From: Pseudomonadota bacterium
GTDB taxonomy: Bacteria > Pseudomonadota > Gammaproteobacteria > Burkholderiales > Burkholderiaceae_C
Assembly: GCA_020161145.1 (NCBI GenBank)
Contig: JAIUPQ010000002.1
Location: 186,001 to 250,000, forward strand
Direction: 5' to 3'
Length of the DNA: 64,000 nucleotides
Positions 1 through 64,000 of this stretch are shown one piece after another. The notes under the pieces were generated by a model, which was not told where the DNA came from, made no database searches, and saw only the letters and a program-made list of their open reading frames with translations. How positions within the stretch are numbered: position 1 is the stretch's first letter; each line of letters begins with the position of its first letter. The translations under genes were made by a program, and so were the position numbers.

Positions 1-160
1 AACCAAGGCCGAACTGGAACGCAAGCGAGGCTCGACCTACTACGAGGTCGAGGTGAGGACGGCGGACAACCAGGTGTTCGATGTCAAGATCGACGCCATC
101 GAGGGCAAGGTGCTGTCCAGCAAGCTGGATCGACACGATCACGACGACGACGATTGCTAG
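1..160 (+). CDS. PepSY-domain protein, C-terminal end only
   Basis: The frame open from base 2 encodes about 52 residues ending in TAG at 158-160. The segment YYEVEVRTADNQVFDVKID followed by an EGKVLSSK-type turn is the typical C-terminal half of a PepSY repeat. The protein ends in an Asp/His-rich tail (DRHDHDDDDC) that could bind metal, which is inference. It lies 36 bases upstream of a response regulator in the same direction; small periplasmic PepSY proteins next to OmpR/histidine-kinase pairs are common in this group and may tune or sense for the kinase. The start and signal peptide are outside the window. Confidence 0.75.
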   Translation, partial: TKAELERKRGSTYYEVEVRTADNQVFDVKIDAIEGKVLSSKLDRHDHDDDDC

Positions 161-196
161 TGACCGCAGGCCTGCCCCGCCTTCAGGAACCCAGAG

Positions 197-862
197 ATGC
201 GCGTGTTGCTGGTCGAAGACGACCCCATGATTGGCAGTGCGGTGCAGGCCGCGCTGAAGGATGAGTCCTATGCCGCCGACTGGGTCCGCAGCGGCCCGTC
301 GGCCTTGACGGCTCTGGCCGCGCAGCGCTACGACGTGATGCTGCTGGACCTGGGCCTGCCGGGGCAGGATGGGCAGGAGGTGCTGCATGCGGTGCGTGCC
401 AAAGACCAGGCCATGCCGGTGCTCATCATCACGGCCCGCGACGGCCTGCAAGACCGCCTCAAAGGCCTGGATGGCGGCGCAGACGACTATGTGCTCAAGC
501 CCTTCGAGATGGCCGAGTTGCTGGCCCGGATGCGCGCCGTGCTGCGGCGCAAGGGCGGCACGGCGGCCCCGGTGCTCACCAGCGCGCAGCTGTCGCTGGA
601 CCCGGCCACCCACGAGGCCACGGCCACGGGGCAGGCCACGGTGGCGTTGTCCAACCGCGAGTTCGCGCTGCTGCAGGCGCTGATGATGCGACCGGGCGCG
701 ATCTTGTCGCGCGCCGATCTGGAGGACCGCGTGTATGGCTGGGGCGAGGAGGTGGAGAGCAACGCCATCGAGTTCCTGATCCATGCCTTGCGCAAGAAAC
801 TCGGCAGCCAGGCCATCAAGAACGTGCGAGGTGCAGGGTGGATGGTTTCAAGGAGCGTCTGA
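197..862 (+). CDS. OmpR-family two-component response regulator
   Basis: This is a 221-residue transcription factor with an N-terminal receiver domain (about 1-115) and a C-terminal winged-helix DNA-binding domain (about 125-220). The receiver shows the acidic pair ED-D at 7-9, the phosphoacceptor Asp51 in LLDLGLPG, the Thr of ITARD and the Lys of LKPF. The length and the C-terminal pattern SNAIEFLIHALRKKLG fit the QseB/PmrA/TctD-like branch. It overlaps the following kinase gene by 25 bases, so the two are translationally coupled. The signal is unknown; the upstream PepSY gene suggests an envelope or metal stress. Confidence 0.93.
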   Translation: MRVLLVEDDPMIGSAVQAALKDESYAADWVRSGPSALTALAAQRYDVMLLDLGLPGQDGQEVLHAVRAKDQAMPVLIITARDGLQDRLKGLDGGADDYVLKPFEMAELLARMRAVLRRKGGTAAPVLTSAQLSLDPATHEATATGQATVALSNREFALLQALMMRPGAILSRADLEDRVYGWGEEVESNAIEFLIHALRKKLGSQAIKNVRGAGWMVSRSV

Positions 863-2163
863 CGCACTCCATCCAGGTCCGGTTGGCCTGGGGTTTGTCC
901 ATGGCCATCGTGCTGGTGGCGCTGGTGGCGGGTGCGTTCTCGTTTGACGCGGCGTTCAAGGAGGCCAACGAGTTGCAGGACGACATCCTGCGGCAGGCGG
1001 CGGCGCTGGTCCAGCATCAACCGGCTTCGGCCTGGTCGCGGATGGCGGTGCATGACGCCCACGGCCACGACACCGACTCTGATCTGGTGGTGCAAGCCCT
1101 TGCGGGGTCTGAGGGCGGCGGGCTGCCGCTGCCGGCCGCGCTGGCCGATGGCCTGCACACCGTCAGGGTCGATGGCGATACCTACCGCACCTTCGTCAAG
1201 ACGCTGGGCAATGGCCAGCGCCTGGCGGTGTCTCAGGATACCGAGATGCGCGATGAGATTGCGCAGGGCAGCGCCCTGCGCACCATCCTGCCGCTGCTGA
1301 TTCTGGTGCCCGTGTTGCTGCTGGTGGTGACCTATCTGGTGCGCAAGATGCTGCGGCCGGTGACGCTGCTGTCCGCGCAGATCGATGCGCGCAGCGAGCA
1401 GGATGTGCAGCCCCTGGCCGCCGCCAACCTGCCATCCGAGATGCGCCCTTTCGTGCGGGCCATCAACCGCTTGCTGAGCCGTGTGGGCACCGCCATGGAC
1501 GAGCAGCGCCGCTTCGTGGCCGATGCGGCGCACGAGCTGCGCTCGCCGTTGACGGCGCTGTCGCTGCAGGCCGAGCGGCTGGGTGCCGCCCCCTTGTCGC
1601 CCGAGGCCGCGCAGCGGCTCGCGACTTTGCGCCAGGGCATAGAACGTGGGCGCCACCTGCTCGAGCAACTGCTCAGCCTGGCCCGGGTGCAAAGCGCCGA
1701 CGGCCTGCCCGCGCAGGCCGTTTCGGTGCGCACGGTGTACCGCCGCGTGCTGGAGGACTTGATGCCGCTGGCCGAGGCCAGGGGCGTGGATATCGGCATG
1801 GCCGATGGGGCAGACGTGCAGATCCTGGCGCACGAGGTGGATGTCTACACCCTGGTGCGCAACCTGCTGGACAACGCCATCCGCTACACCCCCGAGGGCG
1901 GGCGGGTGGATTTGGCCGTCAGCCAGGACGGGCCGCACGCCATCCTGGAGGTGGAAGACAGCGGCGTGGGCATTCCGGTGGCCGAGCGCCAGCGGGTGCT
2001 GGACCCCTTCTACCGCGTGCTGGGCAGTGAGCAGATCGGCTCGGGCCTGGGGTTGTCCATCGCCAGCACGGTGGCTCAGCGGCTGGGTGGGCGGCTGGAG
2101 TTGCTGGATGCCACGCAGTTTGCGCAAGGGCTCAAGGTCAGGGTCGTGGTCAAGGCCGCCTGA
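838..2163 (+). CDS. Sensor histidine kinase, partner of the upstream regulator
   Basis: The protein is about 441 residues from a GTG at 838 that overlaps the regulator gene. It has an N-terminal membrane segment (about 16-38), a short periplasmic sensor region, a second membrane segment (about 145-165, IRPLL-like LLILVPVLLLVVTYLV), a HAMP-like linker, the phosphoacceptor H-box AHELRSPLTAL (His about 232) and a HATPase domain with N-box NLLDNAIRYTP, DSGVGI and SGLGLSIA. All catalytic boxes are intact. The short periplasmic loop resembles QseC/TctE-type kinases. The ligand cannot be read from the sequence. Confidence 0.92.
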   Translation: MDGFKERLTHSIQVRLAWGLSMAIVLVALVAGAFSFDAAFKEANELQDDILRQAAALVQHQPASAWSRMAVHDAHGHDTDSDLVVQALAGSEGGGLPLPAALADGLHTVRVDGDTYRTFVKTLGNGQRLAVSQDTEMRDEIAQGSALRTILPLLILVPVLLLVVTYLVRKMLRPVTLLSAQIDARSEQDVQPLAAANLPSEMRPFVRAINRLLSRVGTAMDEQRRFVADAAHELRSPLTALSLQAERLGAAPLSPEAAQRLATLRQGIERGRHLLEQLLSLARVQSADGLPAQAVSVRTVYRRVLEDLMPLAEARGVDIGMADGADVQILAHEVDVYTLVRNLLDNAIRYTPEGGRVDLAVSQDGPHAILEVEDSGVGIPVAERQRVLDPFYRVLGSEQIGSGLGLSIASTVAQRLGGRLELLDATQFAQGLKVRVVVKAA

Positions 2164-2216
2164 GGCTCCCCCAAGGCGCGCCCGTTTCGGGGCCTTGCGC
2201 GCGACAATCGCTGCTC

Positions 2217-2831
2217 ATGGACGCCACCACCTTGCATGCGCTGATGCTGGCTGCCGCGCTGGGGGTGGCGGCCTGGTGGCGGCCCTGGCGCGCGCTGGAC
2301 GCACCGCCTGCCTGGCCCTGGCTGGCCTGGTGGGCCGTGATGCCGCTGATGTGGAGCGTGGACCACCTGCTGCGGCTGCCGCTGGCCTTGCCGCTGTCGG
2401 GCATGCCGCTGCTGGTGCTGATGCTGGACTGGCCACTGGCGCTGCTGGCGCTGGCGCCCGTCACCGCCATGGCCGCCACGGTGGGCGGCCTGGGCTGGGA
2501 CGAGGCGCTGGCCCGCGCCGTCTGGCTGGGCGTGGTGCCCGGCGCCGTCGCGGCCGGTCTGGGCTGGGCGCTGGTGCGCTGGTTGCCCCATCACCTGTTC
2601 ATCTACATCCTGGGGCGCGGCTTTTTCACCACCACGGTGGCGCTGACACTGGCGGGCGCGCTGTCTTCGCTGCAGGCCGATGTGGACAGCGTGGTGCTGG
2701 CGCGCTTTCTGCTGGCCTCGGGCGAGGCCTTTCTGACCGGCATGCTGACCGCCATCTTCGTGGCCTTCAGGCCGCACTGGCTGCGCACCTGGAGCGACGG
2801 GCTGTACCTGCAACGCCGCAGCGACGTCTGA
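2217..2831 (+). CDS. COG3235-like integral membrane protein (ECF-permease-like)
   Basis: This 204-residue, very hydrophobic protein has about five to six predicted membrane helices and no soluble domain. The pattern of the second half (LGWALVRWLPHHLFIYILG, FFTTTVALTLAG, FLLASGEAFLTGMLTAIFVAFRP) resembles the COG3235 family, annotated as energy-coupling-factor-type permease related to CbiM-like proteins. No ATPase partner is adjacent. It could help cobalt or nickel handling, which would fit a genome with a hydrogenase, but that is inference. It stands alone between the kinase and leuC, in the same direction. Confidence 0.6.
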   Translation: MDATTLHALMLAAALGVAAWWRPWRALDAPPAWPWLAWWAVMPLMWSVDHLLRLPLALPLSGMPLLVLMLDWPLALLALAPVTAMAATVGGLGWDEALARAVWLGVVPGAVAAGLGWALVRWLPHHLFIYILGRGFFTTTVALTLAGALSSLQADVDSVVLARFLLASGEAFLTGMLTAIFVAFRPHWLRTWSDGLYLQRRSDV

Positions 2832-2909
2832 GCGCGCAAGGGTCTTTGCAAGCTGCGCTTCAGCCACATGACGCAGAATCGGGGGTTTCCCCTTAGATTC
2901 GCCCGCCTC

Positions 2910-4319
2910 ATGCCCGCCCGCACCCTGTACGACAAGCTCTGGGACGACCACCTGGTCCACCAGGACGCCGATGGCAGCGCGCTGCTGTACATCGACCGCC
3001 ACCTGCTGCACGAGGTCACCAGCCCGCAGGCCTTCGAGGGGCTGGCGCTGGCGGGGCGCAAACCCTGGCGGTTGACGGCCAACCTGGCGGTCAGCGACCA
3101 CAACGTGCCCACCACCGACCGCGCGGCCGGCATCGCCGATCCGGTGTCGGCGCTGCAGGTGCAGACGCTGGACGCCAACTGCGACCGCTGGGGCATCACG
3201 CAGTTCAAGATGAACGACGCGCGCCAGGGCATCGTCCACGTCATCGGCCCCGAGCAGGGCGCCACGCTGCCGGGCATGACGGTGGTCTGCGGCGACAGCC
3301 ACACCAGCACCCACGGCGCATTTGGCGCGCTGGCCCATGGCATCGGCACCAGCGAGGTCGAGCATGTGCTGGCCACGCAGACGCTGCCGGCGCGCAAGGC
3401 CAAAAACATGCGCATCACGGTGACGGGCCGGCTGGCGCCGGGGTGTGGCGCCAAGGACATGGCGCTGGCCATCATCGGCCACATCGGCACGGCGGGCGGT
3501 ACCGGCTACACCATCGAGTTTGCCGGCGAGGCCGTGCGGGCGCTCTCCATGGAAGGGCGGATGACGCTGTGCAACATGGCCATCGAGGCCGGTGCGCGCG
3601 CGGGCCTGGTGGCCGTGGATGAGGTGACGCTGGCCTACGTCAAGGGCCGCCCGCTGGCGCCCAGCGGGCCGGCCTGGGACGCGGCGGTGGCCCATTGGCG
3701 CACGCTGCATTCGGACGAGGGCGCGCCGTTTGACCGCGAGGTCACGCTGGACGGCGCGCAGATCCGCCCGCAGGTGACCTGGGGCACCTCGCCCGAGATG
3801 GTGTTGCCGGTGGACGCCGCTGTGCCCGACCCCGAGCGCGAGAAGGATGCGGGCAGGCGCGCCGCCATCGAACGGGCGCTGGCCTATATGGGGCTGACGC
3901 CGCGCCAGCCGCTGGCCAGCGTGGCCATCGACAAGGTGTTCATCGGCTCGTGCACCAACAGCCGCATCGAGGACTTGCGCGAGGCCGCCGCCGTGGTGCG
4001 CCGCGTGGGCGGCCGCGTGGCGCCGCACGTGCGGCTGGCGCTGGTGGTGCCGGGCTCGGGCCTGGTCAAGCGCCAGGCCGAGGCCGAGGGGCTGGATGCG
4101 GTGTTCAAGGCGGCGGGCTTCGAGTGGCGCGAGCCGGGCTGCTCGATGTGCCTGGCCATGAACGCCGACCGGCTGGAGCCCGGCGAGCGCTGCGCCTCCA
4201 CCAGCAACCGCAATTTCGAGGGCCGCCAGGGCGCCGGTGGCCGCACCCATCTGGTCAGCCCGGCCATGGCCGCCGCCGCCGCCATGCGCGGGCATTTCGT
4301 TGACGTCAGTCGAATCTGA
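2910..4319 (+). CDS. leuC: 3-isopropylmalate dehydratase large subunit
   Basis: This enzyme isomerises 2-isopropylmalate to 3-isopropylmalate in leucine synthesis, together with LeuD. It is 469 residues from ATG 2910 ([16 protein letters not shown]), the usual start for the family, rather than the upstream ATG at 2868. Ligands of the [4Fe-4S] cluster are visible in [13 protein letters not shown] and in [11 protein letters not shown]. The downstream gene order entericidin-leuD-leuB-asd shows a single leucine/aspartate-family operon. Nothing unusual is seen. Confidence 0.97.
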
Positions 4320-4329
4320 AGGAGCTCTG

Positions 4330-4455
4330 ATGAAGAAGGTCTGGATCGCCATCGCCATCGCCGCCGCCGCCTTGCTGGCGGGCTGCAACACCGTGGCCGG
4401 CGTGGGCAAGGACGTGCAGAAGGCCGGTGAGGCCGTCGAGCGCGCGGCCAAGTGA
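4330..4455 (+). CDS. Entericidin-type small lipoprotein
   Basis: This is a 41-residue peptide from ATG 4330, preceded by a good ribosome site (GGAGCT) ten bases after leuC. It has a lipoprotein signal ending in [19 protein letters not shown]. The lipobox Cys and the amphipathic tail match the entericidin A/B family of small outer-membrane lipoproteins. It lies inside the leucine operon, ending 2 bases before the leuD ATG. The placement between leuC and leuD recurs in Burkholderiales (from general knowledge), but its role there is not understood. Confidence 0.88.
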
Positions 4456-4457
4456 GC

Positions 4458-5102
4458 ATGGAGGCTTTTACCGTCCACGAAGGGCTGGTGGCACCGATGG
4501 ACCGCGAGAACGTGGACACCGACGCCATCATTCCCAAGCAGTTCCTCAAGTCCATCCAGCGCACGGGCTTTGGCCCCAACCTGTTTGACGAGTGGCGCTA
4601 CCTCGACCGGGGCGAACCGGGCCAGCCGGCGGACGGCCGCCGGCCCAACCCTGATTTCGTGCTCAACCAGCCGCGCTACGGCGGCGCCAGCGTGCTGCTG
4701 ACGCGGGCCAACTTTGGCTGCGGCTCCAGCCGCGAGCACGCGCCCTGGGCACTGCAGCAATACGGGTTCCGGGCGCTGGTGGGCGTGAGTTTTGCCGACA
4801 TCTTTTTCAACAACTGCTTCCAGAACGGCTTGCTGCCCATCGTGCTGCCGCCAGCGCAGGTGCAGCGGCTGTTCGATGCCGTGGCGGCCTTTCCCGGCTT
4901 TCGCCTCACCATCGATTTGCCGGCGCAGCAGGTCCGGCTGCCCGACGGCGAGGTGCTGGCCTTCGACGTCGAGCCCTCGCGCAAGGCGCGGCTGGTGGGC
5001 GGGCTGGACGACATCGGCCTGACCCTCAAGCACGCCGATGCCATCCGCCGCTTCGAGGCCGAGCGGCTCCTCAAGCAACCCTGGCTTTCGCACACGCTAT
5101 GA
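4458..5102 (+). CDS. leuD: 3-isopropylmalate dehydratase small subunit
   Basis: This swivelling subunit of the LeuCD isomerase is 214 residues. ATG 4458 ([18 protein letters not shown]) is preferred over the in-frame GTG at 4452, which overlaps the entericidin stop. Family landmarks are [14 protein letters not shown] near the N-terminus and [15 protein letters not shown] in the centre. Its stop overlaps the start of leuB by four bases (ATGA), so translation is coupled. Confidence 0.96.
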
Positions 5103-6178
5103 CCGCTCACATTGCTCTTCTGCCCGGCGACGGCATCGGACCCGAAATCATGGCCCAGGCGCGCAAGGTGCTTGAGGCGCTGGCGCTGCCGCTCACGTTT
5201 GACACCGCGCCCGTGGGCGGTGCGGCCTATGCCGCCGCCGGCCATCCGCTGCCAGGCGCCACGCTGGCGCTGGCGCGCGAGGCCGACGCCGTGCTCTTTG
5301 GCGCCGTCGGCGACTGGCAGTACGACACGCTGCCGCGTCATCTGCGGCCCGAGCAGGCCATCCTGGGCCTGCGCCAGCAGCTGGGCCTGTTTGCCAACCT
5401 GCGTCCGGCCATCTGCTACCCCGAGCTGACGGCGGCCTCCAGCCTCAAGCCCGAGCTGGTGGCGGGGCTGGACATCCTCATCATCCGCGAGCTGACGGGC
5501 GACATCTACTTCGGCCAGCCGCGCGGCCGGCGCAGCGCGCCCGATGGCGCGTTTGCCGGGGCCGACGAGGCCTTCGACACCATGCGCTACACGCGCCCCG
5601 AGATCGAGCGCATTGCCCACCTGGCCTTCCAGGCGGCGCGCAAGCGCGGCAAGCGCCTGACCTCGGTGGACAAGGCCAACGTGCTGGAGACCTTCCAGTT
5701 CTGGAAAGACGTGGTGACCGAGGTCGGCCAGCAGTACCCGGACGTGGCGCTGTCGCACATGTACGTGGACAACGCCGCCATGCAACTGGTCAAGGCGCCC
5801 AAGGCCTTCGACGTCATCGTCACCGGCAACATGTTCGGCGACATCCTGTCCGACGAGGCGGCCATGCTGACGGGCTCCATCGGCATGCTGCCCTCGGCCT
5901 CGCTGGACGCGAATGGCAAGGGGCTGTACGAGCCCAGCCACGGCAGCGCGCCGGACATTGCGAACCAGGACGTGGCCAACCCGCTGGCCACCATCCTGTC
6001 GGCGGCCATGATGCTGCGCTACACGCTGGGCCAGGAAGAGGCGGCGGCGCGCATCGAGGGCGCCGTGCAGCGCGTGCTGGCCAGCGGCCTGCGCACGGCG
6101 GACATCTGGCGTGAGGGCACCCGCCGCGTGGGCACGCGCGAGATGGGCGATGCGGTGACGCAGGAGTTGCAACGATGA
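5099..6178 (+). CDS. leuB: 3-isopropylmalate dehydrogenase
   Basis: This NAD-dependent oxidative decarboxylase of leucine synthesis is 359 residues, the usual length. The N-terminus [14 protein letters not shown], the substrate segment around [10 protein letters not shown], the catalytic Lys in VDKANVLET and the Asp-rich [13 protein letters not shown] are all present. It is coupled to leuD upstream and overlaps asd downstream by four bases. Confidence 0.97.
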
Positions 6179-7317
6179 ACACCCAACCCTTGGTCGGCCT
6201 CGTGGGCTGGCGCGGCATGGTCGGCTCGGTGCTGATGGCGCGCATGCGGGCCGAAGGCGATTTCGCGCTGATCGAACCGCGCTTTTTCTCCACCAGCAAC
6301 GCCGGTGGCGCGGCGCCCGCCGAAGCCAAAAACGAGCGCACGCTGTTCGATGCGCATGACCTCGCCGCGCTCCAGCAATGCGAGGTCATCATCACCGCGC
6401 AGGGCGGCGACTACACCCAGGCCGTCTATGGCCCGCTGCGCGAGGCGGGCTGGAAGGGCTACTGGATCGATGCGGCCAAGACGCTGCGCATGGCGGACGA
6501 TGCCGTCATCGTGCTGGACCCGGTCAACCGGCCCGTCATCGAGGACGCACTGGTGCGCGGCGTGCGCAACTACATCGGCAGCAACTGCACCGTCTCGTGC
6601 ATGCTGATGGGCGTGGGTGCGCTCTACAAGGCCGGGCTGGTCGAGTGGATGCAGACCTCCACCTACCAGGCGGCGTCGGGTGGCGGCGCGCCCAATATGC
6701 GCGAGCTGCTGACGCAGTACGGCAGCCTGCATGCCGGGGTGGCGGACCTGCTGGCCGACCCCGCCAGCGCCATCCTGGAGATCGACCGCCGCGTCACCGC
6801 CACGCAGCGCGGCTTCAGCGCCGAGGAGACCCGGCACTTTCGCGGCGTGCCGCTGGGCGGCAACCTGATTCCGTGGATCGACGCCGACCGTGGCGACGGC
6901 ACCAGCCTGGAAGAGTGGAAGGGCGGCGCCGAGACCAACAAGATCATGGGCTTTGGCCGCCCGGGCAGCCCGGCGACGGTGCCGGTGGACTCCACCTGCG
7001 TGCGCATCGGCTCCATGCGCTGCCACTCACAGTCGCTGACCTTCAAGCTCAAGCGCGACGTGCCGCTGGCCGACATTGAGGCCTTGATTGCGGCCGACAA
7101 CGCCTGGGTCAAGGTGGTGCCCAACGAGCGCGTGGCCACCGAGCAGCAGCTCAACGCCGCCCAGGTGGCCGGCACGCTGACCATTCCGGTGGGCCGGTTG
7201 CGCAAGCTGGCCATGGGGCCGCAGTATCTGGGCGCCTTCACCATCGGTGACCAACTGCTGTGGGGGGCCGCCGAGCCCTTGCGGCGCATGCTGCGCATCT
7301 TGCTCGACGCGCGCTGA
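6175..7317 (+). CDS. asd: Aspartate-semialdehyde dehydrogenase
   Basis: This enzyme reduces aspartyl phosphate to aspartate semialdehyde, the branch point for lysine, threonine, methionine and diaminopimelate. It is 380 residues with the N-terminal nucleotide motif [13 protein letters not shown], the active-site Cys in [10 protein letters not shown] and the substrate region [14 protein letters not shown], as in the gamma/beta-proteobacterial Asd branch. It is the last gene of the leu operon and is followed by a strong hairpin at 7342-7369. Confidence 0.97.
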
Positions 7318-7341
7318 TCTGTTGGTTCGTGGCAACATTCG

Positions 7342-7384
7342 GTCCGGGCGCTGCTCCCAGTGCCCGGACTGTGTGCTTTTGTTA
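7342..7384 (+). terminator. Probable terminator after asd
   Basis: GTCCGGGC (7342-7349) pairs with GCCCGGAC (7362-7369), and the stem can extend inward with a G-T pair. A T-run (CTTTTGTT) follows after a short spacer. It sits 25 bases after the asd stop and separates the leucine operon from fimV. Confidence 0.6.
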
Positions 7385-7490
7385 AGGCTGTTCAAGCGAT
7401 TGCAGCCCTGCACTGCCACTATCCTTGCAACCACTGCCAAAACGCCTTCGGGCGCAAGGCCTTTGAATACGTACCGCGTTGGGGACTGCG

Positions 7491-10091
7491 TTGAAACACC
7501 TGTGGCTTAAATCCATTGTGAGAACGCCGATGTTGGCTGTGATGCTGGCACTGGCCATCACATTGCCGCATCTGGAAGCCCAGGCGTTGGGCCTGGGCCG
7601 TGTGGTCGTCCTCTCGGCGTTGGGTGAGCCGCTGCGCGCCCAGATCGATGTGTCCGGGTTGACGTCTGAAGAGGCGGCCACGCTGCAGGCCCAACTGGTC
7701 AGTCCCGACGCCTTCCGCGCTGCAGGAGCCGAGTTCAATGCGGCCCTGACCGGCGCGCGCACCGAGGTCCAGCGCCAGACCGATGGCCGCGCGCTGATCG
7801 TCATCAGCGGCGAGCGCAAGGTGGTCGAGCCCTTCCTCGACGTGGTGCTCAACGTGGGCTGGAGCAGCGGCAAGCTGCAACGGGCCTACACGCTGCTGAT
7901 CGATCCGCCCAAGGGCGTGACCGAGCCGGCGGCAGCCGCCGTGGCCGCTGCGCCAGCCATCACCACCGCGCCGCTGCCCGCGTCGCGGCCCGCGGCGCCT
8001 GTTGCACGGCCCAAGGCCGAACCCCGGCCGACCGCCAAAGCCAATGAACCCAAACCGGTGGCCGTGGCCGCGCCGCCGGTGGCCAAGCCTGCCGTCGTGG
8101 CCGCTGCGCCGGCCGCCGAGGGGGATTACCGGGTGCGCAAAGGTGACACCTTGTCGGCCATCGCCAGCCGTCAACGCGGTGCCAGCGTCTCGCTGGACCA
8201 GATGCTGGTGGCGCTGTACCGCGCCAACCCCGACGCCTTCGTGGGCAACAACATGAACCGCCTGAAGGCCGGTGTGGTGCTGCGCGTGCCCGATGGTCAA
8301 ACGGCCGGTGGCATCGCCCGCGACGAGGCTCGTCAGGTCATTCAAGCCCAGAGCAACGACTTCCGCAGCTACCGCCGCAAGCTGGCCGGAGCGGCCGCCA
8401 CCACCCCGGCCGTGCAGGCCAAAGAGCCGCCGCGCCAGGTCACCGGCAAGGTGCAGACCACGGTGGAGGACAAGAAAACCAGCGCCGCGCCGCCGCCGCC
8501 CGATCAGCTCAAACTCTCGCAAGGTGCCGTCAAGGGCGGCGAAGAAGCCAGGATCGCCGCCGAAAACCAGCGCAAGGCCAGCGAGGCTCGAATGGCCGAG
8601 CTGACGCGCAACGTTGATGCACTCAAGCAACTGGCCCAGAGCGCATCGGCACCGCCCGGCACCCAGGTGGCTGCGGCCGCATTGCCGCCCTCGGCACCCG
8701 GATTGGAGGTGCCGGTGGCATCGCCGCCGCAGGTTGCCGTCGTCGCATCAGAGCCGCTTGTTGCGGCTTCTGCCGCTTCTGGGGCGGCCGCCATGGTCAA
8801 GGCAGCGGCTTCGGCGCCCAAGGCCGCGCCGCCCCCGCCGCCGGCACAGCCCGAGCCCGGCCTGCTGGAGTCGCTGTCCGAGAACCCGCTGGTGTTGCCC
8901 GCCGTGGCCACGCTCGTGGTGGGCCTGGCGGTCATCGTGCTGATGCGCCTGCGCCGCCGCAACGACGCCGGCTTTGGCAGCGAAACCTCGTTCCTCGAAA
9001 GCAAGCTGCAACCCGACTCCTTCTTCGGTGCCAGCGGTGGCCAGCGCATCGATACCCACGACAGTGCGCATGGCGGCGCCTCGTCGCTGAGCTATTCGCT
9101 GAGCCAGCTCGACGCCATCGGCGACGTCGATCCGGTGGCCGAGGCCGACGTCTACCTGGCCTATGGCCGCGACCTGCAGGCCGAGGAAATCCTCAAGGAG
9201 GCGCTGCGCGCCGACCCAGCCCGGGTGCCGGTGCGCGCCAAGCTGCTCGAGGTCTACGCCAAGCGTGCCGATGCCATCAACTTCGAGCTGCAGGCCGAGC
9301 AGCTGCGCCAGCATGTCGCCGCCGACAGCCCCGAGTGGCAGCGGGCGCAGACGGCCGGGCGCGAGCTGGATCCCGGCAATCCGCTGTATGGCCACGAGGT
9401 GGCCCATGCGGTGGACTTCGACACCTCGACCGAGCCGCCGCCCGATTTGCGGCCGGCGACAGACCCCTGGACGGCTCCGTCGCAACCCGTGGCCGAACCC
9501 GAGCCTGAGCCGGCGCTGACCATGCCCATGCTGCCCGAGCCCGAGCCGGTGACGGCACCGCAGCCTCTGCCGGATCTGGACATGGGACCGCTGGAGCCCA
9601 CCGCCGAGCCCGAGAAAACCCAGCCGCTGGACATGCCGCTGCCTGAAGTCCAGGAGCTGCAAACGATGCCCGATCTGGACATCGACCTCAACGCCCCGCC
9701 GGCCTTGACCGGCATGGAGTTGACCGCGCCGGCCGGTGCCGACGAGCTGCTGGATCTGGGCGGTGCCGATACCCGGCCGCTGGCCGACGCCGACGCGCTG
9801 TCGTTCGATCTGCAACTGGACGACGAGCAGACGGCGGCGGCACCTGCAGCGGCCGAAGCGCCGCCGCTGGTGTTCGACTTTGGCGATCTGTCGCTGGAGT
9901 TGGATGGTGGCTCGCCCACCTCGCCGGCGCCGCTGGACGACGACGCGCTGATGCGCAAGCTCGACCTGGCCGACGAGTTCCAGCAGATTGGTGACGTGGA
10001 AGGGGCCCGCGACCTGATCGACGAGGTGCTGGGCCAGACCCAGGGGCCTCTGCGCGAGCGGGCGCAGTCCATGAAAGACCGACTCAGCTGA
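7491..10091 (+). CDS. fimV: FimV-like LysM membrane scaffold protein
   Basis: FimV is an inner-membrane and peptidoglycan-linked protein that organises polar type IV pili and twitching. The predicted protein is about 866 residues: signal or anchor at the N-terminus, the conserved ALGLGRVVVLSALGEPLRA block, a LysM-like domain (YRVRKGDTLSAIASRQ, about residues 205-262), Ala/Pro-rich linkers, one membrane helix (NPLVLPAVATLVVGLAVIVL, near 465-485), an acidic repetitive cytoplasmic part and the C-terminal FimV domain (DDALMRKLDLADEFQQIGDV). TTG 7491 is chosen because GGGGA lies five bases upstream; TTG 7479 is the alternative. Confidence 0.88.
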   Translation: MKHLWLKSIVRTPMLAVMLALAITLPHLEAQALGLGRVVVLSALGEPLRAQIDVSGLTSEEAATLQAQLVSPDAFRAAGAEFNAALTGARTEVQRQTDGRALIVISGERKVVEPFLDVVLNVGWSSGKLQRAYTLLIDPPKGVTEPAAAAVAAAPAITTAPLPASRPAAPVARPKAEPRPTAKANEPKPVAVAAPPVAKPAVVAAAPAAEGDYRVRKGDTLSAIASRQRGASVSLDQMLVALYRANPDAFVGNNMNRLKAGVVLRVPDGQTAGGIARDEARQVIQAQSNDFRSYRRKLAGAAATTPAVQAKEPPRQVTGKVQTTVEDKKTSAAPPPPDQLKLSQGAVKGGEEARIAAENQRKASEARMAELTRNVDALKQLAQSASAPPGTQVAAAALPPSAPGLEVPVASPPQVAVVASEPLVAASAASGAAAMVKAAASAPKAAPPPPPAQPEPGLLESLSENPLVLPAVATLVVGLAVIVLMRLRRRNDAGFGSETSFLESKLQPDSFFGASGGQRIDTHDSAHGGASSLSYSLSQLDAIGDVDPVAEADVYLAYGRDLQAEEILKEALRADPARVPVRAKLLEVYAKRADAINFELQAEQLRQHVAADSPEWQRAQTAGRELDPGNPLYGHEVAHAVDFDTSTEPPPDLRPATDPWTAPSQPVAEPEPEPALTMPMLPEPEPVTAPQPLPDLDMGPLEPTAEPEKTQPLDMPLPEVQELQTMPDLDIDLNAPPALTGMELTAPAGADELLDLGGADTRPLADADALSFDLQLDDEQTAAAPAAAEAPPLVFDFGDLSLELDGGSPTSPAPLDDDALMRKLDLADEFQQIGDVEGARDLIDEVLGQTQGPLRERAQSMKDRLS

Positions 10092-10897
10092 GCGACCTCC
10101 ACCGCCTGGCACTGGGCGTCGCCTACCGCGGCGACGCCTACCACGGCTGGCAGCGTCAGCAGGACGGGCGCACCGTGCAGGATGTGCTGGAAGCGGCGCT
10201 GACCCAGTTCGCCGCCCACCCCGTGGCCACCGTCTGCGCCGGCCGCACCGATGCCGGCGTGCATGGCCTCAACCAGGTGGTTCACCTGGACACACCGCTG
10301 GTGCGCGAGCCCACGTCCTGGGTGCGCGGCAGCAACCGCTACCTGCCGGCCGATGTGGCCGTGCAGTGGTGCCGCCCCGTCACACCGGACTTTCATGCCC
10401 GGCGGCTGGCGCGAGGCCGCCGCTACGTCTACGTGCTGCTGGAAAGCCCGGTGCGCCCTGCCGTGGAGGCCGGCCGCTGCGGCTGGGTGTTTCGCCCGCT
10501 GGATGGCGACGCCATGCGCGCGGGCGCGGCCCACGCCGTGGGCACCCACGACTTCAGCGCGCTGCGCTCGGCCCAGTGCCAGGCACTGTCACCCATCAAG
10601 ACGCTGCACGCCATCACCATCACCCGGCATGGCGCGTACTGGCGCTTCGACTTCGACGGGATTGCGTTCTTGCACCACATGGTGCGCAACCTGATGGGCT
10701 GCCTCGTCGCCATTGGCCAGGGGCGCCAGCCGCCCGAATGGATGGCCCAGGTGCTGGCCACCCGCTCGCGCGACGCGGCGGCGCCCACGTTCGCGCCCGA
10801 CGGGCTGTACTTCCTGGGGCCGCGCTACGACGCGCAGTGGGGCCTGCCAGAACACACGGCGGCCATGGATGGGTTGCCGGGTGGGTATGTGTTCTGA
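10088..10897 (+). CDS. truA: tRNA pseudouridine(38-40) synthase
   Basis: TruA modifies uridines 38-40 of the tRNA anticodon stem. The catalytic Asp is in AGRTDAGVHG. The conserved N-terminal core (RLALGVAYRGDAYHGWQRQ) is encoded upstream of the first GTG (10175), so the gene must begin earlier. The frame has no ATG, GTG or TTG there, and the only candidate is CTG at 10088, which overlaps the fimV TGA as CTGA. From that codon the protein has 269 residues, normal for the family. Starting at GTG 10175 would remove a conserved strand. Confidence 0.9.
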   Translation: MSDLHRLALGVAYRGDAYHGWQRQQDGRTVQDVLEAALTQFAAHPVATVCAGRTDAGVHGLNQVVHLDTPLVREPTSWVRGSNRYLPADVAVQWCRPVTPDFHARRLARGRRYVYVLLESPVRPAVEAGRCGWVFRPLDGDAMRAGAAHAVGTHDFSALRSAQCQALSPIKTLHAITITRHGAYWRFDFDGIAFLHHMVRNLMGCLVAIGQGRQPPEWMAQVLATRSRDAAAPTFAPDGLYFLGPRYDAQWGLPEHTAAMDGLPGGYVF

Positions 10898-11069
10898 CGC
10901 AGGGTGTCGTCATCCGCAGTCTGGACGTCATCGGTGAGGCCGGCCGCGATATCAGGTGAACGCTTGCTGTGTTCTCTAGAAAACGCTGAGCTGCCCCAGG
11001 TTATCTGATCCTCTGCAAGGCAGGCCTGTCGCGCGATGGGCTTGCCTGCATCCTGGCCTACCATGCGCC

Positions 11070-11999
11070 GTGCTCCAGTCGCCAGTCCATCCTCACCGCC
11101 GACCTGCGCCGCCGACGCTGGCGCTGGCTGCTGCTTGCGCAGCCGGCTTCATGTGGGGTACGGGGGCACTGGTGGTCCATGTGCTGGTGCGCCGCCATGG
11201 TTTCACGCCTGAGACGGTGTCGTTCTGGCGCTTCGTCGTGGGTGCCGTGGTGCTGCTGGCGGTGTTTGGCACGCGGCTGCCTTGGGCGCAGTTGCGGGCC
11301 ACCTGGCCCACGGTACTGGGTGCGGGTGCGGCGATGGCCGGCTATGTGCTGTGCTGGTTTCTGGGTATCGAGCGCCTGGGCGCGGCCATTCCAACCCTGA
11401 TTGCACTGTGCCTGCCGCCGGTGCTGGTCACGGTGTTGGCGCTGCTGCGCGGGCAAGAACGATGGGATGCGCAGCTGGCGCTGGTGCTGGCTGCGGCGTT
11501 GTTGGGCACCTGGCTCATCGTCGCCCAGCACGGTGGGCCGACAGATGTCGTGACATCGGGTGATTTGGCACTGGGCGTGGCCTGGTCGTTGGCCTCGGCC
11601 GTGTTGTATGCAGGCTTCACGCTGATCAGCGGTCGGCTCTCCCTACAGCTTGGCGCGGGGCCTGCCGCCCTATGCCTCACCGTGGTGGCTGCGGCGGTGA
11701 TGGGCCTCACCGCACTGTATCGTCCGCTGCAATGGCCTGTTGGCGTACCGCCTCAGGCCTGGTTGCTGTACCTGGGTGTGGTGACGGCTGCGCTGGCGCT
11801 GCTGGTATTCAGCTGGAGCGCGGCCCGCCTGACACCCACTGCGCTGACCGTGGCCACGCTGGTGGAGCCGTTGTCGGCCGTGCTGTTGGCGGCAGCGCTG
11901 CTGGGCGAGCGGTTGGGCGCCTGGCAGTGGCTGGGCGGGGCCTTGCTGCTGCTGGCCATCTGGGGGCTGGGACGGCGGCTCAGCGTACCGCCGCCGTAG
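11070..11999 (+). CDS. EamA/DMT-superfamily membrane transporter
   Basis: This 309-residue protein has about ten hydrophobic helices arranged as two EamA repeats (AAGFMWGTGALVVHVLVRR in the first; VVTAALALLVFSWSAARLTPTALTVATLVEPL in the second). The final helix pair with GERLGAWQWLGGALLLLAIWGL is typical of the drug/metabolite exporter family. GTG 11070 is taken as start. The substrate is unknown. It converges with the GST gene, overlapping by about 20 bases, and belongs to a small accessory block between truA and trpF. Confidence 0.85.
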   Translation: MLQSPVHPHRRPAPPTLALAAACAAGFMWGTGALVVHVLVRRHGFTPETVSFWRFVVGAVVLLAVFGTRLPWAQLRATWPTVLGAGAAMAGYVLCWFLGIERLGAAIPTLIALCLPPVLVTVLALLRGQERWDAQLALVLAAALLGTWLIVAQHGGPTDVVTSGDLALGVAWSLASAVLYAGFTLISGRLSLQLGAGPAALCLTVVAAAVMGLTALYRPLQWPVGVPPQAWLLYLGVVTAALALLVFSWSAARLTPTALTVATLVEPLSAVLLAAALLGERLGAWQWLGGALLLLAIWGLGRRLSVPPP

Positions 12000-12603
12000 G
12001 TGGCGCCAGCGCGGCATCCGGTGCCATCCAGCCGGGCAGGGCGGCGAGCCGGGCGAGCCAGGCTTGGATGGCCGGCCATTCGCGCCCGTCAAGTCCGGCC
12101 TGATCCAGCCAGTAGAGGTAGCCGGCGCAACTGCAGTCGGCCACGGTGAGGCCGTCCGCCAGCACATAGTCCTGCCGGGCGAGCACGGCCTCCAGCACCG
12201 CGAGGTCGGTCCGTGCGCGGGCACGCAGCCAGTTCAGCACGGGCTCGGGCTGTGGCGCCCAGCGCAACGCAAAGCGCAGGTTGGGTACCGCCAGGCCGAT
12301 GCGGTTGCTCTCCCAGAACAGCCATTCGCGCAGCGCGGCGGGTGGGCCCGGCAGCACGCTGTGCTGTTCGGCCAGGTGCAGCAGGATGGCATTGGACTGG
12401 GCGAGCACGGTCTGGCCCTCGGTCCACACCGGCACCTCGCCAAACCGCGTCACGCGCTCAAATGCCGGGTCGCGCTGACCGCGCGGCTGTGCCAGGTCGA
12501 CGGTGCGGTAGCGGTGCGGCACGCCCGCCAGCAGCAGGGCCAGGCGCACCTTGTAGCTGTGGCCGGATTCGGGAGCGCCCCAGAGGGTGGGTAGGTCGGT
12601 CAT
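11980..12603 (-). CDS. Glutathione S-transferase family protein
   Basis: This 207-residue protein starts at the ATG at 12603 (MTDLPTLWGAPESGHSYKVR). It has a thioredoxin-like N-terminal domain with the cis-Pro segment FGEVPVW and the glutathione-contact motif LAQSNAILLHLAE, then an all-helical C-terminal domain. The usual N-terminal catalytic Ser/Tyr/Cys position holds Ser in SGHSYKVR. Its start overlaps the stop of the upstream PEP-mutase-like gene by four bases, so the two form a pair. The substrate is unknown. Confidence 0.85.
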   Translation of the reverse strand: MTDLPTLWGAPESGHSYKVRLALLLAGVPHRYRTVDLAQPRGQRDPAFERVTRFGEVPVWTEGQTVLAQSNAILLHLAEQHSVLPGPPAALREWLFWESNRIGLAVPNLRFALRWAPQPEPVLNWLRARARTDLAVLEAVLARQDYVLADGLTVADCSCAGYLYWLDQAGLDGREWPAIQAWLARLAALPGWMAPDAALAPPTAAVR

Positions 12604-13391
12604 GGCTGCTGAGTGCACATGCGGTCGTTCATCATGCCGTAGCTCAAACGGGTGGAAGCCGGCCAGGCCCCGCCGTGGTCCAGCCACGAGACGCAGGCCT
12701 GCTCCAGCGCGCCGCAGGCGCCCAGCATCGGCCAGGGGCCGGCGCTCAGGCGCCGCACACCCAGGCGCGTGCAGGTGGCCAGATCGGGCAGATCGGGCGC
12801 GGCCATCACATTGAGCGGCATGGGGTTGGCCTGGGCGATGGTGGCGATGGTGTCCGACTCGGTCAATCCGGGCACGAAGGCGCCATCGGCGCCGGCATCG
12901 CGGTAGCGTTGCAGTCGGGCCAGTGTCTCGGCGGTGGCTGCCGCACCGCTGGCGAGACCGCGCAGGAAGACGTCGGTGCGGGCGTTGATGAAGAGTGCGC
13001 GGCGGCCCAGTGCCCGGCGACAGGCTGCGATCTTGGCCGCCAGGCATTCAGGTGACTCGTTGCCGTCCTCTAGATTGATGCCGGCCACACCCATCCCGGC
13101 CAGGTTCACGGCCAATGCCGCTACCGCCTCAGGGTCGCGGCTGTAGCCGGCCTCGGCGTCCACGCTCAACGGCACGGCCAACACCCGCACCAGTCGGCGC
13201 ACGGCGGCCAGCAATTCGTCCATGGGCAGGTTGTCGCCATCGGGCCAGCCCAACGACCAAGCCAGGGCGGCGCTGGAGGTGGCAATGGCCCGGGCGCCGG
13301 CTGCCTGCATGCTGAGGGCGCTGGCGGCGTCCCAGGCGGTGGGCAGCAGCAGCGGGTGGGCGGTTTGATGCAGCGCGTGGAATGGGGTCAT
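12600..13391 (-). CDS. Isocitrate lyase/PEP mutase family protein
   Basis: This 263-residue TIM-barrel enzyme starts at ATG 13391 (MTPFHALHQTAHPLLLPTAWD). Metal-binding acidic residues are visible in VDAEAGYS and NLEDGN, and the strand INARTDVFL is typical of the PEP mutase/carboxyvinyl-carboxyphosphonate mutase branch. The Lys-Cys-Ser loop of true isocitrate lyases is not seen, so a C-C lyase or hydrolase on a small oxoacid is more likely. It is coupled to the GST gene and divergent from trpF. The exact reaction is not predictable. Confidence 0.82.
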   Translation of the reverse strand: MTPFHALHQTAHPLLLPTAWDAASALSMQAAGARAIATSSAALAWSLGWPDGDNLPMDELLAAVRRLVRVLAVPLSVDAEAGYSRDPEAVAALAVNLAGMGVAGINLEDGNESPECLAAKIAACRRALGRRALFINARTDVFLRGLASGAAATAETLARLQRYRDAGADGAFVPGLTESDTIATIAQANPMPLNVMAAPDLPDLATCTRLGVRRLSAGPWPMLGACGALEQACVSWLDHGGAWPASTRLSYGMMNDRMCTQQP

Positions 13392-13479
13392 GGGAGACTT
13401 GCGTTGGAATGAGGCCCTGCATGATGCAGCGTGCAACACCCACCATGCGCCCCCACCGGACCTGTTGTTTTTTGCATCC

Positions 13480-14124
13480 ATGCCCACCCGCACCCGCATC
13501 AAGATCTGTGGCCTGACCCGCGAGACCGACGTCGCAGACGCCGTGGCCGCCGGCGCCGATGCCATTGGCTTCGTGCTCTATTCGGCCAGCCCGCGCGCCG
13601 TCACCATTGCGCAAGCCGTTGGGCTGGCGCGCACACTGCCGCCGTTCGTGACGCCAGTGTTGCTGTTCGTCAACCCCGATCCGGCGCAGGTGTTGGCCGC
13701 GCTGGCCGCCGTGCCGCAGGCCATGCCCCAGTTCCACGGTGACGAAAGCCCCGCGCTGTGCCGCGCGGCCGGCCGGCCTTATTTGCGCGCCGTGCCCATG
13801 GCGCCGGGGGTGGATTTGCTAGACTGGGCGCGCCGCTACGGCGATGCTGCAGCGCTGTTGCTGGACACCGCCAGCCCCGCGCGCGGCGGCACCGGAAAGG
13901 TTTTCGATTGGTCACTCGTCCCCGCAAACGTGCCCCTTCCAGTCGTTTTGTCTGGTGGGTTAACTGCTGCCAACGTCGGCGCTGGCATGGCGCGGCTGGC
14001 GCCTTTTGCGGTTGACGTCTCTTCGGGCGTCGAGGCCGCCAAAGGCATCAAGGACGGCGCGCTGATGCGCGCGTTTTGCGGCGCCGTGCGCGCCGCCGAT
14101 GTGACCCATTTGGATACACCATGA
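13480..14124 (+). CDS. trpF: Phosphoribosylanthranilate isomerase
   Basis: TrpF converts phosphoribosyl-anthranilate to CdRP in tryptophan synthesis. The protein is 214 residues from ATG 13480 ([17 protein letters not shown]); the catalytic Cys is in KICGLTR and the catalytic Asp in LLDTASP. The stop overlaps trpB by four bases. trpF-trpB-trpA-accD form one operon. Confidence 0.96.
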
Positions 14125-15320
14125 CCCCCTACAACCAACCTGATGCCCGGGGCCATTTCGGCCCCTATGGCGGCCGCTATGTGGCCGAGACCCTGATCCA
14201 CGCCCTTGATGAGCTGCAAGCCGCCTGGGATGCGGCGCGGCAAGACCCGGCGTTCGACGCCGAGTTCCGCCACGAGCTGGCGCACTTCGTCGGCCGGCCG
14301 TCGCCCATCTATCACGCGGCGCGGCTCTCGCGCGAGGTGGGCGGGGCGCAGATTCACCTCAAGCGCGAGGACTTGAACCACACCGGCGCGCACAAGATCA
14401 ACAACACCATCGGCCAGGCGCTGCTGGCGCGGCGCATGGGCAAGCCGCGCATCATTGCCGAGACGGGCGCCGGCCAGCATGGCGTGGCCACGGCCACCAT
14501 CTGTGCCCGCTACGGGCTGGAGTGCGTGGTCTACATGGGCAGCGAGGACGTCAAGCGCCAGAGTCCCAACGTCTACCGCATGAAGCTGCTGGGCGCCACC
14601 GTGGTGCCGGTGGAGTCGGGCAGCAAGACGCTGAAAGATGCGCTCAACGAGGCGCTGCGCGACTGGGTGACGAATGTGGAAGACACCTTCTACATCATTG
14701 GCACCGTGGCCGGCCCGGCGCCGTACCCGGCCATGGTGCGCGATTTCCAGCGCGTCATCGGCGATGAGTGCCTGACCCAGATGCCGGCGCAGATTGGTCG
14801 GCAGCCCGATGCGGTGGTGGCCTGCGTGGGCGGCGGCAGCAACGCCATGGGCATCTTCTACCCCTACATCCCGCACGCAGGCGTGCGCCTGGTGGGGGTG
14901 GAGGCGGCGGGGGAGGGCATCGCCACCGGCCGCCATGCGGCATCCATCGCCGCCGGCACGCCCGGCGTGCTGCACGGCAACCGCACCTACCTGCTGCAGG
15001 ACGATGACGGCCAGGTGATCGATACCCACTCGGTGTCGGCCGGCCTCGACTACCCCGGCGTCGGCCCCGAACATGCGTACCTGCACGACATCGGCCGCGC
15101 CGAGTACGTGGGCATCACCGACACCGAGGCACTGGCGGCCTTCCACCGGCTGTGCCGCACCGAAGGCATCATCCCGGCGCTGGAATCCAGCCACGCCGTG
15201 GCCCACGCCATCAAGCTGGCCGCCACGCTGCGGCCTGACCAGCATGTGCTGGTCAACCTCTCGGGCCGGGGCGACAAAGACATTGCCACCGTCGCTGCGC
15301 TGCAAGGAGGGCTGGTATGA
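14121..15320 (+). CDS. trpB: Tryptophan synthase beta chain
   Basis: This PLP enzyme joins indole and serine. It is 399 residues from ATG 14121 ([20 protein letters not shown]). The PLP lysine lies in [13 protein letters not shown], and the phosphate-binding loop [10 protein letters not shown] is present. It overlaps trpA by four bases, consistent with stoichiometric production of the alpha2-beta2 complex. Confidence 0.97.
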
Positions 15321-16147
15321 ACGCCGCATCTCCCCGCATGGCCGCCACCTGGGCCCGGCTGCAGGCCCAGGGCCGCAAGGCGCTGATTCCCTTCATCACG
15401 GCGGGCGACCCGGCCGCCGACACCACCCCAGCGCTGATGCAGGCGCTGGCCGAGGGCGGGGCCGACATCATCGAACTGGGCGTGCCGTTCTCCGATCCCA
15501 GCGCCGATGGGCCGGTGATCCAGCGCGCCACCGAGCGGGCGCTGGCGCGTGGCATCGGCATGGCCCAGGTGCTGGCCATGGTGCGTCAGTTCCGCCAGCA
15601 CGACGACACCACGCCCGTGGTGTTGATGGGCTATGCCAACCCCATCGAGCGCTATGAGCAGCGCCACGGCGCCGGCGCCTTTGCCCGCGATGCCCAGGCG
15701 GCGGGCGTGGATGGCGTGCTGGTGGTGGACGTGCCGCCCGAGGAGTGCGAGGCCTTGGCCGGCGCCATGCGCGCGGCCCGGATCGACCTGATCTTCCTGC
15801 TCGCACCCACCTCCACCGAGGCGCGGATGGCGCAGATTGGCGCGTTTGCCACCGGCTACGTCTATTACGTTTCGCTCAAGGGCGTGACTGGCGCCGGCCA
15901 TCTGGACGTGGCGGCGGTGGCCGACGCCTTGCCACGCATCAAGCGCCATGTGGCGGTGCCGGTGGGCGTGGGCTTTGGCATCCGCGACGCGGCCACGGCA
16001 CGCGCCATCGGGGCGGTGGCCGACGGTGTCATCATCGGCTCACGCCTGATCGAGTTGCTGCAAAATGAAACCGGCGACAATGCGCCTTTGGCCGCCCGCG
16101 CCTTCATGCGTGACATGCGGCAGGCGCTGGACGCCGTGGAGACTTGA
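15317..16147 (+). CDS. trpA: Tryptophan synthase alpha chain
   Basis: TrpA cleaves indole-glycerol phosphate and channels indole to TrpB. It is 276 residues; the catalytic Glu is in [16 protein letters not shown] and the Asp in [10 protein letters not shown]. It ends 1 base before the accD ATG, the usual Burkholderiales arrangement. Confidence 0.97.
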
Positions 16148-16148
16148 T

Positions 16149-17024
16149 ATGAGTTGGTTGGAAAAACTGCTGCCCCCCAAGATCCAACAGCACCAGGAGG
16201 GCGCGGAGCGCCGCTCGGTGCCCGAGGGGTTGTGGATCAAATGCCCGTCGTGCGAGTCGGTGCTGTACAAGACCGACCTGGAGCAGAACGTGGGCGTGTG
16301 CCCCAAATGCGGCCACCACCACCGCATTGGCGCGCGGGCGCGGCTCGATGCGCTGCTCGATGCCGAGGGCCGCTATGAAATCGGCCACGAGGTGCTGCCC
16401 GTGGACGCGCTCAAGTTCAAAGACAGCAAGAAGTACCCCGAGCGCCTGAAGAACGCGCTGGAGACCACGGGCGAGACCGACGCGCTGGTGGTGCTGGGCG
16501 GCGCCATCATGAGCGTGCCCGTGGTGGTGGCCTGTTTCGAGTTCGACTTCATGGGCGGCTCCATGGGCTCGGTGGTGGGCGAGCGCTTCGTGCGCGGCGT
16601 CGAAACCGCCATCGAGCAGAAAGTGCCTTTCGTCTGCTTCACCGCCACCGGCGGCGCGCGGATGCAGGAGGGGCTGTTCAGCCTGCTGCAGATGGCCAAG
16701 ACCAACGCGGCGCTGACGCGTCTGGCCAAGGTCGGCCTGCCCTACATCGCCGTGCTGACCGATCCCACCATGGGCGGCGTGTCGGCCAGCTTCGCCTTCG
16801 TGGGCGACGTGGTCATTGCCGAGCCGGGCGCGCTGATCGGCTTTGCCGGCCCGCGCGTCATCGAGAACACCGTGCGCGAGAAGCTGCCCGAGGGCTTCCA
16901 GCGCGCCGAATTCCTGCTGCAAAAAGGCGCGGTGGACATGATCGTGGACCGCCGCGAACTGCGCGAGGAGATTGCCCATTTGCTGGCTCTGCTGCAGCGC
17001 CAGAGCGCTGACGCCGTAGCCTGA
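16149..17024 (+). CDS. accD: Acetyl-CoA carboxylase carboxyltransferase beta subunit
   Basis: AccD and AccA transfer carboxyl from biotin to acetyl-CoA, the first step of fatty-acid synthesis. It is 291 residues from ATG 16149 ([13 protein letters not shown]). The zinc ribbon is CPSCES...[10 protein letters not shown] (about residues 34-58), and the crotonase-fold glycine loops [18 protein letters not shown] follow. A hairpin plus T-run ends the trp-acc transcription unit downstream. Confidence 0.97.
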
Positions 17025-17046
17025 CCGCACCGCCATCGTCTTGACC

Positions 17047-17071
17047 AGCCCGCGCCTCGCGCGGGCTTTTT
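17047..17071 (+). terminator. Rho-independent terminator between accD and folC
   Basis: AGCCCGCG (17047-17054) pairs perfectly with CGCGGGCT (17060-17067) around a five-base loop, and the run TTTTT follows. It lies only three bases before the folC ATG, so folC expression must rely on read-through or a very close promoter, or the stem acts as a leader structure. Confidence 0.8.
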
Positions 17072-17074
17072 CAC

Positions 17075-18364
17075 ATGACCTACCCCACGACCCTGGAGGG
17101 CTGGCTGGCCCATTGCGAGCGGCTGCACGCCAAGGCCATCGACATGACGCTCGAGCGCGTGCGCACCGTGCGCGAGCGGCTGGGCCTGACCTTCAGCGCG
17201 CCCGTCATCAGCGTCGCCGGCACCAATGGCAAGGGCTCCACCTGCGCGCTGATCGAATCCATCGCCCGCGCGGCGGGCTACCGCACGGGGCTCTTCATCA
17301 AGCCGCACCTGGTGCATTTCGAGGAACGCTGCCAGATCGACGGGCGCATGGTGGCGGGCGAGAGCCTGATCGAGCACTTTGCCGCCGTGGAGGCCGCGCG
17401 CGGCGACATCACGCTGACCTACTTCGAGTTCACGCTGCTGGCCATTGCCCGGCGCCTGGCGGCCGAGCCGCTGGACCTGGTCATCCTGGAGGTGGGGCTG
17501 GGCGGGCGGCTCGATGCGGTCAATGCCTTCGATGCCGACGTGGCCGTCATCACCAGCGTGGCGCTGGACCATACCGAGTACCTGGGCAACGACCGCGAAA
17601 GCATAGGCCGCGAGAAGGCCGGCATCCTGCGCGCGGGCAAGCCCGCCATCATTGCCGACCCGGCCCCGCCGGCCAGCGTGCTGGCGGTGGCGGCGGACGT
17701 GGGGGCCGACGTCTGGCTGGCCGGTCGCGACTTCCACCACCAGGGCGATCGCCAGCAGTGGACGTGGTCGGGCCGCGGCCGGCGCTATGCCGCGCTGGGC
17801 TACCCGGCACTGCGCGGCGCCAACCAGGTGCTCAACGCCAGCGCCGCCATCGCCGCGCTGGAGGCGCTGCGCGCGCGCATCCCGCTGGCCGCCCAGGCCG
17901 TGCGGGTGGGGCTGGCCACCGTCGAGTTGCCGGGGCGGTTCCAGATCGTGCCCGGCCAGCCGGTGCTGGTGCTCGACGTGGCGCACAACCCGCAAAGCGC
18001 GGCCGCGCTGGCGCACAGCCTGGACCAGATGGGTTATTACGCCGACACCGTGGCCGTCTTTGGCGCCATGCACGACAAAGACCTGGCCGGCGTGGTGCAG
18101 CCGCTGGCGCCGCTGGTCACGGCCTGGTACCTGACAGACCTGCCCATTGCCCGGGCGGCCACGGCCGACGCGCTGGCCGAGGTGGTGCGGGGCGTACAGC
18201 CGGACGCAGCCGTCTCGGCTCACGCCAGCCCATCGGCCGCCCTGGCGGCCGCCTTGGATCAGGTGAAACCCGAAGCTAGAATCGTTGTCTTTGGCTCATT
18301 TTTCACCGTCGGTGGTGTGCTGGCGGCCGGTCTGCCCAGGCTGGCTGCGCCGCATCGGCCCTGA
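17075..18364 (+). CDS. folC: Folylpolyglutamate/dihydrofolate synthase
   Basis: FolC adds glutamate to dihydropteroate and folates. It is 429 residues with the P-loop VAGTNGKGSTCA (about residues 46-57), the Mg-binding/Asp-rich LEVGLGGRLDAVNAF and LDHTEYLG, and the Mur-ligase C-terminal domain. ATG 17075 directly follows a terminator. The accD-folC-SPOR-cvpA-purF order is the usual one for this lineage and many other proteobacteria. Confidence 0.96.
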   Translation: MTYPTTLEGWLAHCERLHAKAIDMTLERVRTVRERLGLTFSAPVISVAGTNGKGSTCALIESIARAAGYRTGLFIKPHLVHFEERCQIDGRMVAGESLIEHFAAVEAARGDITLTYFEFTLLAIARRLAAEPLDLVILEVGLGGRLDAVNAFDADVAVITSVALDHTEYLGNDRESIGREKAGILRAGKPAIIADPAPPASVLAVAADVGADVWLAGRDFHHQGDRQQWTWSGRGRRYAALGYPALRGANQVLNASAAIAALEALRARIPLAAQAVRVGLATVELPGRFQIVPGQPVLVLDVAHNPQSAAALAHSLDQMGYYADTVAVFGAMHDKDLAGVVQPLAPLVTAWYLTDLPIARAATADALAEVVRGVQPDAAVSAHASPSAALAAALDQVKPEARIVVFGSFFTVGGVLAAGLPRLAAPHRP

Positions 18365-18378
18365 ACCTACCGCCACGC

Positions 18379-19143
18379 ATGGGTTTGTTTTCCAAGTTCC
18401 GCAAGGACGCCACGCCGTCCGACCGCCCGCGCGCTGCTGCGGCCGATGGCGAGTTGCGCGAGGTGCGGGAAGCTCGCGTGCGCACCCGCCGCCGGCTGAT
18501 CGGGGCCGTGCTGCTGCTGGGGTTGGGGCTGGTGGCGTTTCCGCTGATTTTTGAAACCCAGCCGCGCCCGGTTCCCGTCGATGTGGTGCTGGACATCCCC
18601 GACGCCGCCAAGGCGCCGCCGCTGGTGCTGCCGCTGCCGCGCGCATCCACGCCCAGCGCTGCGTCCACCCCGGCCGTGGCGTCACCGCCACCCACCCCGC
18701 CGGTCGAGGCACGCCCCCGGCCGACTGCGTCCAGCCCGGCCGTGACGCCGGTGACCCCACCGTCGCAGTCGCAGTCGCAGTCGCAGTCGCAGTCGCCGCG
18801 CCCTGCCGACACCGTGGTGTCGTCCACCGATGCGCGCACGCCGCCCAGGCCGGCAACACCCCCGCCCGAGGCCAAGCCCCAACCCAAGCCCGACGCCGAT
18901 GCCGCTGGAGACAGCAGCCGCTTCGTCGTTCAGGTGGGTGCGTTTGCCGAGGCGGATGGGGCACGCACGGCGCGGCGCAAGGTCGAGGCCATGGGCCTCA
19001 AGACCTATACCCAGGAAGTGAGCACGGCCGGTGGCAAGCGCATCCGCGTGCGCGTGGGACCCTACACCTCGCGCAGCGACGCGCAAAAGGCGGCCGACCG
19101 CATCAAGGCGGGCGGCCTGCCGGCCGCCGTGCTGACGCTGTAG
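18379..19143 (+). CDS. SPOR-domain cell-division-associated membrane protein (DedD-like)
   Basis: The 254-residue protein has a basic cytoplasmic N-terminus, one membrane helix (LIGAVLLLGLGLVAFPLIF, about residues 40-58), a long Pro/Ala/Ser-rich periplasmic linker and a C-terminal SPOR domain (FVVQVGAFAEADGARTARRK, about 176-254). SPOR domains bind denuded septal peptidoglycan, so a divisome role like DedD/FtsN is expected. The linker contains an in-frame (Ser-Gln)n tract encoded by a hexanucleotide repeat. Confidence 0.88.
   Translation: MGLFSKFRKDATPSDRPRAAAADGELREVREARVRTRRRLIGAVLLLGLGLVAFPLIFETQPRPVPVDVVLDIPDAAKAPPLVLPLPRASTPSAASTPAVASPPPTPPVEARPRPTASSPAVTPVTPPSQSQSQSQSQSPRPADTVVSSTDARTPPRPATPPPEAKPQPKPDADAAGDSSRFVVQVGAFAEADGARTARRKVEAMGLKTYTQEVSTAGGKRIRVRVGPYTSRSDAQKAADRIKAGGLPAAVLTL
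18763..18792 (+). repeat. Hexanucleotide tandem repeat (TCGCAG)x5 in the SPOR linker
   Basis: Five perfect copies of TCGCAG encode alternating Ser and Gln in the periplasmic linker of the SPOR protein; a sixth degenerate copy (TCGCCG) follows. Changes of copy number would stay in frame and only alter linker length. Confidence 0.95.
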
Positions 19144-19192
19144 CCATGATCGGGTGCTTGAGGTCGTGAGCGCCGCCCCCATCTCCACATCC

Positions 19193-19711
19193 ATGCTGGC
19201 CACGCTGGACTGGGTGTTGCTGGCCGCGCTGGTGGGCTCGGTGTTGCTGGGGCTCAAGCGCGGGTTCGTGACCGAGGCCATGGCCGTGGCAGGATGGTTG
19301 GTGGCCTGGTTGGCGGCCCGCTGGTGGGCCGCCGACATGCAGCCCTGGCTGCCGGCGGCCACGCCGCAGGCACTGCGTCCGCTGGTGGCTGCGGTGCTGG
19401 TGTTTGGGGCGGTATTGATCGGCTGGGCCGTGCTGACGCGGCTGTTGAGCGCGCTGGTCGGGGCGACGCCGCTGGCGCTGGCCGACCGGTTGTTGGGCGC
19501 CGGCTTTGGGGCGTTGCGGGCCGGCCTGGCGCTGTTGATGTTCACGGCGGCGGCGTTGTGGGCCGGCGCCACCTGCCAGCCCTGGTGGCAGGCCTCGCAC
19601 GGCGCGGCCTGGGGGGCCGATGCGCTGCGGGTGGTGCAGGGCTGGCTGCCCAGTCAAGGATTCGATTTCTCTTTCATGAGGCCTTCATCATGTGCGGCAT
19701 CGTCGGTGTGA
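19193..19711 (+). CDS. cvpA: CvpA-family membrane protein
   Basis: This protein has four to five hydrophobic helices, beginning MLATLDWVLLAALVGSVLLGLKRGF, a typical CvpA N-terminus. CvpA is the colicin-V-production/envelope-integrity protein usually upstream of purF, as here. ATG 19193 gives about 172 residues; GTG codons at 19154 and 19169 are alternatives. The 3' end runs 22 bases into purF in another frame. Confidence 0.85.
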   Translation: MLATLDWVLLAALVGSVLLGLKRGFVTEAMAVAGWLVAWLAARWWAADMQPWLPAATPQALRPLVAAVLVFGAVLIGWAVLTRLLSALVGATPLALADRLLGAGFGALRAGLALLMFTAAALWAGATCQPWWQASHGAAWGADALRVVQGWLPSQGFDFSFMRPSSCAASSV

Positions 19712-21204
19712 TCTCCAACCAACCGGTCAACCAGTTGATCTACGACTCGCTGCTGCTGCTGCAGCATCGCGGTCAGGATGCGGCAGGCATCGTCACCATG
19801 CAGGGTGGCAAGTGCTTCATCCACAAGGCGCGCGGCATGGTGCGCGACGCGTTTCGCACGCGCGACATGCGCGCCCTGCCGGGCGGGGTGGGCCTGGGCC
19901 AGGTGCGCTACCCCACGGCCGGCAACGCCTACAGCGAGGAAGAGGCCCAGCCGTTCTACGTCAACGCGCCCTACGGCATCGTGCTGGTGCACAACGGCAA
20001 CCTGACCAACGCCCACACCTTGAAGCGCGAGCTGTTCGACATCGACCGCCGCCACATCAACACCGAGAGCGACACCGAGGTGCTGATCAACGTGCTGGCC
20101 CACGAGATGGAGCGCCACATGGGCAAGGGGCCGCTGACGCCCGAGGCCGTGTTCCGCGCTGTCGAGGGCGTGCACCGGCGCGTCAAGGGCTCGTATGCGG
20201 TGCTGGCGCTGATCGCCGGCCACGGCCTGCTGGCCTTTCGGGATCCGCATGGCATCCGTCCGTTGGTGTTCGGCACCGCGCCGGGCGAGGACGGCCGCCA
20301 GCAGGTGCTGATCGCCAGCGAGAGCGTGGTGCTCGAGGGCACGGGGTTTGAGCTGGTGCGCGACGTGGCACCCGGCGAGGCGCTGTTCATCACGCCGGAC
20401 GGCACCGTCCACAGCCAGCAGTGCAGCGGCCAGACCGAGAACGCCCCCTGCATCTTCGAGTTCGTCTACCTGGCGCGGCCCGATTCGGTGATGGACGGCG
20501 TCTCGGTCTACCAGGCCCGGCTCAATCTGGGCGAGACGCTGGCCGAGCGCGTGCGCGCGCAGATTCCGCTGGACGAGATCGACGTGGTCATCCCCATCCC
20601 CGAGTCCAGCCGCCCCTCGGCCATGCAACTGGCGCAGGTCATCGGCAAGCCCTATCGCGAAGGCTTCGTCAAGAACCGCTACGTGGGCCGCACCTTCATC
20701 ATGCCCGGGCAGGCCGTGCGCAAGAAGTCGGTGCGCCAGAAGCTCAACGCCATCGGCATCGAGTTCAAAGGCCGCAACGTGCTGCTGGTGGACGACTCCA
20801 TCGTGCGTGGCACCACCAGCAAGGAGATCGTGCAGATGGCGCGCGAAGCCGGTGCGGCCAAGGTCTACATGGCTTCGGCCGCGCCGCCGGTGCGCTTTCC
20901 CAACGTCTACGGCATCGACATGCCCACCAAGGAAGAGTTGATTGCCCACGGCCGCACCGAAGACGAGGTGCGCGCCTACATCGGCGCCGACGCGCTGATC
21001 TATCAGGACATTGATGCGATGAAGCGCGTGGTGGGCGCCCTCAACCCGGCCATCGACCGCTTCGAGGCCTCGTGCTTCGATGGCGACTACATCACCGGCG
21101 ACGTCTCCGCCGCCGACTTCGATGCCATGCAGGCCCAGCGCGCCGCCCAGCCGGCCAGCGAGGACGAGTCCGACAGCCAACTCGCCCAGCTCAGCCCTAC
21201 CTGA
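19690..21204 (+). CDS. purF: Amidophosphoribosyltransferase
   Basis: PurF makes phosphoribosylamine from PRPP and glutamine, the first step of purine synthesis. It is 504 residues from ATG 19690 ([15 protein letters not shown]); Cys2 is the N-terminal glutaminase nucleophile after Met removal. The PRPP-binding motif [14 protein letters not shown] is near residue 363. The long upstream open frame to 19294 is not used because the N-terminal Cys must be exposed. Confidence 0.97.
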
Positions 21205-21226
21205 TCCACCTCACGCCCTCTGCCCG

Positions 21227-22621
21227 ATGACCGTCCGCACCCGCATCGCCCCGTCGCCCACCGGCTTTCTGCACCTGGGCACCGCCCGCACCGCGCTGTA
21301 CTCCTGGGCCTACGCACGCCACCACGGCGGCCAGTTCGTGCTGCGCATCGAGGACACCGACGTGGCCCGCTCCACGCAAGAGGCCACCGAGCAGATCCTG
21401 CAGGCCATGCGCTGGCTGGGCCTGGCCTGGGACGAAGGCCCCATCTACCAGATGCAGCGGCTGGACCGCTACCGCGAGGTCATCGCCAGCATGCTCAGTG
21501 GCGGCGGCGCCTACCACTGCTATACCACGCCCGAAGAGCTGGCCGCCCAGCGGGCCGAGGACGAAGCCGCCGGTCGGCCGCCGCGCGGCTACGACGGCCG
21601 CTGGCGCCCCGAGCCCGGCAAGGTGCTGCCGCCCGTCCCCGCAGGCGTCACGCCCGTGGTGCGCTTCAAGAATCCGCAAGACGGTGCCGTCACCTGGGAC
21701 GACCTCGTCAAAGGCCCCATCACCGTGGCCAACAAAGAACTGGACGACCTCATCATCCAGCGCTCGGACGGTGTGCCCACCTACAACTTCGCCGTCGTCG
21801 TGGACGACTGGGACATGGCCATCAGCCACGTCTTTCGCGGCGAGGAGCACATCAACAACACGCCCTGGCAGATCAACATCTACCGCGCCCTGGGGGCGCC
21901 GCTGCCGCGCTTCGGCCACCTGCCCGTCATCCTGGGCGACGATGGCAAAAAGCTCAGCAAGCGGCGCGGCGCCGTCAGCGTCACCGCCTATGCCGAAGCC
22001 GGCTATCTGCCCGAAGGCATGCTGAACTACCTGGCCCGCCTGGGCTGGAGCCACGGCGACGACGAACTCTTCACGGCCGAGCAGATGGTGGCCTGGTTCG
22101 ATGGCAGCCACCTGAACAAAAGCCCTGCGCAGTGGGACGCCGCCAAACTGGCCTGGGTCAACGCCCACCACCTGAAGGCCGCCAGCGGCGAGCAGCTGGC
22201 CCCACTGGTGGCCGCCCAGTTGGCCCGGCAAGGCCTGGCCGAGCCGCCGGCACTGCCGGCCTTGTGTGCGCTCTACAAAGACCGCTGCACCACCACCGTG
22301 GAGCTGGCCGACTGGGTGGCGTTGCACCTGCGGCCGCCCGTGCGCACCCCCGAGCTCGAGGCGCTGTGGCAGCGCCACGAGGTGGCCGCCCGTGCCCCCG
22401 CCCTGGCCGCGCTGCGCGCGCGCCTGGCCGAGGTCGAATGGACGGCGCCCGCCATTGCGGCGGCCATCAAGGCCGTGCTGGCCGAGCAGGGCCTGAAGAT
22501 GCCGCAACTGGCCATTCCGCTGCGTCTGGTGGTCACTGGCCGCGACCAGACACCGGCCATCGATGCCGTGCTGGCGCTTTTTTCACGCGATGACGTGCTG
22601 ACACGCTTGCAGGACGCTTGA
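21227..22621 (+). CDS. gltX: Glutamyl-tRNA synthetase
   Basis: GltX charges tRNA-Glu. It is 464 residues from ATG 21227 ([18 protein letters not shown]). The HIGH-like motif is HLGT and the KMSKS-like motif is KKLSKRRGA (near residue 245). It lies 22 bases after purF, and a tRNA-Glu gene is encoded less than 200 bases downstream, an apt neighbour. Confidence 0.97.
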
Positions 22622-22636
22622 AACGCGTGCTATAGT
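22607..22636 (+). promoter_or_regulatory. Candidate sigma-70 promoter of the tRNA cluster
   Basis: TTGCAG (22607-22612) and TATAGT (22631-22636) are separated by 18 bases. The -35 lies inside the end of gltX, and the -10 is 39 bases before the first tRNA. The match to consensus is good, but the call is by eye. Confidence 0.5.
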
Positions 22637-22675
22637 CATGGACTTGCTTGAACGGCACTGCCCCGGCAGAAAAAC

Positions 22676-22751
<76 letters not shown>

Positions 22752-22792
22752 CTTGCACCAGGGCAGCGTCGTGAAGGCAGTGAAAGTTACCA

Positions 22793-22868
22793 GTCCCCTT
22801 CGTCTAGAGGCCTAGGACACGACCCTTTCACGGTTGTAACAGGGGTTCGAATCCCCTAGGGGACGCCA
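22793..22868 (+). tRNA. tRNA-Glu (TTC)
   Basis: The acceptor GTCCCC pairs with GGGGAC. The anticodon loop CTTTCAC gives TTC, the T-arm contains GGTTCGAATCC, and CCA is encoded. It is second in the three-tRNA cluster. Confidence 0.96.
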
Positions 22869-22875
22869 CCGCTGC

Positions 22876-22952
22876 GGAGCGGTAGTTCAGTTGGTTAGAA
22901 TACCGGCCTGTCACGCCGGGGGTCGCGGGTTCGAGTCCCGTCCGCTCCGCCA
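22876..22952 (+). tRNA. tRNA-Asp (GTC)
   Basis: The acceptor GGAGCGG pairs with CCGCTCC. The anticodon loop CTGTCAC gives GTC, the T-arm is GGTTCGAGTCC, and GCCA is encoded at the end. It is third in the cluster and is followed by a hairpin. Confidence 0.96.
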
Positions 22953-22963
22953 AGCAAATCAAT

Positions 22964-22994
22964 GGGTTACGTCGCAAGGCGTAACCCATTTCCA
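22964..22994 (+). terminator. Terminator hairpin after the tRNA cluster
   Basis: GGGTTACG (22964-22971) pairs perfectly with CGTAACCC (22980-22987) around an eight-base loop and is followed by the T-rich ATTTCCATTTCC. It sits 11 bases after tRNA-Asp. Confidence 0.65.
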
Positions 22995-23048
22995 TTTCCT
23001 GATTCCAAACTTTGCAATCAGGCTGCGGATCAACCCTCGGCACTTTGA

Positions 23049-23831
23049 CTACTTCGGTGCACTCTGCACCCAGTGCAGCATCGCAGGCCCGATGGTCGCG
23101 GCAATCGTGTAGGCTCCTTCACCTGCCTTCTTGATCTTGTCTAGGTTGTCCGCAACCTTCGCGATCTTTTCGATGATCGTCCCGGCGCGCGCAAGAACGC
23201 TCCTGGCTGGTTCCGATGCCTTCGCATTCTCAGCTTCGATCCTGGGGCGCTCCACGATGTAGGCACCTGCCACCTGCTGCAAGGCGGTTTCAATAGGCTT
23301 CACTCCCTGCGCTTGGTAGACCTTGAGGGCTGTTCGAATCGTGTCAACCTGCCGTTGAACGAACCCGCGAAGATATGGGCTCATGTCGGTCTCGCTCAGG
23401 CTCTTTTCGAGTGAGTCCAGTTCGGCTCGAAGTTGTGCCATCTCATTGGCTGGCATGTCGTCTTCGTCTTCGTCACGAAGCACCCAGTTCGCCCACATGA
23501 ACGGAATGCGGTTTTCTGGCCTGGCGGCATCCTCCCGGTTGCCGCTCCATCCAGAATTCAAGATTGCGGTTGAGCTGATGTGGCGCAGCCGTGCGAAACC
23601 GGGCTGTAGCAGGCTATCGGAGACACCTCGGGCTTCGAGCTTTGCCTTCAGCAAGTCCAGTTCGGCGCGCAACGCCTGAAGGCACGTGACAACATCGTCT
23701 TCAATGGTCGGGTCTTCGGTCGGAAGATCGAACACTTGTGCCCATCGCTTCGTCATGGATACATCGTTGCCGCCCGAATTGATGTTTAGAAGACGTACGT
23801 AGATTTCGAGTAGCCGACCTGCGCTGTTCAT
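23049..23831 (-). CDS. Hypothetical protein with coiled-coil character
   Basis: The family is not recognised. From ATG 23831 (MNSAGRLLEIYVRLLNIN), preceded by a strong GGAGAGGAGG ribosome site, the protein has 260 residues. The middle part is charged and heptad-like (LQALRAELDLLKAKLEARG; AQLRAELDSLEKSLSE), and the C-terminus has a short hydrophobic stretch (AYTIAATIGPAMLHW). No signal peptide is seen. Base composition is visibly lower in G+C than the neighbours and it sits alone behind a tRNA cluster, so recent transfer is plausible. Confidence 0.7.
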   Translation of the reverse strand: MNSAGRLLEIYVRLLNINSGGNDVSMTKRWAQVFDLPTEDPTIEDDVVTCLQALRAELDLLKAKLEARGVSDSLLQPGFARLRHISSTAILNSGWSGNREDAARPENRIPFMWANWVLRDEDEDDMPANEMAQLRAELDSLEKSLSETDMSPYLRGFVQRQVDTIRTALKVYQAQGVKPIETALQQVAGAYIVERPRIEAENAKASEPARSVLARAGTIIEKIAKVADNLDKIKKAGEGAYTIAATIGPAMLHWVQSAPK

Positions 23832-23962
23832 CGAACCTCCTCTCCCTCGCTCAAAAAGTCGATTGTCTGATGGCTTCAAGAAAAAGCCCCGAGCGAAAGC
23901 CAGACGAGGAGTCCCCGCAGGGACTGCGCGCCACTCCCGAAAAGCTGTCATCCTGTCGGTGA

Positions 23963-23989
23963 TATAATAAATACGAATCATTCGTATTT
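23963..23989 (+). promoter_or_regulatory. Perfect -10 box followed by a Fur-like palindrome
   Basis: TATAAT (23963-23968) is followed at once by AATACGAAT-C-ATTCGTATT (23970-23988), a perfect 9-1-9 palindrome that extends by one further A/T pair (23969-23989). The core GAATCATTC matches Fur boxes of the AATGAGAAT-C-ATTCTCATT type. It overlaps the expected transcription start, so a bound repressor would block transcription of the receptor operon. Fur as the binder is inferred. Confidence 0.7.
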
Positions 23990-24007
23990 CGTTTTCTGGG
24001 AGGGAGC

Positions 24008-26119
24008 ATGTTTCGACGCTTGCAGGCGCCTGCCGACAGGACAGCAACCACCCGCAGTATGGGCGGGTTGGGGTGCGGTCACCCATGCGAAGGCGGGCGC
24101 GAGACGGTTAGTTGGGCCTGGCGCGCCAGCCATTTGGCATGCGCCTCGCTGTTGGCCGGCGTGGGTGGGGTGGCTGCCCAATCTGCGCCTGTACCCGCAC
24201 CAGCGGCCTCGGGCGCCTCGCCTGCAGGATCGGCTGCCGCCTCCGCGCCGTCTTCAGACTCAGCCGATGCGGCGGTGCCCGTCGTGGCGCTGCCGGCCAT
24301 CACCGTCACCGCCACCCGCCACGAGCAGGACGCACGCACCGCGCCGGCGTCGGTCACGGTGGTCAACCGGGCCGCCATCCAGAGCAAGGCCAGCGACGAC
24401 CTGCTCAGCGCGATTGAAGACACGCCCGGCCTGACACTGTCGCCGCGCCAGGTGGCGGGGCGGCGCACGTTCTCGCTGCGCGGCATGGACAGCCGCCACA
24501 CGCTGATGCTGATCGATGGCCGCCGCATCTCGGCCACCGACGACGTGGTGGGGCACTCCGACTACCAGTACGGCTGGGTGCCGCTGGCCAGTGTGGAGCG
24601 CATCGAGGTCATCCGGGGGCCGCTGTCGCCGCTGTATGGCTCCGAGGCGCTGGGCGGCGTGGTCAACGTCATCACGCGCTGGCCCACGGACAAGTGGGAA
24701 GGCTCGGTGCGGCTGTCGGGCCAGCTCGCGGCCGACCGGGCGTGGGGCGGCGATGGCGGCCGGCTGGGCGTGTATGCAGGCGGCCCGGTGGCCGAGGGGC
24801 TGTCGGTGCGCCTGAACGCCGAGGCCAGCCGCAGCGGCACCGTCGCCGACCGCGACGCACCGCAGTACAGCGAGATCGAGGGTCGCGATGGCCGCAGCGG
24901 TGGCATCTCGGCGCGCTACGCCATCAATGCCCGGCACAGCCTGGAGGCAGGCTGGCAGCAAGGGCAGGAGGAGCGCCTCTACAACGACGTCAATGCCCGC
25001 AGCGGCGTGGCCTACGAGAACCGCTACGACCTCGATCGCAGCCATGGCTACGTCCAGTGGCAGGGCGATTGGGACGACGTCACGGCCCAACTGCGCGCCT
25101 ACCGCAGCGCCATCAGCGTGGACAACCGCCGCACCAACGGCGTGGCGCCCACCCGCCCGCAAGACATGAAGGACGTGGTGGGTGATGGTTTTGTGCAATG
25201 GCGGCTGGGCGACCACCACCTCACGGTGGGCGGTGAGTGGCGGCGCGAAAGCCTGGTCAACGCCGGCCTGAAGGACGGCCGCGACAGCGCCGACCATCAG
25301 GCCGTGTTCGCGCAGGACGAGATCTCGCTGGGCACCCACCTGATCGCCACGCTGGGTGCGCGGCTGGATCGGCACGCCTACTTTGGCAGCGAGTTCAACC
25401 CGCGTGCCTACCTGGTCTGGGAGGCCACGCCAGAGTGGGTGGTCAAATGGGGCTTCGGCACCGCGTTCAAGGCGCCCACGCTCAAGCAGATCTCGCCCAA
25501 CTACGTCGGCGCCGAGGGGCCGCACACCTTTCTGGGCAATGCCGACGTGCAGCCCGAGTCCTCGCGCTCGTTCGAAGTGGGCGCCGACTGGCTGTCGGGG
25601 CCGTACTCGGTTCGCGGCACGCTGTTCCACACCCGCGTCAAAGACCTCATCACCACGCGCCTGCTCAGCCAGCAGGGCACGCGGCGCGTCTACCTCTACG
25701 ACAACGTCGACAGCGCCACCCTGCGCGGCGCCGAGCTGGGCTTTGCCTGGGAGGTGGCCAGCGGCTGGCGCTGGAACACCGACCTGACGCTGCTGCGCAC
25801 CCGCGACGGCAGCACCGGCCAGGAGCTGACCGACCGACCGCGTCAGGTGCTGCACTCGCAGCTGCAATGGCAGGGCGCGGGCGATTTCAGCGCGCGGCTG
25901 GGCGTGGACGTCACCGGCCGCCAGCGCACGTCCACGGACACCCAGCTGCCCACCTACACCGTGGTCAACGCCAGCCTGGGCTGGCAGATCACCCGCTGGC
26001 TGACCGGGCGAGTCGGGGTGGACAACCTGGGTGACGTGCGCCTGGCCGAGCAGTCCGCCGACTTCGGCTACGCCATTCGCGGGCGCACCTACTTTGTCAA
26101 CATGCAGGCGGACTTTTGA
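24008..26119 (+). CDS. TonB-dependent outer-membrane receptor (HmuR/BtuB-like)
   Basis: This 703-residue receptor starts at ATG 24008 behind GGGAGGGAG. A long N-terminal leader precedes the signal-like stretch HLACASLLAGVGGVAAQSA. Next come an Ala/Pro linker, a TonB-box-like ITVTATR, the plug domain (DDLLSAIEDTPGL, SRHTLMLIDGRRIS, VERIEVIRGPLSPLYGSEALGGVVNVIT) and the beta-barrel with a C-terminal aromatic end (YFVNMQADF). The plug resembles haem/cobalamin/siderophore receptors. The stop overlaps the chelatase start (TGATG). The start could lie slightly downstream; the leader is unusually long. Confidence 0.88.
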   Translation: MFRRLQAPADRTATTRSMGGLGCGHPCEGGRETVSWAWRASHLACASLLAGVGGVAAQSAPVPAPAASGASPAGSAAASAPSSDSADAAVPVVALPAITVTATRHEQDARTAPASVTVVNRAAIQSKASDDLLSAIEDTPGLTLSPRQVAGRRTFSLRGMDSRHTLMLIDGRRISATDDVVGHSDYQYGWVPLASVERIEVIRGPLSPLYGSEALGGVVNVITRWPTDKWEGSVRLSGQLAADRAWGGDGGRLGVYAGGPVAEGLSVRLNAEASRSGTVADRDAPQYSEIEGRDGRSGGISARYAINARHSLEAGWQQGQEERLYNDVNARSGVAYENRYDLDRSHGYVQWQGDWDDVTAQLRAYRSAISVDNRRTNGVAPTRPQDMKDVVGDGFVQWRLGDHHLTVGGEWRRESLVNAGLKDGRDSADHQAVFAQDEISLGTHLIATLGARLDRHAYFGSEFNPRAYLVWEATPEWVVKWGFGTAFKAPTLKQISPNYVGAEGPHTFLGNADVQPESSRSFEVGADWLSGPYSVRGTLFHTRVKDLITTRLLSQQGTRRVYLYDNVDSATLRGAELGFAWEVASGWRWNTDLTLLRTRDGSTGQELTDRPRQVLHSQLQWQGAGDFSARLGVDVTGRQRTSTDTQLPTYTVVNASLGWQITRWLTGRVGVDNLGDVRLAEQSADFGYAIRGRTYFVNMQADF

Positions 26120-29100
26120 TGGGACGGCTGGCACGCTTGACGATGCGGGTGGGTGGCGCCGTGCTGGCGGCGCTGCTGTGGGCCGGCGCAGCGCAGGCGG
26201 CCCTGACCGCCACGCCCGAGGCTGGCGCCACCGCTGCGGCGGCCACGCACCGCGTGCTGTTCATTGCCACCGGCAACGTGCCCAAGGGCAAGTTCCGCCA
26301 GTTGGCACCGCTCGCGGCGGCGCATGGCCTCGCGGTGGAGGTGCGCTACCTCAGCAGCATCCCGGCCCGAAGCGAGCCCTCGCTGTGGGACGGCTGGGAT
26401 GCGGTGTTCTTCGACTCCTACCTCTACGACCAGATTCAGGAGCATCTGGCGCAGGCCCTGCCCGGGCTCAAGGTGCCCCACGCCTGGCTGTATGACGCCA
26501 GGCCGGTCTGGGGTGGTGGTCTGTCCGAGGCGCAGGCGCGCCCGCTGGTCAGCTACTACGCCAACGGCGGGCAGCGCAATTTCGAGGGCTTCTTCAGCCT
26601 GCTGGCCGCCACGCTCGAAGGCCGCCCGGCGCCCGCCGACCTCAAGCCGCCGGTGGTCTTCCCCAAGACCGCCGTCTACCACCCGCAGGCGCCGCAACTG
26701 GTGTTCGCCAGCGCGGCGGACTTTCTGCGCTGGCGCGGTGTGACGCCAGCGGCGGCGGGGGCGCCGCGCCCGCCCGTGGTGGCCATTCCCATGCACCAGC
26801 AGTACATCGCGTCGATGCAGACCGGCTTCATCGACGACCTGGTGGCGCGCATCGAGCAGCGCGGCGCCGTGGCCATGCCCATCTACGGCCCCATGATGCC
26901 CGCCGGCGCCATCGCGCGCGTGCTGCAACCCCAGGCCGATGCGCCGCCGCTGGCCGACGCCCTCATCAACACGCAGATCATGCTCAACGCCGAAGGGCGG
27001 CGCGACGAGTTCGCGGCGCTGGGCCTGCCCGTCGTGCAGGCCATCGCCTACCGGCGCGGCGACGAGGCCGACTGGGCGGCCGACCCGCACGGCGTGGCGC
27101 TGATGGATGTGCCGTTCTACCTGGCCCAGCCCGAGTACGCCGGGGTGATCGACATCCAGATCGCCGCCGCCACCCGCAAAAGCGACGACGCCCTGGTCGC
27201 CATTCCCGACCAGGCGCAGGCCACGGTGGACAAGGTGCTGGCGCTCATCGATCTGCAACGCAAGCCGGCGGCCGACAAGCAGCTGGCGCTGATGTTCTGG
27301 AACTACCCGGCCGGCGAAAAGAACTTTTCGGCCGCCTTTCTGAACGTGCCCCAGAGTCTGCGCAGCACCCTGAGCGCGCTGCGCCGCGCCGGCTACGACG
27401 TGCCACCGCCTCCGCAAGAGGCCGAGTTGATTGCCACCGTGCAGCGCCTGCTGGCGCCCAGCTACCACGACGGCCTGCTGCCCGCGTTGCTCGCCGATGG
27501 CCTGGCCGCACTGCTGCCCGTGGCGCAATACCGCCAGTGGCTGGCCACGCTGCCCGAGGCCACGCGCACCGCGCTGATGGGCCGCTGGGGCGAGCCCGAG
27601 CGCTCGGCCAGCGTGATCCACCAGGGCGGCCAGGCCTATTTCGTCATTCCCCGGCTGCAACTGGGCAAGCTGGCGCTGCTGCCCCTGCCCGGGCGGGCCG
27701 ACAAAGGCGCCGATGGCGCTGCCGGCCGCGACCGCGCGCTCTACCACTCCATGAAACCCGATGCGCTGCCCCCGCACGCCTACCTGGCGGCCTACCTGTG
27801 GGTGCGCGAGAGCAGTGGCGAAGACCCGGGCGCCCGCCGCGACGCGCTGATCCACTTTGGCACCCACGGCACGCAGGAATGGCTGCCCGGCAAGGAGCGG
27901 GGCCTGTCGGTGTCCGACCCCGGCATGCTGGCCGTGGGCAGCCTGCCCGTGGTCTACCCCTACATCGTGGACAACGTGGGCGAGGCCACCCAGGCCAAGC
28001 GGCGCGGCCGCGCCGTCACCATCAGCCACCAGACGGCGCCGCTCAGGCCCGCTGGCCTGCACCGCACGCTGACCGAGCTGCACGACCTGCTGCACCAATG
28101 GCTGGCGCAGGACGAAGGGGCGGTCAAGGCCCGGTTCCAGGCCGACATCCTGGCGCGTGTCGCGCAGGCACGCATCGCCGCCGACATGGGCGGCTGGACG
28201 CCCGAGCGCGCCCGCACCGAGTTCGTGCCCTTCATCGACGCCTTGCACGACCACCTGCATGAGCTGGCGCAAACCGTGCAGCCGGTGGGCCTGCACACGC
28301 TGGGCGAATCGGCCGCCCCCGAGCACCGCGCCGCCACCGTGTTGATGATGCTGGGCCGCCCGTTCTGGGAGGCGGCGGCGCGCCAGGCCGGTGTGCCCGT
28401 CGTCGATCTGGACGAAGCCCTGGTGGCCGACCACGACCAACTTGCCGCCACCCCGGCCTACCGGTTGCTGGCGCGCCATGTGCTGGACGACACCGCGCCG
28501 CCCGCAGACCCTGGGTCGTTCACGCCCGAGTTGCAAGCCTTGCTCGCGCAGGCCCGCACCTGGTGGCGCAACCTGGACGCCAGCAGCGAAACGCAAGGCC
28601 TGCTGGCCGCGCTGGCGGGCCGCCACATCCCCACCGCCTATGGTGGCGACCCGGTCAAAAATCCCGACGCCCTGCCCACGGGCCGCAACCTGTACGGGTT
28701 CGACCCCTCGCGCATCCCCGCGCGCCAGGCCTGGGCGGCGGGCCAGCAGGCCGCCGAGCAGTTGATTGCCACGCACCGCCGCCAGACCGGCCAGACGCCC
28801 ACCAAGCTGACCGTCTCGCTGTGGTCGGTGGAAACCATGCGCCACCTGGGCCTGCTGGAGGCCCAGGCGCTGTGGCTGATGGGCGTGGAGCCGCTGTGGG
28901 ACGAAGGCGATCGCGTCACCGGCGTGCGGCTGGTGCCGCGCGCCACGCTGGGCCGCCCGCGCGTGGACGTGGTGCTGTCGGCCACGGGCCTCTATCGCGA
29001 CCACTTCCCCAACGCCATGCAGCACCTGGCCCGCGCCGCCCAGCTGGCCGCCCAGGCCGATGACGAGCCCGACAACCCCGTGGCTGCCCACACCCGGCGC

Positions 29101-30309
29101 CTGGCGCAGCGCCTGCGTGCCCAAGGCTGGGCCGAGGCCGATGCGCTGGACGCCGCGCAGACGCGCATCTTCTCCTCCGAATCCGGCCGCTACGGCACCG
29201 GCCTGGACGACGCCACGCTGGCCACCGACAGCTGGCAGGGCAAGGCCGAGGGCGACCGCAAGCTGGCCCAGATGTACCTGGCGCGGATGCAGTACGCCTA
29301 CGGCCCCGACGAAGCCCGCTGGGGCAGCCTGCCGCCGGGTGCCGATGCCGACGGCACCTCGCAAGGCAAGGCCTTGAATCTGTACGCCGAGCACCTGCGC
29401 GGCACGCAAGGCGCGGTGCTCTCGCGCAGCTCCAACGTCTACGGCATGCTGACCACCGACGACCCCTTCCAGTACCTGGGCGGCATCGCCCTGGCCGTGC
29501 GCCATCTGGACGGCAAGGCGCCCGAGCTGTACATCAGCAACCTGCGCGGGGCGGGCAGCGGGCGCGTCGAGGGCGCGGCGCAGTTCCTGGCCAAGGAGCT
29601 GGCCACGCGCCAGTTCCATCCCGGCTACATCCAGGGGCTGATGCAGGAAGGCTACGCCGGCACCTTGCAGGTGCTGGATGCCACCAACAACCTCTGGGGC
29701 TGGACGGCGGTGGCGCGCGAGATCGTCCGCGACGACCAGTGGCAGGAGATGGCCGACGTCTACGTGCGCGACAAACACCAGCTGGGCCTGGCCCAGTGGT
29801 TCGAGCAGCACAACCCCCACGCGCTGGCCCAGACCATCGAGCGCATGGTGGAGGCCGCACGCCAGGGCTATTGGCAGGCCGATGCCGCCACGCTGGCCGA
29901 GCTCAAAGACCGCTGGCGCGAGCTGGCGGCGCGCCACGCCGTCCAGAGCGACAACGCGCGCTTCACCGCCTTCGTGCAGGCTGCCGCACCGGGGTTCGGC
30001 CTGGGTCAGCCGTTGGCAACGGCCGCCGCCGCGCCAGATCAGCCTGGGCCGCCCGACGCCGCCACCGAGCAGCCCACGGCCGACGCCGCCCCGCCACCCG
30101 TGCGCGGCCTGCGCATGGCGCCGGTGGCCCCGCCGCCGCCACCACCGCCGCCGTCCGCCGTTGCGCGGTTCACGCAAGCCCTCTCGGCGCTGCTGCTGCT
30201 GACGCTGGTGGCGCTGGGAGCCGCTGTGCAGGCGCGCCGCGTCCGCACGCCGGTCGCCTTGCCGCGCACCGCTTTTTCATCCCCCATTGCCAACGGAGTG
30301 TCCGCATGA
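26119..30309 (+). CDS. CobN-like chelatase with signal peptide and C-terminal anchor (HmuS-like)
   Basis: This 1396-residue member of the CobN/ChlH superfamily carries HFGTHGTQEWLPGKERGLS (from about residue 578) and YPYIVDNVGEATQAKRRGRA, family signatures around the metal/porphyrin site. Unlike cytoplasmic CobN it begins with a clear signal peptide (MGRLARLTMRVGGAVLAALL...AQA, cleavage near 27). It ends with a poly-Pro linker and a membrane helix (LSALLLLTLVALGAAVQ, last 50 residues) plus a basic tail. That topology places the catalytic body in the periplasm. Neighbours are a receptor and an ExbB/ExbD-like pair; no CobS/CobT ATPase genes are nearby. HmuS of Bacteroidetes hmu loci is the closest functional parallel I know. 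Substrate (haem, cobalamin or nickel tetrapyrrole) is not determinable. Confidence 0.88.
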   Translation: MGRLARLTMRVGGAVLAALLWAGAAQAALTATPEAGATAAAATHRVLFIATGNVPKGKFRQLAPLAAAHGLAVEVRYLSSIPARSEPSLWDGWDAVFFDSYLYDQIQEHLAQALPGLKVPHAWLYDARPVWGGGLSEAQARPLVSYYANGGQRNFEGFFSLLAATLEGRPAPADLKPPVVFPKTAVYHPQAPQLVFASAADFLRWRGVTPAAAGAPRPPVVAIPMHQQYIASMQTGFIDDLVARIEQRGAVAMPIYGPMMPAGAIARVLQPQADAPPLADALINTQIMLNAEGRRDEFAALGLPVVQAIAYRRGDEADWAADPHGVALMDVPFYLAQPEYAGVIDIQIAAATRKSDDALVAIPDQAQATVDKVLALIDLQRKPAADKQLALMFWNYPAGEKNFSAAFLNVPQSLRSTLSALRRAGYDVPPPPQEAELIATVQRLLAPSYHDGLLPALLADGLAALLPVAQYRQWLATLPEATRTALMGRWGEPERSASVIHQGGQAYFVIPRLQLGKLALLPLPGRADKGADGAAGRDRALYHSMKPDALPPHAYLAAYLWVRESSGEDPGARRDALIHFGTHGTQEWLPGKERGLSVSDPGMLAVGSLPVVYPYIVDNVGEATQAKRRGRAVTISHQTAPLRPAGLHRTLTELHDLLHQWLAQDEGAVKARFQADILARVAQARIAADMGGWTPERARTEFVPFIDALHDHLHELAQTVQPVGLHTLGESAAPEHRAATVLMMLGRPFWEAAARQAGVPVVDLDEALVADHDQLAATPAYRLLARHVLDDTAPPADPGSFTPELQALLAQARTWWRNLDASSETQGLLAALAGRHIPTAYGGDPVKNPDALPTGRNLYGFDPSRIPARQAWAAGQQAAEQLIATHRRQTGQTPTKLTVSLWSVETMRHLGLLEAQALWLMGVEPLWDEGDRVTGVRLVPRATLGRPRVDVVLSATGLYRDHFPNAMQHLARAAQLAAQADDEPDNPVAAHTRRLAQRLRAQGWAEADALDAAQTRIFSSESGRYGTGLDDATLATDSWQGKAEGDRKLAQMYLARMQYAYGPDEARWGSLPPGADADGTSQGKALNLYAEHLRGTQGAVLSRSSNVYGMLTTDDPFQYLGGIALAVRHLDGKAPELYISNLRGAGSGRVEGAAQFLAKELATRQFHPGYIQGLMQEGYAGTLQVLDATNNLWGWTAVAREIVRDDQWQEMADVYVRDKHQLGLAQWFEQHNPHALAQTIERMVEAARQGYWQADAATLAELKDRWRELAARHAVQSDNARFTAFVQAAAPGFGLGQPLATAAAAPDQPGPPDAATEQPTADAAPPPVRGLRMAPVAPPPPPPPPSAVARFTQALSALLLLTLVALGAAVQARRVRTPVALPRTAFSSPIANGVSA

Positions 30310-30836
30310 TCAATCCCCTGGAAGGCGCGATGTACAGCATCAGCCAGTTGTTCCTCTACCCCGTGCTGCTGGCCGTGGCGCTGGTGTTTGCCTATGCGTT
30401 CTATGCGCTGGGCGCATTCGGCTGGCAGGCGGTGCAGCGCGCCCGGGCCCGCGCGGACGGCAGCCTGGCCGGCCACGAGCTGCTGGCGGCCCATGCGCAA
30501 GACCCCACGCTCACGACCGATGAGCTGGAGGCGCTGGCCCTCGAGCGCCTGGAGATGGCCCGCATCGCCACCCGCGTGGCGCCCATGCTGGGCCTGGTGG
30601 CCACCATGATCCCCATGGGCCCCGCGCTGCAGGCGCTGGCCGAGGGCCAGCTGGCCGAGATGTCGCGCGGGCTGATGGTGGCGTTCTCGGCCGTCATCCT
30701 GGCGCTGATTGCCGCCGCCGTCACCTATGCCGTGGTGCACGTGCGGCGGCGCTGGTATGCGCAAGACCTGCTGGCCATCGCGCACCAGCGGCTGGACCGC
30801 ACCCCTCATGCCACCCTGCAAGAGGTGCCGGCATGA
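30306..30836 (+). CDS. MotA/TolQ/ExbB-like proton-channel protein (HmuU-like)
   Basis: This 176-residue protein starts at ATG 30306, overlapping the chelatase stop (ATGA). It has three membrane helices: LFLYPVLLAVALVFAYAFYA near the N-terminus, then the ExbB core RVAPMLGLVATMIPMG and VAFSAVILALIAAAVTYAVV. The AP-x-GL-x-AT pattern and the small-residue-rich third helix match TolQ/ExbB. ExbB proteins form the stator that uses the proton gradient. It is coupled to the DUF2149 gene by another ATGA overlap. Confidence 0.88.
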   Translation: MINPLEGAMYSISQLFLYPVLLAVALVFAYAFYALGAFGWQAVQRARARADGSLAGHELLAAHAQDPTLTTDELEALALERLEMARIATRVAPMLGLVATMIPMGPALQALAEGQLAEMSRGLMVAFSAVILALIAAAVTYAVVHVRRRWYAQDLLAIAHQRLDRTPHATLQEVPA

Positions 30837-31168
30837 GAACCCGCCTGCTGGACGACGTGGAGGACGACGACCCCATCCTCTCGGTCGTCAACCTCATCGA
30901 CGTGTTCCTGGTCGTCATCGCCGCGCTGCTGCTGGCCGTGGCCAGCAGCCCGGCCAACCCGTTCTCGGCCCACACCATGACCATCATCAAGAACCCGGGC
31001 CAGCCCGATATGGAGATGATCGTCAAAGAGGGCGAAAAGCTCGAGCGCTACCAGGCCAGTGGCGCCATCGGCGAAGGCCACGGCACCAAGGCCGGCGTGG
31101 CCTACCGGATGAAGGACGGCTCCATGGTCTACGTGCCCGAGGCGGGCACTGCCGACGCGGCGCGCTGA
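30833..31168 (+). CDS. DUF2149 protein, ExbD-like (HmuV-like)
   Basis: This 111-residue protein has an acidic N-terminus ([11 protein letters not shown]), one membrane helix ([18 protein letters not shown]) and a small periplasmic domain ([13 protein letters not shown] ... [16 protein letters not shown]). The helix start NLIDVFLV closely resembles FIDVMLV of ExbD, including the single intramembrane Asp used for proton flow. The family is DUF2149, found in hmu-type loci. With the preceding ExbB-like protein it would form a dedicated energiser for this operon. Confidence 0.82.
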
Positions 31169-31250
31169 TCCAGCGCAAGACAGGCCCCGCGCAAACACGG
31201 ACAATCGGGCTCTTCACCATCCTGGATGGACAACAGGCGAGGAGCACGAC

Positions 31251-31718
31251 ATGCAAGGCGACCCCAAGGTTCTCGACACCCTCAACCAGCTGCTGGCAGG
31301 CGAGCTGGCCGCGCGTGACCAGTACTTCATCCACGCGGCGATGTACGAGGACTGGGGCTTTGGCAAGCTGCACACGCGCTTCCACCACGAGATGGAAGAA
31401 GAAACCGGCCACGCCCGCGCCATCATCAACCGCATCCTGATGCTGGGCGGCACGCCGCGCATGACGCCCGACGCGCTCTCCATCGGCCAGGACGTGGCCG
31501 ACATGCTGAAAAAAGACCTGGCCGTGGAGCTGCACGTGCGCGACGCCCTGAAAAGCGCCATCGCGCTGTGCGAGCAGCAACAGGACTACGTCAGCCGCGA
31601 GATGCTGGTGCTGCAACTGGCCGACACCGAAGAAGACCACGCTCACTGGATCGAGCAGCAACTGGGCCTGATCGACAAGGTGGGGCTGCCCAACTACCTG
31701 CAAAGCCAGATGAGCTGA
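31251..31718 (+). CDS. bfr: Bacterioferritin
   Basis: This 155-residue four-helix iron-storage protein forms a 24-mer and usually binds haem between dimers. The ferroxidase ligands are seen as E18 ([11 protein letters not shown]), E51/H54 (MEEETGHAR), E94 and E127/H130 (DTEEDHAHW); M52 at the haem-ligand position reads as Glu here ([10 protein letters not shown] has Met one turn earlier), so haem ligation needs an alignment. It lies 82 bases after the HmuV-like gene in the same direction, fitting an iron/haem locus. Confidence 0.92.
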
Positions 31719-31828
31719 GGTGACTCGCGGGGCCTGGTTGACTGGCGACAGGATCCGTCCCCGACGGGGTTTCGGGGCCGGTGGCCGATGGCGGTCATGC
31801 CTGTGACTCAGGGGCCCCTGTGATCGCC

Positions 31829-32722
31829 ATGGGAATACTGCTCATCCTCCTCTCCGCGGTCGGATTCGGTTCGATGGCGTTGCTCGCGACCGTCGCCTAT
31901 GAGGGGGGCGTCGACACGGCCACGCTCCTGATGCTGCGCTTCGTCATTGCAGCCGTGCTGCTTGGCAGCCTGATGTGCGCACGCGGTGTGCGCGCCCCTC
32001 GCGGGCGCGCGTTGGCCAACTGCGTGGGCATGGGTCTGGCCTACGCCATGATGGCCTGGGCGTATTTCAGCGCGCTGCACTACGCGCCCTCGGCAACGGT
32101 GGCGTTGGTGCTCTATGTCTATCCCATTCTGGTCGCGTTGGCGGCTGCAGCCTTGCGCATGGATCGCTTCGGGTTGGCGGAGAGCGTATCGCTTGTGGTT
32201 TCGTCGACTGGCTTGTGTCTGGTGCTTGGCGGGGCACTGGATGGCGCCATGCCGGGCTTTTTGCTCGCACTGGTATCCGCCTTGTGCTACAGCGCTTACA
32301 TCCTCATGGGTAGCCGCCATGTCGGTGAAGTCGACGCCATTGCCAGTTCGGCCACCGTCCTGACCGTCGCCGCGGCCTGCTATCTCCTGCTGACGCTTTG
32401 GCAGGGACCGCATTGGCCACCACAACCACGCGCCTGGATGGCAACGGTGGGCGTGGCGATTCTTGGGACAGCGGTTGCGATCGCCGCGTTCATCGCCGGG
32501 CTCAAGCGCGTCGGGCCCACATTGGCGGCCGTGTTGTCGACGCTGGAGCCCGTCGTGACCGTGGGGCTGGGGGTCTGGTTTCTTGGGGAGCAACCCACCT
32601 GGGCCGCCTGCGTGGGCGGGGGGCTCATCCTGGTGGCGGCCATCGGGCTTGCGGTTGCGCGAAACCGGCGAGCCGCCACCCGGCGCGGCACACACACCGA
32701 TGCCGTTACGCCGCCGGCGTGA
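31829..32722 (+). CDS. EamA/DMT-superfamily transporter
   Basis: This protein of about 297 residues has ten predicted helices in two EamA repeats (MGILLILLSAVGFGSMALLA; LKRVGPTLAAVLSTLEPVVT). ATG 31829 starts directly at the first helix; the longer frame from 31781 adds a hydrophilic segment without support. The second repeat ends with LGEQPTWAACVGGGLILVAAIGLAVARNR. The substrate is unknown. The 3' end overlaps the convergent NTF2-like gene by 17 bases. Confidence 0.85.
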   Translation: MGILLILLSAVGFGSMALLATVAYEGGVDTATLLMLRFVIAAVLLGSLMCARGVRAPRGRALANCVGMGLAYAMMAWAYFSALHYAPSATVALVLYVYPILVALAAAALRMDRFGLAESVSLVVSSTGLCLVLGGALDGAMPGFLLALVSALCYSAYILMGSRHVGEVDAIASSATVLTVAAACYLLLTLWQGPHWPPQPRAWMATVGVAILGTAVAIAAFIAGLKRVGPTLAAVLSTLEPVVTVGLGVWFLGEQPTWAACVGGGLILVAAIGLAVARNRRAATRRGTHTDAVTPPA

Positions 32723-33119
32723 ACATCGGGTTGCCGTTGGCCGTCTTGTCGACCGGCACCTCTTCTTGCATCACGTCCCAGTGCTCGACGATCTTGCCGC
32801 CCTCGATGCGGAAGATATCCACGGCGATCAGGGTTTTGCCCGCCCAGCCGCTGTAGCGGCCGTGGGACATGACGAGGTTGCCCTGCGCCACCACCATGCC
32901 TTGCTCGAAACCCGGGCCCGGCATGGGGTTGCTGATGAACTGGCGCAGCACGTCCAGGCCGTTGGGCATTTGCGGGTTGTGCTGAATCATCTGCCCGGCC
33001 CAGAAGGTCTCGGCCTTGGCCAGCGACTTCTCGACGAAGACGGCGTGCAGGTAGTTGCGAACCACGGCGGCGTTGTCGGTGCTCTTGAGGTGTCCTTGTG
33101 GTGATGAGGTTGGCGTCAC
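32706..33119 (-). CDS. SnoaL/NTF2-like protein (COG4922-like)
   Basis: This 137-residue cone-fold protein (VVRNYLHAVFVEKSLAKAETFW, QHNPQMPNGLDVLRQF, IFRIEGGKIVEHWDVMQEEV) is a SnoaL-like polyketide-cyclase/NTF2 member. There is no signal peptide. GTG 33119 overlaps the stop of the upstream paralogue (GTGA), which fixes the start and shows coupling. The function is unknown; such proteins are often isomerases or small-ligand binders. Confidence 0.75.
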   Translation of the reverse strand: MTPTSSPQGHLKSTDNAAVVRNYLHAVFVEKSLAKAETFWAGQMIQHNPQMPNGLDVLRQFISNPMPGPGFEQGMVVAQGNLVMSHGRYSGWAGKTLIAVDIFRIEGGKIVEHWDVMQEEVPVDKTANGNPMFTPAA

Positions 33120-33712
33120 TGGCCCAGGCCCATCTGCTGCATCAGCGCGGCGTTGTCCCAGAACAGCCATTCCTCGTCCATCACGCCGTCTTTGGTCCAG
33201 TGGCCGATGGTGGCCATGCCCAGCTTGAACTTCTTGCCCGTGGGCGCCAAGGTCTTGCCGCCGCCTATGGGCATGGGCTGGCTGAACGTGCCTTCCACAT
33301 AGCCCGTCACCGCCGTCCATTCGCCCGAGGCGATGCGGATGGGGTGCTCCTTGATGGCGGTGTCGGGCGCAAAGACGAACATGGGCTTGAGCGCCTCGAT
33401 GTGCGCGTCCAGCCCCTTGGTGGTGCGGCCATCGGGGTAGTGCACGGTGATGTCTTTGGCGTGGCTCTTGCCCAGCTGATCCCACTTCTGGCCGCTGTAG
33501 ACGTTGAAGTCCAGGTCGTCGAAGGTGGCGAGGTTGGCCTGCTCCACCTTGCGCTGTGCGGCGACGGTCGCGACCTGCTTTTGCAGCAGGGAGACCGCAG
33601 CCTGATCGGCCGGGCTGAGTTGGCTGATGTTCAGGGGTTGGCCAAGGTCTTGCGCCAGGGCCGATGTGGACAGCAGCGTGGCGAGCGTCAGCGAGGCGGT
33701 GCGTGCGTTCAT
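33116..33712 (-). CDS. Exported SnoaL/NTF2-like (ester cyclase-like) protein
   Basis: This 198-residue protein starts at ATG 33712 (MNARTASLTLATLLSTSALAQ) with a signal peptide cut near ALAQ. The body has an NTF2-like fold signature (DITVHYPDGRTTKGLDAHIEALK, TKDGVMDEEWLFWDNAALMQQMG). It is transcribed with the second NTF2-like gene and lies 125 bases downstream of hypE in the same direction. No link to hydrogenase is known; it may be a separate unit. Confidence 0.78.
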   Translation of the reverse strand: MNARTASLTLATLLSTSALAQDLGQPLNISQLSPADQAAVSLLQKQVATVAAQRKVEQANLATFDDLDFNVYSGQKWDQLGKSHAKDITVHYPDGRTTKGLDAHIEALKPMFVFAPDTAIKEHPIRIASGEWTAVTGYVEGTFSQPMPIGGGKTLAPTGKKFKLGMATIGHWTKDGVMDEEWLFWDNAALMQQMGLGQ

Positions 33713-33837
33713 GGGGGCGTTCCAGGTGAAGAACGGGTCGGGATCGACCCGGGGCTCATCGGCGGGACGCGGTGGCATCCCAGGCAGGCAACGCGGCGCG
33801 CGCGTTGGCCCATGCATGGTAGCTGCGGTGGATTCGC

Positions 33838-34890
33838 TCAGCAGATGCGCGGCAGCTGCTCCCCGCTGAGCCAGTCGACGATGCGCCGCCCGCCCAGTCG
33901 GGTGCGCATCTGCACAAAAGGCTGGCCCTCGGCCGTCACCGTGCCGATGCGGGCGGCGCGCGCGCCCAGCGGGTGGGCGCGCAGCGCGGCCAGCACGGCG
34001 TCGGCGGCGGCGGCGGTGCAGATGACCACCAGCTTGCCCTCGTTGGCCACATAGAGCGGATCCAGCCCCAGCAGCTCGCAGGCCGCCTCCACCGGCGGGT
34101 TGACCGCGATGGCGGCCTCGTCCAGCGTCATGCCCACGGCCGACTGGCTGGCGATCTCGTTGAGCGTGGTGGCCAGGCCGCCGCGCGTGGGGTCGCGCAG
34201 CACGTGCACGGCGCCGGGCGCAGCGGCCAGCACCGCGGCGGTCAGCGTGTGCAGCGCCGCGCTGTCGGAGCGCACGTCGGCCGCAAAACCCAATGACTCG
34301 CGCTGCGACAGCACGGCCACGCCGTGGTCGCCGATGGTGCCCGAGATCAGCACCGCATCGCCCGGCTGCGCCAGCGCGCCGCCCACCTCCACCCCATCGG
34401 CCAGCACGCCCAGGCCGGTGGTGCTGATGAAGACGCCGTCGCCCTTGCCGCGCTCCACCACCTTGGTGTCGCCGGTGACGACGGCCACGCCCGCAGCCCG
34501 CGCCGCCGCGCCCATGGACTGGGCGATGCGCTGCAACTCGGCCAGCGCAAAACCCTCTTCGATGATGAAGCTGGCCGTCAGGTACAGCGGCTGGGCGCCC
34601 ATCACGGCCACGTCGTTGATGGTGCCGTGCACGGCCAGGCTGCCCACGTCGCCGCCGGGAAAGAACAGCGGCGAGACCACGTGGGCATCGGTGGCCAGCA
34701 CCAGCCGGCCCTGGGCCGGCGGCAGCCGCGCGCCGTCGTCGCCCTGGCGCAGCGCCGGGTTGTCGAAGGCGGGCAGGAACAGCTCGCGGATCAGCTGCGC
34801 GCTGGCGCGGCCGCCAGCGCCGTGGTTGAGGTCGATGCGGCCGCGCTGGATGTCCAGCGGGCGGGTGTAGGCGCGGGGCGAGGTGCTCAT
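33838..34890 (-). CDS. hypE: Hydrogenase maturation protein HypE
   Basis: HypE dehydrates a C-terminal thiocarboxamide to thiocyanate, the source of the CN ligands of the NiFe site. It is 350 residues of the PurM/ThiL fold with the N-terminal LNHGAGGRASAQLI and the ATP-binding VTGDTKVVERGKGDG. The essential C-terminal PRIC ends with Cys, so the protein is complete. Its start overlaps hypD by four bases; it is the last hyp gene of the cluster. Confidence 0.97.
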   Translation of the reverse strand: MSTSPRAYTRPLDIQRGRIDLNHGAGGRASAQLIRELFLPAFDNPALRQGDDGARLPPAQGRLVLATDAHVVSPLFFPGGDVGSLAVHGTINDVAVMGAQPLYLTASFIIEEGFALAELQRIAQSMGAAARAAGVAVVTGDTKVVERGKGDGVFISTTGLGVLADGVEVGGALAQPGDAVLISGTIGDHGVAVLSQRESLGFAADVRSDSAALHTLTAAVLAAAPGAVHVLRDPTRGGLATTLNEIASQSAVGMTLDEAAIAVNPPVEAACELLGLDPLYVANEGKLVVICTAAAADAVLAALRAHPLGARAARIGTVTAEGQPFVQMRTRLGGRRIVDWLSGEQLPRIC

Positions 34891-36017
34891 GCGGTGGTGA
34901 TGGGAATGTCGCGGAAACGGCCGTAGGTGTAGTGCGCGGCGCAGGCACCTTCACTGGACACCATGCACGAGCCCACGGGGTTTTCGGGTGTGCAGACGGT
35001 GCCGAAGATTTTGCAATCGGCCGGCCGTTTGACGCCGCGCAGGATGGCGCCGCATTCGCAGGCCTTGTTGTCGGGCACGCTCTCGTAAGTCAGGCCAAAG
35101 CGCTGCTCGGCGTCAAAGGCGGCGTAGCGCGGCCGGATGCGCAGCGCGCTGTCGGCCACCGTGCCCAGGCCGCGCCACTCAAAGGTCTCGCGGCGCTCGA
35201 AGACCTGGTCCATCAGCGCGATGGCGCGCGCGTTGCCGTTGCGGTTGACGGCGCGGGCGAACTCGTTTTCCACCTCGGCCCGGCCCTCGTTGACCTGGCG
35301 CAGCAGCATCCAGATGGCCTGCATCACGTCCAGCGGCTCGAAGCCGGCAATGACCACCGGCTTGCGGTAGCGCGCGGCAAACGGCTCGTAGGCGCCGTAG
35401 CCGATGACGATGCTGACGTGGGCCGGGCCGACGAAGCCGTCCAGCGGCACGGCCTCGCTGGCGGGCGTGTCTAGGATGTGGGTCATCGCGGCCGGCGTCA
35501 GCACGTGGCAGCACAGCACGCTGAAGTTGGGCAGGTTCTCGGTGGCGGCCTGCGCCAGCGCCACGGCGGTGGGCGGCGTGGTGGTCTCGAAGCCGATGGC
35601 AAAGAACACCACCTGGCGCTCGGGGTTGGCGCGCGCCAGCGCCAGCGCGTCGGCCACCGAATAGACCATGCGCACGTCGGCGCCGCGTGCCTTGGCGCGC
35701 AGCAGCGACAGACCCTCCGAGGCCGGTACGCGCAGCGTGTCGGCGTAGGTGCACAGCAGCACGTCGTGCTGCAGCGCCAGGTTGATGGCCATGTCGATGC
35801 GGCCGATGGGCAGCACGCAGACCGGGCAGCCGGGGCCGTGGATCATGCGCACGTTGGCCGGCAGCAGCTCCAGCACGCCGTAGCGCGACAGCGCATGCGT
35901 GTGGCCGCCGCAAAACTCCATGAAGCCGTAGTCGCGTCCAGGCAAGGCCTCGGCAGCGATGCGCGCGGCAATCTGCTGCGCCAGCGCGCCGTCGCGGAAC
36001 TCGTCGATGTATTTCAT
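34887..36017 (-). CDS. hypD: Hydrogenase maturation protein HypD
   Basis: HypD is the [4Fe-4S] scaffold on which Fe(CN)2CO is assembled with HypC. It is 376 residues with FCGGHTHALSRYG, GPGCPVCVLP and the C-terminal cysteine set (CECGAILRGVKRPADCKIFG, GSCMVSSEGACAAHY). It overlaps hypC and hypE by four bases at each end. Confidence 0.97.
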   Translation of the reverse strand: MKYIDEFRDGALAQQIAARIAAEALPGRDYGFMEFCGGHTHALSRYGVLELLPANVRMIHGPGCPVCVLPIGRIDMAINLALQHDVLLCTYADTLRVPASEGLSLLRAKARGADVRMVYSVADALALARANPERQVVFFAIGFETTTPPTAVALAQAATENLPNFSVLCCHVLTPAAMTHILDTPASEAVPLDGFVGPAHVSIVIGYGAYEPFAARYRKPVVIAGFEPLDVMQAIWMLLRQVNEGRAEVENEFARAVNRNGNARAIALMDQVFERRETFEWRGLGTVADSALRIRPRYAAFDAEQRFGLTYESVPDNKACECGAILRGVKRPADCKIFGTVCTPENPVGSCMVSSEGACAAHYTYGRFRDIPITTA

Positions 36018-36241
36018 GGCGCCTCCTGCGGCGTCAGGCCGGCAAACAGCGCCAGCGTGCGGGCGGCCTCGGCCGGGTCCAGCTTGCCGATGGCGTGGCC
36101 GACGTGGACGATGACCCAGTCACCCTCCTGCACGTCGTCCAGCAGCGCCAGGCTGATGCTTTTGTGCACGCCGCCCACATCGACCAGCGCTTGCGCGCCG
36201 TCCTGCAGGGCAACGACACGGGTGGGAATGGCCAGACACAT
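36014..36241 (-). CDS. hypC: Hydrogenase maturation chaperone HypC
   Basis: This 75-residue protein begins MCLAIPTRVV; the Cys after Met binds iron and the HypD and large-subunit partners. A GGAGGAT ribosome site precedes the ATG. It is one of two HypC-family proteins in this cluster, the other being the longer HupF. Confidence 0.96.
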   Translation of the reverse strand: MCLAIPTRVVALQDGAQALVDVGGVHKSISLALLDDVQEGDWVIVHVGHAIGKLDPAEAARTLALFAGLTPQEAP

Positions 36242-36259
36242 GGGGTGGATCCTCCTTCG

Positions 36260-37360
36260 TCAATGGCGGGTGTGGGCGCCCACCCAGGCCTGGCCCAGGG
36301 CCAGCCCCGCGTCGCCGCAGCCACTGGCCGCCGGAAAGCGCACCTGCAGGCCGGCGGCGTCGAGCCGGCGCTCGACCTCACTGCGCAGGATGCGGTTGTA
36401 GAAACAGCCGCCCGCCAGGCAGACGGTGCCCACCTGCTGCTGCGCGGCGGCCTGAGCGGCCCAGGTGGCCAGCGCGGCGGCCAGCGTGGCGTGAAAGCGC
36501 GCGGCGGCGGCACCCACGTCGTCCACGTCGAACAGCGTGGCCAGCAGCGGCGCCAGCGCCAAGGTGGCGGGCGAGCTGGCCATCTGCTGCGCCAGCCGCG
36601 CATCGGCCATGTGCGCGGCCGGCAGGCCTTGCGCCGCCAGCCACTCGGTGGCGGCGCGCTCCAGCGCGATGGCGGCCTGGGCCTCGTCGTCCTGCTTGAG
36701 CATCAGCCCCAGCGCGGCGGCGGCGGCGTCGAACCAGCGTCCGGCGCTGGTGGTGCGCGGTGCGCGCAGGTCTTTGTGCAGCAGCTCGGCCACGCCCTCG
36801 GCCTGCACGCGGCCGACGGCCTGGGCGTAGCGCGGCGCGATCTCGTGCGCGCGGTCCAACTGCTGCAGCACGGCGGCGGCCATGCGCCAGGGCTCGCGCG
36901 CGGCGCGGTCGCCGCCCACCAGCGGCAGCGGTGCAAAGTGGCCCAGCCGCTGCCATTGCTGGTGGTGCACCCACAGCAGCTCGCCACCCCAGGGCAGGCC
37001 GTCGGTGCCCAGGCCCACGCCGTCCAGCGCCAGGCCCACCACGGGCTCGTCCAGCCCATGCTCGGCCACCACGGCGGCCACGTGGGCGTGGTGGTGCTGC
37101 ACGCCAATGGCCGGCACGCCATGCGTCTGCGCCAGGTGCTCGGCCAGGTGGGTGCTGGCGAAGTCGGGGTGCAGGTCGTGGGCAAACGCGGCCACCGGCC
37201 CCTGGGCCAGCCATTCGGCCACGCTGGCGGCCAGCGCGTCGCAGGCCTCGGGCGTGCCCAGGTCGCCATGCAGCGGCGACCAGCTTGCGGCCTGCCCCTG
37301 CAGCCGGCAGGCGCGGTTCTTGAGCCAGGCGCCGGTGGCGATGATGGCCGGTGCGGTCAT
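36260..37360 (-). CDS. hypF: Half-length HypF (Kae1-like carbamoyltransferase domain only)
   Basis: HypF normally (about 750 residues) has acylphosphatase, zinc-finger, YrdC-like and Kae1-like domains. This 366-residue protein begins [13 protein letters not shown] and holds only the Kae1-like half: [14 protein letters not shown] with its metal-binding His, [17 protein letters not shown], and [11 protein letters not shown] near the end. No coding potential for the missing half is seen between hypB and hypF, which overlap by four bases. Short HypF proteins are known in Ralstonia eutropha (HypF1). Carbamoyl-adenylate formation presumably needs another protein. Confidence 0.9.
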
Positions 37361-38337
37361 GGCTGCTGCGCGCGCGCCAGCGCGGCCTCCAGCTCGCGCA
37401 CGCGCTGCTGCAGCGCGGCGAGGGTGGGCGGCGTGCCGTCGGCTTCATGCCCATGCGCATGGTCATGATCGTGGCCGTGGCCGTGGCCGTGGCCGTGGGC
37501 TGCCGCCAAGGCCGGCGTGTGGTGGCTGAGCCAATGCAGCCAGTCGTCCATGCCGGCCCCGGTGGTGGCCGAGACCTCGATGATCTCGATCTGCGGGTTG
37601 ACGCGCCGGGCCATCTCGCTGCAGCGCGCCACGTCGAACGTCAGGTGCGGCAGCAAGTCGGTCTTGTTCAGCAGCATCAGCTGCGCCGCGCCGAACAGGT
37701 CGGGGTATTTCAGCGGCTTGTCCTCGCCCTCGGTCACCGAGAGGATGGCCACCTTGGCCGCTTCGCCCAGATCCCACAGCGCGGGGCAGACCAGGTTGCC
37801 CACGTTCTCGATGAACAGGATGCCGCCGTCGTGGCCGTGGCCGTGCACGTGGTCGTGGTCATGGGCGTGGTGCGCATGGCCATGCGCATGGAAGTGCCCA
37901 TGCAATTGCGCAAACGCCTGCTCCACCATGGGCGCGTCCAGGTGGCAGCCCTTGCCGGTGTTGACCTGCACGGCCGGCGCGCCGGTGGCGCGGATGCGGT
38001 CGGCATCGTGGCTGGTCTGCTGGTCGCCCTCGATGACGGCCACCGGCAGCTCGGGGTGGCGCGCGCGCAAGGCCTCGATGGTGGCCACCAGCAGCGTGGT
38101 CTTGCCCGAGCCGGGGCTGGAGACCAGGTTGAACGCCGCGATGCCGTGGCCCTCGAACCGGGCGCGGTTGCGCACGGCCACGGCGTCATTGGCGCCCAGC
38201 ACGCTTTGCTCGATCTGGATGGCCCGCGCCTGGCTCATGCCGGGCACTGAGACGCGCGCAGCGCCCAGGCCGAAATGGAGGTCTTGCTTGGTACTCGTCG
38301 TCTCAGCGGGCGTGCCGCAACCACAGACCACACACAT
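37357..38337 (-). CDS. hypB: Nickel-incorporation GTPase HypB with relocated His-rich tracts
   Basis: HypB delivers nickel to the large-subunit precursor. It is 326 residues from ATG 38337 (MCVVCGCG), the high-affinity N-terminal metal motif. The GTPase core has the P-loop [20 protein letters not shown] and LNKTDLLPH. The His-rich nickel store usually follows the N-terminal motif; here there is none. Instead [20 protein letters not shown] sits inside the GTPase domain (near residue 155-175), and a second tract [18 protein letters not shown] is near the C-terminus (about 283-300). Confidence 0.95.
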
Positions 38338-38350
38338 CGTCGTTTCTCCT

Positions 38351-38695
38351 TCAGTCTTCAACCTGCATGTCGACCACGCGCAGCTCGGTGCCCTCGTGGG
38401 GCATCAGCTGATGGCCGCCGCAGCGTTCGCAGGGATCGCCGCGCGTGTGCAGCGGCACGGTTTGGGCGCAGGCCATGCACCAGGCCTGGCCCACGGGGGT
38501 GTCGATGATGATGGCCGCGCCCTCCAGCAGGGTACCGGGGGCGATGGTCTCCAGCGCGAACATCAGCGCCCGCACGTCGACGCCGGCCAGCGAGCCGGCC
38601 TCCAGCCGCAGCACGCGCACGCGGGTGAAGCGCTCGCGCTGCGCCGCGTCCTCGACGATGTTCAGGATGCCACCGGCCAGGCTGACCTCATGCAT
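38351..38695 (-). CDS. hypA: Hydrogenase nickel chaperone HypA
   Basis: HypA works with HypB in nickel insertion. It is 114 residues from ATG 38695 ([14 protein letters not shown]): His2 binds nickel, and the zinc site is CMAC...CERCGG. The start overlaps the end of hupK by eight bases. The ORF in the longer upstream frame is shadow sequence. Confidence 0.96.
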
Positions 38696-39668
38696 GGCCG
38701 GCCTCGATGACGTAGGGCACACAGGGGTCGAACGCGGCCATGGTGGCGGCCACGGCGGCGGGGTGGCTGCCCACGGCGTGCAGCATGCGCGCCACCGCGC
38801 CTTCGGGATGGAAGTTCCACTCGGTTGGGGCCACCACCCGGTAGCGGCGCAGCCCGCCGTCGCCATCGGCCTCGGCCACGTGCAGCAGCAGGCCGCGCGC
38901 CATCTCCACCCAGGCCACGGCGCGCCCGCTACCCAGCGCCAGCGCGCCATGCACCAACTGGGCCTGGCCGCTGCCCAGGCGCAGCCACTCGGCAATGCGG
39001 CAGCCCAGCAGCAGCGCGGTGTCCAGTGGCCCGTGCAGGCCGGCCCGGCTCCAACAGCCGGTGTGGGCGCAGCGGCCTTGCCAGGTGGGGCGCAGCACCA
39101 GGGCGGGCGTTTGCAGCACCTGCGCGGCAAACGTGGCCAGGGCATCGGCGTCGTGGTGCAGGTTCAGCGTGGGCACGTCGGCCGGCAGCGGCTGGCGCAG
39201 GGCCAGCGCGGTGGCCATCAGCGGGGCCAGCCAGCCTCGGCGGCGCTGCGCCCAGCGTGCCAGCCAGGCGCCGGGGCGCTGTTCCCATTGCGCCAGCCAT
39301 TCGGCGGCGGGCAGGCCCAGCGCGGCCTCGGGCGTCAGCGCGGCACCGGCCATTGGCCGCGCGCCCAGATGCAGCGGCCAGTCCAGTTGCAGCCGGCGGG
39401 CATGTTCGGTGCGGGTTTCGCCGTCCAGGTCCACTGGGGCGTCCGGCACGGCGATGCGGGCCGCGCGCAGCGCCAGCGTGGCGGCCAGCGTGTGGGCGTG
39501 GCCGCAGAGGTTGAAGACCAGCGCCAGCGTGCGCGGCAACTCGGCCGCGGGCACGGCAGCCACCAGTGCGGGCAGCAGGTCGGTGCGCGGGTTGAAGAGG
39601 CCGCGCCCCAGCTCGGCGCCCGCCACCACGCGCAGCGGGGCGCCCAGCGCGGCCAGCGGTGCGTTCAT
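38688..39668 (-). CDS. hupK: Hydrogenase assembly protein HupK/HoxV
   Basis: HupK/HoxV is a large-subunit-like scaffold for the NiFe cofactor in aerobic hydrogenase producers. It is 326 residues from ATG 39668 (MNAPLAALGAPLRVV). It retains large-subunit-like traces such as VVAPTEWNFHPEGA and [14 protein letters not shown] at the C-terminus, where a Cys remains, but lacks the paired CxxC motifs. Position between hupJ and hypA is as in Rhizobium and Ralstonia. Confidence 0.9.
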   Translation of the reverse strand: MNAPLAALGAPLRVVAGAELGRGLFNPRTDLLPALVAAVPAAELPRTLALVFNLCGHAHTLAATLALRAARIAVPDAPVDLDGETRTEHARRLQLDWPLHLGARPMAGAALTPEAALGLPAAEWLAQWEQRPGAWLARWAQRRRGWLAPLMATALALRQPLPADVPTLNLHHDADALATFAAQVLQTPALVLRPTWQGRCAHTGCWSRAGLHGPLDTALLLGCRIAEWLRLGSGQAQLVHGALALGSGRAVAWVEMARGLLLHVAEADGDGGLRRYRVVAPTEWNFHPEGAVARMLHAVGSHPAAVAATMAAFDPCVPYVIEAGHA

Positions 39669-40153
39669 GGAGCGGCCCGCCCCAGCAGCAAGCTGCGCCG
39701 GGTTGGCGATGCCGGCGGCGTCGGGTGGGCTGGCTCGGCCACCGCACGCGCCAGCCGCAGCGCGTCTTCGGCCACGGCCTGGGCCTGGGACTGGCTGGCG
39801 AAGTCGCCCATGGGCGAGAACAGGGCGCAGCTCTCCCAGGCGCCGAAGCCCGGCTCGTGGTGGCCCAGAAAGTCGAAGACTGTGCTGCCGCACGCACGCG
39901 CGCCGCGATGGCCCACGCGCAGCACCGCCAGGTCGCCCTGCAGCGGCAGCCGCACCAGGCTCATGAACCACGGGGTCAGCAGCACGCCGTCGGCCCAGCC
40001 CGGCTCGGCGGCCTGCCAGCCCACGGGCTGCACCGCCAGTTGCGGGTTGAGCAGCGGCACACCCGCCATGCGGGTGCGCGCGATGTGCGTGAACAGCGCC
40101 GCGAGCGCCGCGACGCGCTCGGCGATGCGGGTGGCGGTGTCAGGCGGGTGCAT
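39665..40153 (-). CDS. hupJ: Hydrogenase assembly chaperone HupJ/HoxT (HybE family)
   Basis: This 162-residue protein starts at ATG 40153 (MHPPDTATRIAERVAALA). Family features are PLLNPQLAVQPVGWQ, VLLTPWFMSLVRLP and GAWESCALFSPMGDFASQ. HybE-like chaperones bind the Tat-exported small-subunit precursor. The gene overlaps hupI at its start and hupK at its end. Confidence 0.9.
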   Translation of the reverse strand: MHPPDTATRIAERVAALAALFTHIARTRMAGVPLLNPQLAVQPVGWQAAEPGWADGVLLTPWFMSLVRLPLQGDLAVLRVGHRGARACGSTVFDFLGHHEPGFGAWESCALFSPMGDFASQSQAQAVAEDALRLARAVAEPAHPTPPASPTRRSLLLGRAAP

Positions 40154-40364
40154 CGGGCAGCAGCAAGAACTGTTCGGGCGCGCAGTCGCAGTTGGGGCAG
40201 CGCCAGTGCGCGGGCAGGTCGGCAAACGGCGTGCCGGGCGGAATCTGCCAGACCGCATCCCCCTGCGCCGGGTCGTAGACCCACCAGCAAATCTTGCACT
40301 CCAGCCGCGAGGTGGGCAACAGTGTGGTCTTGTCGCCCAGGTAGGTGCCTTCGAAGGTGTCCAT
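40140..40364 (-). CDS. hupI: Rubredoxin HupI/HoxR
   Basis: This 74-residue rubredoxin carries two CxxC iron-binding motifs, CKICWWVYDPAQGD and CPNCDCAPEQF. ATG 40364 (MDTFEGTYLGDK) lies one base after the hupH stop. In Ralstonia the equivalent HoxR is needed for MBH assembly under oxygen, which fits the oxygen-tolerant small subunit here. The CDC extension next to the second motif gives an extra Cys. Confidence 0.95.
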   Translation of the reverse strand: MDTFEGTYLGDKTTLLPTSRLECKICWWVYDPAQGDAVWQIPPGTPFADLPAHWRCPNCDCAPEQFLLLPDAPA

Positions 40365-40365
40365 G

Positions 40366-41205
40366 TCAGGTGGACTCGTGGAGCATGGCCAGGATGTCGG
40401 CCAGCCGCTCGTGGCTGTCGCGCAGGTCTTCGGGGGCAGCCAGGGCCACGTCGGGCAGGGCGGTGACCTCGACGCTGTTGAGGATGACCGCGTCGGCCGA
40501 GTTGTAGTAGACGACGCGCCAGACATGGGCCAGCCGCGTGCTGGTGATGCGGCAGTTGCCGTAGCCGCGCGAGAGCACGGTGAGGTCGCCGGTGCCCAGG
40601 TGGTGGTCGAGGAAGGCGATGTCGCCCATGGACATGGGCAGCAGCGAGAGGTTGATGACCTCGGCCGGCGCGCCAGGCTGCCAGGCGGCGGCCTTCTGGG
40701 CCACCTCGGCGATCAGCGCGGGGGCGTTGACCACGCCGTCGGGCAGCGGGCCGTCCCAGGCGGGCGGCGCGGGCCACAGGCCTTGCAGGGCGGCTTCGGC
40801 CAGGCAGGCCGGTGCGGGGCCCACCTCCACGTGGTCGGTCACCACCTGGCCGGCGCGGGTGTGGATCACGCGCCAGACGCCGGCAAACACGGCCTCCTGC
40901 ACGCACACCTCGCTGCCGTCGGCCTGCTGGATGCGGGCGCCGACCTCGCCCTCGCCCAGCAGCGTGTGCAGCGCCGTGCGCTCGGCCGGCTCGAGCGTGG
41001 CCAGATCGATGGGCGCAGGGTCTGTGGCCACCAATGCCGCCGCCAGCCGCGCCAGCACGGCCAGCACGGCAGGCGGTGTGGTGGCGGGCAGCGGCGGCGT
41101 GGCGTAGACCGTCATGTCGGCCGGCATCTTCAGGTAGTGCAAGGTCTCTTCTTCGGCCATGGCGCCGGGACCGATGAGGCGCACGGGCAGTGGAAAGGGT
41201 TTCAT
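40366..41205 (-). CDS. hupH: Hydrogenase expression/formation protein HupH/HoxQ
   Basis: This 279-residue protein starts at ATG 41205 (MKPFPLPVRLIGPGAMAEEE), overlapping the hupG stop. The C-terminal region ILNSVEVTALPDVALAAPEDL is typical of the HyaF/HupH family. The HoxO/HoxQ pair is thought to shield the small-subunit precursor during assembly. Confidence 0.93.
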   Translation of the reverse strand: MKPFPLPVRLIGPGAMAEEETLHYLKMPADMTVYATPPLPATTPPAVLAVLARLAAALVATDPAPIDLATLEPAERTALHTLLGEGEVGARIQQADGSEVCVQEAVFAGVWRVIHTRAGQVVTDHVEVGPAPACLAEAALQGLWPAPPAWDGPLPDGVVNAPALIAEVAQKAAAWQPGAPAEVINLSLLPMSMGDIAFLDHHLGTGDLTVLSRGYGNCRITSTRLAHVWRVVYYNSADAVILNSVEVTALPDVALAAPEDLRDSHERLADILAMLHEST

Positions 41206-41642
41206 GAGCAGGAGGCGGTTGAGGTGTGCGGGCTGGCGATGGCAATGGGCGGGCGCGAGGGCGGCGCGGCCAGCGCGGCGCTGAATTGCTGGACGAACGG
41301 CAGCCAGTCGTGCATGCCGGACAGCGCCGTGGCGTAGCGGCCGTGGGCAAAGCACACCAGCGCGGGCCAGCGCTGCGCGCCCAGCCGCGCGGCCAGCGGC
41401 TCTTCGTCGCTGCGGTGGGCGATGCCGATGGCGCAGGGGATGCCGGCGGCGCGGATCAGCTCGGGCAGCACGGCGGCCACGTCCTGGCCTTCGGGGCGCA
41501 GCAGCGGGTCGCCCGCCAGCAGCAGCACCGCATGCGGCGCGCTGGCGGCCCAGTCGTCCAGCGTGGCGGGCGTGACCCAGGTGGCGGCATGCTGGTGCGC
41601 CAGGCGCTCCAGCGCGGTGGTGGGGGTGGCGGTGGCTTGCAT
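41202..41642 (-). CDS. hupG: Thioredoxin-fold hydrogenase chaperone HupG/HoxO (HyaE family)
   Basis: This 146-residue protein starts at ATG 41642, overlapping the hupF stop as TGATG. It has a thioredoxin fold without the redox CxxC: LLAGDPLLRPEGQDVAAVLPEL, GIAHRSDEEPLAARLGAQRWPALVCFAHG. HyaE-type chaperones bind the Tat signal of the hydrogenase small subunit. Confidence 0.9.
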   Translation of the reverse strand: MQATATPTTALERLAHQHAATWVTPATLDDWAASAPHAVLLLAGDPLLRPEGQDVAAVLPELIRAAGIPCAIGIAHRSDEEPLAARLGAQRWPALVCFAHGRYATALSGMHDWLPFVQQFSAALAAPPSRPPIAIASPHTSTASCS

Positions 41643-41959
41643 CACGAGGTCATCCTTGCCAGGGCGGCGGGCGAGAGTTGGGAGGGCAGGGTGAACGGGG
41701 CGGGGGCGTTGGCCGCCTCGGCAGCGGCGGCCGCACCGTTGGCGGCGGCACGCACCAGCGCCAGCGTGTGGTTGATCTCGGCGGCGCGGTCGGCGTCCAG
41801 CCGCGCCACCGCATCGCTGAGGAAGACGAGCAGCCACTCGCCGGCCCGGGCAGGGCCAACGAGCGCGGTGCGCACGCGGCGGCTCTGGCCTTGCGCGTCC
41901 ACGCAAGGCACCTCGCCGTCGCCGGCCTGCTGCACGCGCATGGGGATGCCGATGCACAT
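41642..41959 (-). CDS. hupF: HypC-family chaperone HupF/HoxL
   Basis: This 105-residue protein begins MCIGIPMRVQQAGDG; Cys2 is the family hallmark. Compared with HypC it has an extended Ala-rich C-terminus. HoxL/HupF stabilises the large subunit of the membrane-bound hydrogenase in the presence of oxygen, which again fits an aerobic H2 oxidiser. Confidence 0.94.
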   Translation of the reverse strand: MCIGIPMRVQQAGDGEVPCVDAQGQSRRVRTALVGPARAGEWLLVFLSDAVARLDADRAAEINHTLALVRAAANGAAAAAEAANAPAPFTLPSQLSPAALARMTS

Positions 41960-41962
41960 GGC

Positions 41963-42565
41963 TCAGGGCTCCTGCGGCAAAAAGCGCGCGTCGCCGACGC
42001 GGCAGGCGGCGTGGGCGCTGGGGCGCTCGCCTTCGTAGGCCGACAGCGCCAGCTCGCCCGCCTCGGGCAGCGGCGCGGCGCGCTCGCGCACGGTCACGCC
42101 CCAGGCTTGCAGCTCGGCGCGCGCGGCGGCCAGGGCCGGCGCCAGTGCGGCATGCACCACCGGGCGCAGGCTGCCGCCGTAGTCGTCCAGCGCTTCGGGT
42201 TGGCAGCCGATCAGCGTCAGGCGCTCGGGCATGTGGCCGGTCAGCGCGGCCACCTGCAGCACCTCCTGAAAGCCGGTCTGGTGCAGGCTCATCTTCTTGG
42301 CGCCCATGAAGCGCGGCACGGCGTCGCCGCGCACCACGTGCAGCGTGCCCGGCGCCAGGCCGTAGTCGATGGCGTCGAAGATCAGCAGCGCGCGGGCCTG
42401 CTGCACATAGGGCAGCAGGTAGAGGCCCTGGGTGCCGCCGTCCACCAGTTCGACCTCGTCGGCGTCGTCGAAGGCGCAGGTCTGCTGCAGCCGCTCCAGG
42501 CAGCGCACGCCAAAGCCTTCATCCGCCCACAGCAGGTTGCCGATACCCAGGATGCACACATTCAT
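41963..42565 (-). CDS. hupD: Hydrogenase maturation endopeptidase HupD/HoxM
   Basis: HupD cuts off the C-terminal extension of HupL after nickel insertion. It is 200 residues from ATG 42565 (MNVCILGIGNLLWADEGFG). The metal-sensing Glu is in ADEGFG, the Asp in IFDAIDYG, and the His in SLHQTGFQEVL. The longer frame to 42619 is rejected because the family starts at this motif. HupV in this window needs no cleavage. Confidence 0.95.
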   Translation of the reverse strand: MNVCILGIGNLLWADEGFGVRCLERLQQTCAFDDADEVELVDGGTQGLYLLPYVQQARALLIFDAIDYGLAPGTLHVVRGDAVPRFMGAKKMSLHQTGFQEVLQVAALTGHMPERLTLIGCQPEALDDYGGSLRPVVHAALAPALAAARAELQAWGVTVRERAAPLPEAGELALSAYEGERPSAHAACRVGDARFLPQEP

Positions 42566-42662
42566 GTCAGTTACTCCGGGGTGCCAGGTGGCACCCGCGT
42601 CGCGCCAGCCAGTCGCCACCCAGCGACCGCCGCGGATCCGGCTTGGCCGGTCCGCCAGCGGT

Positions 42663-42695
42663 GCCCCCTTCGAGGGGGCGCGATCTGTGATCGCG
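42663..42695. repeat. Double hairpin between hupC and hupD (REP-like)
   Basis: GCCCCCT-TCG-AGGGGGC (42663-42679) and CGCGATC-TGT-GATCGCG (42679-42695) are two adjacent perfect hairpins in the 146-base gap between hupC and hupD. A further GTGCCA-GG-TGGCAC palindrome lies near 42580. I recall similar paired hairpins as dispersed intergenic repeats in Comamonadaceae. They may mark an mRNA processing or attenuation point inside the operon. Confidence 0.7.
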
Positions 42696-42711
42696 TAGGG
42701 GGTGGTTCATG

Positions 42712-43443
42712 TCAATCTTTAAAGGTGCGGTGGCCCGAGATCATGGTGCTGACGATGCTCTGGCGGCCCATGATGTCTTCGCGGATGGCGGCGTAGACGT
42801 GGACCAGCACGAAGCACACCATCAGCCACATGCCCAGGCGGTGCCAGTTGTGCACGGCCAGCGAGTTGCCGAACAGCGGCACCACCCAGCTGGTGAACAA
42901 GGTGTGGGCCCAGGAGCCGGGCAGGGTGCCCTCGCCATACAGCGCAAAACCGGTGCACAGCATGAACAGGGCCAGCCCCATGATGAAGATGAACATCATC
43001 AGCCGGGCCATGGGGTTGTGGCCCACGTAGCGGCCCGGCGCGGGCACCAGAAAGGCGTACCACTTGCCCATGTGCAGCAGCTCTTTCCAGTAGGCTTTTT
43101 GCAGCACCGGCACCCAGAAGATCTCGCGCGCATGGTGGTTGCCCACCAGGGCCCAGTAGATGCGACCCAGCAGGCCGACGGCAAAGATGTAGCCGGCCGC
43201 GAAGTGGGCAAAGCGGATGTAGCCCATCAGGTAGTGGCTGCTGGCCTCGCCGCTCAGGCTGGGCGGCGGCTGGCCGATGAAGTAGCCGGTGACGGCCAGC
43301 ACGGTGATGGCCAGCGCGTTGACCCAGTGCCACAGGCGCACCGGGGCTTGGTAGACGTAGACCGATTTGATGCTGCGGCCATGCGAGACGGCGCTGTCAT
43401 CGACGCCGGTGACGTCGGCTTGGGTGTGGGTGGTGGCGGACAT
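42712..43443 (-). CDS. hupC: Hydrogenase cytochrome b subunit HupC/HoxZ
   Basis: This di-haem b-type cytochrome anchors the hydrogenase heterodimer and passes electrons to quinone. It is 243 residues with four membrane helices. Haem-ligand histidines are seen in LWHWVNALAITVLAVTGYFIG, RFAHFAAGYIFAVGLL and NWHRLGMWLMVCFVLVHVYAA. It begins 21 bases after hupE. Confidence 0.95.
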   Translation of the reverse strand: MSATTHTQADVTGVDDSAVSHGRSIKSVYVYQAPVRLWHWVNALAITVLAVTGYFIGQPPPSLSGEASSHYLMGYIRFAHFAAGYIFAVGLLGRIYWALVGNHHAREIFWVPVLQKAYWKELLHMGKWYAFLVPAPGRYVGHNPMARLMMFIFIMGLALFMLCTGFALYGEGTLPGSWAHTLFTSWVVPLFGNSLAVHNWHRLGMWLMVCFVLVHVYAAIREDIMGRQSIVSTMISGHRTFKD

Positions 43444-43464
43444 GACGGCCTCCAGGCTAGGGGT

Positions 43465-44049
43465 TCACAGCGACAACAGCAGCCAGCCGCCGGCGGCACT
43501 CAGGGTGGCGCCCAGCGCCGCCAGCACCCGAGGTGCCTGGGCCTGCCAGCGGCGGCGCAGCGCCAGGCCGGCCCCGACACCGCCCAGGTGCATCAGCGCC
43601 GTGGTCAGCATGAAGCCGGCCGCGTAGGCGGCCAACGAGGCCGACAGCGGCGCCTCGGCGCCATGGGCCAGGCCGTGCAGCGCGCCCACGGCGGCCACCA
43701 GCGCCAGGCCACCGGTGGCGGGGCGGCGCACGGCAGTCAGCACCAGCATGACGCCCATCAGCACCACGCTGGCAGCGATGGCGTGCTCCAGCAGCGGCGG
43801 CTGCCGACCGGCGGCGGCCAGCAGGGCACCGCCCAGCAGCGCGAGCAAAAAGGCGGCCGGGCCTTCCCACACGCGGTGGGTGGGCAGCGCAAACACCGAC
43901 CACAGGCCCACGGCCAGCATGGCCAGCAGGTGGTCGGCGCCAAAGGGGTGGACGAGGCCGGCGGTGAAGCTGGTCACGTCGTGGCCGGTGTGGGCAAAGG
44001 CGCTGGCGGCGGTCAGCGCCAGGGCGGTGGTGACTAGGGCTTTTTTCAT
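43465..44049 (-). CDS. hupE: HupE/UreJ-family nickel permease
   Basis: This 194-residue protein starts at ATG 44049 (MKKALVTTALALTAASAFAHTGHD), with GAGGA eight bases upstream; the ATG at 44064 is less likely. After a signal peptide the histidine motif HPFGADHLLAMLAVG identifies the HupE/UreJ family, and about six helices follow. It supplies nickel for cofactor synthesis. Its place between hupL and hupC is unusual compared with Rhizobium (hupSLCDEF). Confidence 0.92.
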   Translation of the reverse strand: MKKALVTTALALTAASAFAHTGHDVTSFTAGLVHPFGADHLLAMLAVGLWSVFALPTHRVWEGPAAFLLALLGGALLAAAGRQPPLLEHAIAASVVLMGVMLVLTAVRRPATGGLALVAAVGALHGLAHGAEAPLSASLAAYAAGFMLTTALMHLGGVGAGLALRRRWQAQAPRVLAALGATLSAAGGWLLLSL

Positions 44050-44072
44050 GGGGTGGGTCCTCAAGGCAGGGG

Positions 44073-45935
44073 TCAGCGGACGCTGACGTGGGCCAGTTGC
44101 GCGCCGTCCTCGCTCATCACGTGGGTGGAGCAGGCCAGGCAGGGGTCGAACGAGTGCAGCGTGCGCAGGATTTCCACCGGCTGCTCGGGGTTGACCATGG
44201 GGGTGTTCATCAGGCTGGCCTCAAAGGCACCGATCTGGCCTTTGGCGTCGCGCGGCGAGCCGTTCCAGGTGGTGGGCACCACGCACTGGTAGTTCTCGAT
44301 ACGGCCGTCCTTGATCTTGATCCAGTGGCCCAGCATGCCGCGCGGCGCGGCCACGGTGCCCACGCCCTTGGTTTCCTTGGGCCAGGTGGCGGGGTCCCAT
44401 TTGTCCACGTTGGCGGTGGCGCGGTCGCCGGCCTTGATGTTGCCGACCAGTTGCCTGAAGTCGGCCATCATCATCTCGGCCGCGTACTGGCTCTCCAGCG
44501 CACGGGCCAGCGTGCGGCCGATGGTGGTGGGCATCAGCTGCTGGGCGCTGAACTGGGTTTCGGGCAGGCCCAGGGCCTTGGGGATGGCGCTGTTGATGGC
44601 CACGGCCGCGTCGTCCACCTGCTGCTTGACGCGCTGGCAATAGGCGTTGCCCTTGGTGGCGTGGGCATAGCCCAGGATGTAGCGCGCCAGCGGCCCCACC
44701 TCGACGGCATGGCCGCGCCAGCGCGGCGACTTGATCCACGAGTATTTGGCCGTCTCGTCCAACTGCTCGATGGCGGTGCGGCTGCCCTTGGTGCCCGGGC
44801 CCAACTCGTAGTGCGGCACGGTTTCGCCGTCCCAGGGATGCAGGCCTTTCTGGTTGTCGCCGTCGTAGGTGTACCAGCTGTGGGTGACGAACTCCTGCAC
44901 CTGCTCGGGGTCACGCGGGTCGATGGGGTGGATCTTGCTCCAGTCGCCACCCAGGATGACGCCGCCAGGCAGTTGCTGGGTGCTGTGGTCGTAGGGCACT
45001 TTCTCGTAGGTGCCGTAGTCGGCCACGTTGGTGGCCGAAAGGCCGCCGCCATAGAGCCAGCCGGCCTGCTTGTACAGCGTGCCGATGGCCAGCACGTCGG
45101 GGATGTAGACGTTGTTGTTGAACTCGATCATCTCGCGGATGCGGGCCTCGACGAAGTTCAGCCGCTCCATGTTGATGGGCGCGCCGGCGGCCATGTCGCC
45201 GTCGAGGTTGATGGCGCAGGGCACGCCGCCCACCAGGTAGTTGGGGTGGGGGTTTTTGCCGCCAAAGATGGTGTGGACCTTGACCCACTCTTTTTGCAGA
45301 TCCAGCGCCTCCAGGTAGTGGGCGGTGGCCATCAGGTTGGCCTCGGGCGGCAGCACATAGGCCTTGCTGCCCCAGTAGGCGTTGCTGAAGGGGCCGAGCT
45401 GGCCGCTGTCGACGAACTTCTTGAGCCGGTTCTGGATGTCGCGGAAGTAGCCGGGCGAGGACATGGGGTGGGCCGGCGAGACCAGCTGCTGCAGCGCGCT
45501 GGTCTGCTTGGGGTCGGCCTTGAGGGCCGAGACCACGTCCACCCAGTCCAGCGCATGCAGGTGATAGAAATGCACGGCGTGGTCGTGCACCTGCAGCGTC
45601 TTGGCCATGATCTCGCGGATCAGGTGGGCGTTGAGCGGAATCTTGATGCCCAGCGCGTCTTCGACCGCGCGCACGCTGGTCAGCGCGTGACAGCCGGTGC
45701 ACACGCCGCAGATGCGCTCGACGAAGGCCCAGGCGTCGCGCGGGTCGCGCCCCTTGAGGATGACCTCCAGGCCGCGCCACATGGTGCCGGTGGAGACGGC
45801 GTTGCGGATGACGTTGTTGGCGTCGAGGTTGACCTCGACGCGCATATGACCCTCGATGCGGCAGACGGGGTCGACCACCACGCGGCGGCCGGAGTTGTCG
45901 AGCTTGAAGCCCTGGGTTTCGTAGGCAACGGACAT
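44073..45935 (-). CDS. hupL: Uptake [NiFe]-hydrogenase large subunit
   Basis: HupL (HoxG/HyaB) binds the NiFe(CN)2CO centre. It is 620 residues. The N-terminal nickel motif is [10 protein letters not shown] (about residues 74-83), and the C-terminal motif DPCLACSTH is followed by a 15-residue extension ([15 protein letters not shown]) that HupD removes. It is group 1-like by length and motifs and pairs with HupS upstream. Confidence 0.98.
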
Positions 45936-45970
45936 GGTTGGGATCTTTCGCGTGCGGGTGGCGGGTGGGC

Positions 45971-47080
45971 TCAGTGCGGGGTGGTGTCGCGCTCGCCGCG
46001 GGTGTCGCGGGCATCGCGGGCATCGCGGTTCTGCGCGGCGCGCTTGATGGCCGAGGCGGCGGCGTGCGCCACCACGGCGGCGCCCACGGCCACGGCGGCG
46101 GCGCCGCCCACCTTGTCGGCGTTGGCCTCGATGCCGAACTGCGGGATGTTGGTCAGCCGGTCATAGAACGAGCCCTTGTCCCAGAAGCCGTCTTCGGAGC
46201 AGCCGATGCAGCCGTGGCCGGCCTTGATCGGGAAGCTCGTGCCCTCGTTCCACATCACCGTGGAGCAGGCGTTGTAGGTGGTGGGCCCTTTGCAGCCCAC
46301 CTTGTAGAGGCAGTAGCCGCGGCGTGCGTTCTCGTCGTCGAAGGCCTCGACGAACTGGCCGGCGTCGAAATGGGGCCGGCGGTAGCACTTGTCGTGGATG
46401 CGCTGGCTGTAGAACATCTTGGGGCGGCCCTGGCGGTCCAGCTCGGGGATGCGGTCGAAGGTCAGCATGTAGGTGATGACGCCGGTCATCACCTCGGCGA
46501 TGGGCGGGCAGCCCGGCACCTTGATGATGGGTTTGCCGGTGATGACTTTGTCGATGGGCGTGGCCCGGGTGGGGTTGGGCTTGGCGGCCTGTACGCAGCC
46601 CCAGGACGCGCACGAACCCCAGGCGATGACGGCCTTGGCGTCGGTGGCCACGCGCTTGAGTTTTTCAACGAACGGCCGGCCGCCCTGGATGCAGAACATG
46701 CCGTCTTCGTTCAGCGGCGGGTTGCCTTCCACGGCCAGGATGTACTGGCCTTTGTACTTGGTCATGATCTGCTCGAGGATTTCCTCGGCCTGGTGGCCGG
46801 CGGCGGCCATCAGCGTGTCGTCGTAGTCCAGCGAGATCATGGACAGCACCACGTCCTTGGCCAGCGGGTGCGCGGAGCGGATGAAGGACTCGGTGCAACA
46901 CGTGCACTCCAGCCCGTGCAGCCACAGCACCGGCGTGCGCGGCTTGGTCTCCATCGCATGTGCAATCTGCGGCGCAAAAGCCGGGCCCAGGCCCAGCGAG
47001 GTGGCGGTCAGCGAGCAGTACTTGAGCAGGCTGCGGCGTGAGATGCCTTTGCGGCGCAGTACGTCGTAAAAAGTTTCCAT
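45971..47080 (-). CDS. hupS: Uptake [NiFe]-hydrogenase small subunit, oxygen-tolerant type
   Basis: HupS (HoxK/HyaA) carries the Fe-S relay. It is 369 residues with the Tat signal [17 protein letters not shown], cut near residue 42. The cysteines of the proximal cluster are C59, C61, C62 (ECTCCTES), C157 and C162 (GSCASWGC) and C191. C61 and C162 are the two extra cysteines of the [4Fe-3S] cluster of oxygen-tolerant enzymes (mature Cys19 and Cys120). A C-terminal membrane helix (about 325-350) is followed by an Arg/Asp-rich tail. AGGAG lies ten bases before the ATG. Confidence 0.97.
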
Positions 47081-47115
47081 CGAGGGCGTCTCCTGGCGGT
47101 TGCGATCTGAAGAGA

Positions 47116-47131
47116 TACAACTCGCATGCCA
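47116..47131 (-). promoter_or_regulatory. Candidate sigma-54 promoter of hupS
   Basis: On the minus strand TGGCATG-N4-TTGTA matches the -24/-12 consensus TGGCACG-N4-TTGCA with two mismatches (GT instead of GC at -12). The predicted start would be about 25 bases before the hupS ATG. Sigma-54 promoters driven by HoxA/HupR are established for hup/hox operons, so the context fits. Confidence 0.5.
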
Positions 47132-47157
47132 GTTCGCGCCGCGCGCGGGTAAACACC

Positions 47158-47181
47158 GACAGGCGTTGGTAACCGCCTGTC
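47158..47181. promoter_or_regulatory. Perfect 8-8-8 inverted repeat upstream of hupS
   Basis: GACAGGCG and CGCCTGTC flank an eight-base loop, 27 to 50 bases upstream of the candidate -24 element. It could be an activator site for a HoxA/HupR-type regulator or an intergenic hairpin after hoxJ. No T-run follows on the minus strand; a T-run follows eight bases later on the plus strand. Confidence 0.5.
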
Positions 47182-47251
47182 AGCACACGTTTTTTTGGGC
47201 CGCTCCAAACACGCCACCACGACCGGGCGAGCGAGGGCGGTCAGCCGCTTT

Positions 47252-48631
<1,380 letters not shown>

Positions 48632-48662
48632 GGTGGGGGGAGTCTATGCCGGGGTGGGGGGC

Positions 48663-49592
48663 TCAGGTGGCCAGTGCGTCCAGCGGCGAGCGCACCGCGC
48701 CGCCGCCCACCTTCAACACGTGGGTGTAGATCATGGTGGTGCTCACATCGGCGTGGCCCAGCAACTCCTGTACGGTGCGGATGTCGTAGCCGGCTTGAAG
48801 CAAATGGGTTGCGAAGCAGTGGCGCAAAGTGTGCGGTGTGACTTGTGACGTGACGCCCGCCATCGCGACCGCGCGCTTGAAGGTGCGCTGAAACGTTTGG
48901 TCGAACACATGGTGGCGGCGCACCTCGCCGCTGCGTGGGTCCATAGCATGCGTGGCCTGCGGAAACACCCAGAACCACGCCCACGATGCACCCGCACGCG
49001 GGTATTTGCGCGCCAGCGCATCGGGCATCTCCACGCCCGCACAGCCGGCCTGTGCATCGGCCTGCCATAGTGCGTGAGCGTGGTCCAGTTGGGTGCGCAA
49101 GGCGGGTGCGAGCGACTGCGGCAACATGAGTGCACGGTCTTTGCCGCCTTTCCCCTCGCGCACCACCAGCGTCTGGTGGACGAAATCCACGTCCTTGACG
49201 CGCAGTTGCAGCGCCTCCGAGAGGCGCATCCCCGTGCCATAGAGCAATTGGGCAAACACGCGCCAAGTGCCAGCCAACTGGGTCAGTATGGCTTGCACCT
49301 GCTCGCGCGTCAGCACCACCGGCAGGCGGCGCGGCGTCTGTGGGCGGCTGGCGCCGGCCAGCCAAGGTACGTCCATCTGCAACACTTTGGTGTACAAAAA
49401 CAGCAGCGCCGACAGCGCCTGCCGGTACGTGGCGGCCGACACCTTGCGCTCAGTGGCCAACCAGGCCAAGAAGGCATCCAGTTGCGGCGCGCCCATGTCG
49501 CGCGGGTGGCGAAGACCATGAAAGCGGATGTAGGCACGGCACCAGTGCACATAGGCTTCCTCGGTGCGGCGGCTGTAGTGCACAGCATGCAA
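48663..49592 (-). pseudogene. intI: Integron integrase IntI, apparently frameshifted near its 5' end
   Basis: This is a tyrosine recombinase with the integron-specific insert [21 protein letters not shown] and catalytic residues in [27 protein letters not shown] and IYTH. The frame opens only with TTG at 49592. The missing N-terminus is found in another frame from ATG 49705 ([11 protein letters not shown] ... [10 protein letters not shown]), and that protein would join [13 protein letters not shown] if two bases (TG of TGTG near 49581-49584) were absent. The repaired reading gives about 346 residues, typical for IntI. The gene may be inactive or use a weak internal start. Confidence 0.85.
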
Positions 49593-49705
49593 ATGCGCTC
49601 GCGCACCTGATCCAGCAACTTGACAGCCCGCAGTGGCGGTAGCGCAGCGACAGGCGCCGGTGGCCGGGCGCGTGGCGCAGCAGATCGAGCAAGTTTCAAT
49701 CGCAT
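49593..49705 (-). pseudogene. Displaced 5' end of intI
   Basis: This segment encodes [11 protein letters not shown] through [10 protein letters not shown] in a frame two bases off from the rest of intI. Helix [20 protein letters not shown] is the standard N-terminal SAM-like segment of integron integrases, which supports the frameshift reading. Confidence 0.75.
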
Positions 49706-49876
49706 GCGGCTCTCAAGAAAACGCCGGGCCGCTCCCAAGTTTTCTTGACCCCCTCGGGGGGCCTGACGCGCAGCGGCAGGTTTGGGGGCGCTCACAAGGC
49801 AGGAAGCCTGGCGCGTCCGCTGCACAGTGGCGCTGTTTCAGCTAGGATGGTGCGCCAGAATGCCGCCACAATAGGG

Positions 49877-49892
49877 CTGTATGTTTATCCAG
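49877..49892. promoter_or_regulatory. LexA (SOS) box-like site upstream of intI
   Basis: CTG-TATGTTTATC-CAG has the exact CTG-N10-CAG form of a LexA site with an A/T-rich centre. LexA control of intI promoters is established for many integrons. It lies about 170 bases upstream of the restored intI ATG. Confidence 0.65.
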
Positions 49893-50005
49893 TCAATCAC
49901 CGTCAACCCGCATGACCATTGGGCCGCAGCTGCGACTTGGCATCGACGTTATGGCGCAACGGTGATGTTAGGGCGCACTGTTGTGCGCCCCAGAACACGT
50001 TAGCG
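49893..50005 (+). other. attI region and first recombination junctions
   Basis: Between the LexA-like box and the first cassette gene lie two core sites, GTTAGGG (49967-49973) and GTTAGCG (49999-50005). Between them GGGCGCAC (49971-49978) and GTGCGCCC (49983-49990) form a perfect stem. The first core site is probably the attI crossover, and the 32 bases between the two look like a collapsed cassette or attC remnant. The gap 49706-49892 holds no gene I can support, only GC-rich palindromic stretches. Confidence 0.6.
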
Positions 50006-50008
50006 GGC

Positions 50009-50449
50009 ATGGGGAGATTGTCGAAAAATGTCGTTCTCTTAACAGCAGCTTTGGCAGGCTGCGACAGCATTGATGTCGCGGAGACTTCTTACCCTGACAT
50101 GGCGGCAGCAGCTTCGCGCGGCGGCATTTCAAGTGGCTGGGTTCCCGAGTGGCTCCCCGCCAGCTCAACTGAGCTTCGCGAGATCCATAACATCGACACA
50201 AATGAGAGCGCCCTAGCATTCAACATCACAAACAGCGGTAACTGGCGTCCTCCCAACCAATGCCAAGTTGTCCTGGCATCTGCAGTTGTCCCATCACGCT
50301 ATCGTCAGCCGTGGTGGCCGGACCCGGCCGAGCTAAGCCGCTCGTATACGTTCTATAGTTGCCCAAGTGATGTATCACCCACCTCCATGTTTTTTGGCAT
50401 TCACAAAGGGGGCGGCCGCGGAGTGCACTGGCGCGTTTCTGCCCGCTAA
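50009..50449 (+). CDS. Cassette 1: small lipoprotein of unknown function
   Basis: This 146-residue protein starts at ATG 50009, nine bases inside the cassette. The lipoprotein signal is VVLLTAALAGCDSIDV. The rest (EIHNIDTNESALAFNITNSGNWRPP, QPWWPDPAELSRSYTFYSCPSD) has two Cys and many aromatic residues and is unrecognised. The stop TAA is the TAA of the attC R' box, as often seen in cassettes. Codon use is less G+C-rich than in the hydrogenase genes. Confidence 0.75.
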   Translation: MGRLSKNVVLLTAALAGCDSIDVAETSYPDMAAAASRGGISSGWVPEWLPASSTELREIHNIDTNESALAFNITNSGNWRPPNQCQVVLASAVVPSRYRQPWWPDPAELSRSYTFYSCPSDVSPTSMFFGIHKGGGRGVHWRVSAR

Positions 50450-50503
50450 CAATTCATTCAAGCCGAACCCGCTTCGCGGGTCGGCTTAATTCAGGCGTTA
50501 GGC
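50444..50503 (+). other. attC site 1 (60 bp)
   Basis: R' CGCTAAC (50444-50450) and R'' GTTAGGC (50497-50503) flank an imperfect hairpin (AAGCCGA ... TCGGCTT with a GAACCCGC/GCGGG centre). CCGCTAAC is the reverse complement of the start of its own cassette (GTTAGCGG), as expected if the cassette was once a circle. Confidence 0.88.
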
Positions 50504-50519
50504 GTCACAGGAAACTCCC

Positions 50520-51011
50520 ATGCCACTTCCACTGATTCCAGTCTTCACTGCCCTTGCCGCAGGCGGCTCATTGGTACCGCATGCAGCTGGCGGCCTGATA
50601 GTGACATCTGCAGGCGGCTATGTCGCGGGTACCTATCTCAGCACAGCAACCCTTACGGCACTCCTTGTCGGTGGTGCCACGGCCCTGGGAACCGGTGTGG
50701 CTGTGGTATCTGGCGCCGCAGGCGCCGTCATTGGAAGCGCTGGCATCTTCGGAACAACAGTCGGTGCCACAGGAGTTACCGGAATGCTCATGTCTGCGGG
50801 AGTCATTGCTTCCACTCCGGTTTGGGTCCCGGTAGCACTCGCGGGAGCAGGTGTAGGCGTCTCCTATGGCGCATTCCGGTACTACACACTTCGCAAGAAG
50901 CTGGTAGCAACTCCCGCAGGGGAGGAAGCGCATTTCACGGAGAAAGAGGCGAAGGTAATCGAATGGCTGATTCGCCGGTTTGCAAAGAGCGCCAAGCACA
51001 ATGACGCCTAA
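50520..51011 (+). CDS. Cassette 2: Gly/Ala-rich membrane protein
   Basis: This 163-residue protein starts at ATG 50520. Residues 1 to about 120 are almost entirely Gly, Ala, Val, Thr and Ser in hydrophobic stretches (TALLVGGATALGTGVAVVSG, AAGAVIGSAGIFGTTVGATG), then a basic/acidic tail (FHYTEK-like HFTEKEAKVIEWLIRRFAKS). The pattern suggests several short membrane hairpins, as in holins or pore-forming segments, but no family is recognised. The stop lies in attC R'. Confidence 0.7.
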   Translation: MPLPLIPVFTALAAGGSLVPHAAGGLIVTSAGGYVAGTYLSTATLTALLVGGATALGTGVAVVSGAAGAVIGSAGIFGTTVGATGVTGMLMSAGVIASTPVWVPVALAGAGVGVSYGAFRYYTLRKKLVATPAGEEAHFTEKEAKVIEWLIRRFAKSAKHNDA

Positions 51012-51065
51012 CCCCTCCGTCAAGGGGACTGGCCTGCGGCCAGCCCCTTACGTCGAACGTTAGGC
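51006..51065 (+). other. attC site 2 (60 bp)
   Basis: R' GCCTAAC (51006-51012) and R'' GTTAGGC (51059-51065). The inner arms CTCCGTCAAGGGG and the segment before CGTCGAAC form a hairpin around GGCCTGCGGCC. The extended R' TGACGCCTAAC matches the reverse complement of the cassette start GTTAGGCGTCA. Confidence 0.92.
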
Positions 51066-51073
51066 GTCATCAA

Positions 51074-51637
51074 ATGCCTCCAGATCTCTTTGACCGTCGG
51101 AATCGAGCTCTACGCAAGCACTACGACGCTATGGAGTGCAAGCACTCTGAGCATCGACTGACCAAGCGCACGGTTCGCAACGGTTCGATTCAGTTCGTTC
51201 AACAGTGTCAAAGCTGCGGCGATGCAAGATCAAATCCAATCAAGCGAGATGCTGCTCTGATGTTGAACGGCGGGGTTGAACCGCCACCCTTTGATGAATC
51301 CATAGCGGCACGGTATCGGGATGCAAGGGAAGCGGGAGCCCAGAGGATCATCGGCAAGTTCGAGAGTCGCGCCGCCTTCGAACGCGCAGAATTTTTGACC
51401 TGGTACGACGAGTACTTGAAGTCAGCCGAGTGGGCGTCTATCCGAGACAAGGTTCTTAGGCGTGCCAACTACGTGTGCGAAGGTTGCTTGGAGCGTCCGG
51501 CAGTGCTTGCACATCACACTTCGTACGACCATGTGGGGAGAGAGTTTGCCTTTGAACTCCTCGCGCTCTGCCAAGACTGCCACGACCGCTATCACGCCGA
51601 CGAGGCCGACGCGCCCGACGTCGACGATGACGCCTAA
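51074..51637 (+). CDS. Cassette 3: HNH-type zinc protein
   Basis: This 187-residue protein starts at ATG 51074. The C-terminal part YVCEGCLERPAVLAHHTSYD ... LCQDCHDRYH is an HNH-like fold with two CxxC zinc pairs and the HH active-site pair. The N-terminal part (CKHSEHRLTKR ... CQSCGD) is a second zinc-finger-like element. It may be a nuclease or DNA-binding protein. The stop lies in attC R'. Confidence 0.75.
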   Translation: MPPDLFDRRNRALRKHYDAMECKHSEHRLTKRTVRNGSIQFVQQCQSCGDARSNPIKRDAALMLNGGVEPPPFDESIAARYRDAREAGAQRIIGKFESRAAFERAEFLTWYDEYLKSAEWASIRDKVLRRANYVCEGCLERPAVLAHHTSYDHVGREFAFELLALCQDCHDRYHADEADAPDVDDDA

Positions 51638-51757
51638 CAGGTCGTTCAACCGGACACGCCACGGCATGACACCCTGGCCGTGCAGCCGCCTTTGCCTATC
51701 ATCGGCCGCACGGCCAGGGCGCCACGCCGCGTCGCGCCGGTTAACTCTGCGTTAGGG
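51632..51757 (+). other. attC site 3 (126 bp, long type)
   Basis: R' GCCTAAC (51632-51638) and R'' GTTAGGG (51751-51757) flank a long imperfect hairpin (CACGCCACGG...GCGCCACGCCG region, CTGGCCGTGC / GCACGGCCAG pairing). Extended R' GACGCCTAAC matches its cassette start GTTAGGCGTC. Confidence 0.88.
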
Positions 51758-51761
51758 CGCT

Positions 51762-52055
51762 ATGAATTTCGCGAAGAAGATCGTTCTTCACTGTCCCAAC
51801 GGTGTTCCGTCAAACATGGGCGAAGTCGCGGAGCAGTTCGTAGCGAACGGAGTCAAGTTCGTTGGCGCTGTCGGCCCGGCGTGCGAAGAGGTTGAGAACA
51901 TCGTCGATGAAGTCTCAGTCGCAGCGGGCTCCCCCGAGAGAAATTTCATCCTGACTTCCTCTCACCCGAAGGAATCCTTGCAAGACGCAATTGAATTCGC
52001 TGAGTGCCTTGGGGGCGAGTACGAGGGCTCAGTTCAAGTTTTGGAGCTCCTATGA
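51762..52055 (+). CDS. Cassette 4: small hypothetical protein
   Basis: This 97-residue protein (MNFAKKIVLHCPNGVPSN ... NFILTSSHPKESLQDAIEFAE ... VQVLELL) starts at ATG 51762, ten bases after the crossover. It looks like a compact alpha/beta protein with no signal or membrane segment. I do not recognise the family. Confidence 0.7.
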   Translation: MNFAKKIVLHCPNGVPSNMGEVAEQFVANGVKFVGAVGPACEEVENIVDEVSVAAGSPERNFILTSSHPKESLQDAIEFAECLGGEYEGSVQVLELL

Positions 52056-52086
52056 AGAATATCCTTGGGCCTTGCAAAACCGAGCG

Positions 52087-52155
52087 CCCTAACCAGTCGC
52101 TCGAGCCGACTCGCGTCGGCAGGCCGCCGCTCGTGGCTCAGCTTCAACGTTAGGG
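52087..52155 (+). other. attC site 4 (69 bp)
   Basis: R' CCCTAAC (52087-52093) and R'' GTTAGGG (52149-52155). The inner hairpin uses AGCCGACTCGCG / CGCGTCGGC. Extended R' GCGCCCTAAC is the reverse complement of this cassette's start GTTAGGGCGC. Confidence 0.9.
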
Positions 52156-52163
52156 CTTTCCAT

Positions 52164-52604
52164 ATGGCTCCGAAGCATTCCGTCCTTTCAGCCTTCCTTA
52201 TGGCAGCCACTTCAATTGCCTGGCCTCAAGCGGCATCGCAGCCGACCGCTGCCCCATCGCCGGCCATGCAAGAGTTTGCTGGCGCATTCGTCTATTGCGC
52301 CCTTACCGCGGACATCTTTGCTGAGTTGAGTGGCACTCAAGCCGAGGCCAAGGCCTACTGGAAGGAAAATGCAGAACTTAACTGGAAGGCGGCTCGCTCA
52401 TCCACTTCCGACCAATACGTTCAAAACCAGATTGAGCCCATCCTCAAGCGAGTCGGACCTCGGCGAGTAGGAACCGACAATCGGCGTGAGTCACAGGAGG
52501 AGATTGCACAGCGCGTGAATCGGGAAATGAAGGGCTGTGCTGCCCTTCGCGCCGATCTCGAAAAGGTCACGAATGCTTCGGCCGCCTCCGCCGGCAAGCC
52601 CTAA
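52164..52604 (+). CDS. Cassette 5: exported hypothetical protein
   Basis: This 146-residue protein starts at ATG 52164, the first start inside the cassette; the frame is open further upstream but that part belongs to cassette 4. The signal peptide SVLSAFLMAATSIAWPQAAS precedes a helical, charged body (EFAGAFVYCALTADIFAELSG, EIAQRVNREMKGCAALRADL) with two Cys. The family is unknown. The stop TAA lies in attC R'. Confidence 0.72.
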   Translation: MAPKHSVLSAFLMAATSIAWPQAASQPTAAPSPAMQEFAGAFVYCALTADIFAELSGTQAEAKAYWKENAELNWKAARSSTSDQYVQNQIEPILKRVGPRRVGTDNRRESQEEIAQRVNREMKGCAALRADLEKVTNASAASAGKP

Positions 52605-52676
52605 CCCCTCCGTCAAGGGGGCGGCCACAAGCGGGCTTCGCCCACTTGTGGCTGCCCCTTACGTCGAACGTTAGCC
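52599..52676 (+). other. attC site 5 (78 bp)
   Basis: R' CCCTAAC (52599-52605) and R'' GTTAGCC (52670-52676). The hairpin arms are CAAGGGGGCGGCCACAAG / CTTGTGGCTGCCCCTT. R' GCCCTAAC matches its own cassette start GTTAGGGC. Confidence 0.9.
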
Positions 52677-52691
52677 GTCACAGGACAGTCA

Positions 52692-53558
52692 GTGCGCCGC
52701 CTCGTCTTCCTTGTCGCCGTTGCATGCGTTGCTAGCGGTGCTCACGCCGCCGATGAATGCCCCTTGATCCGTCCGCCCGGCCTGTCAGTACAGCAGGTAG
52801 ATGCAGCCGTCCTAGCAATCTACGCCCAAGGACTTCGCACTGATCCCACAAGAATCAACACGGCCAAGACAGTCAAGTCCCTTGACGGGACTGAGAACGC
52901 CATCCTGACGTACTCCTTCGCCACGCTGACGGTCGGTGAGGCGCTCGGCTTCGATGCTGTTCGAACGTTCTTTGACGCAGCAAGGGCGAAGGGTGGGGCA
53001 CAACCGTTCGACACGCTGTCCATGGCGGAACTTCAGTCGCTCGCCCGCGCTGCTTACGAGAGAGGCACGGACTCAGATCCACCGTTGGCCAAAGCAGAGG
53101 ACACCTACAAGGTCCACTCATTACTCGTTCGAGCACCTCAGCCGGTTGCAGACTGGCGGCTCGTTCAGTGCGGTGGCGAGTACGTGGCCTTTCGTCGGCA
53201 GTCGGCTGTCGGTATGTCCACTGCTGGAGTTCGAGTCGCCGCGCTCCCGCGCTACTCGTCCGAGCGCCAGTTCATGGGTCTTGTGAGTAGCATGCTTTCT
53301 GCATCAGTTCCGACGGGCTATGTGCCGCGCCCTTGGAAACCAGTTGCTGTCGCGTCCTCAGGGGCGCCCTGCGCAGACGCCAATCTCATCGCCGAGGCGG
53401 CTGACGGAACGCCAATGTTGGTCCGTTCGCGCATTTGCTACGCGTCGCCAGATGCCAGCTTTGGCTACGCCATCATGTTCGTGCACAGGGCTGTGAAGGA
53501 CAGTGAGGCTCCGAACAATGAGGCGGAAGCGTTTGTCCATTCAATAGGCGCAAAGTGA
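52692..53558 (+). CDS. Cassette 6: exported hypothetical protein
   Basis: This 288-residue protein starts at GTG 52692 with the signal peptide MRRLVFLVAVACVASGAHA. The mature part has Cys residues near both ends and a mixed alpha/beta pattern (VDAAVLAIYAQGLRTDPTRI, RQFMGLVSSMLSASVPTGYVP). No catalytic motif is recognised. It is one of the longer cassette genes in the array. Confidence 0.7.
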   Translation: MRRLVFLVAVACVASGAHAADECPLIRPPGLSVQQVDAAVLAIYAQGLRTDPTRINTAKTVKSLDGTENAILTYSFATLTVGEALGFDAVRTFFDAARAKGGAQPFDTLSMAELQSLARAAYERGTDSDPPLAKAEDTYKVHSLLVRAPQPVADWRLVQCGGEYVAFRRQSAVGMSTAGVRVAALPRYSSERQFMGLVSSMLSASVPTGYVPRPWKPVAVASSGAPCADANLIAEAADGTPMLVRSRICYASPDASFGYAIMFVHRAVKDSEAPNNEAEAFVHSIGAK

Positions 53559-53559
53559 C

Positions 53560-53631
53560 GGCTAACCCCTCCATCGAGCGGACGTCCAAACGGCTGCGCC
53601 GCTTGGACGCCGCTCATGTCGAACGTTAGGC
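53560..53631 (+). other. attC site 6 (72 bp)
   Basis: R' GGCTAAC (53560-53566) and R'' GTTAGGC (53625-53631). The arms GAGCGGACGTCCAA / TTGGACGCCGCTC pair around CGGCTGCGCCG. TGACGGCTAAC is the reverse complement of the cassette start GTTAGCCGTCA. Confidence 0.92.
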
Positions 53632-53675
53632 CGCGCAAAAGCCGCCACTCGATCATCCATCCGAGAGAACCGCCG

Positions 53676-54140
53676 ATGACCGTAGTAGCCTCGAAGCCAA
53701 TCACCCTTCGTCTTCTATGCAAGTCGATGCCCGAGACGCCGGCCGAGGAAGGAACGCTTGATGTTGGAGTTCAAGACAAGAGTCAGGCCGTTCACGCCGG
53801 CCGAGTGTGCAAGGATGGAACGGTGTACTTTGAATGCTGGGCCGAAGCGCGGATAGACAGCGCGACCAAGGAACTCGACTTTCGCGGCCCCTTTGTGCAG
53901 GGTACGCCGCAAGCCCGATTTCTCTACCTGAGCTGGAAACGAAGGAATGGAAGTGCGGCGCCCTGGTACTGGCGTGTAAAGATTCCGCTTTCTGGAATCG
54001 CGGAGAAGGACGTCTCTTCTCTGAAAGCAAATGAAGTCCTCATAGCAGACATCACTGGTCGCCGCCCTCACGCAACCGATCCCATAGCTTGGAAGCGCAG
54101 CGTTGCAAGCGCGGCCTCTCAAGAAACTCCTTCCAAGTAG
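53676..54140 (+). CDS. Cassette 7: DUF5990-like protein
   Basis: This 154-residue protein starts at ATG 53676 (MTVVASKPITLRLLCKSMP). TLDVGVQDKSQAVHAGRVCK, FECWAEARIDS and FRGPFVQGTPQARFLYLSWK are the hallmark blocks of the DUF5990 family, whose function is unknown. The coding sequence is complete, but the expected attC R' just after the stop is missing; IS sequence begins there instead. Confidence 0.8.
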   Translation: MTVVASKPITLRLLCKSMPETPAEEGTLDVGVQDKSQAVHAGRVCKDGTVYFECWAEARIDSATKELDFRGPFVQGTPQARFLYLSWKRRNGSAAPWYWRVKIPLSGIAEKDVSSLKANEVLIADITGRRPHATDPIAWKRSVASAASQETPSK

Positions 54141-55600
54141 TTGATTTGCCGGCTGTATTTCAAGCTGCTGCGATGGGCAAGAGCAGCAAGCCGAGTTGCT
54201 GCGCACGCCGAGTGAGATTGGCCACGACGCGCTGGCGATAGCGCTCCTCGTAGTACGCCTGCCCGCGATCGGTGTATTCCTCGCCGCGGGTGAGCATCAC
54301 GTAGATCAGCCGCGCGAGCTTGTGCGCCGCAGCAGTCACCGCCTTGGGTTTGTCCATCCTGGCGCACAGCCGCCGGTAGTACGCACCCAGCGCCGACTGA
54401 CTCGTGCGCAACGCCGTGGCCGCGAGCTTCAAGGCCTGCGAAGCGCGGTTGGCCACGTGAGCCGTCTTGCCGCTCATGACCTTGCCGCCGGTGATCTTGG
54501 TGCCCGGGCACAGCCCGAGCCAGGAGGCAAAGTGCTTGTCGCTTGGGAACTTGCTCATGTCCGCACCGACCTCGCTGACCACGACCAGTGCCGTGGTCAC
54601 GTCGATGCCGTCGATGCGCGTCAGGTCCACGCCGCACATCTTGAACAGCCGTGCGCGCAGATCGAACTTGGGCGCATTGCGCGCCTTGCTGCGCTTCTTG
54701 CCCTTGGCCGGTTCGGCCTCGGTGGCTTGCAGCACCTGCAACTGCGCCTCGATCTGCGCGTCACACTCGGCCAGCTGTTGGCCGCAGAAGTCGAAGGCAT
54801 CGAGCGCCTGTTTGAGCGCGAACAGGTGCTCGCCTCGCCAGTGGCCTTGCAGACTGGCGGCGATCTCGTCGGCGCCGGCCCTGATGCGCACGTCGCACAG
54901 CGCGGCCAGGTTGTGCCCGTCACGCTCACCGGCCACGATGGCGCGCAGGATCGCTTGGCCCGAGACGCCGGCCACATCGGCGATGACGGTGGCGAGCTGA
55001 ATGTTCATCTGCACCAGGGCCTTTTGCATGTGCTGCACCGCGCGCGACTGCGTGCGCAGAATCGTCGCGCGCAGCGCGCACACCGCGTCGCCCGGGCGGA
55101 AGGCGCCGCGCAGCAGACCGTAGCTCATGAGCTGCTGCAGCCACTGGCAGTCGAGCACGTCGGACTTGCGGCCCGAGACATTCTTCACATGCCGCGCGTT
55201 GACCAGCAGCACGGTGAAGCCGCGCGCATCGAGCAGCTCGAACAGCGCTATCCAGTACACGCCGGTGGACTCCATGGCCACGGTGTCGATGCCGCACTCG
55301 GCCAGCCAGCCAGTCAGCCAGCCGTTCAAGCTCTCCGGTGAAACTGCGGAACTCACGCACCGGCTCGTCGCACCGATCCGGCGGCACGGCCACGAAGTGG
55401 CTGGCACTGCCGATGTCGATGCCCGCCGCGTTGGGGTGGGTCAGGGCCAGTGGCGCGGCCCGGGTGGAGCTGCGATTGCGTTGCGTCATGGCATGCTCCA
55501 TCATCAGGTTGTGGAACGTGACGCCGAGGTGGGGTACGTCGTCTTGATCACTCTCTCAAACGGGATGACCGCGCGCGAGCCCGACGCTCACGCGAGGACT
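54141..55600 (-). mobile_element. IS110/IS1111-type insertion sequence in the cassette array
   Basis: The element consists of a DEDD transposase gene on the minus strand plus short flanks. Exact ends are not visible because IS110-family elements lack clear terminal repeats and target duplications, so the limits given are approximate. It lies between cassette 7 and an orphan attC, where the cassette-7 attC should be. IS1111 elements that target attC sites are known, which fits. Confidence 0.75.
54160..55489 (-). pseudogene. IS110/IS1111 transposase with a 4-bp frameshift
   Basis: The N-terminus from ATG 55489 (MTQRNRSSTRAAPL ... GIDIGSASHFVAVPPDR) is in a different frame from the rest (ECGIDTVAMESTGVYW ... 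GRKSDVLDCQWLQQL ... LGLCPGTKITGGKVMSG). The break falls at a CTGG tandem repeat (plus-strand GCCAGCCAGCCAG, about 55300-55313); one extra 4-base unit accounts for it. DEDD residues are present but split over two frames, so the transposase is probably inactive unless frameshifting occurs. Confidence 0.88.
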
Positions 55601-55605
55601 CACCA

Positions 55606-55757
55606 ATGTCGATGACGCAGCCCATGACCACGCTAACCCGCGGGCAGTACGCACCATTGCTGCAACGGTCTTCCCCGGCGCCGCGGTCCACCTTGCCACA
55701 ACGCAGCAGCACAGAGTTTCTTCGGCGCGATTTGCGGCGCGGGCTGGCCGATTACTT
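55606..55757 (+). other. Cassette fragment between the IS and attC 7
   Basis: This stretch contains a short open frame (MSMTQPMTTLTRGQYAPLLQ) that reads through into attC 7 and does not resemble any family. It includes CGCTAACCCG near 55631, which could be a leftover R'. It is probably the damaged end of a cassette whose front was lost with the IS insertion. Confidence 0.4.
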
Positions 55758-55818
55758 CGCTAACAACACGCTCCAGCCGACTGTCAAAAAGCTGCGCTTT
55801 TGCCGTCGGCTGAGCTAG
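55758..55818 (+). other. attC site 7 (61 bp), orphan
   Basis: R' CGCTAAC (55758-55764) and R'' GTTAGGC (55812-55818) with arms CTCCAGCCGAC / GTCGGCTGAG. Its R' implies a cassette start GTTAGCG, not the GTTAGGC of cassette 7, so this attC belongs to a different, now truncated cassette. Confidence 0.85.
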
Positions 55819-55902
55819 CACGTTAGGCCGCACATGCTCCGCATCGTCGTCTTCGTGTTCCTGGACCATCTCTGCGTCGCTGCGTCGTAAACAATATCCT
55901 CC

Positions 55903-56271
55903 ATGCTCGGTGCGATCGCCTTCTCAATCGTAGGCCTTCTCGCCGGCGGGGTGCTGGGTGTGGTCCTTGGCTTTTCAGTCGCGTCTCACAAGGACGTGCT
56001 TCGCGGCGTTCGGCCAACCACGAAGAATCGGCTTATCGTGTTCCTTGCGCGCCCAACGGCCGAGATGAGCTTCAAAGAGGGAATCGTCTTCTTCTTTCTC
56101 ATAGTCGTGTGGCTGGCTGTGTTCTTCGCATTGGTGCTGTTGCCAGGCATTGCCTCTGAGCGCCTTTCCGGCGATGGCCCGCCCCTCATCCTCTTGGCTT
56201 ACGGATGCACTGCGGTGGCGTGGTGGCTTGGTCAGAAGTTTGGTGCCCACGCGTGGAGCACAATGTCGTGA
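55903..56271 (+). CDS. Cassette 8: small membrane protein
   Basis: This 122-residue protein starts at ATG 55903 and has three predicted helices (MLGAIAFSIVGLLAGGVLGV; GIVFFFLIVVWLAVFFALVL; LILLAYGCTAVAWWLGQKFG). The loop between the first two is basic. Family unknown. The gene starts 90 bases after the crossover; an 18-codon frame at 55824 precedes it. Confidence 0.68.
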   Translation: MLGAIAFSIVGLLAGGVLGVVLGFSVASHKDVLRGVRPTTKNRLIVFLARPTAEMSFKEGIVFFFLIVVWLAVFFALVLLPGIASERLSGDGPPLILLAYGCTAVAWWLGQKFGAHAWSTMS

Positions 56272-56278
56272 GAGTGCG

Positions 56279-56402
56279 GCCTAACTGACCAACTCGCACC
56301 GCCATCAATCGCGACAAAACATGGTGGGCACATCTTCAGATTTGACGGCAAACCGCCTCCGCGCACGTCGCGTAGATCGGTTTTTGCCCAGCGTTGTTAG
56401 GC
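56279..56402 (+). other. attC site 8 (124 bp, long type)
   Basis: R' GCCTAAC (56279-56285) and R'' GTTAGGC (56396-56402). Extended R' TGCGGCCTAAC is the reverse complement of the cassette start GTTAGGCCGCA at 55812. Confidence 0.88.
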
Positions 56403-56418
56403 ATCATATTCAGCACCC

Positions 56419-57207
56419 ATGCCCACCCTCTTCTTCACGCCTCGGTACACCGAAGACTCGCAAGCACTCTGGAAAGCAGCGGCGAGCTTGGGTTGGAAGA
56501 CTGAGCGTTTGACATCGTGGCGAGTCCCGGACCACCTCAAGGCCGTTGAAGATCCAGTGATCTACGGCGAGGCAATGTTTGCACCCGCATTGGCGGAACA
56601 ACTGGGTCGCGTACTCAGAAATCCACCCGACGACTGGTTGGTCAGGTTGCCTTACGAGTACAAGCAAAGAAATATCAGGATGACGACGCTTGGCGAGGCA
56701 CGTATCGCTACTGAGCCTGCATTTGTGAAGCCGCCGAACGACAAGAGCTTTCCCGCTGACGTCTACCGAGGCAGTGAACTCCCGGCTGAGTTCGAAGACA
56801 CTATGACCGTTCTCGTCTCGGAGGTGGTGAGGTGGGAGCGCGAGTTTCGATGCTTCATCCTTGATCGACAGTTGCAGACGTTCAGCATTTACTCCCGGCA
56901 CGGCGAACTGCAACGGGATCAAAAGTTCGCCAGCGAGCCGTGCGAGGACGAAGAAGTTCGAGCGTTTGTGTGCAAGATGCTCGCGGATCAGCGGGTCGAG
57001 TTGCCAACTACCACGGTCATCGACGTGGGAACGATCCAAGGCAAAGGATGGGCTTGTGTTGAACAGAACGCTGCATGGGGCGCCGGGATTTATGGCTGCG
57101 ACCCGGCGGCAGTTCTTCGGGTGCTTCAGCGCACATCCAGTGATGCTGACCCTTCGCACCAGCCGACCTGCTACACCGCACAGGCGCGAGGCGCCAAGGC
57201 ACAATGA
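56419..57207 (+). CDS. Cassette 9a: ATP-grasp-like (DUF4343) protein
   Basis: This 262-residue protein starts at ATG 56419 (MPTLFFTPRYTEDSQALWKA). The pattern AFVKPPNDKSFPADVYRG, VRWEREFRCFILDRQL and VIDVGTIQGKGWACVEQNAAWG is that of the R2K/DUF4343 ATP-grasp clade, with the Lys and Glu/Asn typical of ATP-grasp enzymes. Such proteins may modify peptides or proteins; no partner peptide is evident. Confidence 0.75.
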   Translation: MPTLFFTPRYTEDSQALWKAAASLGWKTERLTSWRVPDHLKAVEDPVIYGEAMFAPALAEQLGRVLRNPPDDWLVRLPYEYKQRNIRMTTLGEARIATEPAFVKPPNDKSFPADVYRGSELPAEFEDTMTVLVSEVVRWEREFRCFILDRQLQTFSIYSRHGELQRDQKFASEPCEDEEVRAFVCKMLADQRVELPTTTVIDVGTIQGKGWACVEQNAAWGAGIYGCDPAAVLRVLQRTSSDADPSHQPTCYTAQARGAKAQ

Positions 57208-57211
57208 GTGC

Positions 57212-57502
57212 ATGGAACTCGCTGTCCGACACCAAGAGTCTGAATCCAAGGGTGCGTTCTTCGTGGAGGGTGCCGATGGAAGGCGTCTGGCGGAGATGAC
57301 CTATAGCAGAACCAATGCGTCGATGATCATCATCGACCATACGGAGGTCGACCCCGCGCTCGCAGGTCAGGGCGTGGGGCGTAAGCTGCTGGACACCTTG
57401 GTGGGTTGGGCCAGGAGTTCCCGGGTGAAGGTGCTTCCGCTGTGCCCGTTCGCCAAGGCCCAGTTTGGGAAAGACCCCACGATTCGCGACGTGCTCATGT
57501 AG
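57212..57502 (+). CDS. Cassette 9b: GNAT-like N-acetyltransferase (YjdJ type)
   Basis: This 96-residue protein starts at ATG 57212 (MELAVRHQESESKGAFFV). The acetyl-CoA loop is GQGVGRKLLDTLVGWAR, preceded by MIIIDHTEVDPALAG; the short length matches the PF14542 (Gcn5-related, DUF-type) subfamily. It lies 4 bases after the ATP-grasp gene, so either one cassette holds two genes or a former attC has been lost. Confidence 0.82.
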   Translation: MELAVRHQESESKGAFFVEGADGRRLAEMTYSRTNASMIIIDHTEVDPALAGQGVGRKLLDTLVGWARSSRVKVLPLCPFAKAQFGKDPTIRDVLM

Positions 57503-57600
57503 CCGGGTGCTGCGGGGGTGAGCGTCGCAGGCATCCTGACGTCTGGGCCGCAACGAATCCATGCCGGGAACGTCACCTGGTTGGACCGGCGGTGAATGCG

Positions 57601-57727
57601 GCCCAACCCTTCGCTCAAGTGGGCGCGGCCCCGCGTGGCGTTTGGCCCTCGAGGCGTTTCAGGTCATCATCCGCCAGCGGCTGGCGCCACACCGGCGCGC
57701 GCGCCGCTCAGCTCAAACATCAGGCCG
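57601..57727 (+). other. attC-like site 9, degenerate
   Basis: R' GCCCAAC (57601-57607) with the common left arm CCTTCGCTCAAGTGGG, and a right arm GCTCAGCTCAAAC followed by ATCAGGC (57721-57727) where GTTAGGC is expected. Loss of the G and T at the crossover would make the site poor or dead. Confidence 0.6.
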
Positions 57728-57801
57728 CATGGACACCGCTGCAAAGCCCGCCGCAAAAGCAAAGACTGACACTCGCTCAGTACATCAGGCGTCGCAATGG
57801 C

Positions 57802-58203
57802 GTGGCGGCTGGGTCACGTGGCAGCCTGCGCAACATGCTTGATCGCTCGCTGGGTGCCGGCACATTTGCTGGCTTCTGGCGGCACTGGAACCCCGTCTTT
57901 GGCTACCACCTTGGGCGATATGTGGATGCCCCGCTTCGGTCCGTCATTCCGCCCCCATTCGCACTGATCGCGACGTTTGTGGTCTGTGGCGCCCTCCACG
58001 ACCTGGTCACGGCCGTGGTCCGAGGCGCTCCGGCTTTTCTTTTCACGCCCTGGTTCTTCTTCCTTGGTATTGGCGTCGTCCTTGGCCGTGTCTTGCGTCT
58101 GGACTTCTCGGGTCAGTCTTGGCTGCTCCGCGCCGCAACCAATCTTGCCTACGTTGCGGTGTGTCTGGTTGCCACCCTCGCCATCGGTTTCCTTGTCAGG
58201 TAG
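57802..58203 (+). CDS. Cassette 10a: MBOAT-like membrane acyltransferase fragment
   Basis: The frame encodes LRNMLDRSLGAGTFAGFWRHW ... CGALHDLVTAVV ... FFLGIGVVLGR with three to four helices. The FWRHW and GALHD His motif is MBOAT-like, but the protein is only about 133-145 residues, far below full MBOAT enzymes. The likely N-terminus (LTLAQYIRRRNGV) lies upstream of GTG 57802 without ATG/GTG/TTG. The obvious ATG 57729 just after the attC is in another frame, so a small indel is suspected. Confidence 0.6.
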   Translation: MAAGSRGSLRNMLDRSLGAGTFAGFWRHWNPVFGYHLGRYVDAPLRSVIPPPFALIATFVVCGALHDLVTAVVRGAPAFLFTPWFFFLGIGVVLGRVLRLDFSGQSWLLRAATNLAYVAVCLVATLAIGFLVR

Positions 58204-58273
58204 GCCGCATCAGACGCTGCTCCTCATTCCCACGGTCAAGAGTAGAGTGACACGAGACAGACGCGCACATTGC

Positions 58274-58738
58274 ATGTACACCTGCCCCACCTGCGGTACG
58301 CACATTCATGCTCGGTCGCGTTGGCTTCACTCTGCGCAGTTTGCCTGCCCTGGTTGCAACTCAAGTCTGTGCATGAGCCCGACACCTCGCACGCTTTGGG
58401 TCTTCCGCGCGACCGTAGCAATCGGCCTAGTCGCGTCTGTGTACTTCGCGCGCGCAGGGCAGCGGCACTTTTTGTGGGCAACCCTTGGTGCTCAACTCTT
58501 GGCCATCTTCGCGCTGCAGGCCTTTGGCCAGGTAGCTCTTCGGGACGCCGGCAGTACACAACCAGACCACTTGTCGCGGGCTATGGAGGGGCCACGAGGT
58601 ATATGGGTCCGTGCGGGGCTGGTGCTTCTAGTTGTTCTGCTCGTCCTGCTCGGTGCAGGAGCGCTGGAACCGTCAGTTCTGGCTGACGGATTTCTCAGTC
58701 TTGCAAATATGGTCTTCCAAGAAACACGACCCAAGTAG
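58274..58738 (+). CDS. Cassette 10b: zinc-ribbon membrane protein
   Basis: This 154-residue protein starts at ATG 58274 (MYTCPTCGTHIHARSRWLHSA). The N-terminal zinc ribbon CPTCG...CPGC is followed by two hydrophobic segments (LWVFRATVAIGLVASVYFA; GLVLLVVLLVLLGAGAL). Family unknown. No attC is visible between it and the MBOAT-like gene. Confidence 0.65.
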   Translation: MYTCPTCGTHIHARSRWLHSAQFACPGCNSSLCMSPTPRTLWVFRATVAIGLVASVYFARAGQRHFLWATLGAQLLAIFALQAFGQVALRDAGSTQPDHLSRAMEGPRGIWVRAGLVLLVVLLVLLGAGALEPSVLADGFLSLANMVFQETRPK

Positions 58739-59018
58739 CTGGTCTGCAATGGTGTTTTCAGGCAAGCTGAGGCGCCGGGATGATCTGCATGTCAGGCTGG
58801 CCCGCGCGGTGAGGTTGCGCAGCACGCGTTCGCGGCGGTGATCGAAGGGTCGACACACTCGCATCAACGACCGGTGCCGAATCTGGCGTTCAATCTCCGG
58901 ACGCACAGCATCATTGCCATCGGCGCTGGGAACGTCTGCGTCATTGCAATCGAGAGCAATGAGCGTCACGTGCAACTGAGGTCTCGCCAAATGTCACGCT
59001 ACCGCCGCAACGGAGCTC
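58739..59018. other. Non-coding or eroded stretch
   Basis: No gene can be supported here. Short open frames lack family features. The stretch has no clear attC and is probably the decayed remainder of one or more cassettes. Confidence 0.5.
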
Positions 59019-59089
59019 TGACAACTCCCCGCGCCCCGCGCCCCGCACCCCGCGCGACGGGATCGTCGCGCGGGGTGCGAGCGTTGGGC
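59019..59089 (+). other. attC-like element with a perfect 15-bp stem
   Basis: TGACAAC (59019-59025) and GTTGGGC (59083-59089) could be R' and R''. Inside, GCACCCCGCGCGACG (59045-59059) and its exact reverse complement (59064-59078) form a 15-bp stem with a 4-base loop, after three CCCCGCG-type repeats. A perfect stem without bulges is unlike normal attC sites, so this may be another kind of hairpin. Confidence 0.5.
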
Positions 59090-59203
59090 CTCGCGGGGGC
59101 GCCACAGATCAGGGTACCTGGATGCCAAACTCTGGTACCTCGCGGGCGCCTCGAGATGGGGAAGTCCCTTGTGTTCGTTTGACCGCATAGCCAACAAATC
59201 TGC

Positions 59204-59830
59204 ATGCCCTCCGAGCCACTCTCTACCATCCAGGCACGTCTTGTGTCGCAAGGCGTCGCGCCATCGCATTTGGCGCGCATGGCAGCGGTGCATCAACTCT
59301 GCGAGCGTTCGCCGCACTGTCTGGGCGTAGCCCTCGTGGGCTCTGTTGCCAAAGGCTGTGCGGATCGGGTTTCCGATCTGGACCTGGCAGCATTCGTCGC
59401 AGACGATCGTGAAGCCGAGTTCATGGCGCAAGCGCATGAGGTGCTGAGCCGCGACCCCATCCTCAATGACTACGGCCAATCGCGCTCCGGTGTGGTGGCG
59501 TTCCGCAAGTACGTCTATCTCGACTTCGCGAGCTGCGAGTTCCATGCCTTCAACGTCCGCGCGCCTTTCAAGCTGCGGCGCCCATTCATCGCGGTCTGGG
59601 ATCCCATGGATTTCCTGGAGACGTTGGTCGTCGACGAGCCGCCTCCTTCGCACGAGAGCTTCCAGCCCTATTCCCACGGCGATGAAGGCCTCATTTGGGA
59701 GCTCGTGGACTGCATCAAATGGCTGAGCCGTGGGCATAGTCACCTGGCCAAGAACTACCTTGCCGGCCTCGGGCAAGCCGTCGTTGCCTCCGATGGGCAT
59801 GCGGCTCCACCCAGGCATCCGCCGTCATAG
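59204..59830 (+). CDS. Nucleotidyltransferase-fold protein
   Basis: This 208-residue protein starts at ATG 59204. The motif GSVAKGCADRVSDLDLAAFV is the nucleotidyltransferase GS...DxD signature (about residues 45-65), and a further acidic position is in KYVYLDFASCE. The fold is like aminoglycoside nucleotidyltransferases and MNT proteins, but no resistance function can be claimed. The last ~20 residues (HAAPPRHPPS) look like read-through into foreign sequence, so the C-terminus may be damaged. Confidence 0.75.
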   Translation: MPSEPLSTIQARLVSQGVAPSHLARMAAVHQLCERSPHCLGVALVGSVAKGCADRVSDLDLAAFVADDREAEFMAQAHEVLSRDPILNDYGQSRSGVVAFRKYVYLDFASCEFHAFNVRAPFKLRRPFIAVWDPMDFLETLVVDEPPPSHESFQPYSHGDEGLIWELVDCIKWLSRGHSHLAKNYLAGLGQAVVASDGHAAPPRHPPS

Positions 59831-59837
59831 CCACGCC

Positions 59838-60203
59838 GTGCCATCCGCCGCCTCGCTGCTGAAAGAAGTTCGCGCCTGCACGTATTGCGCAGCGCATTTG
59901 CCGCATGGCCCCCGGCCGGTGCGGCAGCTGTGTCCTTCAGCGCCAGTGCTCATCGCCGCCCAGGCACTGGGCCGCAAGGTCCACGACACCGGTGTGCCGT
60001 TCAACGATGCGAGCGGCGACAGGTTGCGCAGTTGGTTGGGCGGTACCCGCGAGCAGTTCTACGACCCGAAACTGTTCGCGATCGTGCCGATGGGCCTGTG
60101 CGATCCGGGCAAGGAGAGTTCTGGCGACCTGCCGCCACGCCCGGAGTGCGCGCCGCGGTGGCGTGAGTCTTGGCGTCGCGCCAGCAGTAGGCCATGTGGT
60201 TAG
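59838..60203 (+). pseudogene. Truncated copy of the uracil-DNA-glycosylase-like gene
   Basis: From GTG 59838 the sequence VPSAASLLKEVRACTYCAAH ... PPRPECAPRW closely follows the N-terminal half of the full gene at 61034. Similarity stops near 60165, and an unrelated tail (ESWRRASSRPCG) follows. The half with the second active-site motif is missing, so the product is unlikely to be active. Confidence 0.85.
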
Positions 60204-60221
60204 CTATCGGTTTGTGATAGC
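60203..60221. promoter_or_regulatory. Inverted repeat ahead of hicA (probable HicB operator)
   Basis: GCTATC (60203-60208) and GATAGC (60216-60221) flank seven bases, nine bases before the hicA start. HicB antitoxins autorepress by binding such palindromes, so this is the likely operator. Confidence 0.6.
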
Positions 60222-60229
60222 ATTTCCGC

Positions 60230-60484
60230 GTGAACGCCAAGCATCGTCGAACACTTGCGGCCGTATTCGCGCGGCCCACGTCTTCCTCCGTCGTCTTTTC
60301 CGATATCGAGGCGTTGGTGAAGGCCCTTGGCGGCACGGTCGAAGAGCGCGAAGGCTCGCGCGTCAAGATTGAATTGCTGGGCGAGCAGTGGCGCTGCCAT
60401 CGACCTCATCCGGGGAAGGAAGCCAAGAGGTACCAGGTTGAGGAAGCACGCGAGTTGTTTCAACGCGCCGGAGTAGATCCATGA
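60230..60484 (+). CDS. hicA: HicA-type toxin
   Basis: This 84-residue protein starts at GTG 60230 (VNAKHRRTLAAVFARPTSSS). SDIEALVKALGGTVEEREGSRVKIEL and WRCHRPHPGKEAKRYQVEEAREL match HicA mRNA interferases (dsRBD-like fold); the usual catalytic His is in CHRPHP. It overlaps hicB by four bases. It lies between two copies of the glycosylase-like gene in the distal part of the integron. Confidence 0.88.
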   Translation: MNAKHRRTLAAVFARPTSSSVVFSDIEALVKALGGTVEEREGSRVKIELLGEQWRCHRPHPGKEAKRYQVEEARELFQRAGVDP

Positions 60485-60813
60485 ATACGATGTCTCACAA
60501 GGGCTATACCGCCCGTATCGAGTTCGACGAACGCGACAACATTTTCATCGGCCGCGTTCTCGGCCTTCGAACGATGATCAGTTTCCACGGCGAGACTGTG
60601 GCCAAGCTGCGCAGCGAGTTCGAGAAGGCAGTCAATGACTTCGTGCGCGAGTACAAAGAGAAGGGCCTCAAGCCCGAGAAGCCTGCGTCGGGAAAGCTCT
60701 TGCTTCGCGTCCCGCCGGAGGTGCATGGCGCCGCACTGGTGGCGGCACAGGCCGCTGGCAAGAGTCTCAATCAGTGGGCGACCGAGCTCCTCCAAGAGGC
60801 CGTGCACCATTGA
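60481..60813 (+). CDS. hicB: HicB-type antitoxin
   Basis: This 110-residue protein has an N-terminal partial RNase-H-like domain (KGYTARIEFDERDNIFIGRV ... FHGETVAKLRSEFEKAVNDF) and a C-terminal ribbon-helix-helix (GKLLLRVPPEVHGAALVAAQ). The operon order hicA-hicB with a coupled start is standard. It neutralises HicA and represses the promoter. Confidence 0.9.
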   Translation: MNTMSHKGYTARIEFDERDNIFIGRVLGLRTMISFHGETVAKLRSEFEKAVNDFVREYKEKGLKPEKPASGKLLLRVPPEVHGAALVAAQAAGKSLNQWATELLQEAVHH

Positions 60814-60867
60814 GCCAGGCGGCTCACCCTTCTTCGCGCAGACTGAATCGCCCCGGGGTTTTGCGGT

Positions 60868-60911
60868 GACTTCGATGCCGTCGATGCGCGTCAAATCCAC
60901 ACCGCATATCT
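60868..60911 (-). mobile_element. Remnant of an IS110-family transposase gene
   Basis: About 44 bases match the IS copy at 54597-54640 (GATGCCGTCGATGCGCGTCA shared exactly, then mostly transitions). The minus strand encodes VDLTRIDGIDVT-like residues (MDLTRIDGIEVT). The match is short, divergent from the intact copy and not part of a longer element. Confidence 0.7.
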
Positions 60912-61011
60912 GGGCCTCCCCCTGGCCATCCGCACGGGCCTGAGCTTGATCAGAATGAGCCGATCATGAGAGGCGGTCAGTCGGCACCGGCCTCCCCGCG
61001 CCAGTTAACCC

Positions 61012-61018
61012 GTTAGCC
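61012..61018 (+). other. Solitary attC R''-like core site
   Basis: GTTAGCC directly precedes the full glycosylase-like gene (GTG 61034), in the position of a cassette start. No convincing R' and hairpin are visible upstream; the truncated copy at 59838 has CATAGCC in the same relative place. This suggests the gene once moved as a cassette. Confidence 0.5.
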
Positions 61019-61033
61019 GCCCACACCACTGCC

Positions 61034-61648
61034 GTGCCATCCGTCGCCTCGCTGTTGCAAGAAGTTCGTGCCTGCACGCATTGCGCAGCGCATTTGCCGC
61101 ACGGCCCCCGGCCGGTGCTGCAGTTGCGTCCTTCGGCGCCCGTGCTCATTGCCGCCCAGGCCCCGGGCCGGAAGGTCCACGACACTGGCGTGCCGTTCAA
61201 CGATGCGAGCGGCGACCGGCTGCGCAGTTGGTTGGGCGTCACCCCCGAGCAGTTCTACAACCCGAAGCTGTTCGCGATCGTGCCGATGGGCTTGTGCTAC
61301 CCCGGAAAAGGGCGTTCGGGCGACCTGCCGCCGCGCCCGGAGTGCGCACCGCGGTGGCGTGGGCCCATCCTGGGGACGCTCCAGCGCCTTCAGCTGACGC
61401 TGGTCATCGGTCAACACGCGGTTCGCTACCACTTGGCCGAAGAGCGATCGGGCCTGACCGCCGCCGTCCAGAACTGGCGCCGCTACTGGCCCTCCATCCT
61501 TGTGCTGCCGCACCCGAGCCCCACCAACAACCGCTGGCTTGCGCGCCACAGGTGGTTTGAACAAGAAGTCGTCCCCCTGCTGCAGGCCAGGGTTGCCGAG
61601 ATCCTTCGCGCTGAGGGCTCTCAAGCCCCTACCCGATCGCGCGCGTAG
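61034..61648 (+). CDS. Uracil-DNA-glycosylase-superfamily protein
   Basis: This 204-residue protein starts at GTG 61034. It shows the family layout of motif A (VLIAAQAPGRKVHDTGVPFND), the central FAIVPMGLCYPGK, VIGQHAVRYHL, and motif B (VLPHPSPTNNRWLARHRWF). Cys residues at the N-terminus (CTHC) and middle (CYPG, CAPRW) could hold an Fe-S cluster as in family 4/5 enzymes. It would act in base excision repair; substrate preference is not predictable. Confidence 0.83.
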   Translation: MPSVASLLQEVRACTHCAAHLPHGPRPVLQLRPSAPVLIAAQAPGRKVHDTGVPFNDASGDRLRSWLGVTPEQFYNPKLFAIVPMGLCYPGKGRSGDLPPRPECAPRWRGPILGTLQRLQLTLVIGQHAVRYHLAEERSGLTAAVQNWRRYWPSILVLPHPSPTNNRWLARHRWFEQEVVPLLQARVAEILRAEGSQAPTRSRA

Positions 61649-61674
61649 CAAGGCCTCTTGGCACACATGAGTGC

Positions 61675-62094
61675 CTACACAGGAGCGAAGGGGTTGAAAA
61701 CCTCCGGTAGCCCCAACGCGTTGAAGTCAGCCACGTTTCTTGTGGCCACTGTCAGGCCGTGCACCTGGGCCGTCGCGGCGATCATGGCGTCCTCATAGAG
61801 CGTGTCGGATTGCCGGTGCATGAGTCGCGCCCAAGCCCTGAAGGTGGTCGCGTCCATCGGCAATACGTTGTAGGACCCTGCAACCAACTCCAGCCATGCC
61901 TCGATTTCCTCGGCTTTTCCTGGGTCTTGCTCTCGCGTCGGTTCAATGCCGGCTTGTATCTCACCCAGGGTCACGGCGGATAGGTACAGGTGGGCGTCAT
62001 CCACCGATTTCAGCCAGGCGACCACAGCGCCATGTGGGCGTTGCTTCCTAAGCTCGGAGACCACATTCGTGTCAAGCAGGTAGGTGCGGGTCAA
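61675..62094 (-). CDS. vapC: VapC-type PIN-domain toxin
   Basis: This 139-residue PIN-domain RNase carries the acidic residues in YLLDTNVVSEL, AVTLGEIQAGIE, LYEDAMIAATA and TRNVADFNALG. The FitB-like N-terminus is intact. It overlaps the antitoxin gene by four bases. The pair is the last integron-side element before the hydrogenase genes resume. Confidence 0.92.
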   Translation of the reverse strand: MTRTYLLDTNVVSELRKQRPHGAVVAWLKSVDDAHLYLSAVTLGEIQAGIEPTREQDPGKAEEIEAWLELVAGSYNVLPMDATTFRAWARLMHRQSDTLYEDAMIAATAQVHGLTVATRNVADFNALGLPEVFNPFAPV

Positions 62095-62348
62095 CGCAGG
62101 GGCTCCGCACGGCGGCGCTTCGCTTGTCCTCGCGCAGGCAGGATCATGTCGGCCCGCGCTTCATCAGAAAGCAGCAACTGCTTCAGCGTAGGGCGCGCAG
62201 CCGCCTGCAGGCGGCGCCACTCTTGCACGGGCACCAGCACGGCGGCTTCAGCGCCACGTCTGGTCACCATCTGCGGGCCTTCGACCAGGCACGCGTCCAG
62301 GAACTCACTGAACCGTGCTTTCGCATCCTGAACGGGCCAGCTCTGCAT
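62091..62348 (-). CDS. Phd/YefM-type antitoxin
   Basis: This 85-residue protein starts at ATG 62348 (MQSWPVQDAKARFSEFLDAC), the Phd/YefM N-terminal DNA-binding fold, followed by VTRRGAEAAVLVPVQEWRRL. The longer frame from 62372 is rejected because a palindromic operator (62364-62381) would lie inside it. It pairs with the PIN toxin. Confidence 0.9.
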   Translation of the reverse strand: MQSWPVQDAKARFSEFLDACLVEGPQMVTRRGAEAAVLVPVQEWRRLQAAARPTLKQLLLSDEARADMILPARGQAKRRRAEPLR

Positions 62349-62363
62349 GGCAATTCCAATCAA

Positions 62364-62381
62364 ACTAGTCATCTAACTAGT
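62364..62381. promoter_or_regulatory. Palindromic operator ahead of the Phd/VapC pair
   Basis: Two ACTAGT hexamers (62364-62369 and 62376-62381) are separated by six bases, 15 bases upstream of the antitoxin start. Phd/YefM proteins bind paired palindromes of this kind to autorepress. Confidence 0.65.
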
Positions 62382-62452
62382 CTGACATGATGGGCGGTGC
62401 GTGTCAAACCACCCTTGGGCTTTGGCGCCGGTGAACGCTGCGTAGCCCGGCC

Positions 62453-63898
62453 TCAATGCACCGTACACACCATGCACGGATCGAACGAGCGCACGATGTG
62501 CTGCACCGCGACGTGCTGCGCGTCGCCCTCGCCGATGGGGGCGCCGACCAGCGCGGCTTCCAGTGGGCCGGGCGAGCCGGCCGCGTCGCGGGGTGAGAAG
62601 TTCCAACTGGTAGGCGCAATGATCTGGTAGTTGGCGATGCGCCCACCCTCGATGCGCACCCAGTGGCCCAGGCTGCCGCGCGCGGCTTCGGTCAGGCCCG
62701 CGCCCAGGGCCTCGCTGCGCGGTGTGGCGGGCACGGCGAACGGCGCCTGCGGGTCGATGGCGCGCAGCCACTCTTGCATCAGCGGCAGCAGCCGGGCGAT
62801 CTCCACCAGCCGGCCCAGCACGCGCGTCAACACGGTGCTGCCTACGCCGCCGCCGGGCTGGGCACCGGCCAATGCGCGCAGCGGGGCGTGGCCGTCGGTG
62901 AGCTGACGCGCCAGCGCGCCCACCTCCACGGTGCGGCCAGCCAGCCGGGGTGCTTTGCACCAGGTGTAGGCGCCGGGCTTGTCTGGCGCGGGCAGGGTCT
63001 GGCCGTGCAGCGGGTGCAGCGGGGCGTCTCCGTCCAGCCAGGCGTGGTGGGTGTCTTCGGTGAGGGTGGCCAGGTCGGGCGCGCCCAGCGCCTGGCCGTC
63101 CCAGAGGCCGCCGCCAAAGGCCTGCTGCGGCGCGGCCCAGGCCATGGCGCGGTCGGCGCCGGGGCCCAGGGTGTGCAGGGCCAGATCGGCGGCAATTTCT
63201 TGCCACAGCGCCATGTCGCTGCCGGGGCCGGGCTGCAGCGCGGCGGCGGCGGCCAGCGGCGCGCCGAAGGTGGTGGTCTCCAAAAAAGCCTGCATCTCGG
63301 CCAGCCGTGCCAGCAGCCGCAGCCGCTCGCTGCCCGAGAGGGCGCGGGCGCTGCCGCCGGGGGTGACGCTGCCGGTGTGGGGCCATTTGCCGCCCAGCGT
63401 GCCCATGAGTTCCAGCCAGCGCGCGCGGGCGGCGGCGGCGGCGCGGCTGTGGGCGCCAGGCGCGGGGCCGGCCAGTGCGCCAAAGCGGCGCAGGGCCTCG
63501 GCATGCCAGGGCCGGCCGCTGTAGCAGGGCCGCGCAAAGTCGGGCATGAAGAACAGGTAGAAGTGCGTCAGGTGGTCGGCCAGGTTTTCGCAGCCGGCCA
63601 GCAGGCGCTGCATCAGCAGGCCGTTGGGCGGCGGCGTGACATGCCAGGCGGCGGCCAGTGCGCGCGCGGCGGCCAGTGACTGCGCCACCGAGCAGATGCC
63701 GCAGATGCGCGGCACGATGGTCAGTGCGTCCAGCGGGTCGCGCCCGCGCAGCATGGCCTCGAAGCCGCGGAACATGGGGGCGTTGACGCGGGCCTCGGCG
63801 ACGCGGCCGTCGGCCACGTCCAGCCGCACTTCGAGGTCGCCCTCCACACGGTTGAACGGGCCGACGACGAGCCGGGTGCGGGCCGGCGGTGGGGTCAT
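62453..63898 (-). CDS. hupV: Regulatory [NiFe]-hydrogenase large subunit (HupV/HoxC)
   Basis: HupV is the NiFe subunit of the cytoplasmic H2 sensor. It is 481 residues with RICGICSVAQS (near residue 64) and a C-terminus that ends exactly at DPCMVCTVH. The absence of a cleavable extension after the final His is the hallmark of regulatory hydrogenases, so HupD is not needed. The start overlaps the stop of hupU (ATGA). Its normal downstream partner gene hoxJ/hupT now lies about 14 kb away, beyond the integron. Confidence 0.95.
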   Translation of the reverse strand: MTPPPARTRLVVGPFNRVEGDLEVRLDVADGRVAEARVNAPMFRGFEAMLRGRDPLDALTIVPRICGICSVAQSLAAARALAAAWHVTPPPNGLLMQRLLAGCENLADHLTHFYLFFMPDFARPCYSGRPWHAEALRRFGALAGPAPGAHSRAAAAARARWLELMGTLGGKWPHTGSVTPGGSARALSGSERLRLLARLAEMQAFLETTTFGAPLAAAAALQPGPGSDMALWQEIAADLALHTLGPGADRAMAWAAPQQAFGGGLWDGQALGAPDLATLTEDTHHAWLDGDAPLHPLHGQTLPAPDKPGAYTWCKAPRLAGRTVEVGALARQLTDGHAPLRALAGAQPGGGVGSTVLTRVLGRLVEIARLLPLMQEWLRAIDPQAPFAVPATPRSEALGAGLTEAARGSLGHWVRIEGGRIANYQIIAPTSWNFSPRDAAGSPGPLEAALVGAPIGEGDAQHVAVQHIVRSFDPCMVCTVH

Positions 63899-64000
63899 TT
63901 CTTCAGGCCTGTGCGGCGGATGGCCGGTGCCACCACGGGCGTGTGGTGCGAGGCGTTTTCCTTGACCCGGCGCGGCGTGGCGCTTTTGGACAGCGAGGCC
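63895..64000 (-). CDS. hupU: Regulatory hydrogenase small subunit (HupU/HoxB), C-terminal end
   Basis: Only the last 34 residues lie in the window (SLSKSATPRRVKENASHHT ... IRRTGLKK), with the TGA overlapping the hupV start. Identity is inferred from the invariant hupU-hupV order; the residues themselves are not diagnostic. Confidence 0.65.
   Translation of the reverse strand, partial: ASLSKSATPRRVKENASHHTPVVAPAIRRTGLKK

Follow-up and report, generated by a model that had tools for sequence, protein, structure and literature searches.

Proteobacteria are usually said to release the iron of haem with haem oxygenases in the cytoplasm. In gut Bacteroidota it is freed by HmuS, the haem dechelatase (PDB 9d26) of the hmuYRSTUV system, in which a receptor gene is followed by genes for an anchored CobN-like protein, the ExbB-like HmuU and the DUF2149 protein HmuV. 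HmuS has already been characterised: excerpts of PMC12583661 describe conversion of haem into PPIX in vitro by the Bacteroides thetaiotaomicron protein, and give His538 as essential, the H538A variant being without this activity. BtuS1 and BtuS2 of Bacteroides fragilis are presented in part of PMC6460266, where Rodionov 2003 is cited as the source of the family, as a third type of CobN relative, predicted to be exported and linked to haem iron; in the same text, protoporphyrin production persists in a btuS1 btuS2 double mutant. PA1922-PA1925 of Pseudomonas aeruginosa encode, in the order given by the papers' annotation, a TonB receptor, a CobN-like protein, an ExbB-type protein (there called ExbD) and a DUF2149 protein, and are described in a portion of PMC4542158 as Zur-regulated.

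We analysed a 64,000-nucleotide stretch of DNA (the window) carrying an operon of this kind (Table 1). The original prediction had placed it at 24008..31718, with four genes overlapping by TGATG or ATGA, ExbB/TolQ-like and DUF2149 partners, and the layout of hmuR-S-U-V. Gene coordinates and Pfam matches bore this out. The receptor and CobN-like genes share a TGATG (26117-26121), both following junctions are ATGA overlaps, and the order of receptor, CobN-like, ExbB-like and DUF2149 genes is that of Hmu; the protein at the HmuV position in Bacteroides finegoldii is also a DUF2149 protein. The window operon differs from Hmu in lacking HmuY and HmuT, and a Fur-type site lies just outside the predicted span. 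The bacterioferritin gene follows after an 82-bp gap and is an unproven candidate member of the operon.

Table 1. Features of the window operon and its immediate surroundings.
Feature	Coordinates	Strand	Evidence
Predicted Fur box, 21-bp perfect palindrome AAATACGAATCATTCGTATTT	23969..23989	not assigned (.)	palindrome search
TonB-dependent outer-membrane receptor, CirA-like	24008..26119	+	Pfam TonB_dep_Rec 162.7 bits
CobN/HmuS-like chelatase, predicted exported with C-terminal membrane anchor	26119..30309	+	Pfam CobN-Mg_chel 979.6 bits
ExbB/TolQ/MotA-type proton-channel subunit	30306..30836	+	Pfam MotA_ExbB 28.5 bits
DUF2149 (HmuV) protein	30833..31168	+	Pfam DUF2149 98.8 bits
Bacterioferritin, neighbour	31251..31718	+	Pfam Ferritin 122.6 bits; TIGR00754 162.3 bits

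The CobN-like protein (1396 aa counted from ATG) is named CobN by Pfam and NCBIfam, with PRK05989.2-2 above its cut-off, and its predicted fold resembles CobN, HmuS and ChlH equally. That it serves aerobic B12 synthesis as a canonical CobN in the cytoplasm, as these names imply, is nevertheless scarcely credible and is contradicted by the tree, the active-site motif, the export signals and the gene content of the genome. A branch of eight canonical rows (100% support) excludes the window protein; the tree does not show the placement within canonical CobN that could have overturned the original prediction. The window protein has GTHG, common to HmuS and the one ChlH, where GKHG is found in six of the eight canonical rows; GTHG occurs in one archaeal row. 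Hydropathy revealed a hydrophobic stretch, VGGAVLAALLWAGA, followed by AQA-A at its N-terminus and another, ALSALLLLTLVALGAAV, at its C-terminus, in agreement with the signal peptide and anchor originally proposed, and we predict that the protein is exported and held at the inner membrane. In a motif-defined clade of 91 proteins, 74 passed the N-terminal and 60 the C-terminal threshold, whereas one of eight canonical controls passed the former and none had the C-terminal tail (22-42 residues remain there, as against 147 in the window protein). Canonical CobN also needs CobST; no match to CobT_C (PF11775) was found in the genome. The earlier observation was that no CobS/CobT ATPase lies nearby. 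By description, a CobN relative apart from CobN and ChlH and bearing an export signal corresponds to BtuS as defined in passages of PMC6460266.

Linkage to ExbB-like and DUF2149 genes was conserved, as predicted. At 135 loci with a CobN homologue, a DUF2149 gene was found in 113 and an ExbB-like gene in 115 (within 8 kb, same strand); neither was found at the fetched canonical CobN and ChlH loci. Of 80 named relatives, 68 have DUF2149 together with the enzyme; 11 of the 12 exceptions have less than 1.7 kb of contig left. Twenty of 22 other DUF2149 places were fetched; the stretches obtained for L041 and L045 held no CobN homologue. The ExbB-like subunit belongs to the MotA/TolQ/ExbB family by profile, matching TolQ, ExbB and MotA structures (probability 99.6% to an ExbB), and by its channel threonine, Thr100 in PxLGLxxT, which is invariant (122/122). 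In the DUF2149 protein a single transmembrane helix is predicted; it contains Asp23, a position held by Asp in 116 of 117 sequences and by Glu in one, and is followed by a beta-rich part, a layout resembling that of ExbD in the TonB/ExbB/ExbD stator and its Tol and Mot counterparts. Its kinship with ExbD is not significant (profile probability 1.5%), the ExbD-like layout appearing in a low-confidence model (pLDDT 67, pTM 0.30) as a helix at 14-37 followed by strands, and the window operon, unlike TonB/ExbB/ExbD, has no TonB. The conserved channel residues suggest that proton-motive force may drive the metal step.

Comparison of the active site with those of HmuS and CobN, which had been proposed as a check, gave a divided result. 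The window protein retains the HmuS residues Glu577, Ser1014 and Ser1199, and its His583 (in HFGTHG) occupies the position of HmuS His538 (in HFG(T/A)HG), a histidine present in 80/80 named relatives. In all 80, however, HmuS His1209 is replaced by Asp and Glu1212 by Gln; the window Asp1115 lies in LTTDDPFQYLGG, where HmuS has LSLDHxxEFMGG. These counts were taken from the 80 named loci, selected by similarity, because the 91-row set, in which the Asp/Gln pattern is also universal (91/91), had been selected by that very motif. The site-1 haem ligand His254 is replaced by Ile287 of the window protein in one alignment and falls in a gap of the family alignment, and the methionine-rich insert is missing, a 107-residue segment with two Met standing against a median of 265 residues with 11 Met in three HmuS proteins. 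The chelatase also falls in a clade separate from HmuS. The missing residues, together with the CirA-like receptor, cut against a plain betaproteobacterial HmuS. They also leave some room for the CobN-like protein being a binding or regulatory subunit that passes on haem or iron, powered by ExbB/DUF2149, rather than a demetallase: the second axial histidine is absent, and dechelatase activity is retained in the B. fragilis btuS1 btuS2 mutant (part of PMC6460266). We regard this as quite unlikely, since the histidine whose replacement abolishes PPIX production by HmuS in vitro (excerpts of PMC12583661) is kept here.

The predicted Fur box lies directly 3' of a TATAAT (23963-23968) recognised by eye; a rule-based scan found no sigma-70 pair. 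Across the genome, a relaxed form of the motif matches 11 palindromes, the operon's included, and the reversed control pattern none. Eight of the other 10 adjoin genes judged iron-related (PepSY_TM; imelysin; FeoA/FeoB; TonB; two TonB receptors; hemP with a receptor and bacterioferritin; a solute-binding protein, Fbp-like by eye); the remaining two lie by two unassigned small proteins and by an SPFH protein. Of 73 testable loci, the window's among them, 32 have an upstream Fur score of 16 or more and 41 do not reach it, eight of the 81 loci (window plus 80) having been dropped for too short an upstream sequence. Such scores were reached in none of 1064 enzyme-body windows and in 0.2% with column-permuted matrices. 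The operon thus looks iron-controlled via Fur, a likeness to Hmu.

The Fur box, the lack of a nearby cobalamin riboswitch and the lack of CobT_C lead us to favour iron over cobalt or nickel. Haem is the most likely source of this iron. The genome's two cobalamin riboswitches lie far from the window operon (the genome search did not include L060), and none was detected in 20 of the 21 named clade loci, out of 80, on which Rfam was run. Handling of cobalt or corrinoids, by periplasmic metallation or cobamide salvage, is therefore improbable, despite a CobN-resembling domain V motif (DDxFQY), a riboswitch at L079 within the window clade, and upstream, same-strand riboswitches at ten sister-clade loci (L026, L042, L043, L044, L170, L180, L186, L189, L190 and L192), two of which (G171, G1038) belong to the window genome's own family. 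Supply of nickel to the neighbouring [NiFe] hydrogenase is still less probable. A hyp/hup cluster ends about 2.1 kb past the bacterioferritin gene, and Runella has this gene set within a hyp cluster that also holds a weakly NicO-like protein; these were, however, the only two of 137 stretches searched with hyp genes, the window cluster is on the opposite strand, and the operon has a Fur-type box. Zinc uptake, proposed for the Zur-controlled PA1922-PA1925 (parts of PMC4542158 and PMC8531726), is hardly more than conceivable here: the gene order is identical and L039 has a Zur-like palindrome, but the window site fits the genome's Fur-type boxes and scores below the listing threshold with matrices built from a Zur consensus, the standard also applied to L039. 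The original suggestion was that the operon feeds iron to the adjacent bacterioferritin, or cobalt or nickel to cofactor synthesis. Of these metals iron is favoured, but the link to bacterioferritin is weakened, this being the same-strand next gene at only two of 99 loci (the window and Rubrivivax, L122).

Receptors gave a less uniform picture. About 40 of 64 clade receptors score as haem/haemoglobin type; at E<=1e-96, 40 matched TIGR01786 and 39 TIGR01785 (haem models) and one CirA, the 17 of 80 loci in which no adjacent receptor was found being left out. By nearest seed, 23 of the 64 are CirA-type. Co-occurrence with haem genes, originally proposed as a check, appeared at one class: ChaN or HemP (identity confirmed on examples) lies in the stretch at 24 of 41 haem-type loci, as against 0 of 23 CirA-type (Fisher 1e-6, loci not independent). 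The window receptor is of the second class, with PRK13513 and CirA as its best NCBIfam models, both far under their cut-offs, and 273 bits to the colicin I receptor compared with 51-71 bits to PhuR/ShuA-type haem receptors. These matches, the CirA-type loci without ChaN/HemP and the missing second HmuS histidine make it possible, if unlikely, that the chelate from which this Fur-controlled module takes iron is not a tetrapyrrole but, for instance, a fragment of a catecholate siderophore brought in by the CirA-like receptor. Against this, the CirA match is weak, HmuS, CobN and ChlH, PF02514 members of known activity, are described as handling tetrapyrroles (portions of PMC12583661, PMC13227078 and PMC7689651), and receptor class switched at least five times on the enzyme tree (FastTree) over a uniform chelatase, suggesting a common substrate. 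Receptor class is in any case an unsure guide to ligand: at L079, which has no ExbB or DUF2149 although 7.9 kb of sequence follows, a cobalamin riboswitch immediately precedes a receptor counted as haem-type. The window genome also encodes a hemP-receptor-HemS haem system, so the window operon would be its second.

The genes and their overlaps, the Fur-type box, the export signals, the conserved residues, the haem receptors of the clade and ChaN/HemP are read directly from the sequences. On this basis we propose, with moderate confidence, that this operon acquires iron under Fur control in the manner of Hmu of Bacteroidota and that in its system an iron chelate, most likely haem, would be demetallated in the periplasm; a Fur-regulated version of the BtuS/HmuS kind is the best label for it. 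We infer the substrate, the direction of demetallation, the FeoAB route and the proton-motive coupling as follows. Iron limitation would lift Fur and switch the operon on; the receptor would import chelated iron, most likely as haem or another iron tetrapyrrole related to it; the tethered CobN-like protein would bind it in a cleft between the His583 and Asp1115 faces and release Fe(II) in the periplasm; and the iron would enter through FeoAB, with bacterioferritin as a possible store. Together, the ExbB-like and DUF2149 proteins could act as a small stator, driven by protons, whose task would be either to energise the receptor or to move the chelatase. More tentatively, the four-gene set might be a general proton-driven periplasmic demetallation platform, re-tuned to iron (Fur; window clade), zinc (Zur), cobalt (cobalamin riboswitch) or nickel (hydrogenase cluster), with exchangeable receptors and a switchable active-site His/Asp; in the window branch, the chelate that gives up its iron may even be one other than haem.

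The original description of such a system as largely unexplored applies to the betaproteobacterial branch, which has a different active site, and not to the wider family, in which BtuS, HmuS and PA1922-PA1925 are known (parts of PMC6460266, PMC12583661 and PMC4542158). If the proposal is correct, many free-living betaproteobacteria would have, in a periplasmic relative under Fur control, an oxygen-independent haem-iron route outside the gut, and a large protein group labelled 'cobaltochelatase CobN' would gain meaning. The motor role of ExbB/DUF2149 and the second active-site residue would then be directly testable in tractable bacteria.

The five genes of the operon region were found where the original prediction had placed them, together with their TGATG and ATGA overlaps, and Pfam assigned them to the TonB receptor, CobN/Mg-chelatase, MotA/TolQ/ExbB, DUF2149 and ferritin families, respectively. 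The CobN-like protein was the only match to PF02514 in the 3.5 Mb genome, in which no CobT_C was found. Hydropathy revealed a signal-peptide-like sequence at its N-terminus, a character that by itself separates window-type proteins imperfectly from canonical CobN controls. At the C-terminus there was a hydrophobic helix with arginines, whereas the canonical controls (n = 8) stop shortly past the catalytic domain. By customary classification the organism is a betaproteobacterium, because Azospira oryzae belongs to its order.

Features of the window and of the related Runella locus
Feature	Location	Direction
Divergent ORF, no Pfam or NCBIfam match	23049-24086	minus
Fur-type box	23969-23989	
TonB receptor	24008-26119	
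CobN-like protein	26119-30309	
ExbB-like protein	30306-30836	
DUF2149 protein	30833-31168	
Bacterioferritin	31251-31718	
[NiFe] hydrogenase cluster (HypD, HypE-like, HypF, HypB-like, HypA, HupH, large and small subunits)	33838-47080	leftward
Phage-type integrase	48666-49592	
IS110-family transposase	54163-55407	
Receptor, ExbB, DUF2149 and CobN-like genes	L172 (Runella slithyformis plasmid), between hypF and hypC-hypD-hypE	

A tree of 66 proteins (quick search, SH-aLRT support, rooted on one ChlH) placed the eight canonical CobN proteins on one branch (100% support) and 57 others, HmuS among them, on the opposite side (99%); this root is insecure because of the deviating composition of many rows and the length of the ChlH branch. 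The window protein belonged to a 22-row clade (99%) sharing the motif LTTDDPFQYLGG. Canonical CobN is marked by GKHG (6 of 8 rows) and DS[DN]DYYQFQGG-like motifs, HmuS by HFGTHG and LSLDHVYEFMGG, and the window clade by H[FYL]GTHG and LTTDDPFQYLGG. Further types were a proteobacterial set with DHPFEYLGG-like motifs and a GRHS/DNND set.

The residues named for HmuS, the Bacteroidota haem dechelatase (PMC12583661), were mapped onto the window protein. His538, Glu577, Ser1014, Ser1199 and Asp1208 are retained; Ser1067 is replaced by Thr, Gln1198 by Ser, Trp1202 by Tyr, His1209 by Asp, Glu1212 by Gln and His254 by Ile. The histidine equivalent to His538, the Asp in place of His1209 and the Gln in place of Glu1212 were each present in 80/80 named relatives (one locus, L126, being read from its second piece). 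The essential histidine is present and the HmuS-specific partner absent: an HmuS-like mode of action is possible although the protein is not HmuS itself. A predicted structure of 1200 residues (pLDDT 84.8) gave matches to CobN, HmuS and ChlH alike.

The ExbB-like subunit belongs to the TolQ/ExbB/MotA family and carries a threonine that all 122/122 sequences share. The DUF2149 protein is predicted to cross the membrane by a single helix, which contains an aspartate (116/117), and also has a beta-rich part. ExbD, TolR and MotB share this layout; sequence kinship to ExbD was not significant. We infer proton coupling of the pair. The DUF2149 family also holds the HmuV position in Bacteroidota, as seen in the sequences and in PMC10434189.

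DUF2149 was detected in 22/300 genomes of the order (20 over the cut-off) and 17/398 of the phylum, the window genome counted in both. Twenty stretches were fetched around the order hits: the arrangement CobN-ExbB-DUF2149 occurred in 12, two of them ended by contig ends, and in two more from a distant clade; four had ExbB-DUF2149-CobN, and two were missing a CobN homologue. The best 80 of 591 relatives, retained from a scan of named genomes, include Acidovorax, Comamonas, Simplicispira, Rhodoferax, Azospira, Azonexus, Zoogloea, Pseudoduganella, Massilia, Castellaniella, Rubrivivax and Magnetospirillum. DUF2149 was present in the stretch of 68 of these 80 and an ExbB-like gene in 70; the 12 DUF2149 misses had 0-1.7 kb of sequence remaining past the enzyme, except locus L079, with 7.9 kb. 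Across all loci with any CobN homologue (n = 135), 113 had DUF2149 and 115 an ExbB-like gene no more than 8 kb away and in the same orientation. The block was also accompanied by a phosphonate/NMT1-like binding protein, an ABC permease and ATPase, and NnrS (12-13 of 99 loci each; L057, L059, L060, L062, L063, L064, L080, L133 and others).

A perfect palindrome stands upstream of the window operon, and no near copies were found with up to three mismatches allowed. The relaxed form AATNNGAATNATTCNNATT (≤2 mismatches) gave 11 palindromic sites in the window genome, the reversed pattern 0. The other ten sites neighbour PepSY_TM, imelysin, feoA-feoB (downstream of the box), tonB, two TonB receptors, an SPFH protein, a pair of small proteins lacking an assignment, hemP together with a receptor and a bacterioferritin, and a solute-binding protein, Fbp-like in our judgement. 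By our judgement eight of the ten have iron-related neighbours, or nine counting the unassigned pair. A Fur matrix made from these ten, with the window site left out, scored ≥16 at 32/73 testable loci, the window among them, at 0/1064 windows within enzyme genes and in 0.2% of the trials with permuted columns. The divergent ORF, whose likeliest start by eye is an inner Met near 23831, may share the box. Fur-like boxes also lie immediately upstream of ExbB-DUF2149-CobN at L183:4899 and L184:4914, which represent a clade from a different family within the class.

Other controls were found among the relatives. Cobalamin riboswitches precede sister-clade loci; none lies near the window operon, the two of that genome being elsewhere. 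Locus L039 has a Zur-like palindrome, and Zur controls P. aeruginosa PA1922-PA1925 (PMC4542158, PMC8531726, PMC9431628, PMC11761036, PMC8456098). In Runella the gene set is embedded in a hyp cluster, which raises the question of a nickel version; a weakly NicO-like membrane protein is also encoded there. In the Rhodocyclaceae metagenome genome BROCD002 the window clade is represented twice. One copy, L079, has a cobalamin riboswitch and lacks ExbB/DUF2149; the other, L088, has a weak Fur score (11.7) and a second, different CobN-like ORF nearby.

Among 64 receptors adjoining the enzyme, window included, 40 matched the haemoglobin receptor model and 39 the haem receptor model at E ≤ 1e-96, by our conversion close to the curated cut-offs of these two models; one matched CirA. 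By nearest seed, 41 were haem-type and 23, including that of the window, CirA-type. BLAST detected ChaN (PF04187) at 19 and HemP (PF10636) at 18 of 99 loci, and Pfam confirmed both families on example loci; one or the other occurred at 24/41 haem-type versus 0/23 CirA-type loci, some HemP copies being kilobases distant or on the opposite strand. Fur scores ≥16 were obtained at 22/39 haem-type and 10/22 CirA-type loci, and receptor class switched at least five times along the enzyme tree (FastTree, with some long branches joined). The receptor of L079 is haem-type by seed yet under a cobalamin riboswitch, so receptor class is no proof of ligand. The most economical interpretation is a single enzyme chemistry served by interchangeable receptors, which would make haem or a similar tetrapyrrole the iron source; for the CirA-type branch, a different ferric chelate may be the substrate.

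The window bacterioferritin is one of at least two in the genome, the other (L055:1569-2042) adjoining hemP. Haem in Bfr is usually held by a methionine; the copy near hemP has EMKH where the window copy has EETGH, and the latter therefore lacks that methionine. The hydrogenase cluster ends about 2.1 kb from the window bacterioferritin gene, and the integrase and transposase beyond it suggest a mobile stretch (48663-55407).

The proposal of a proton-motive-force-driven periplasmic system holds in outline for iron and location, with the proton drive as a putative part; the identification with HmuS was too close. The gene set is of an already known kind, of which the window form is a variant. 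The genome carries hemP, a receptor and HemS, and had no match to a haem oxygenase of the PF01126 type; a second, periplasmic route for iron from haem alongside the HemS system is plausible.
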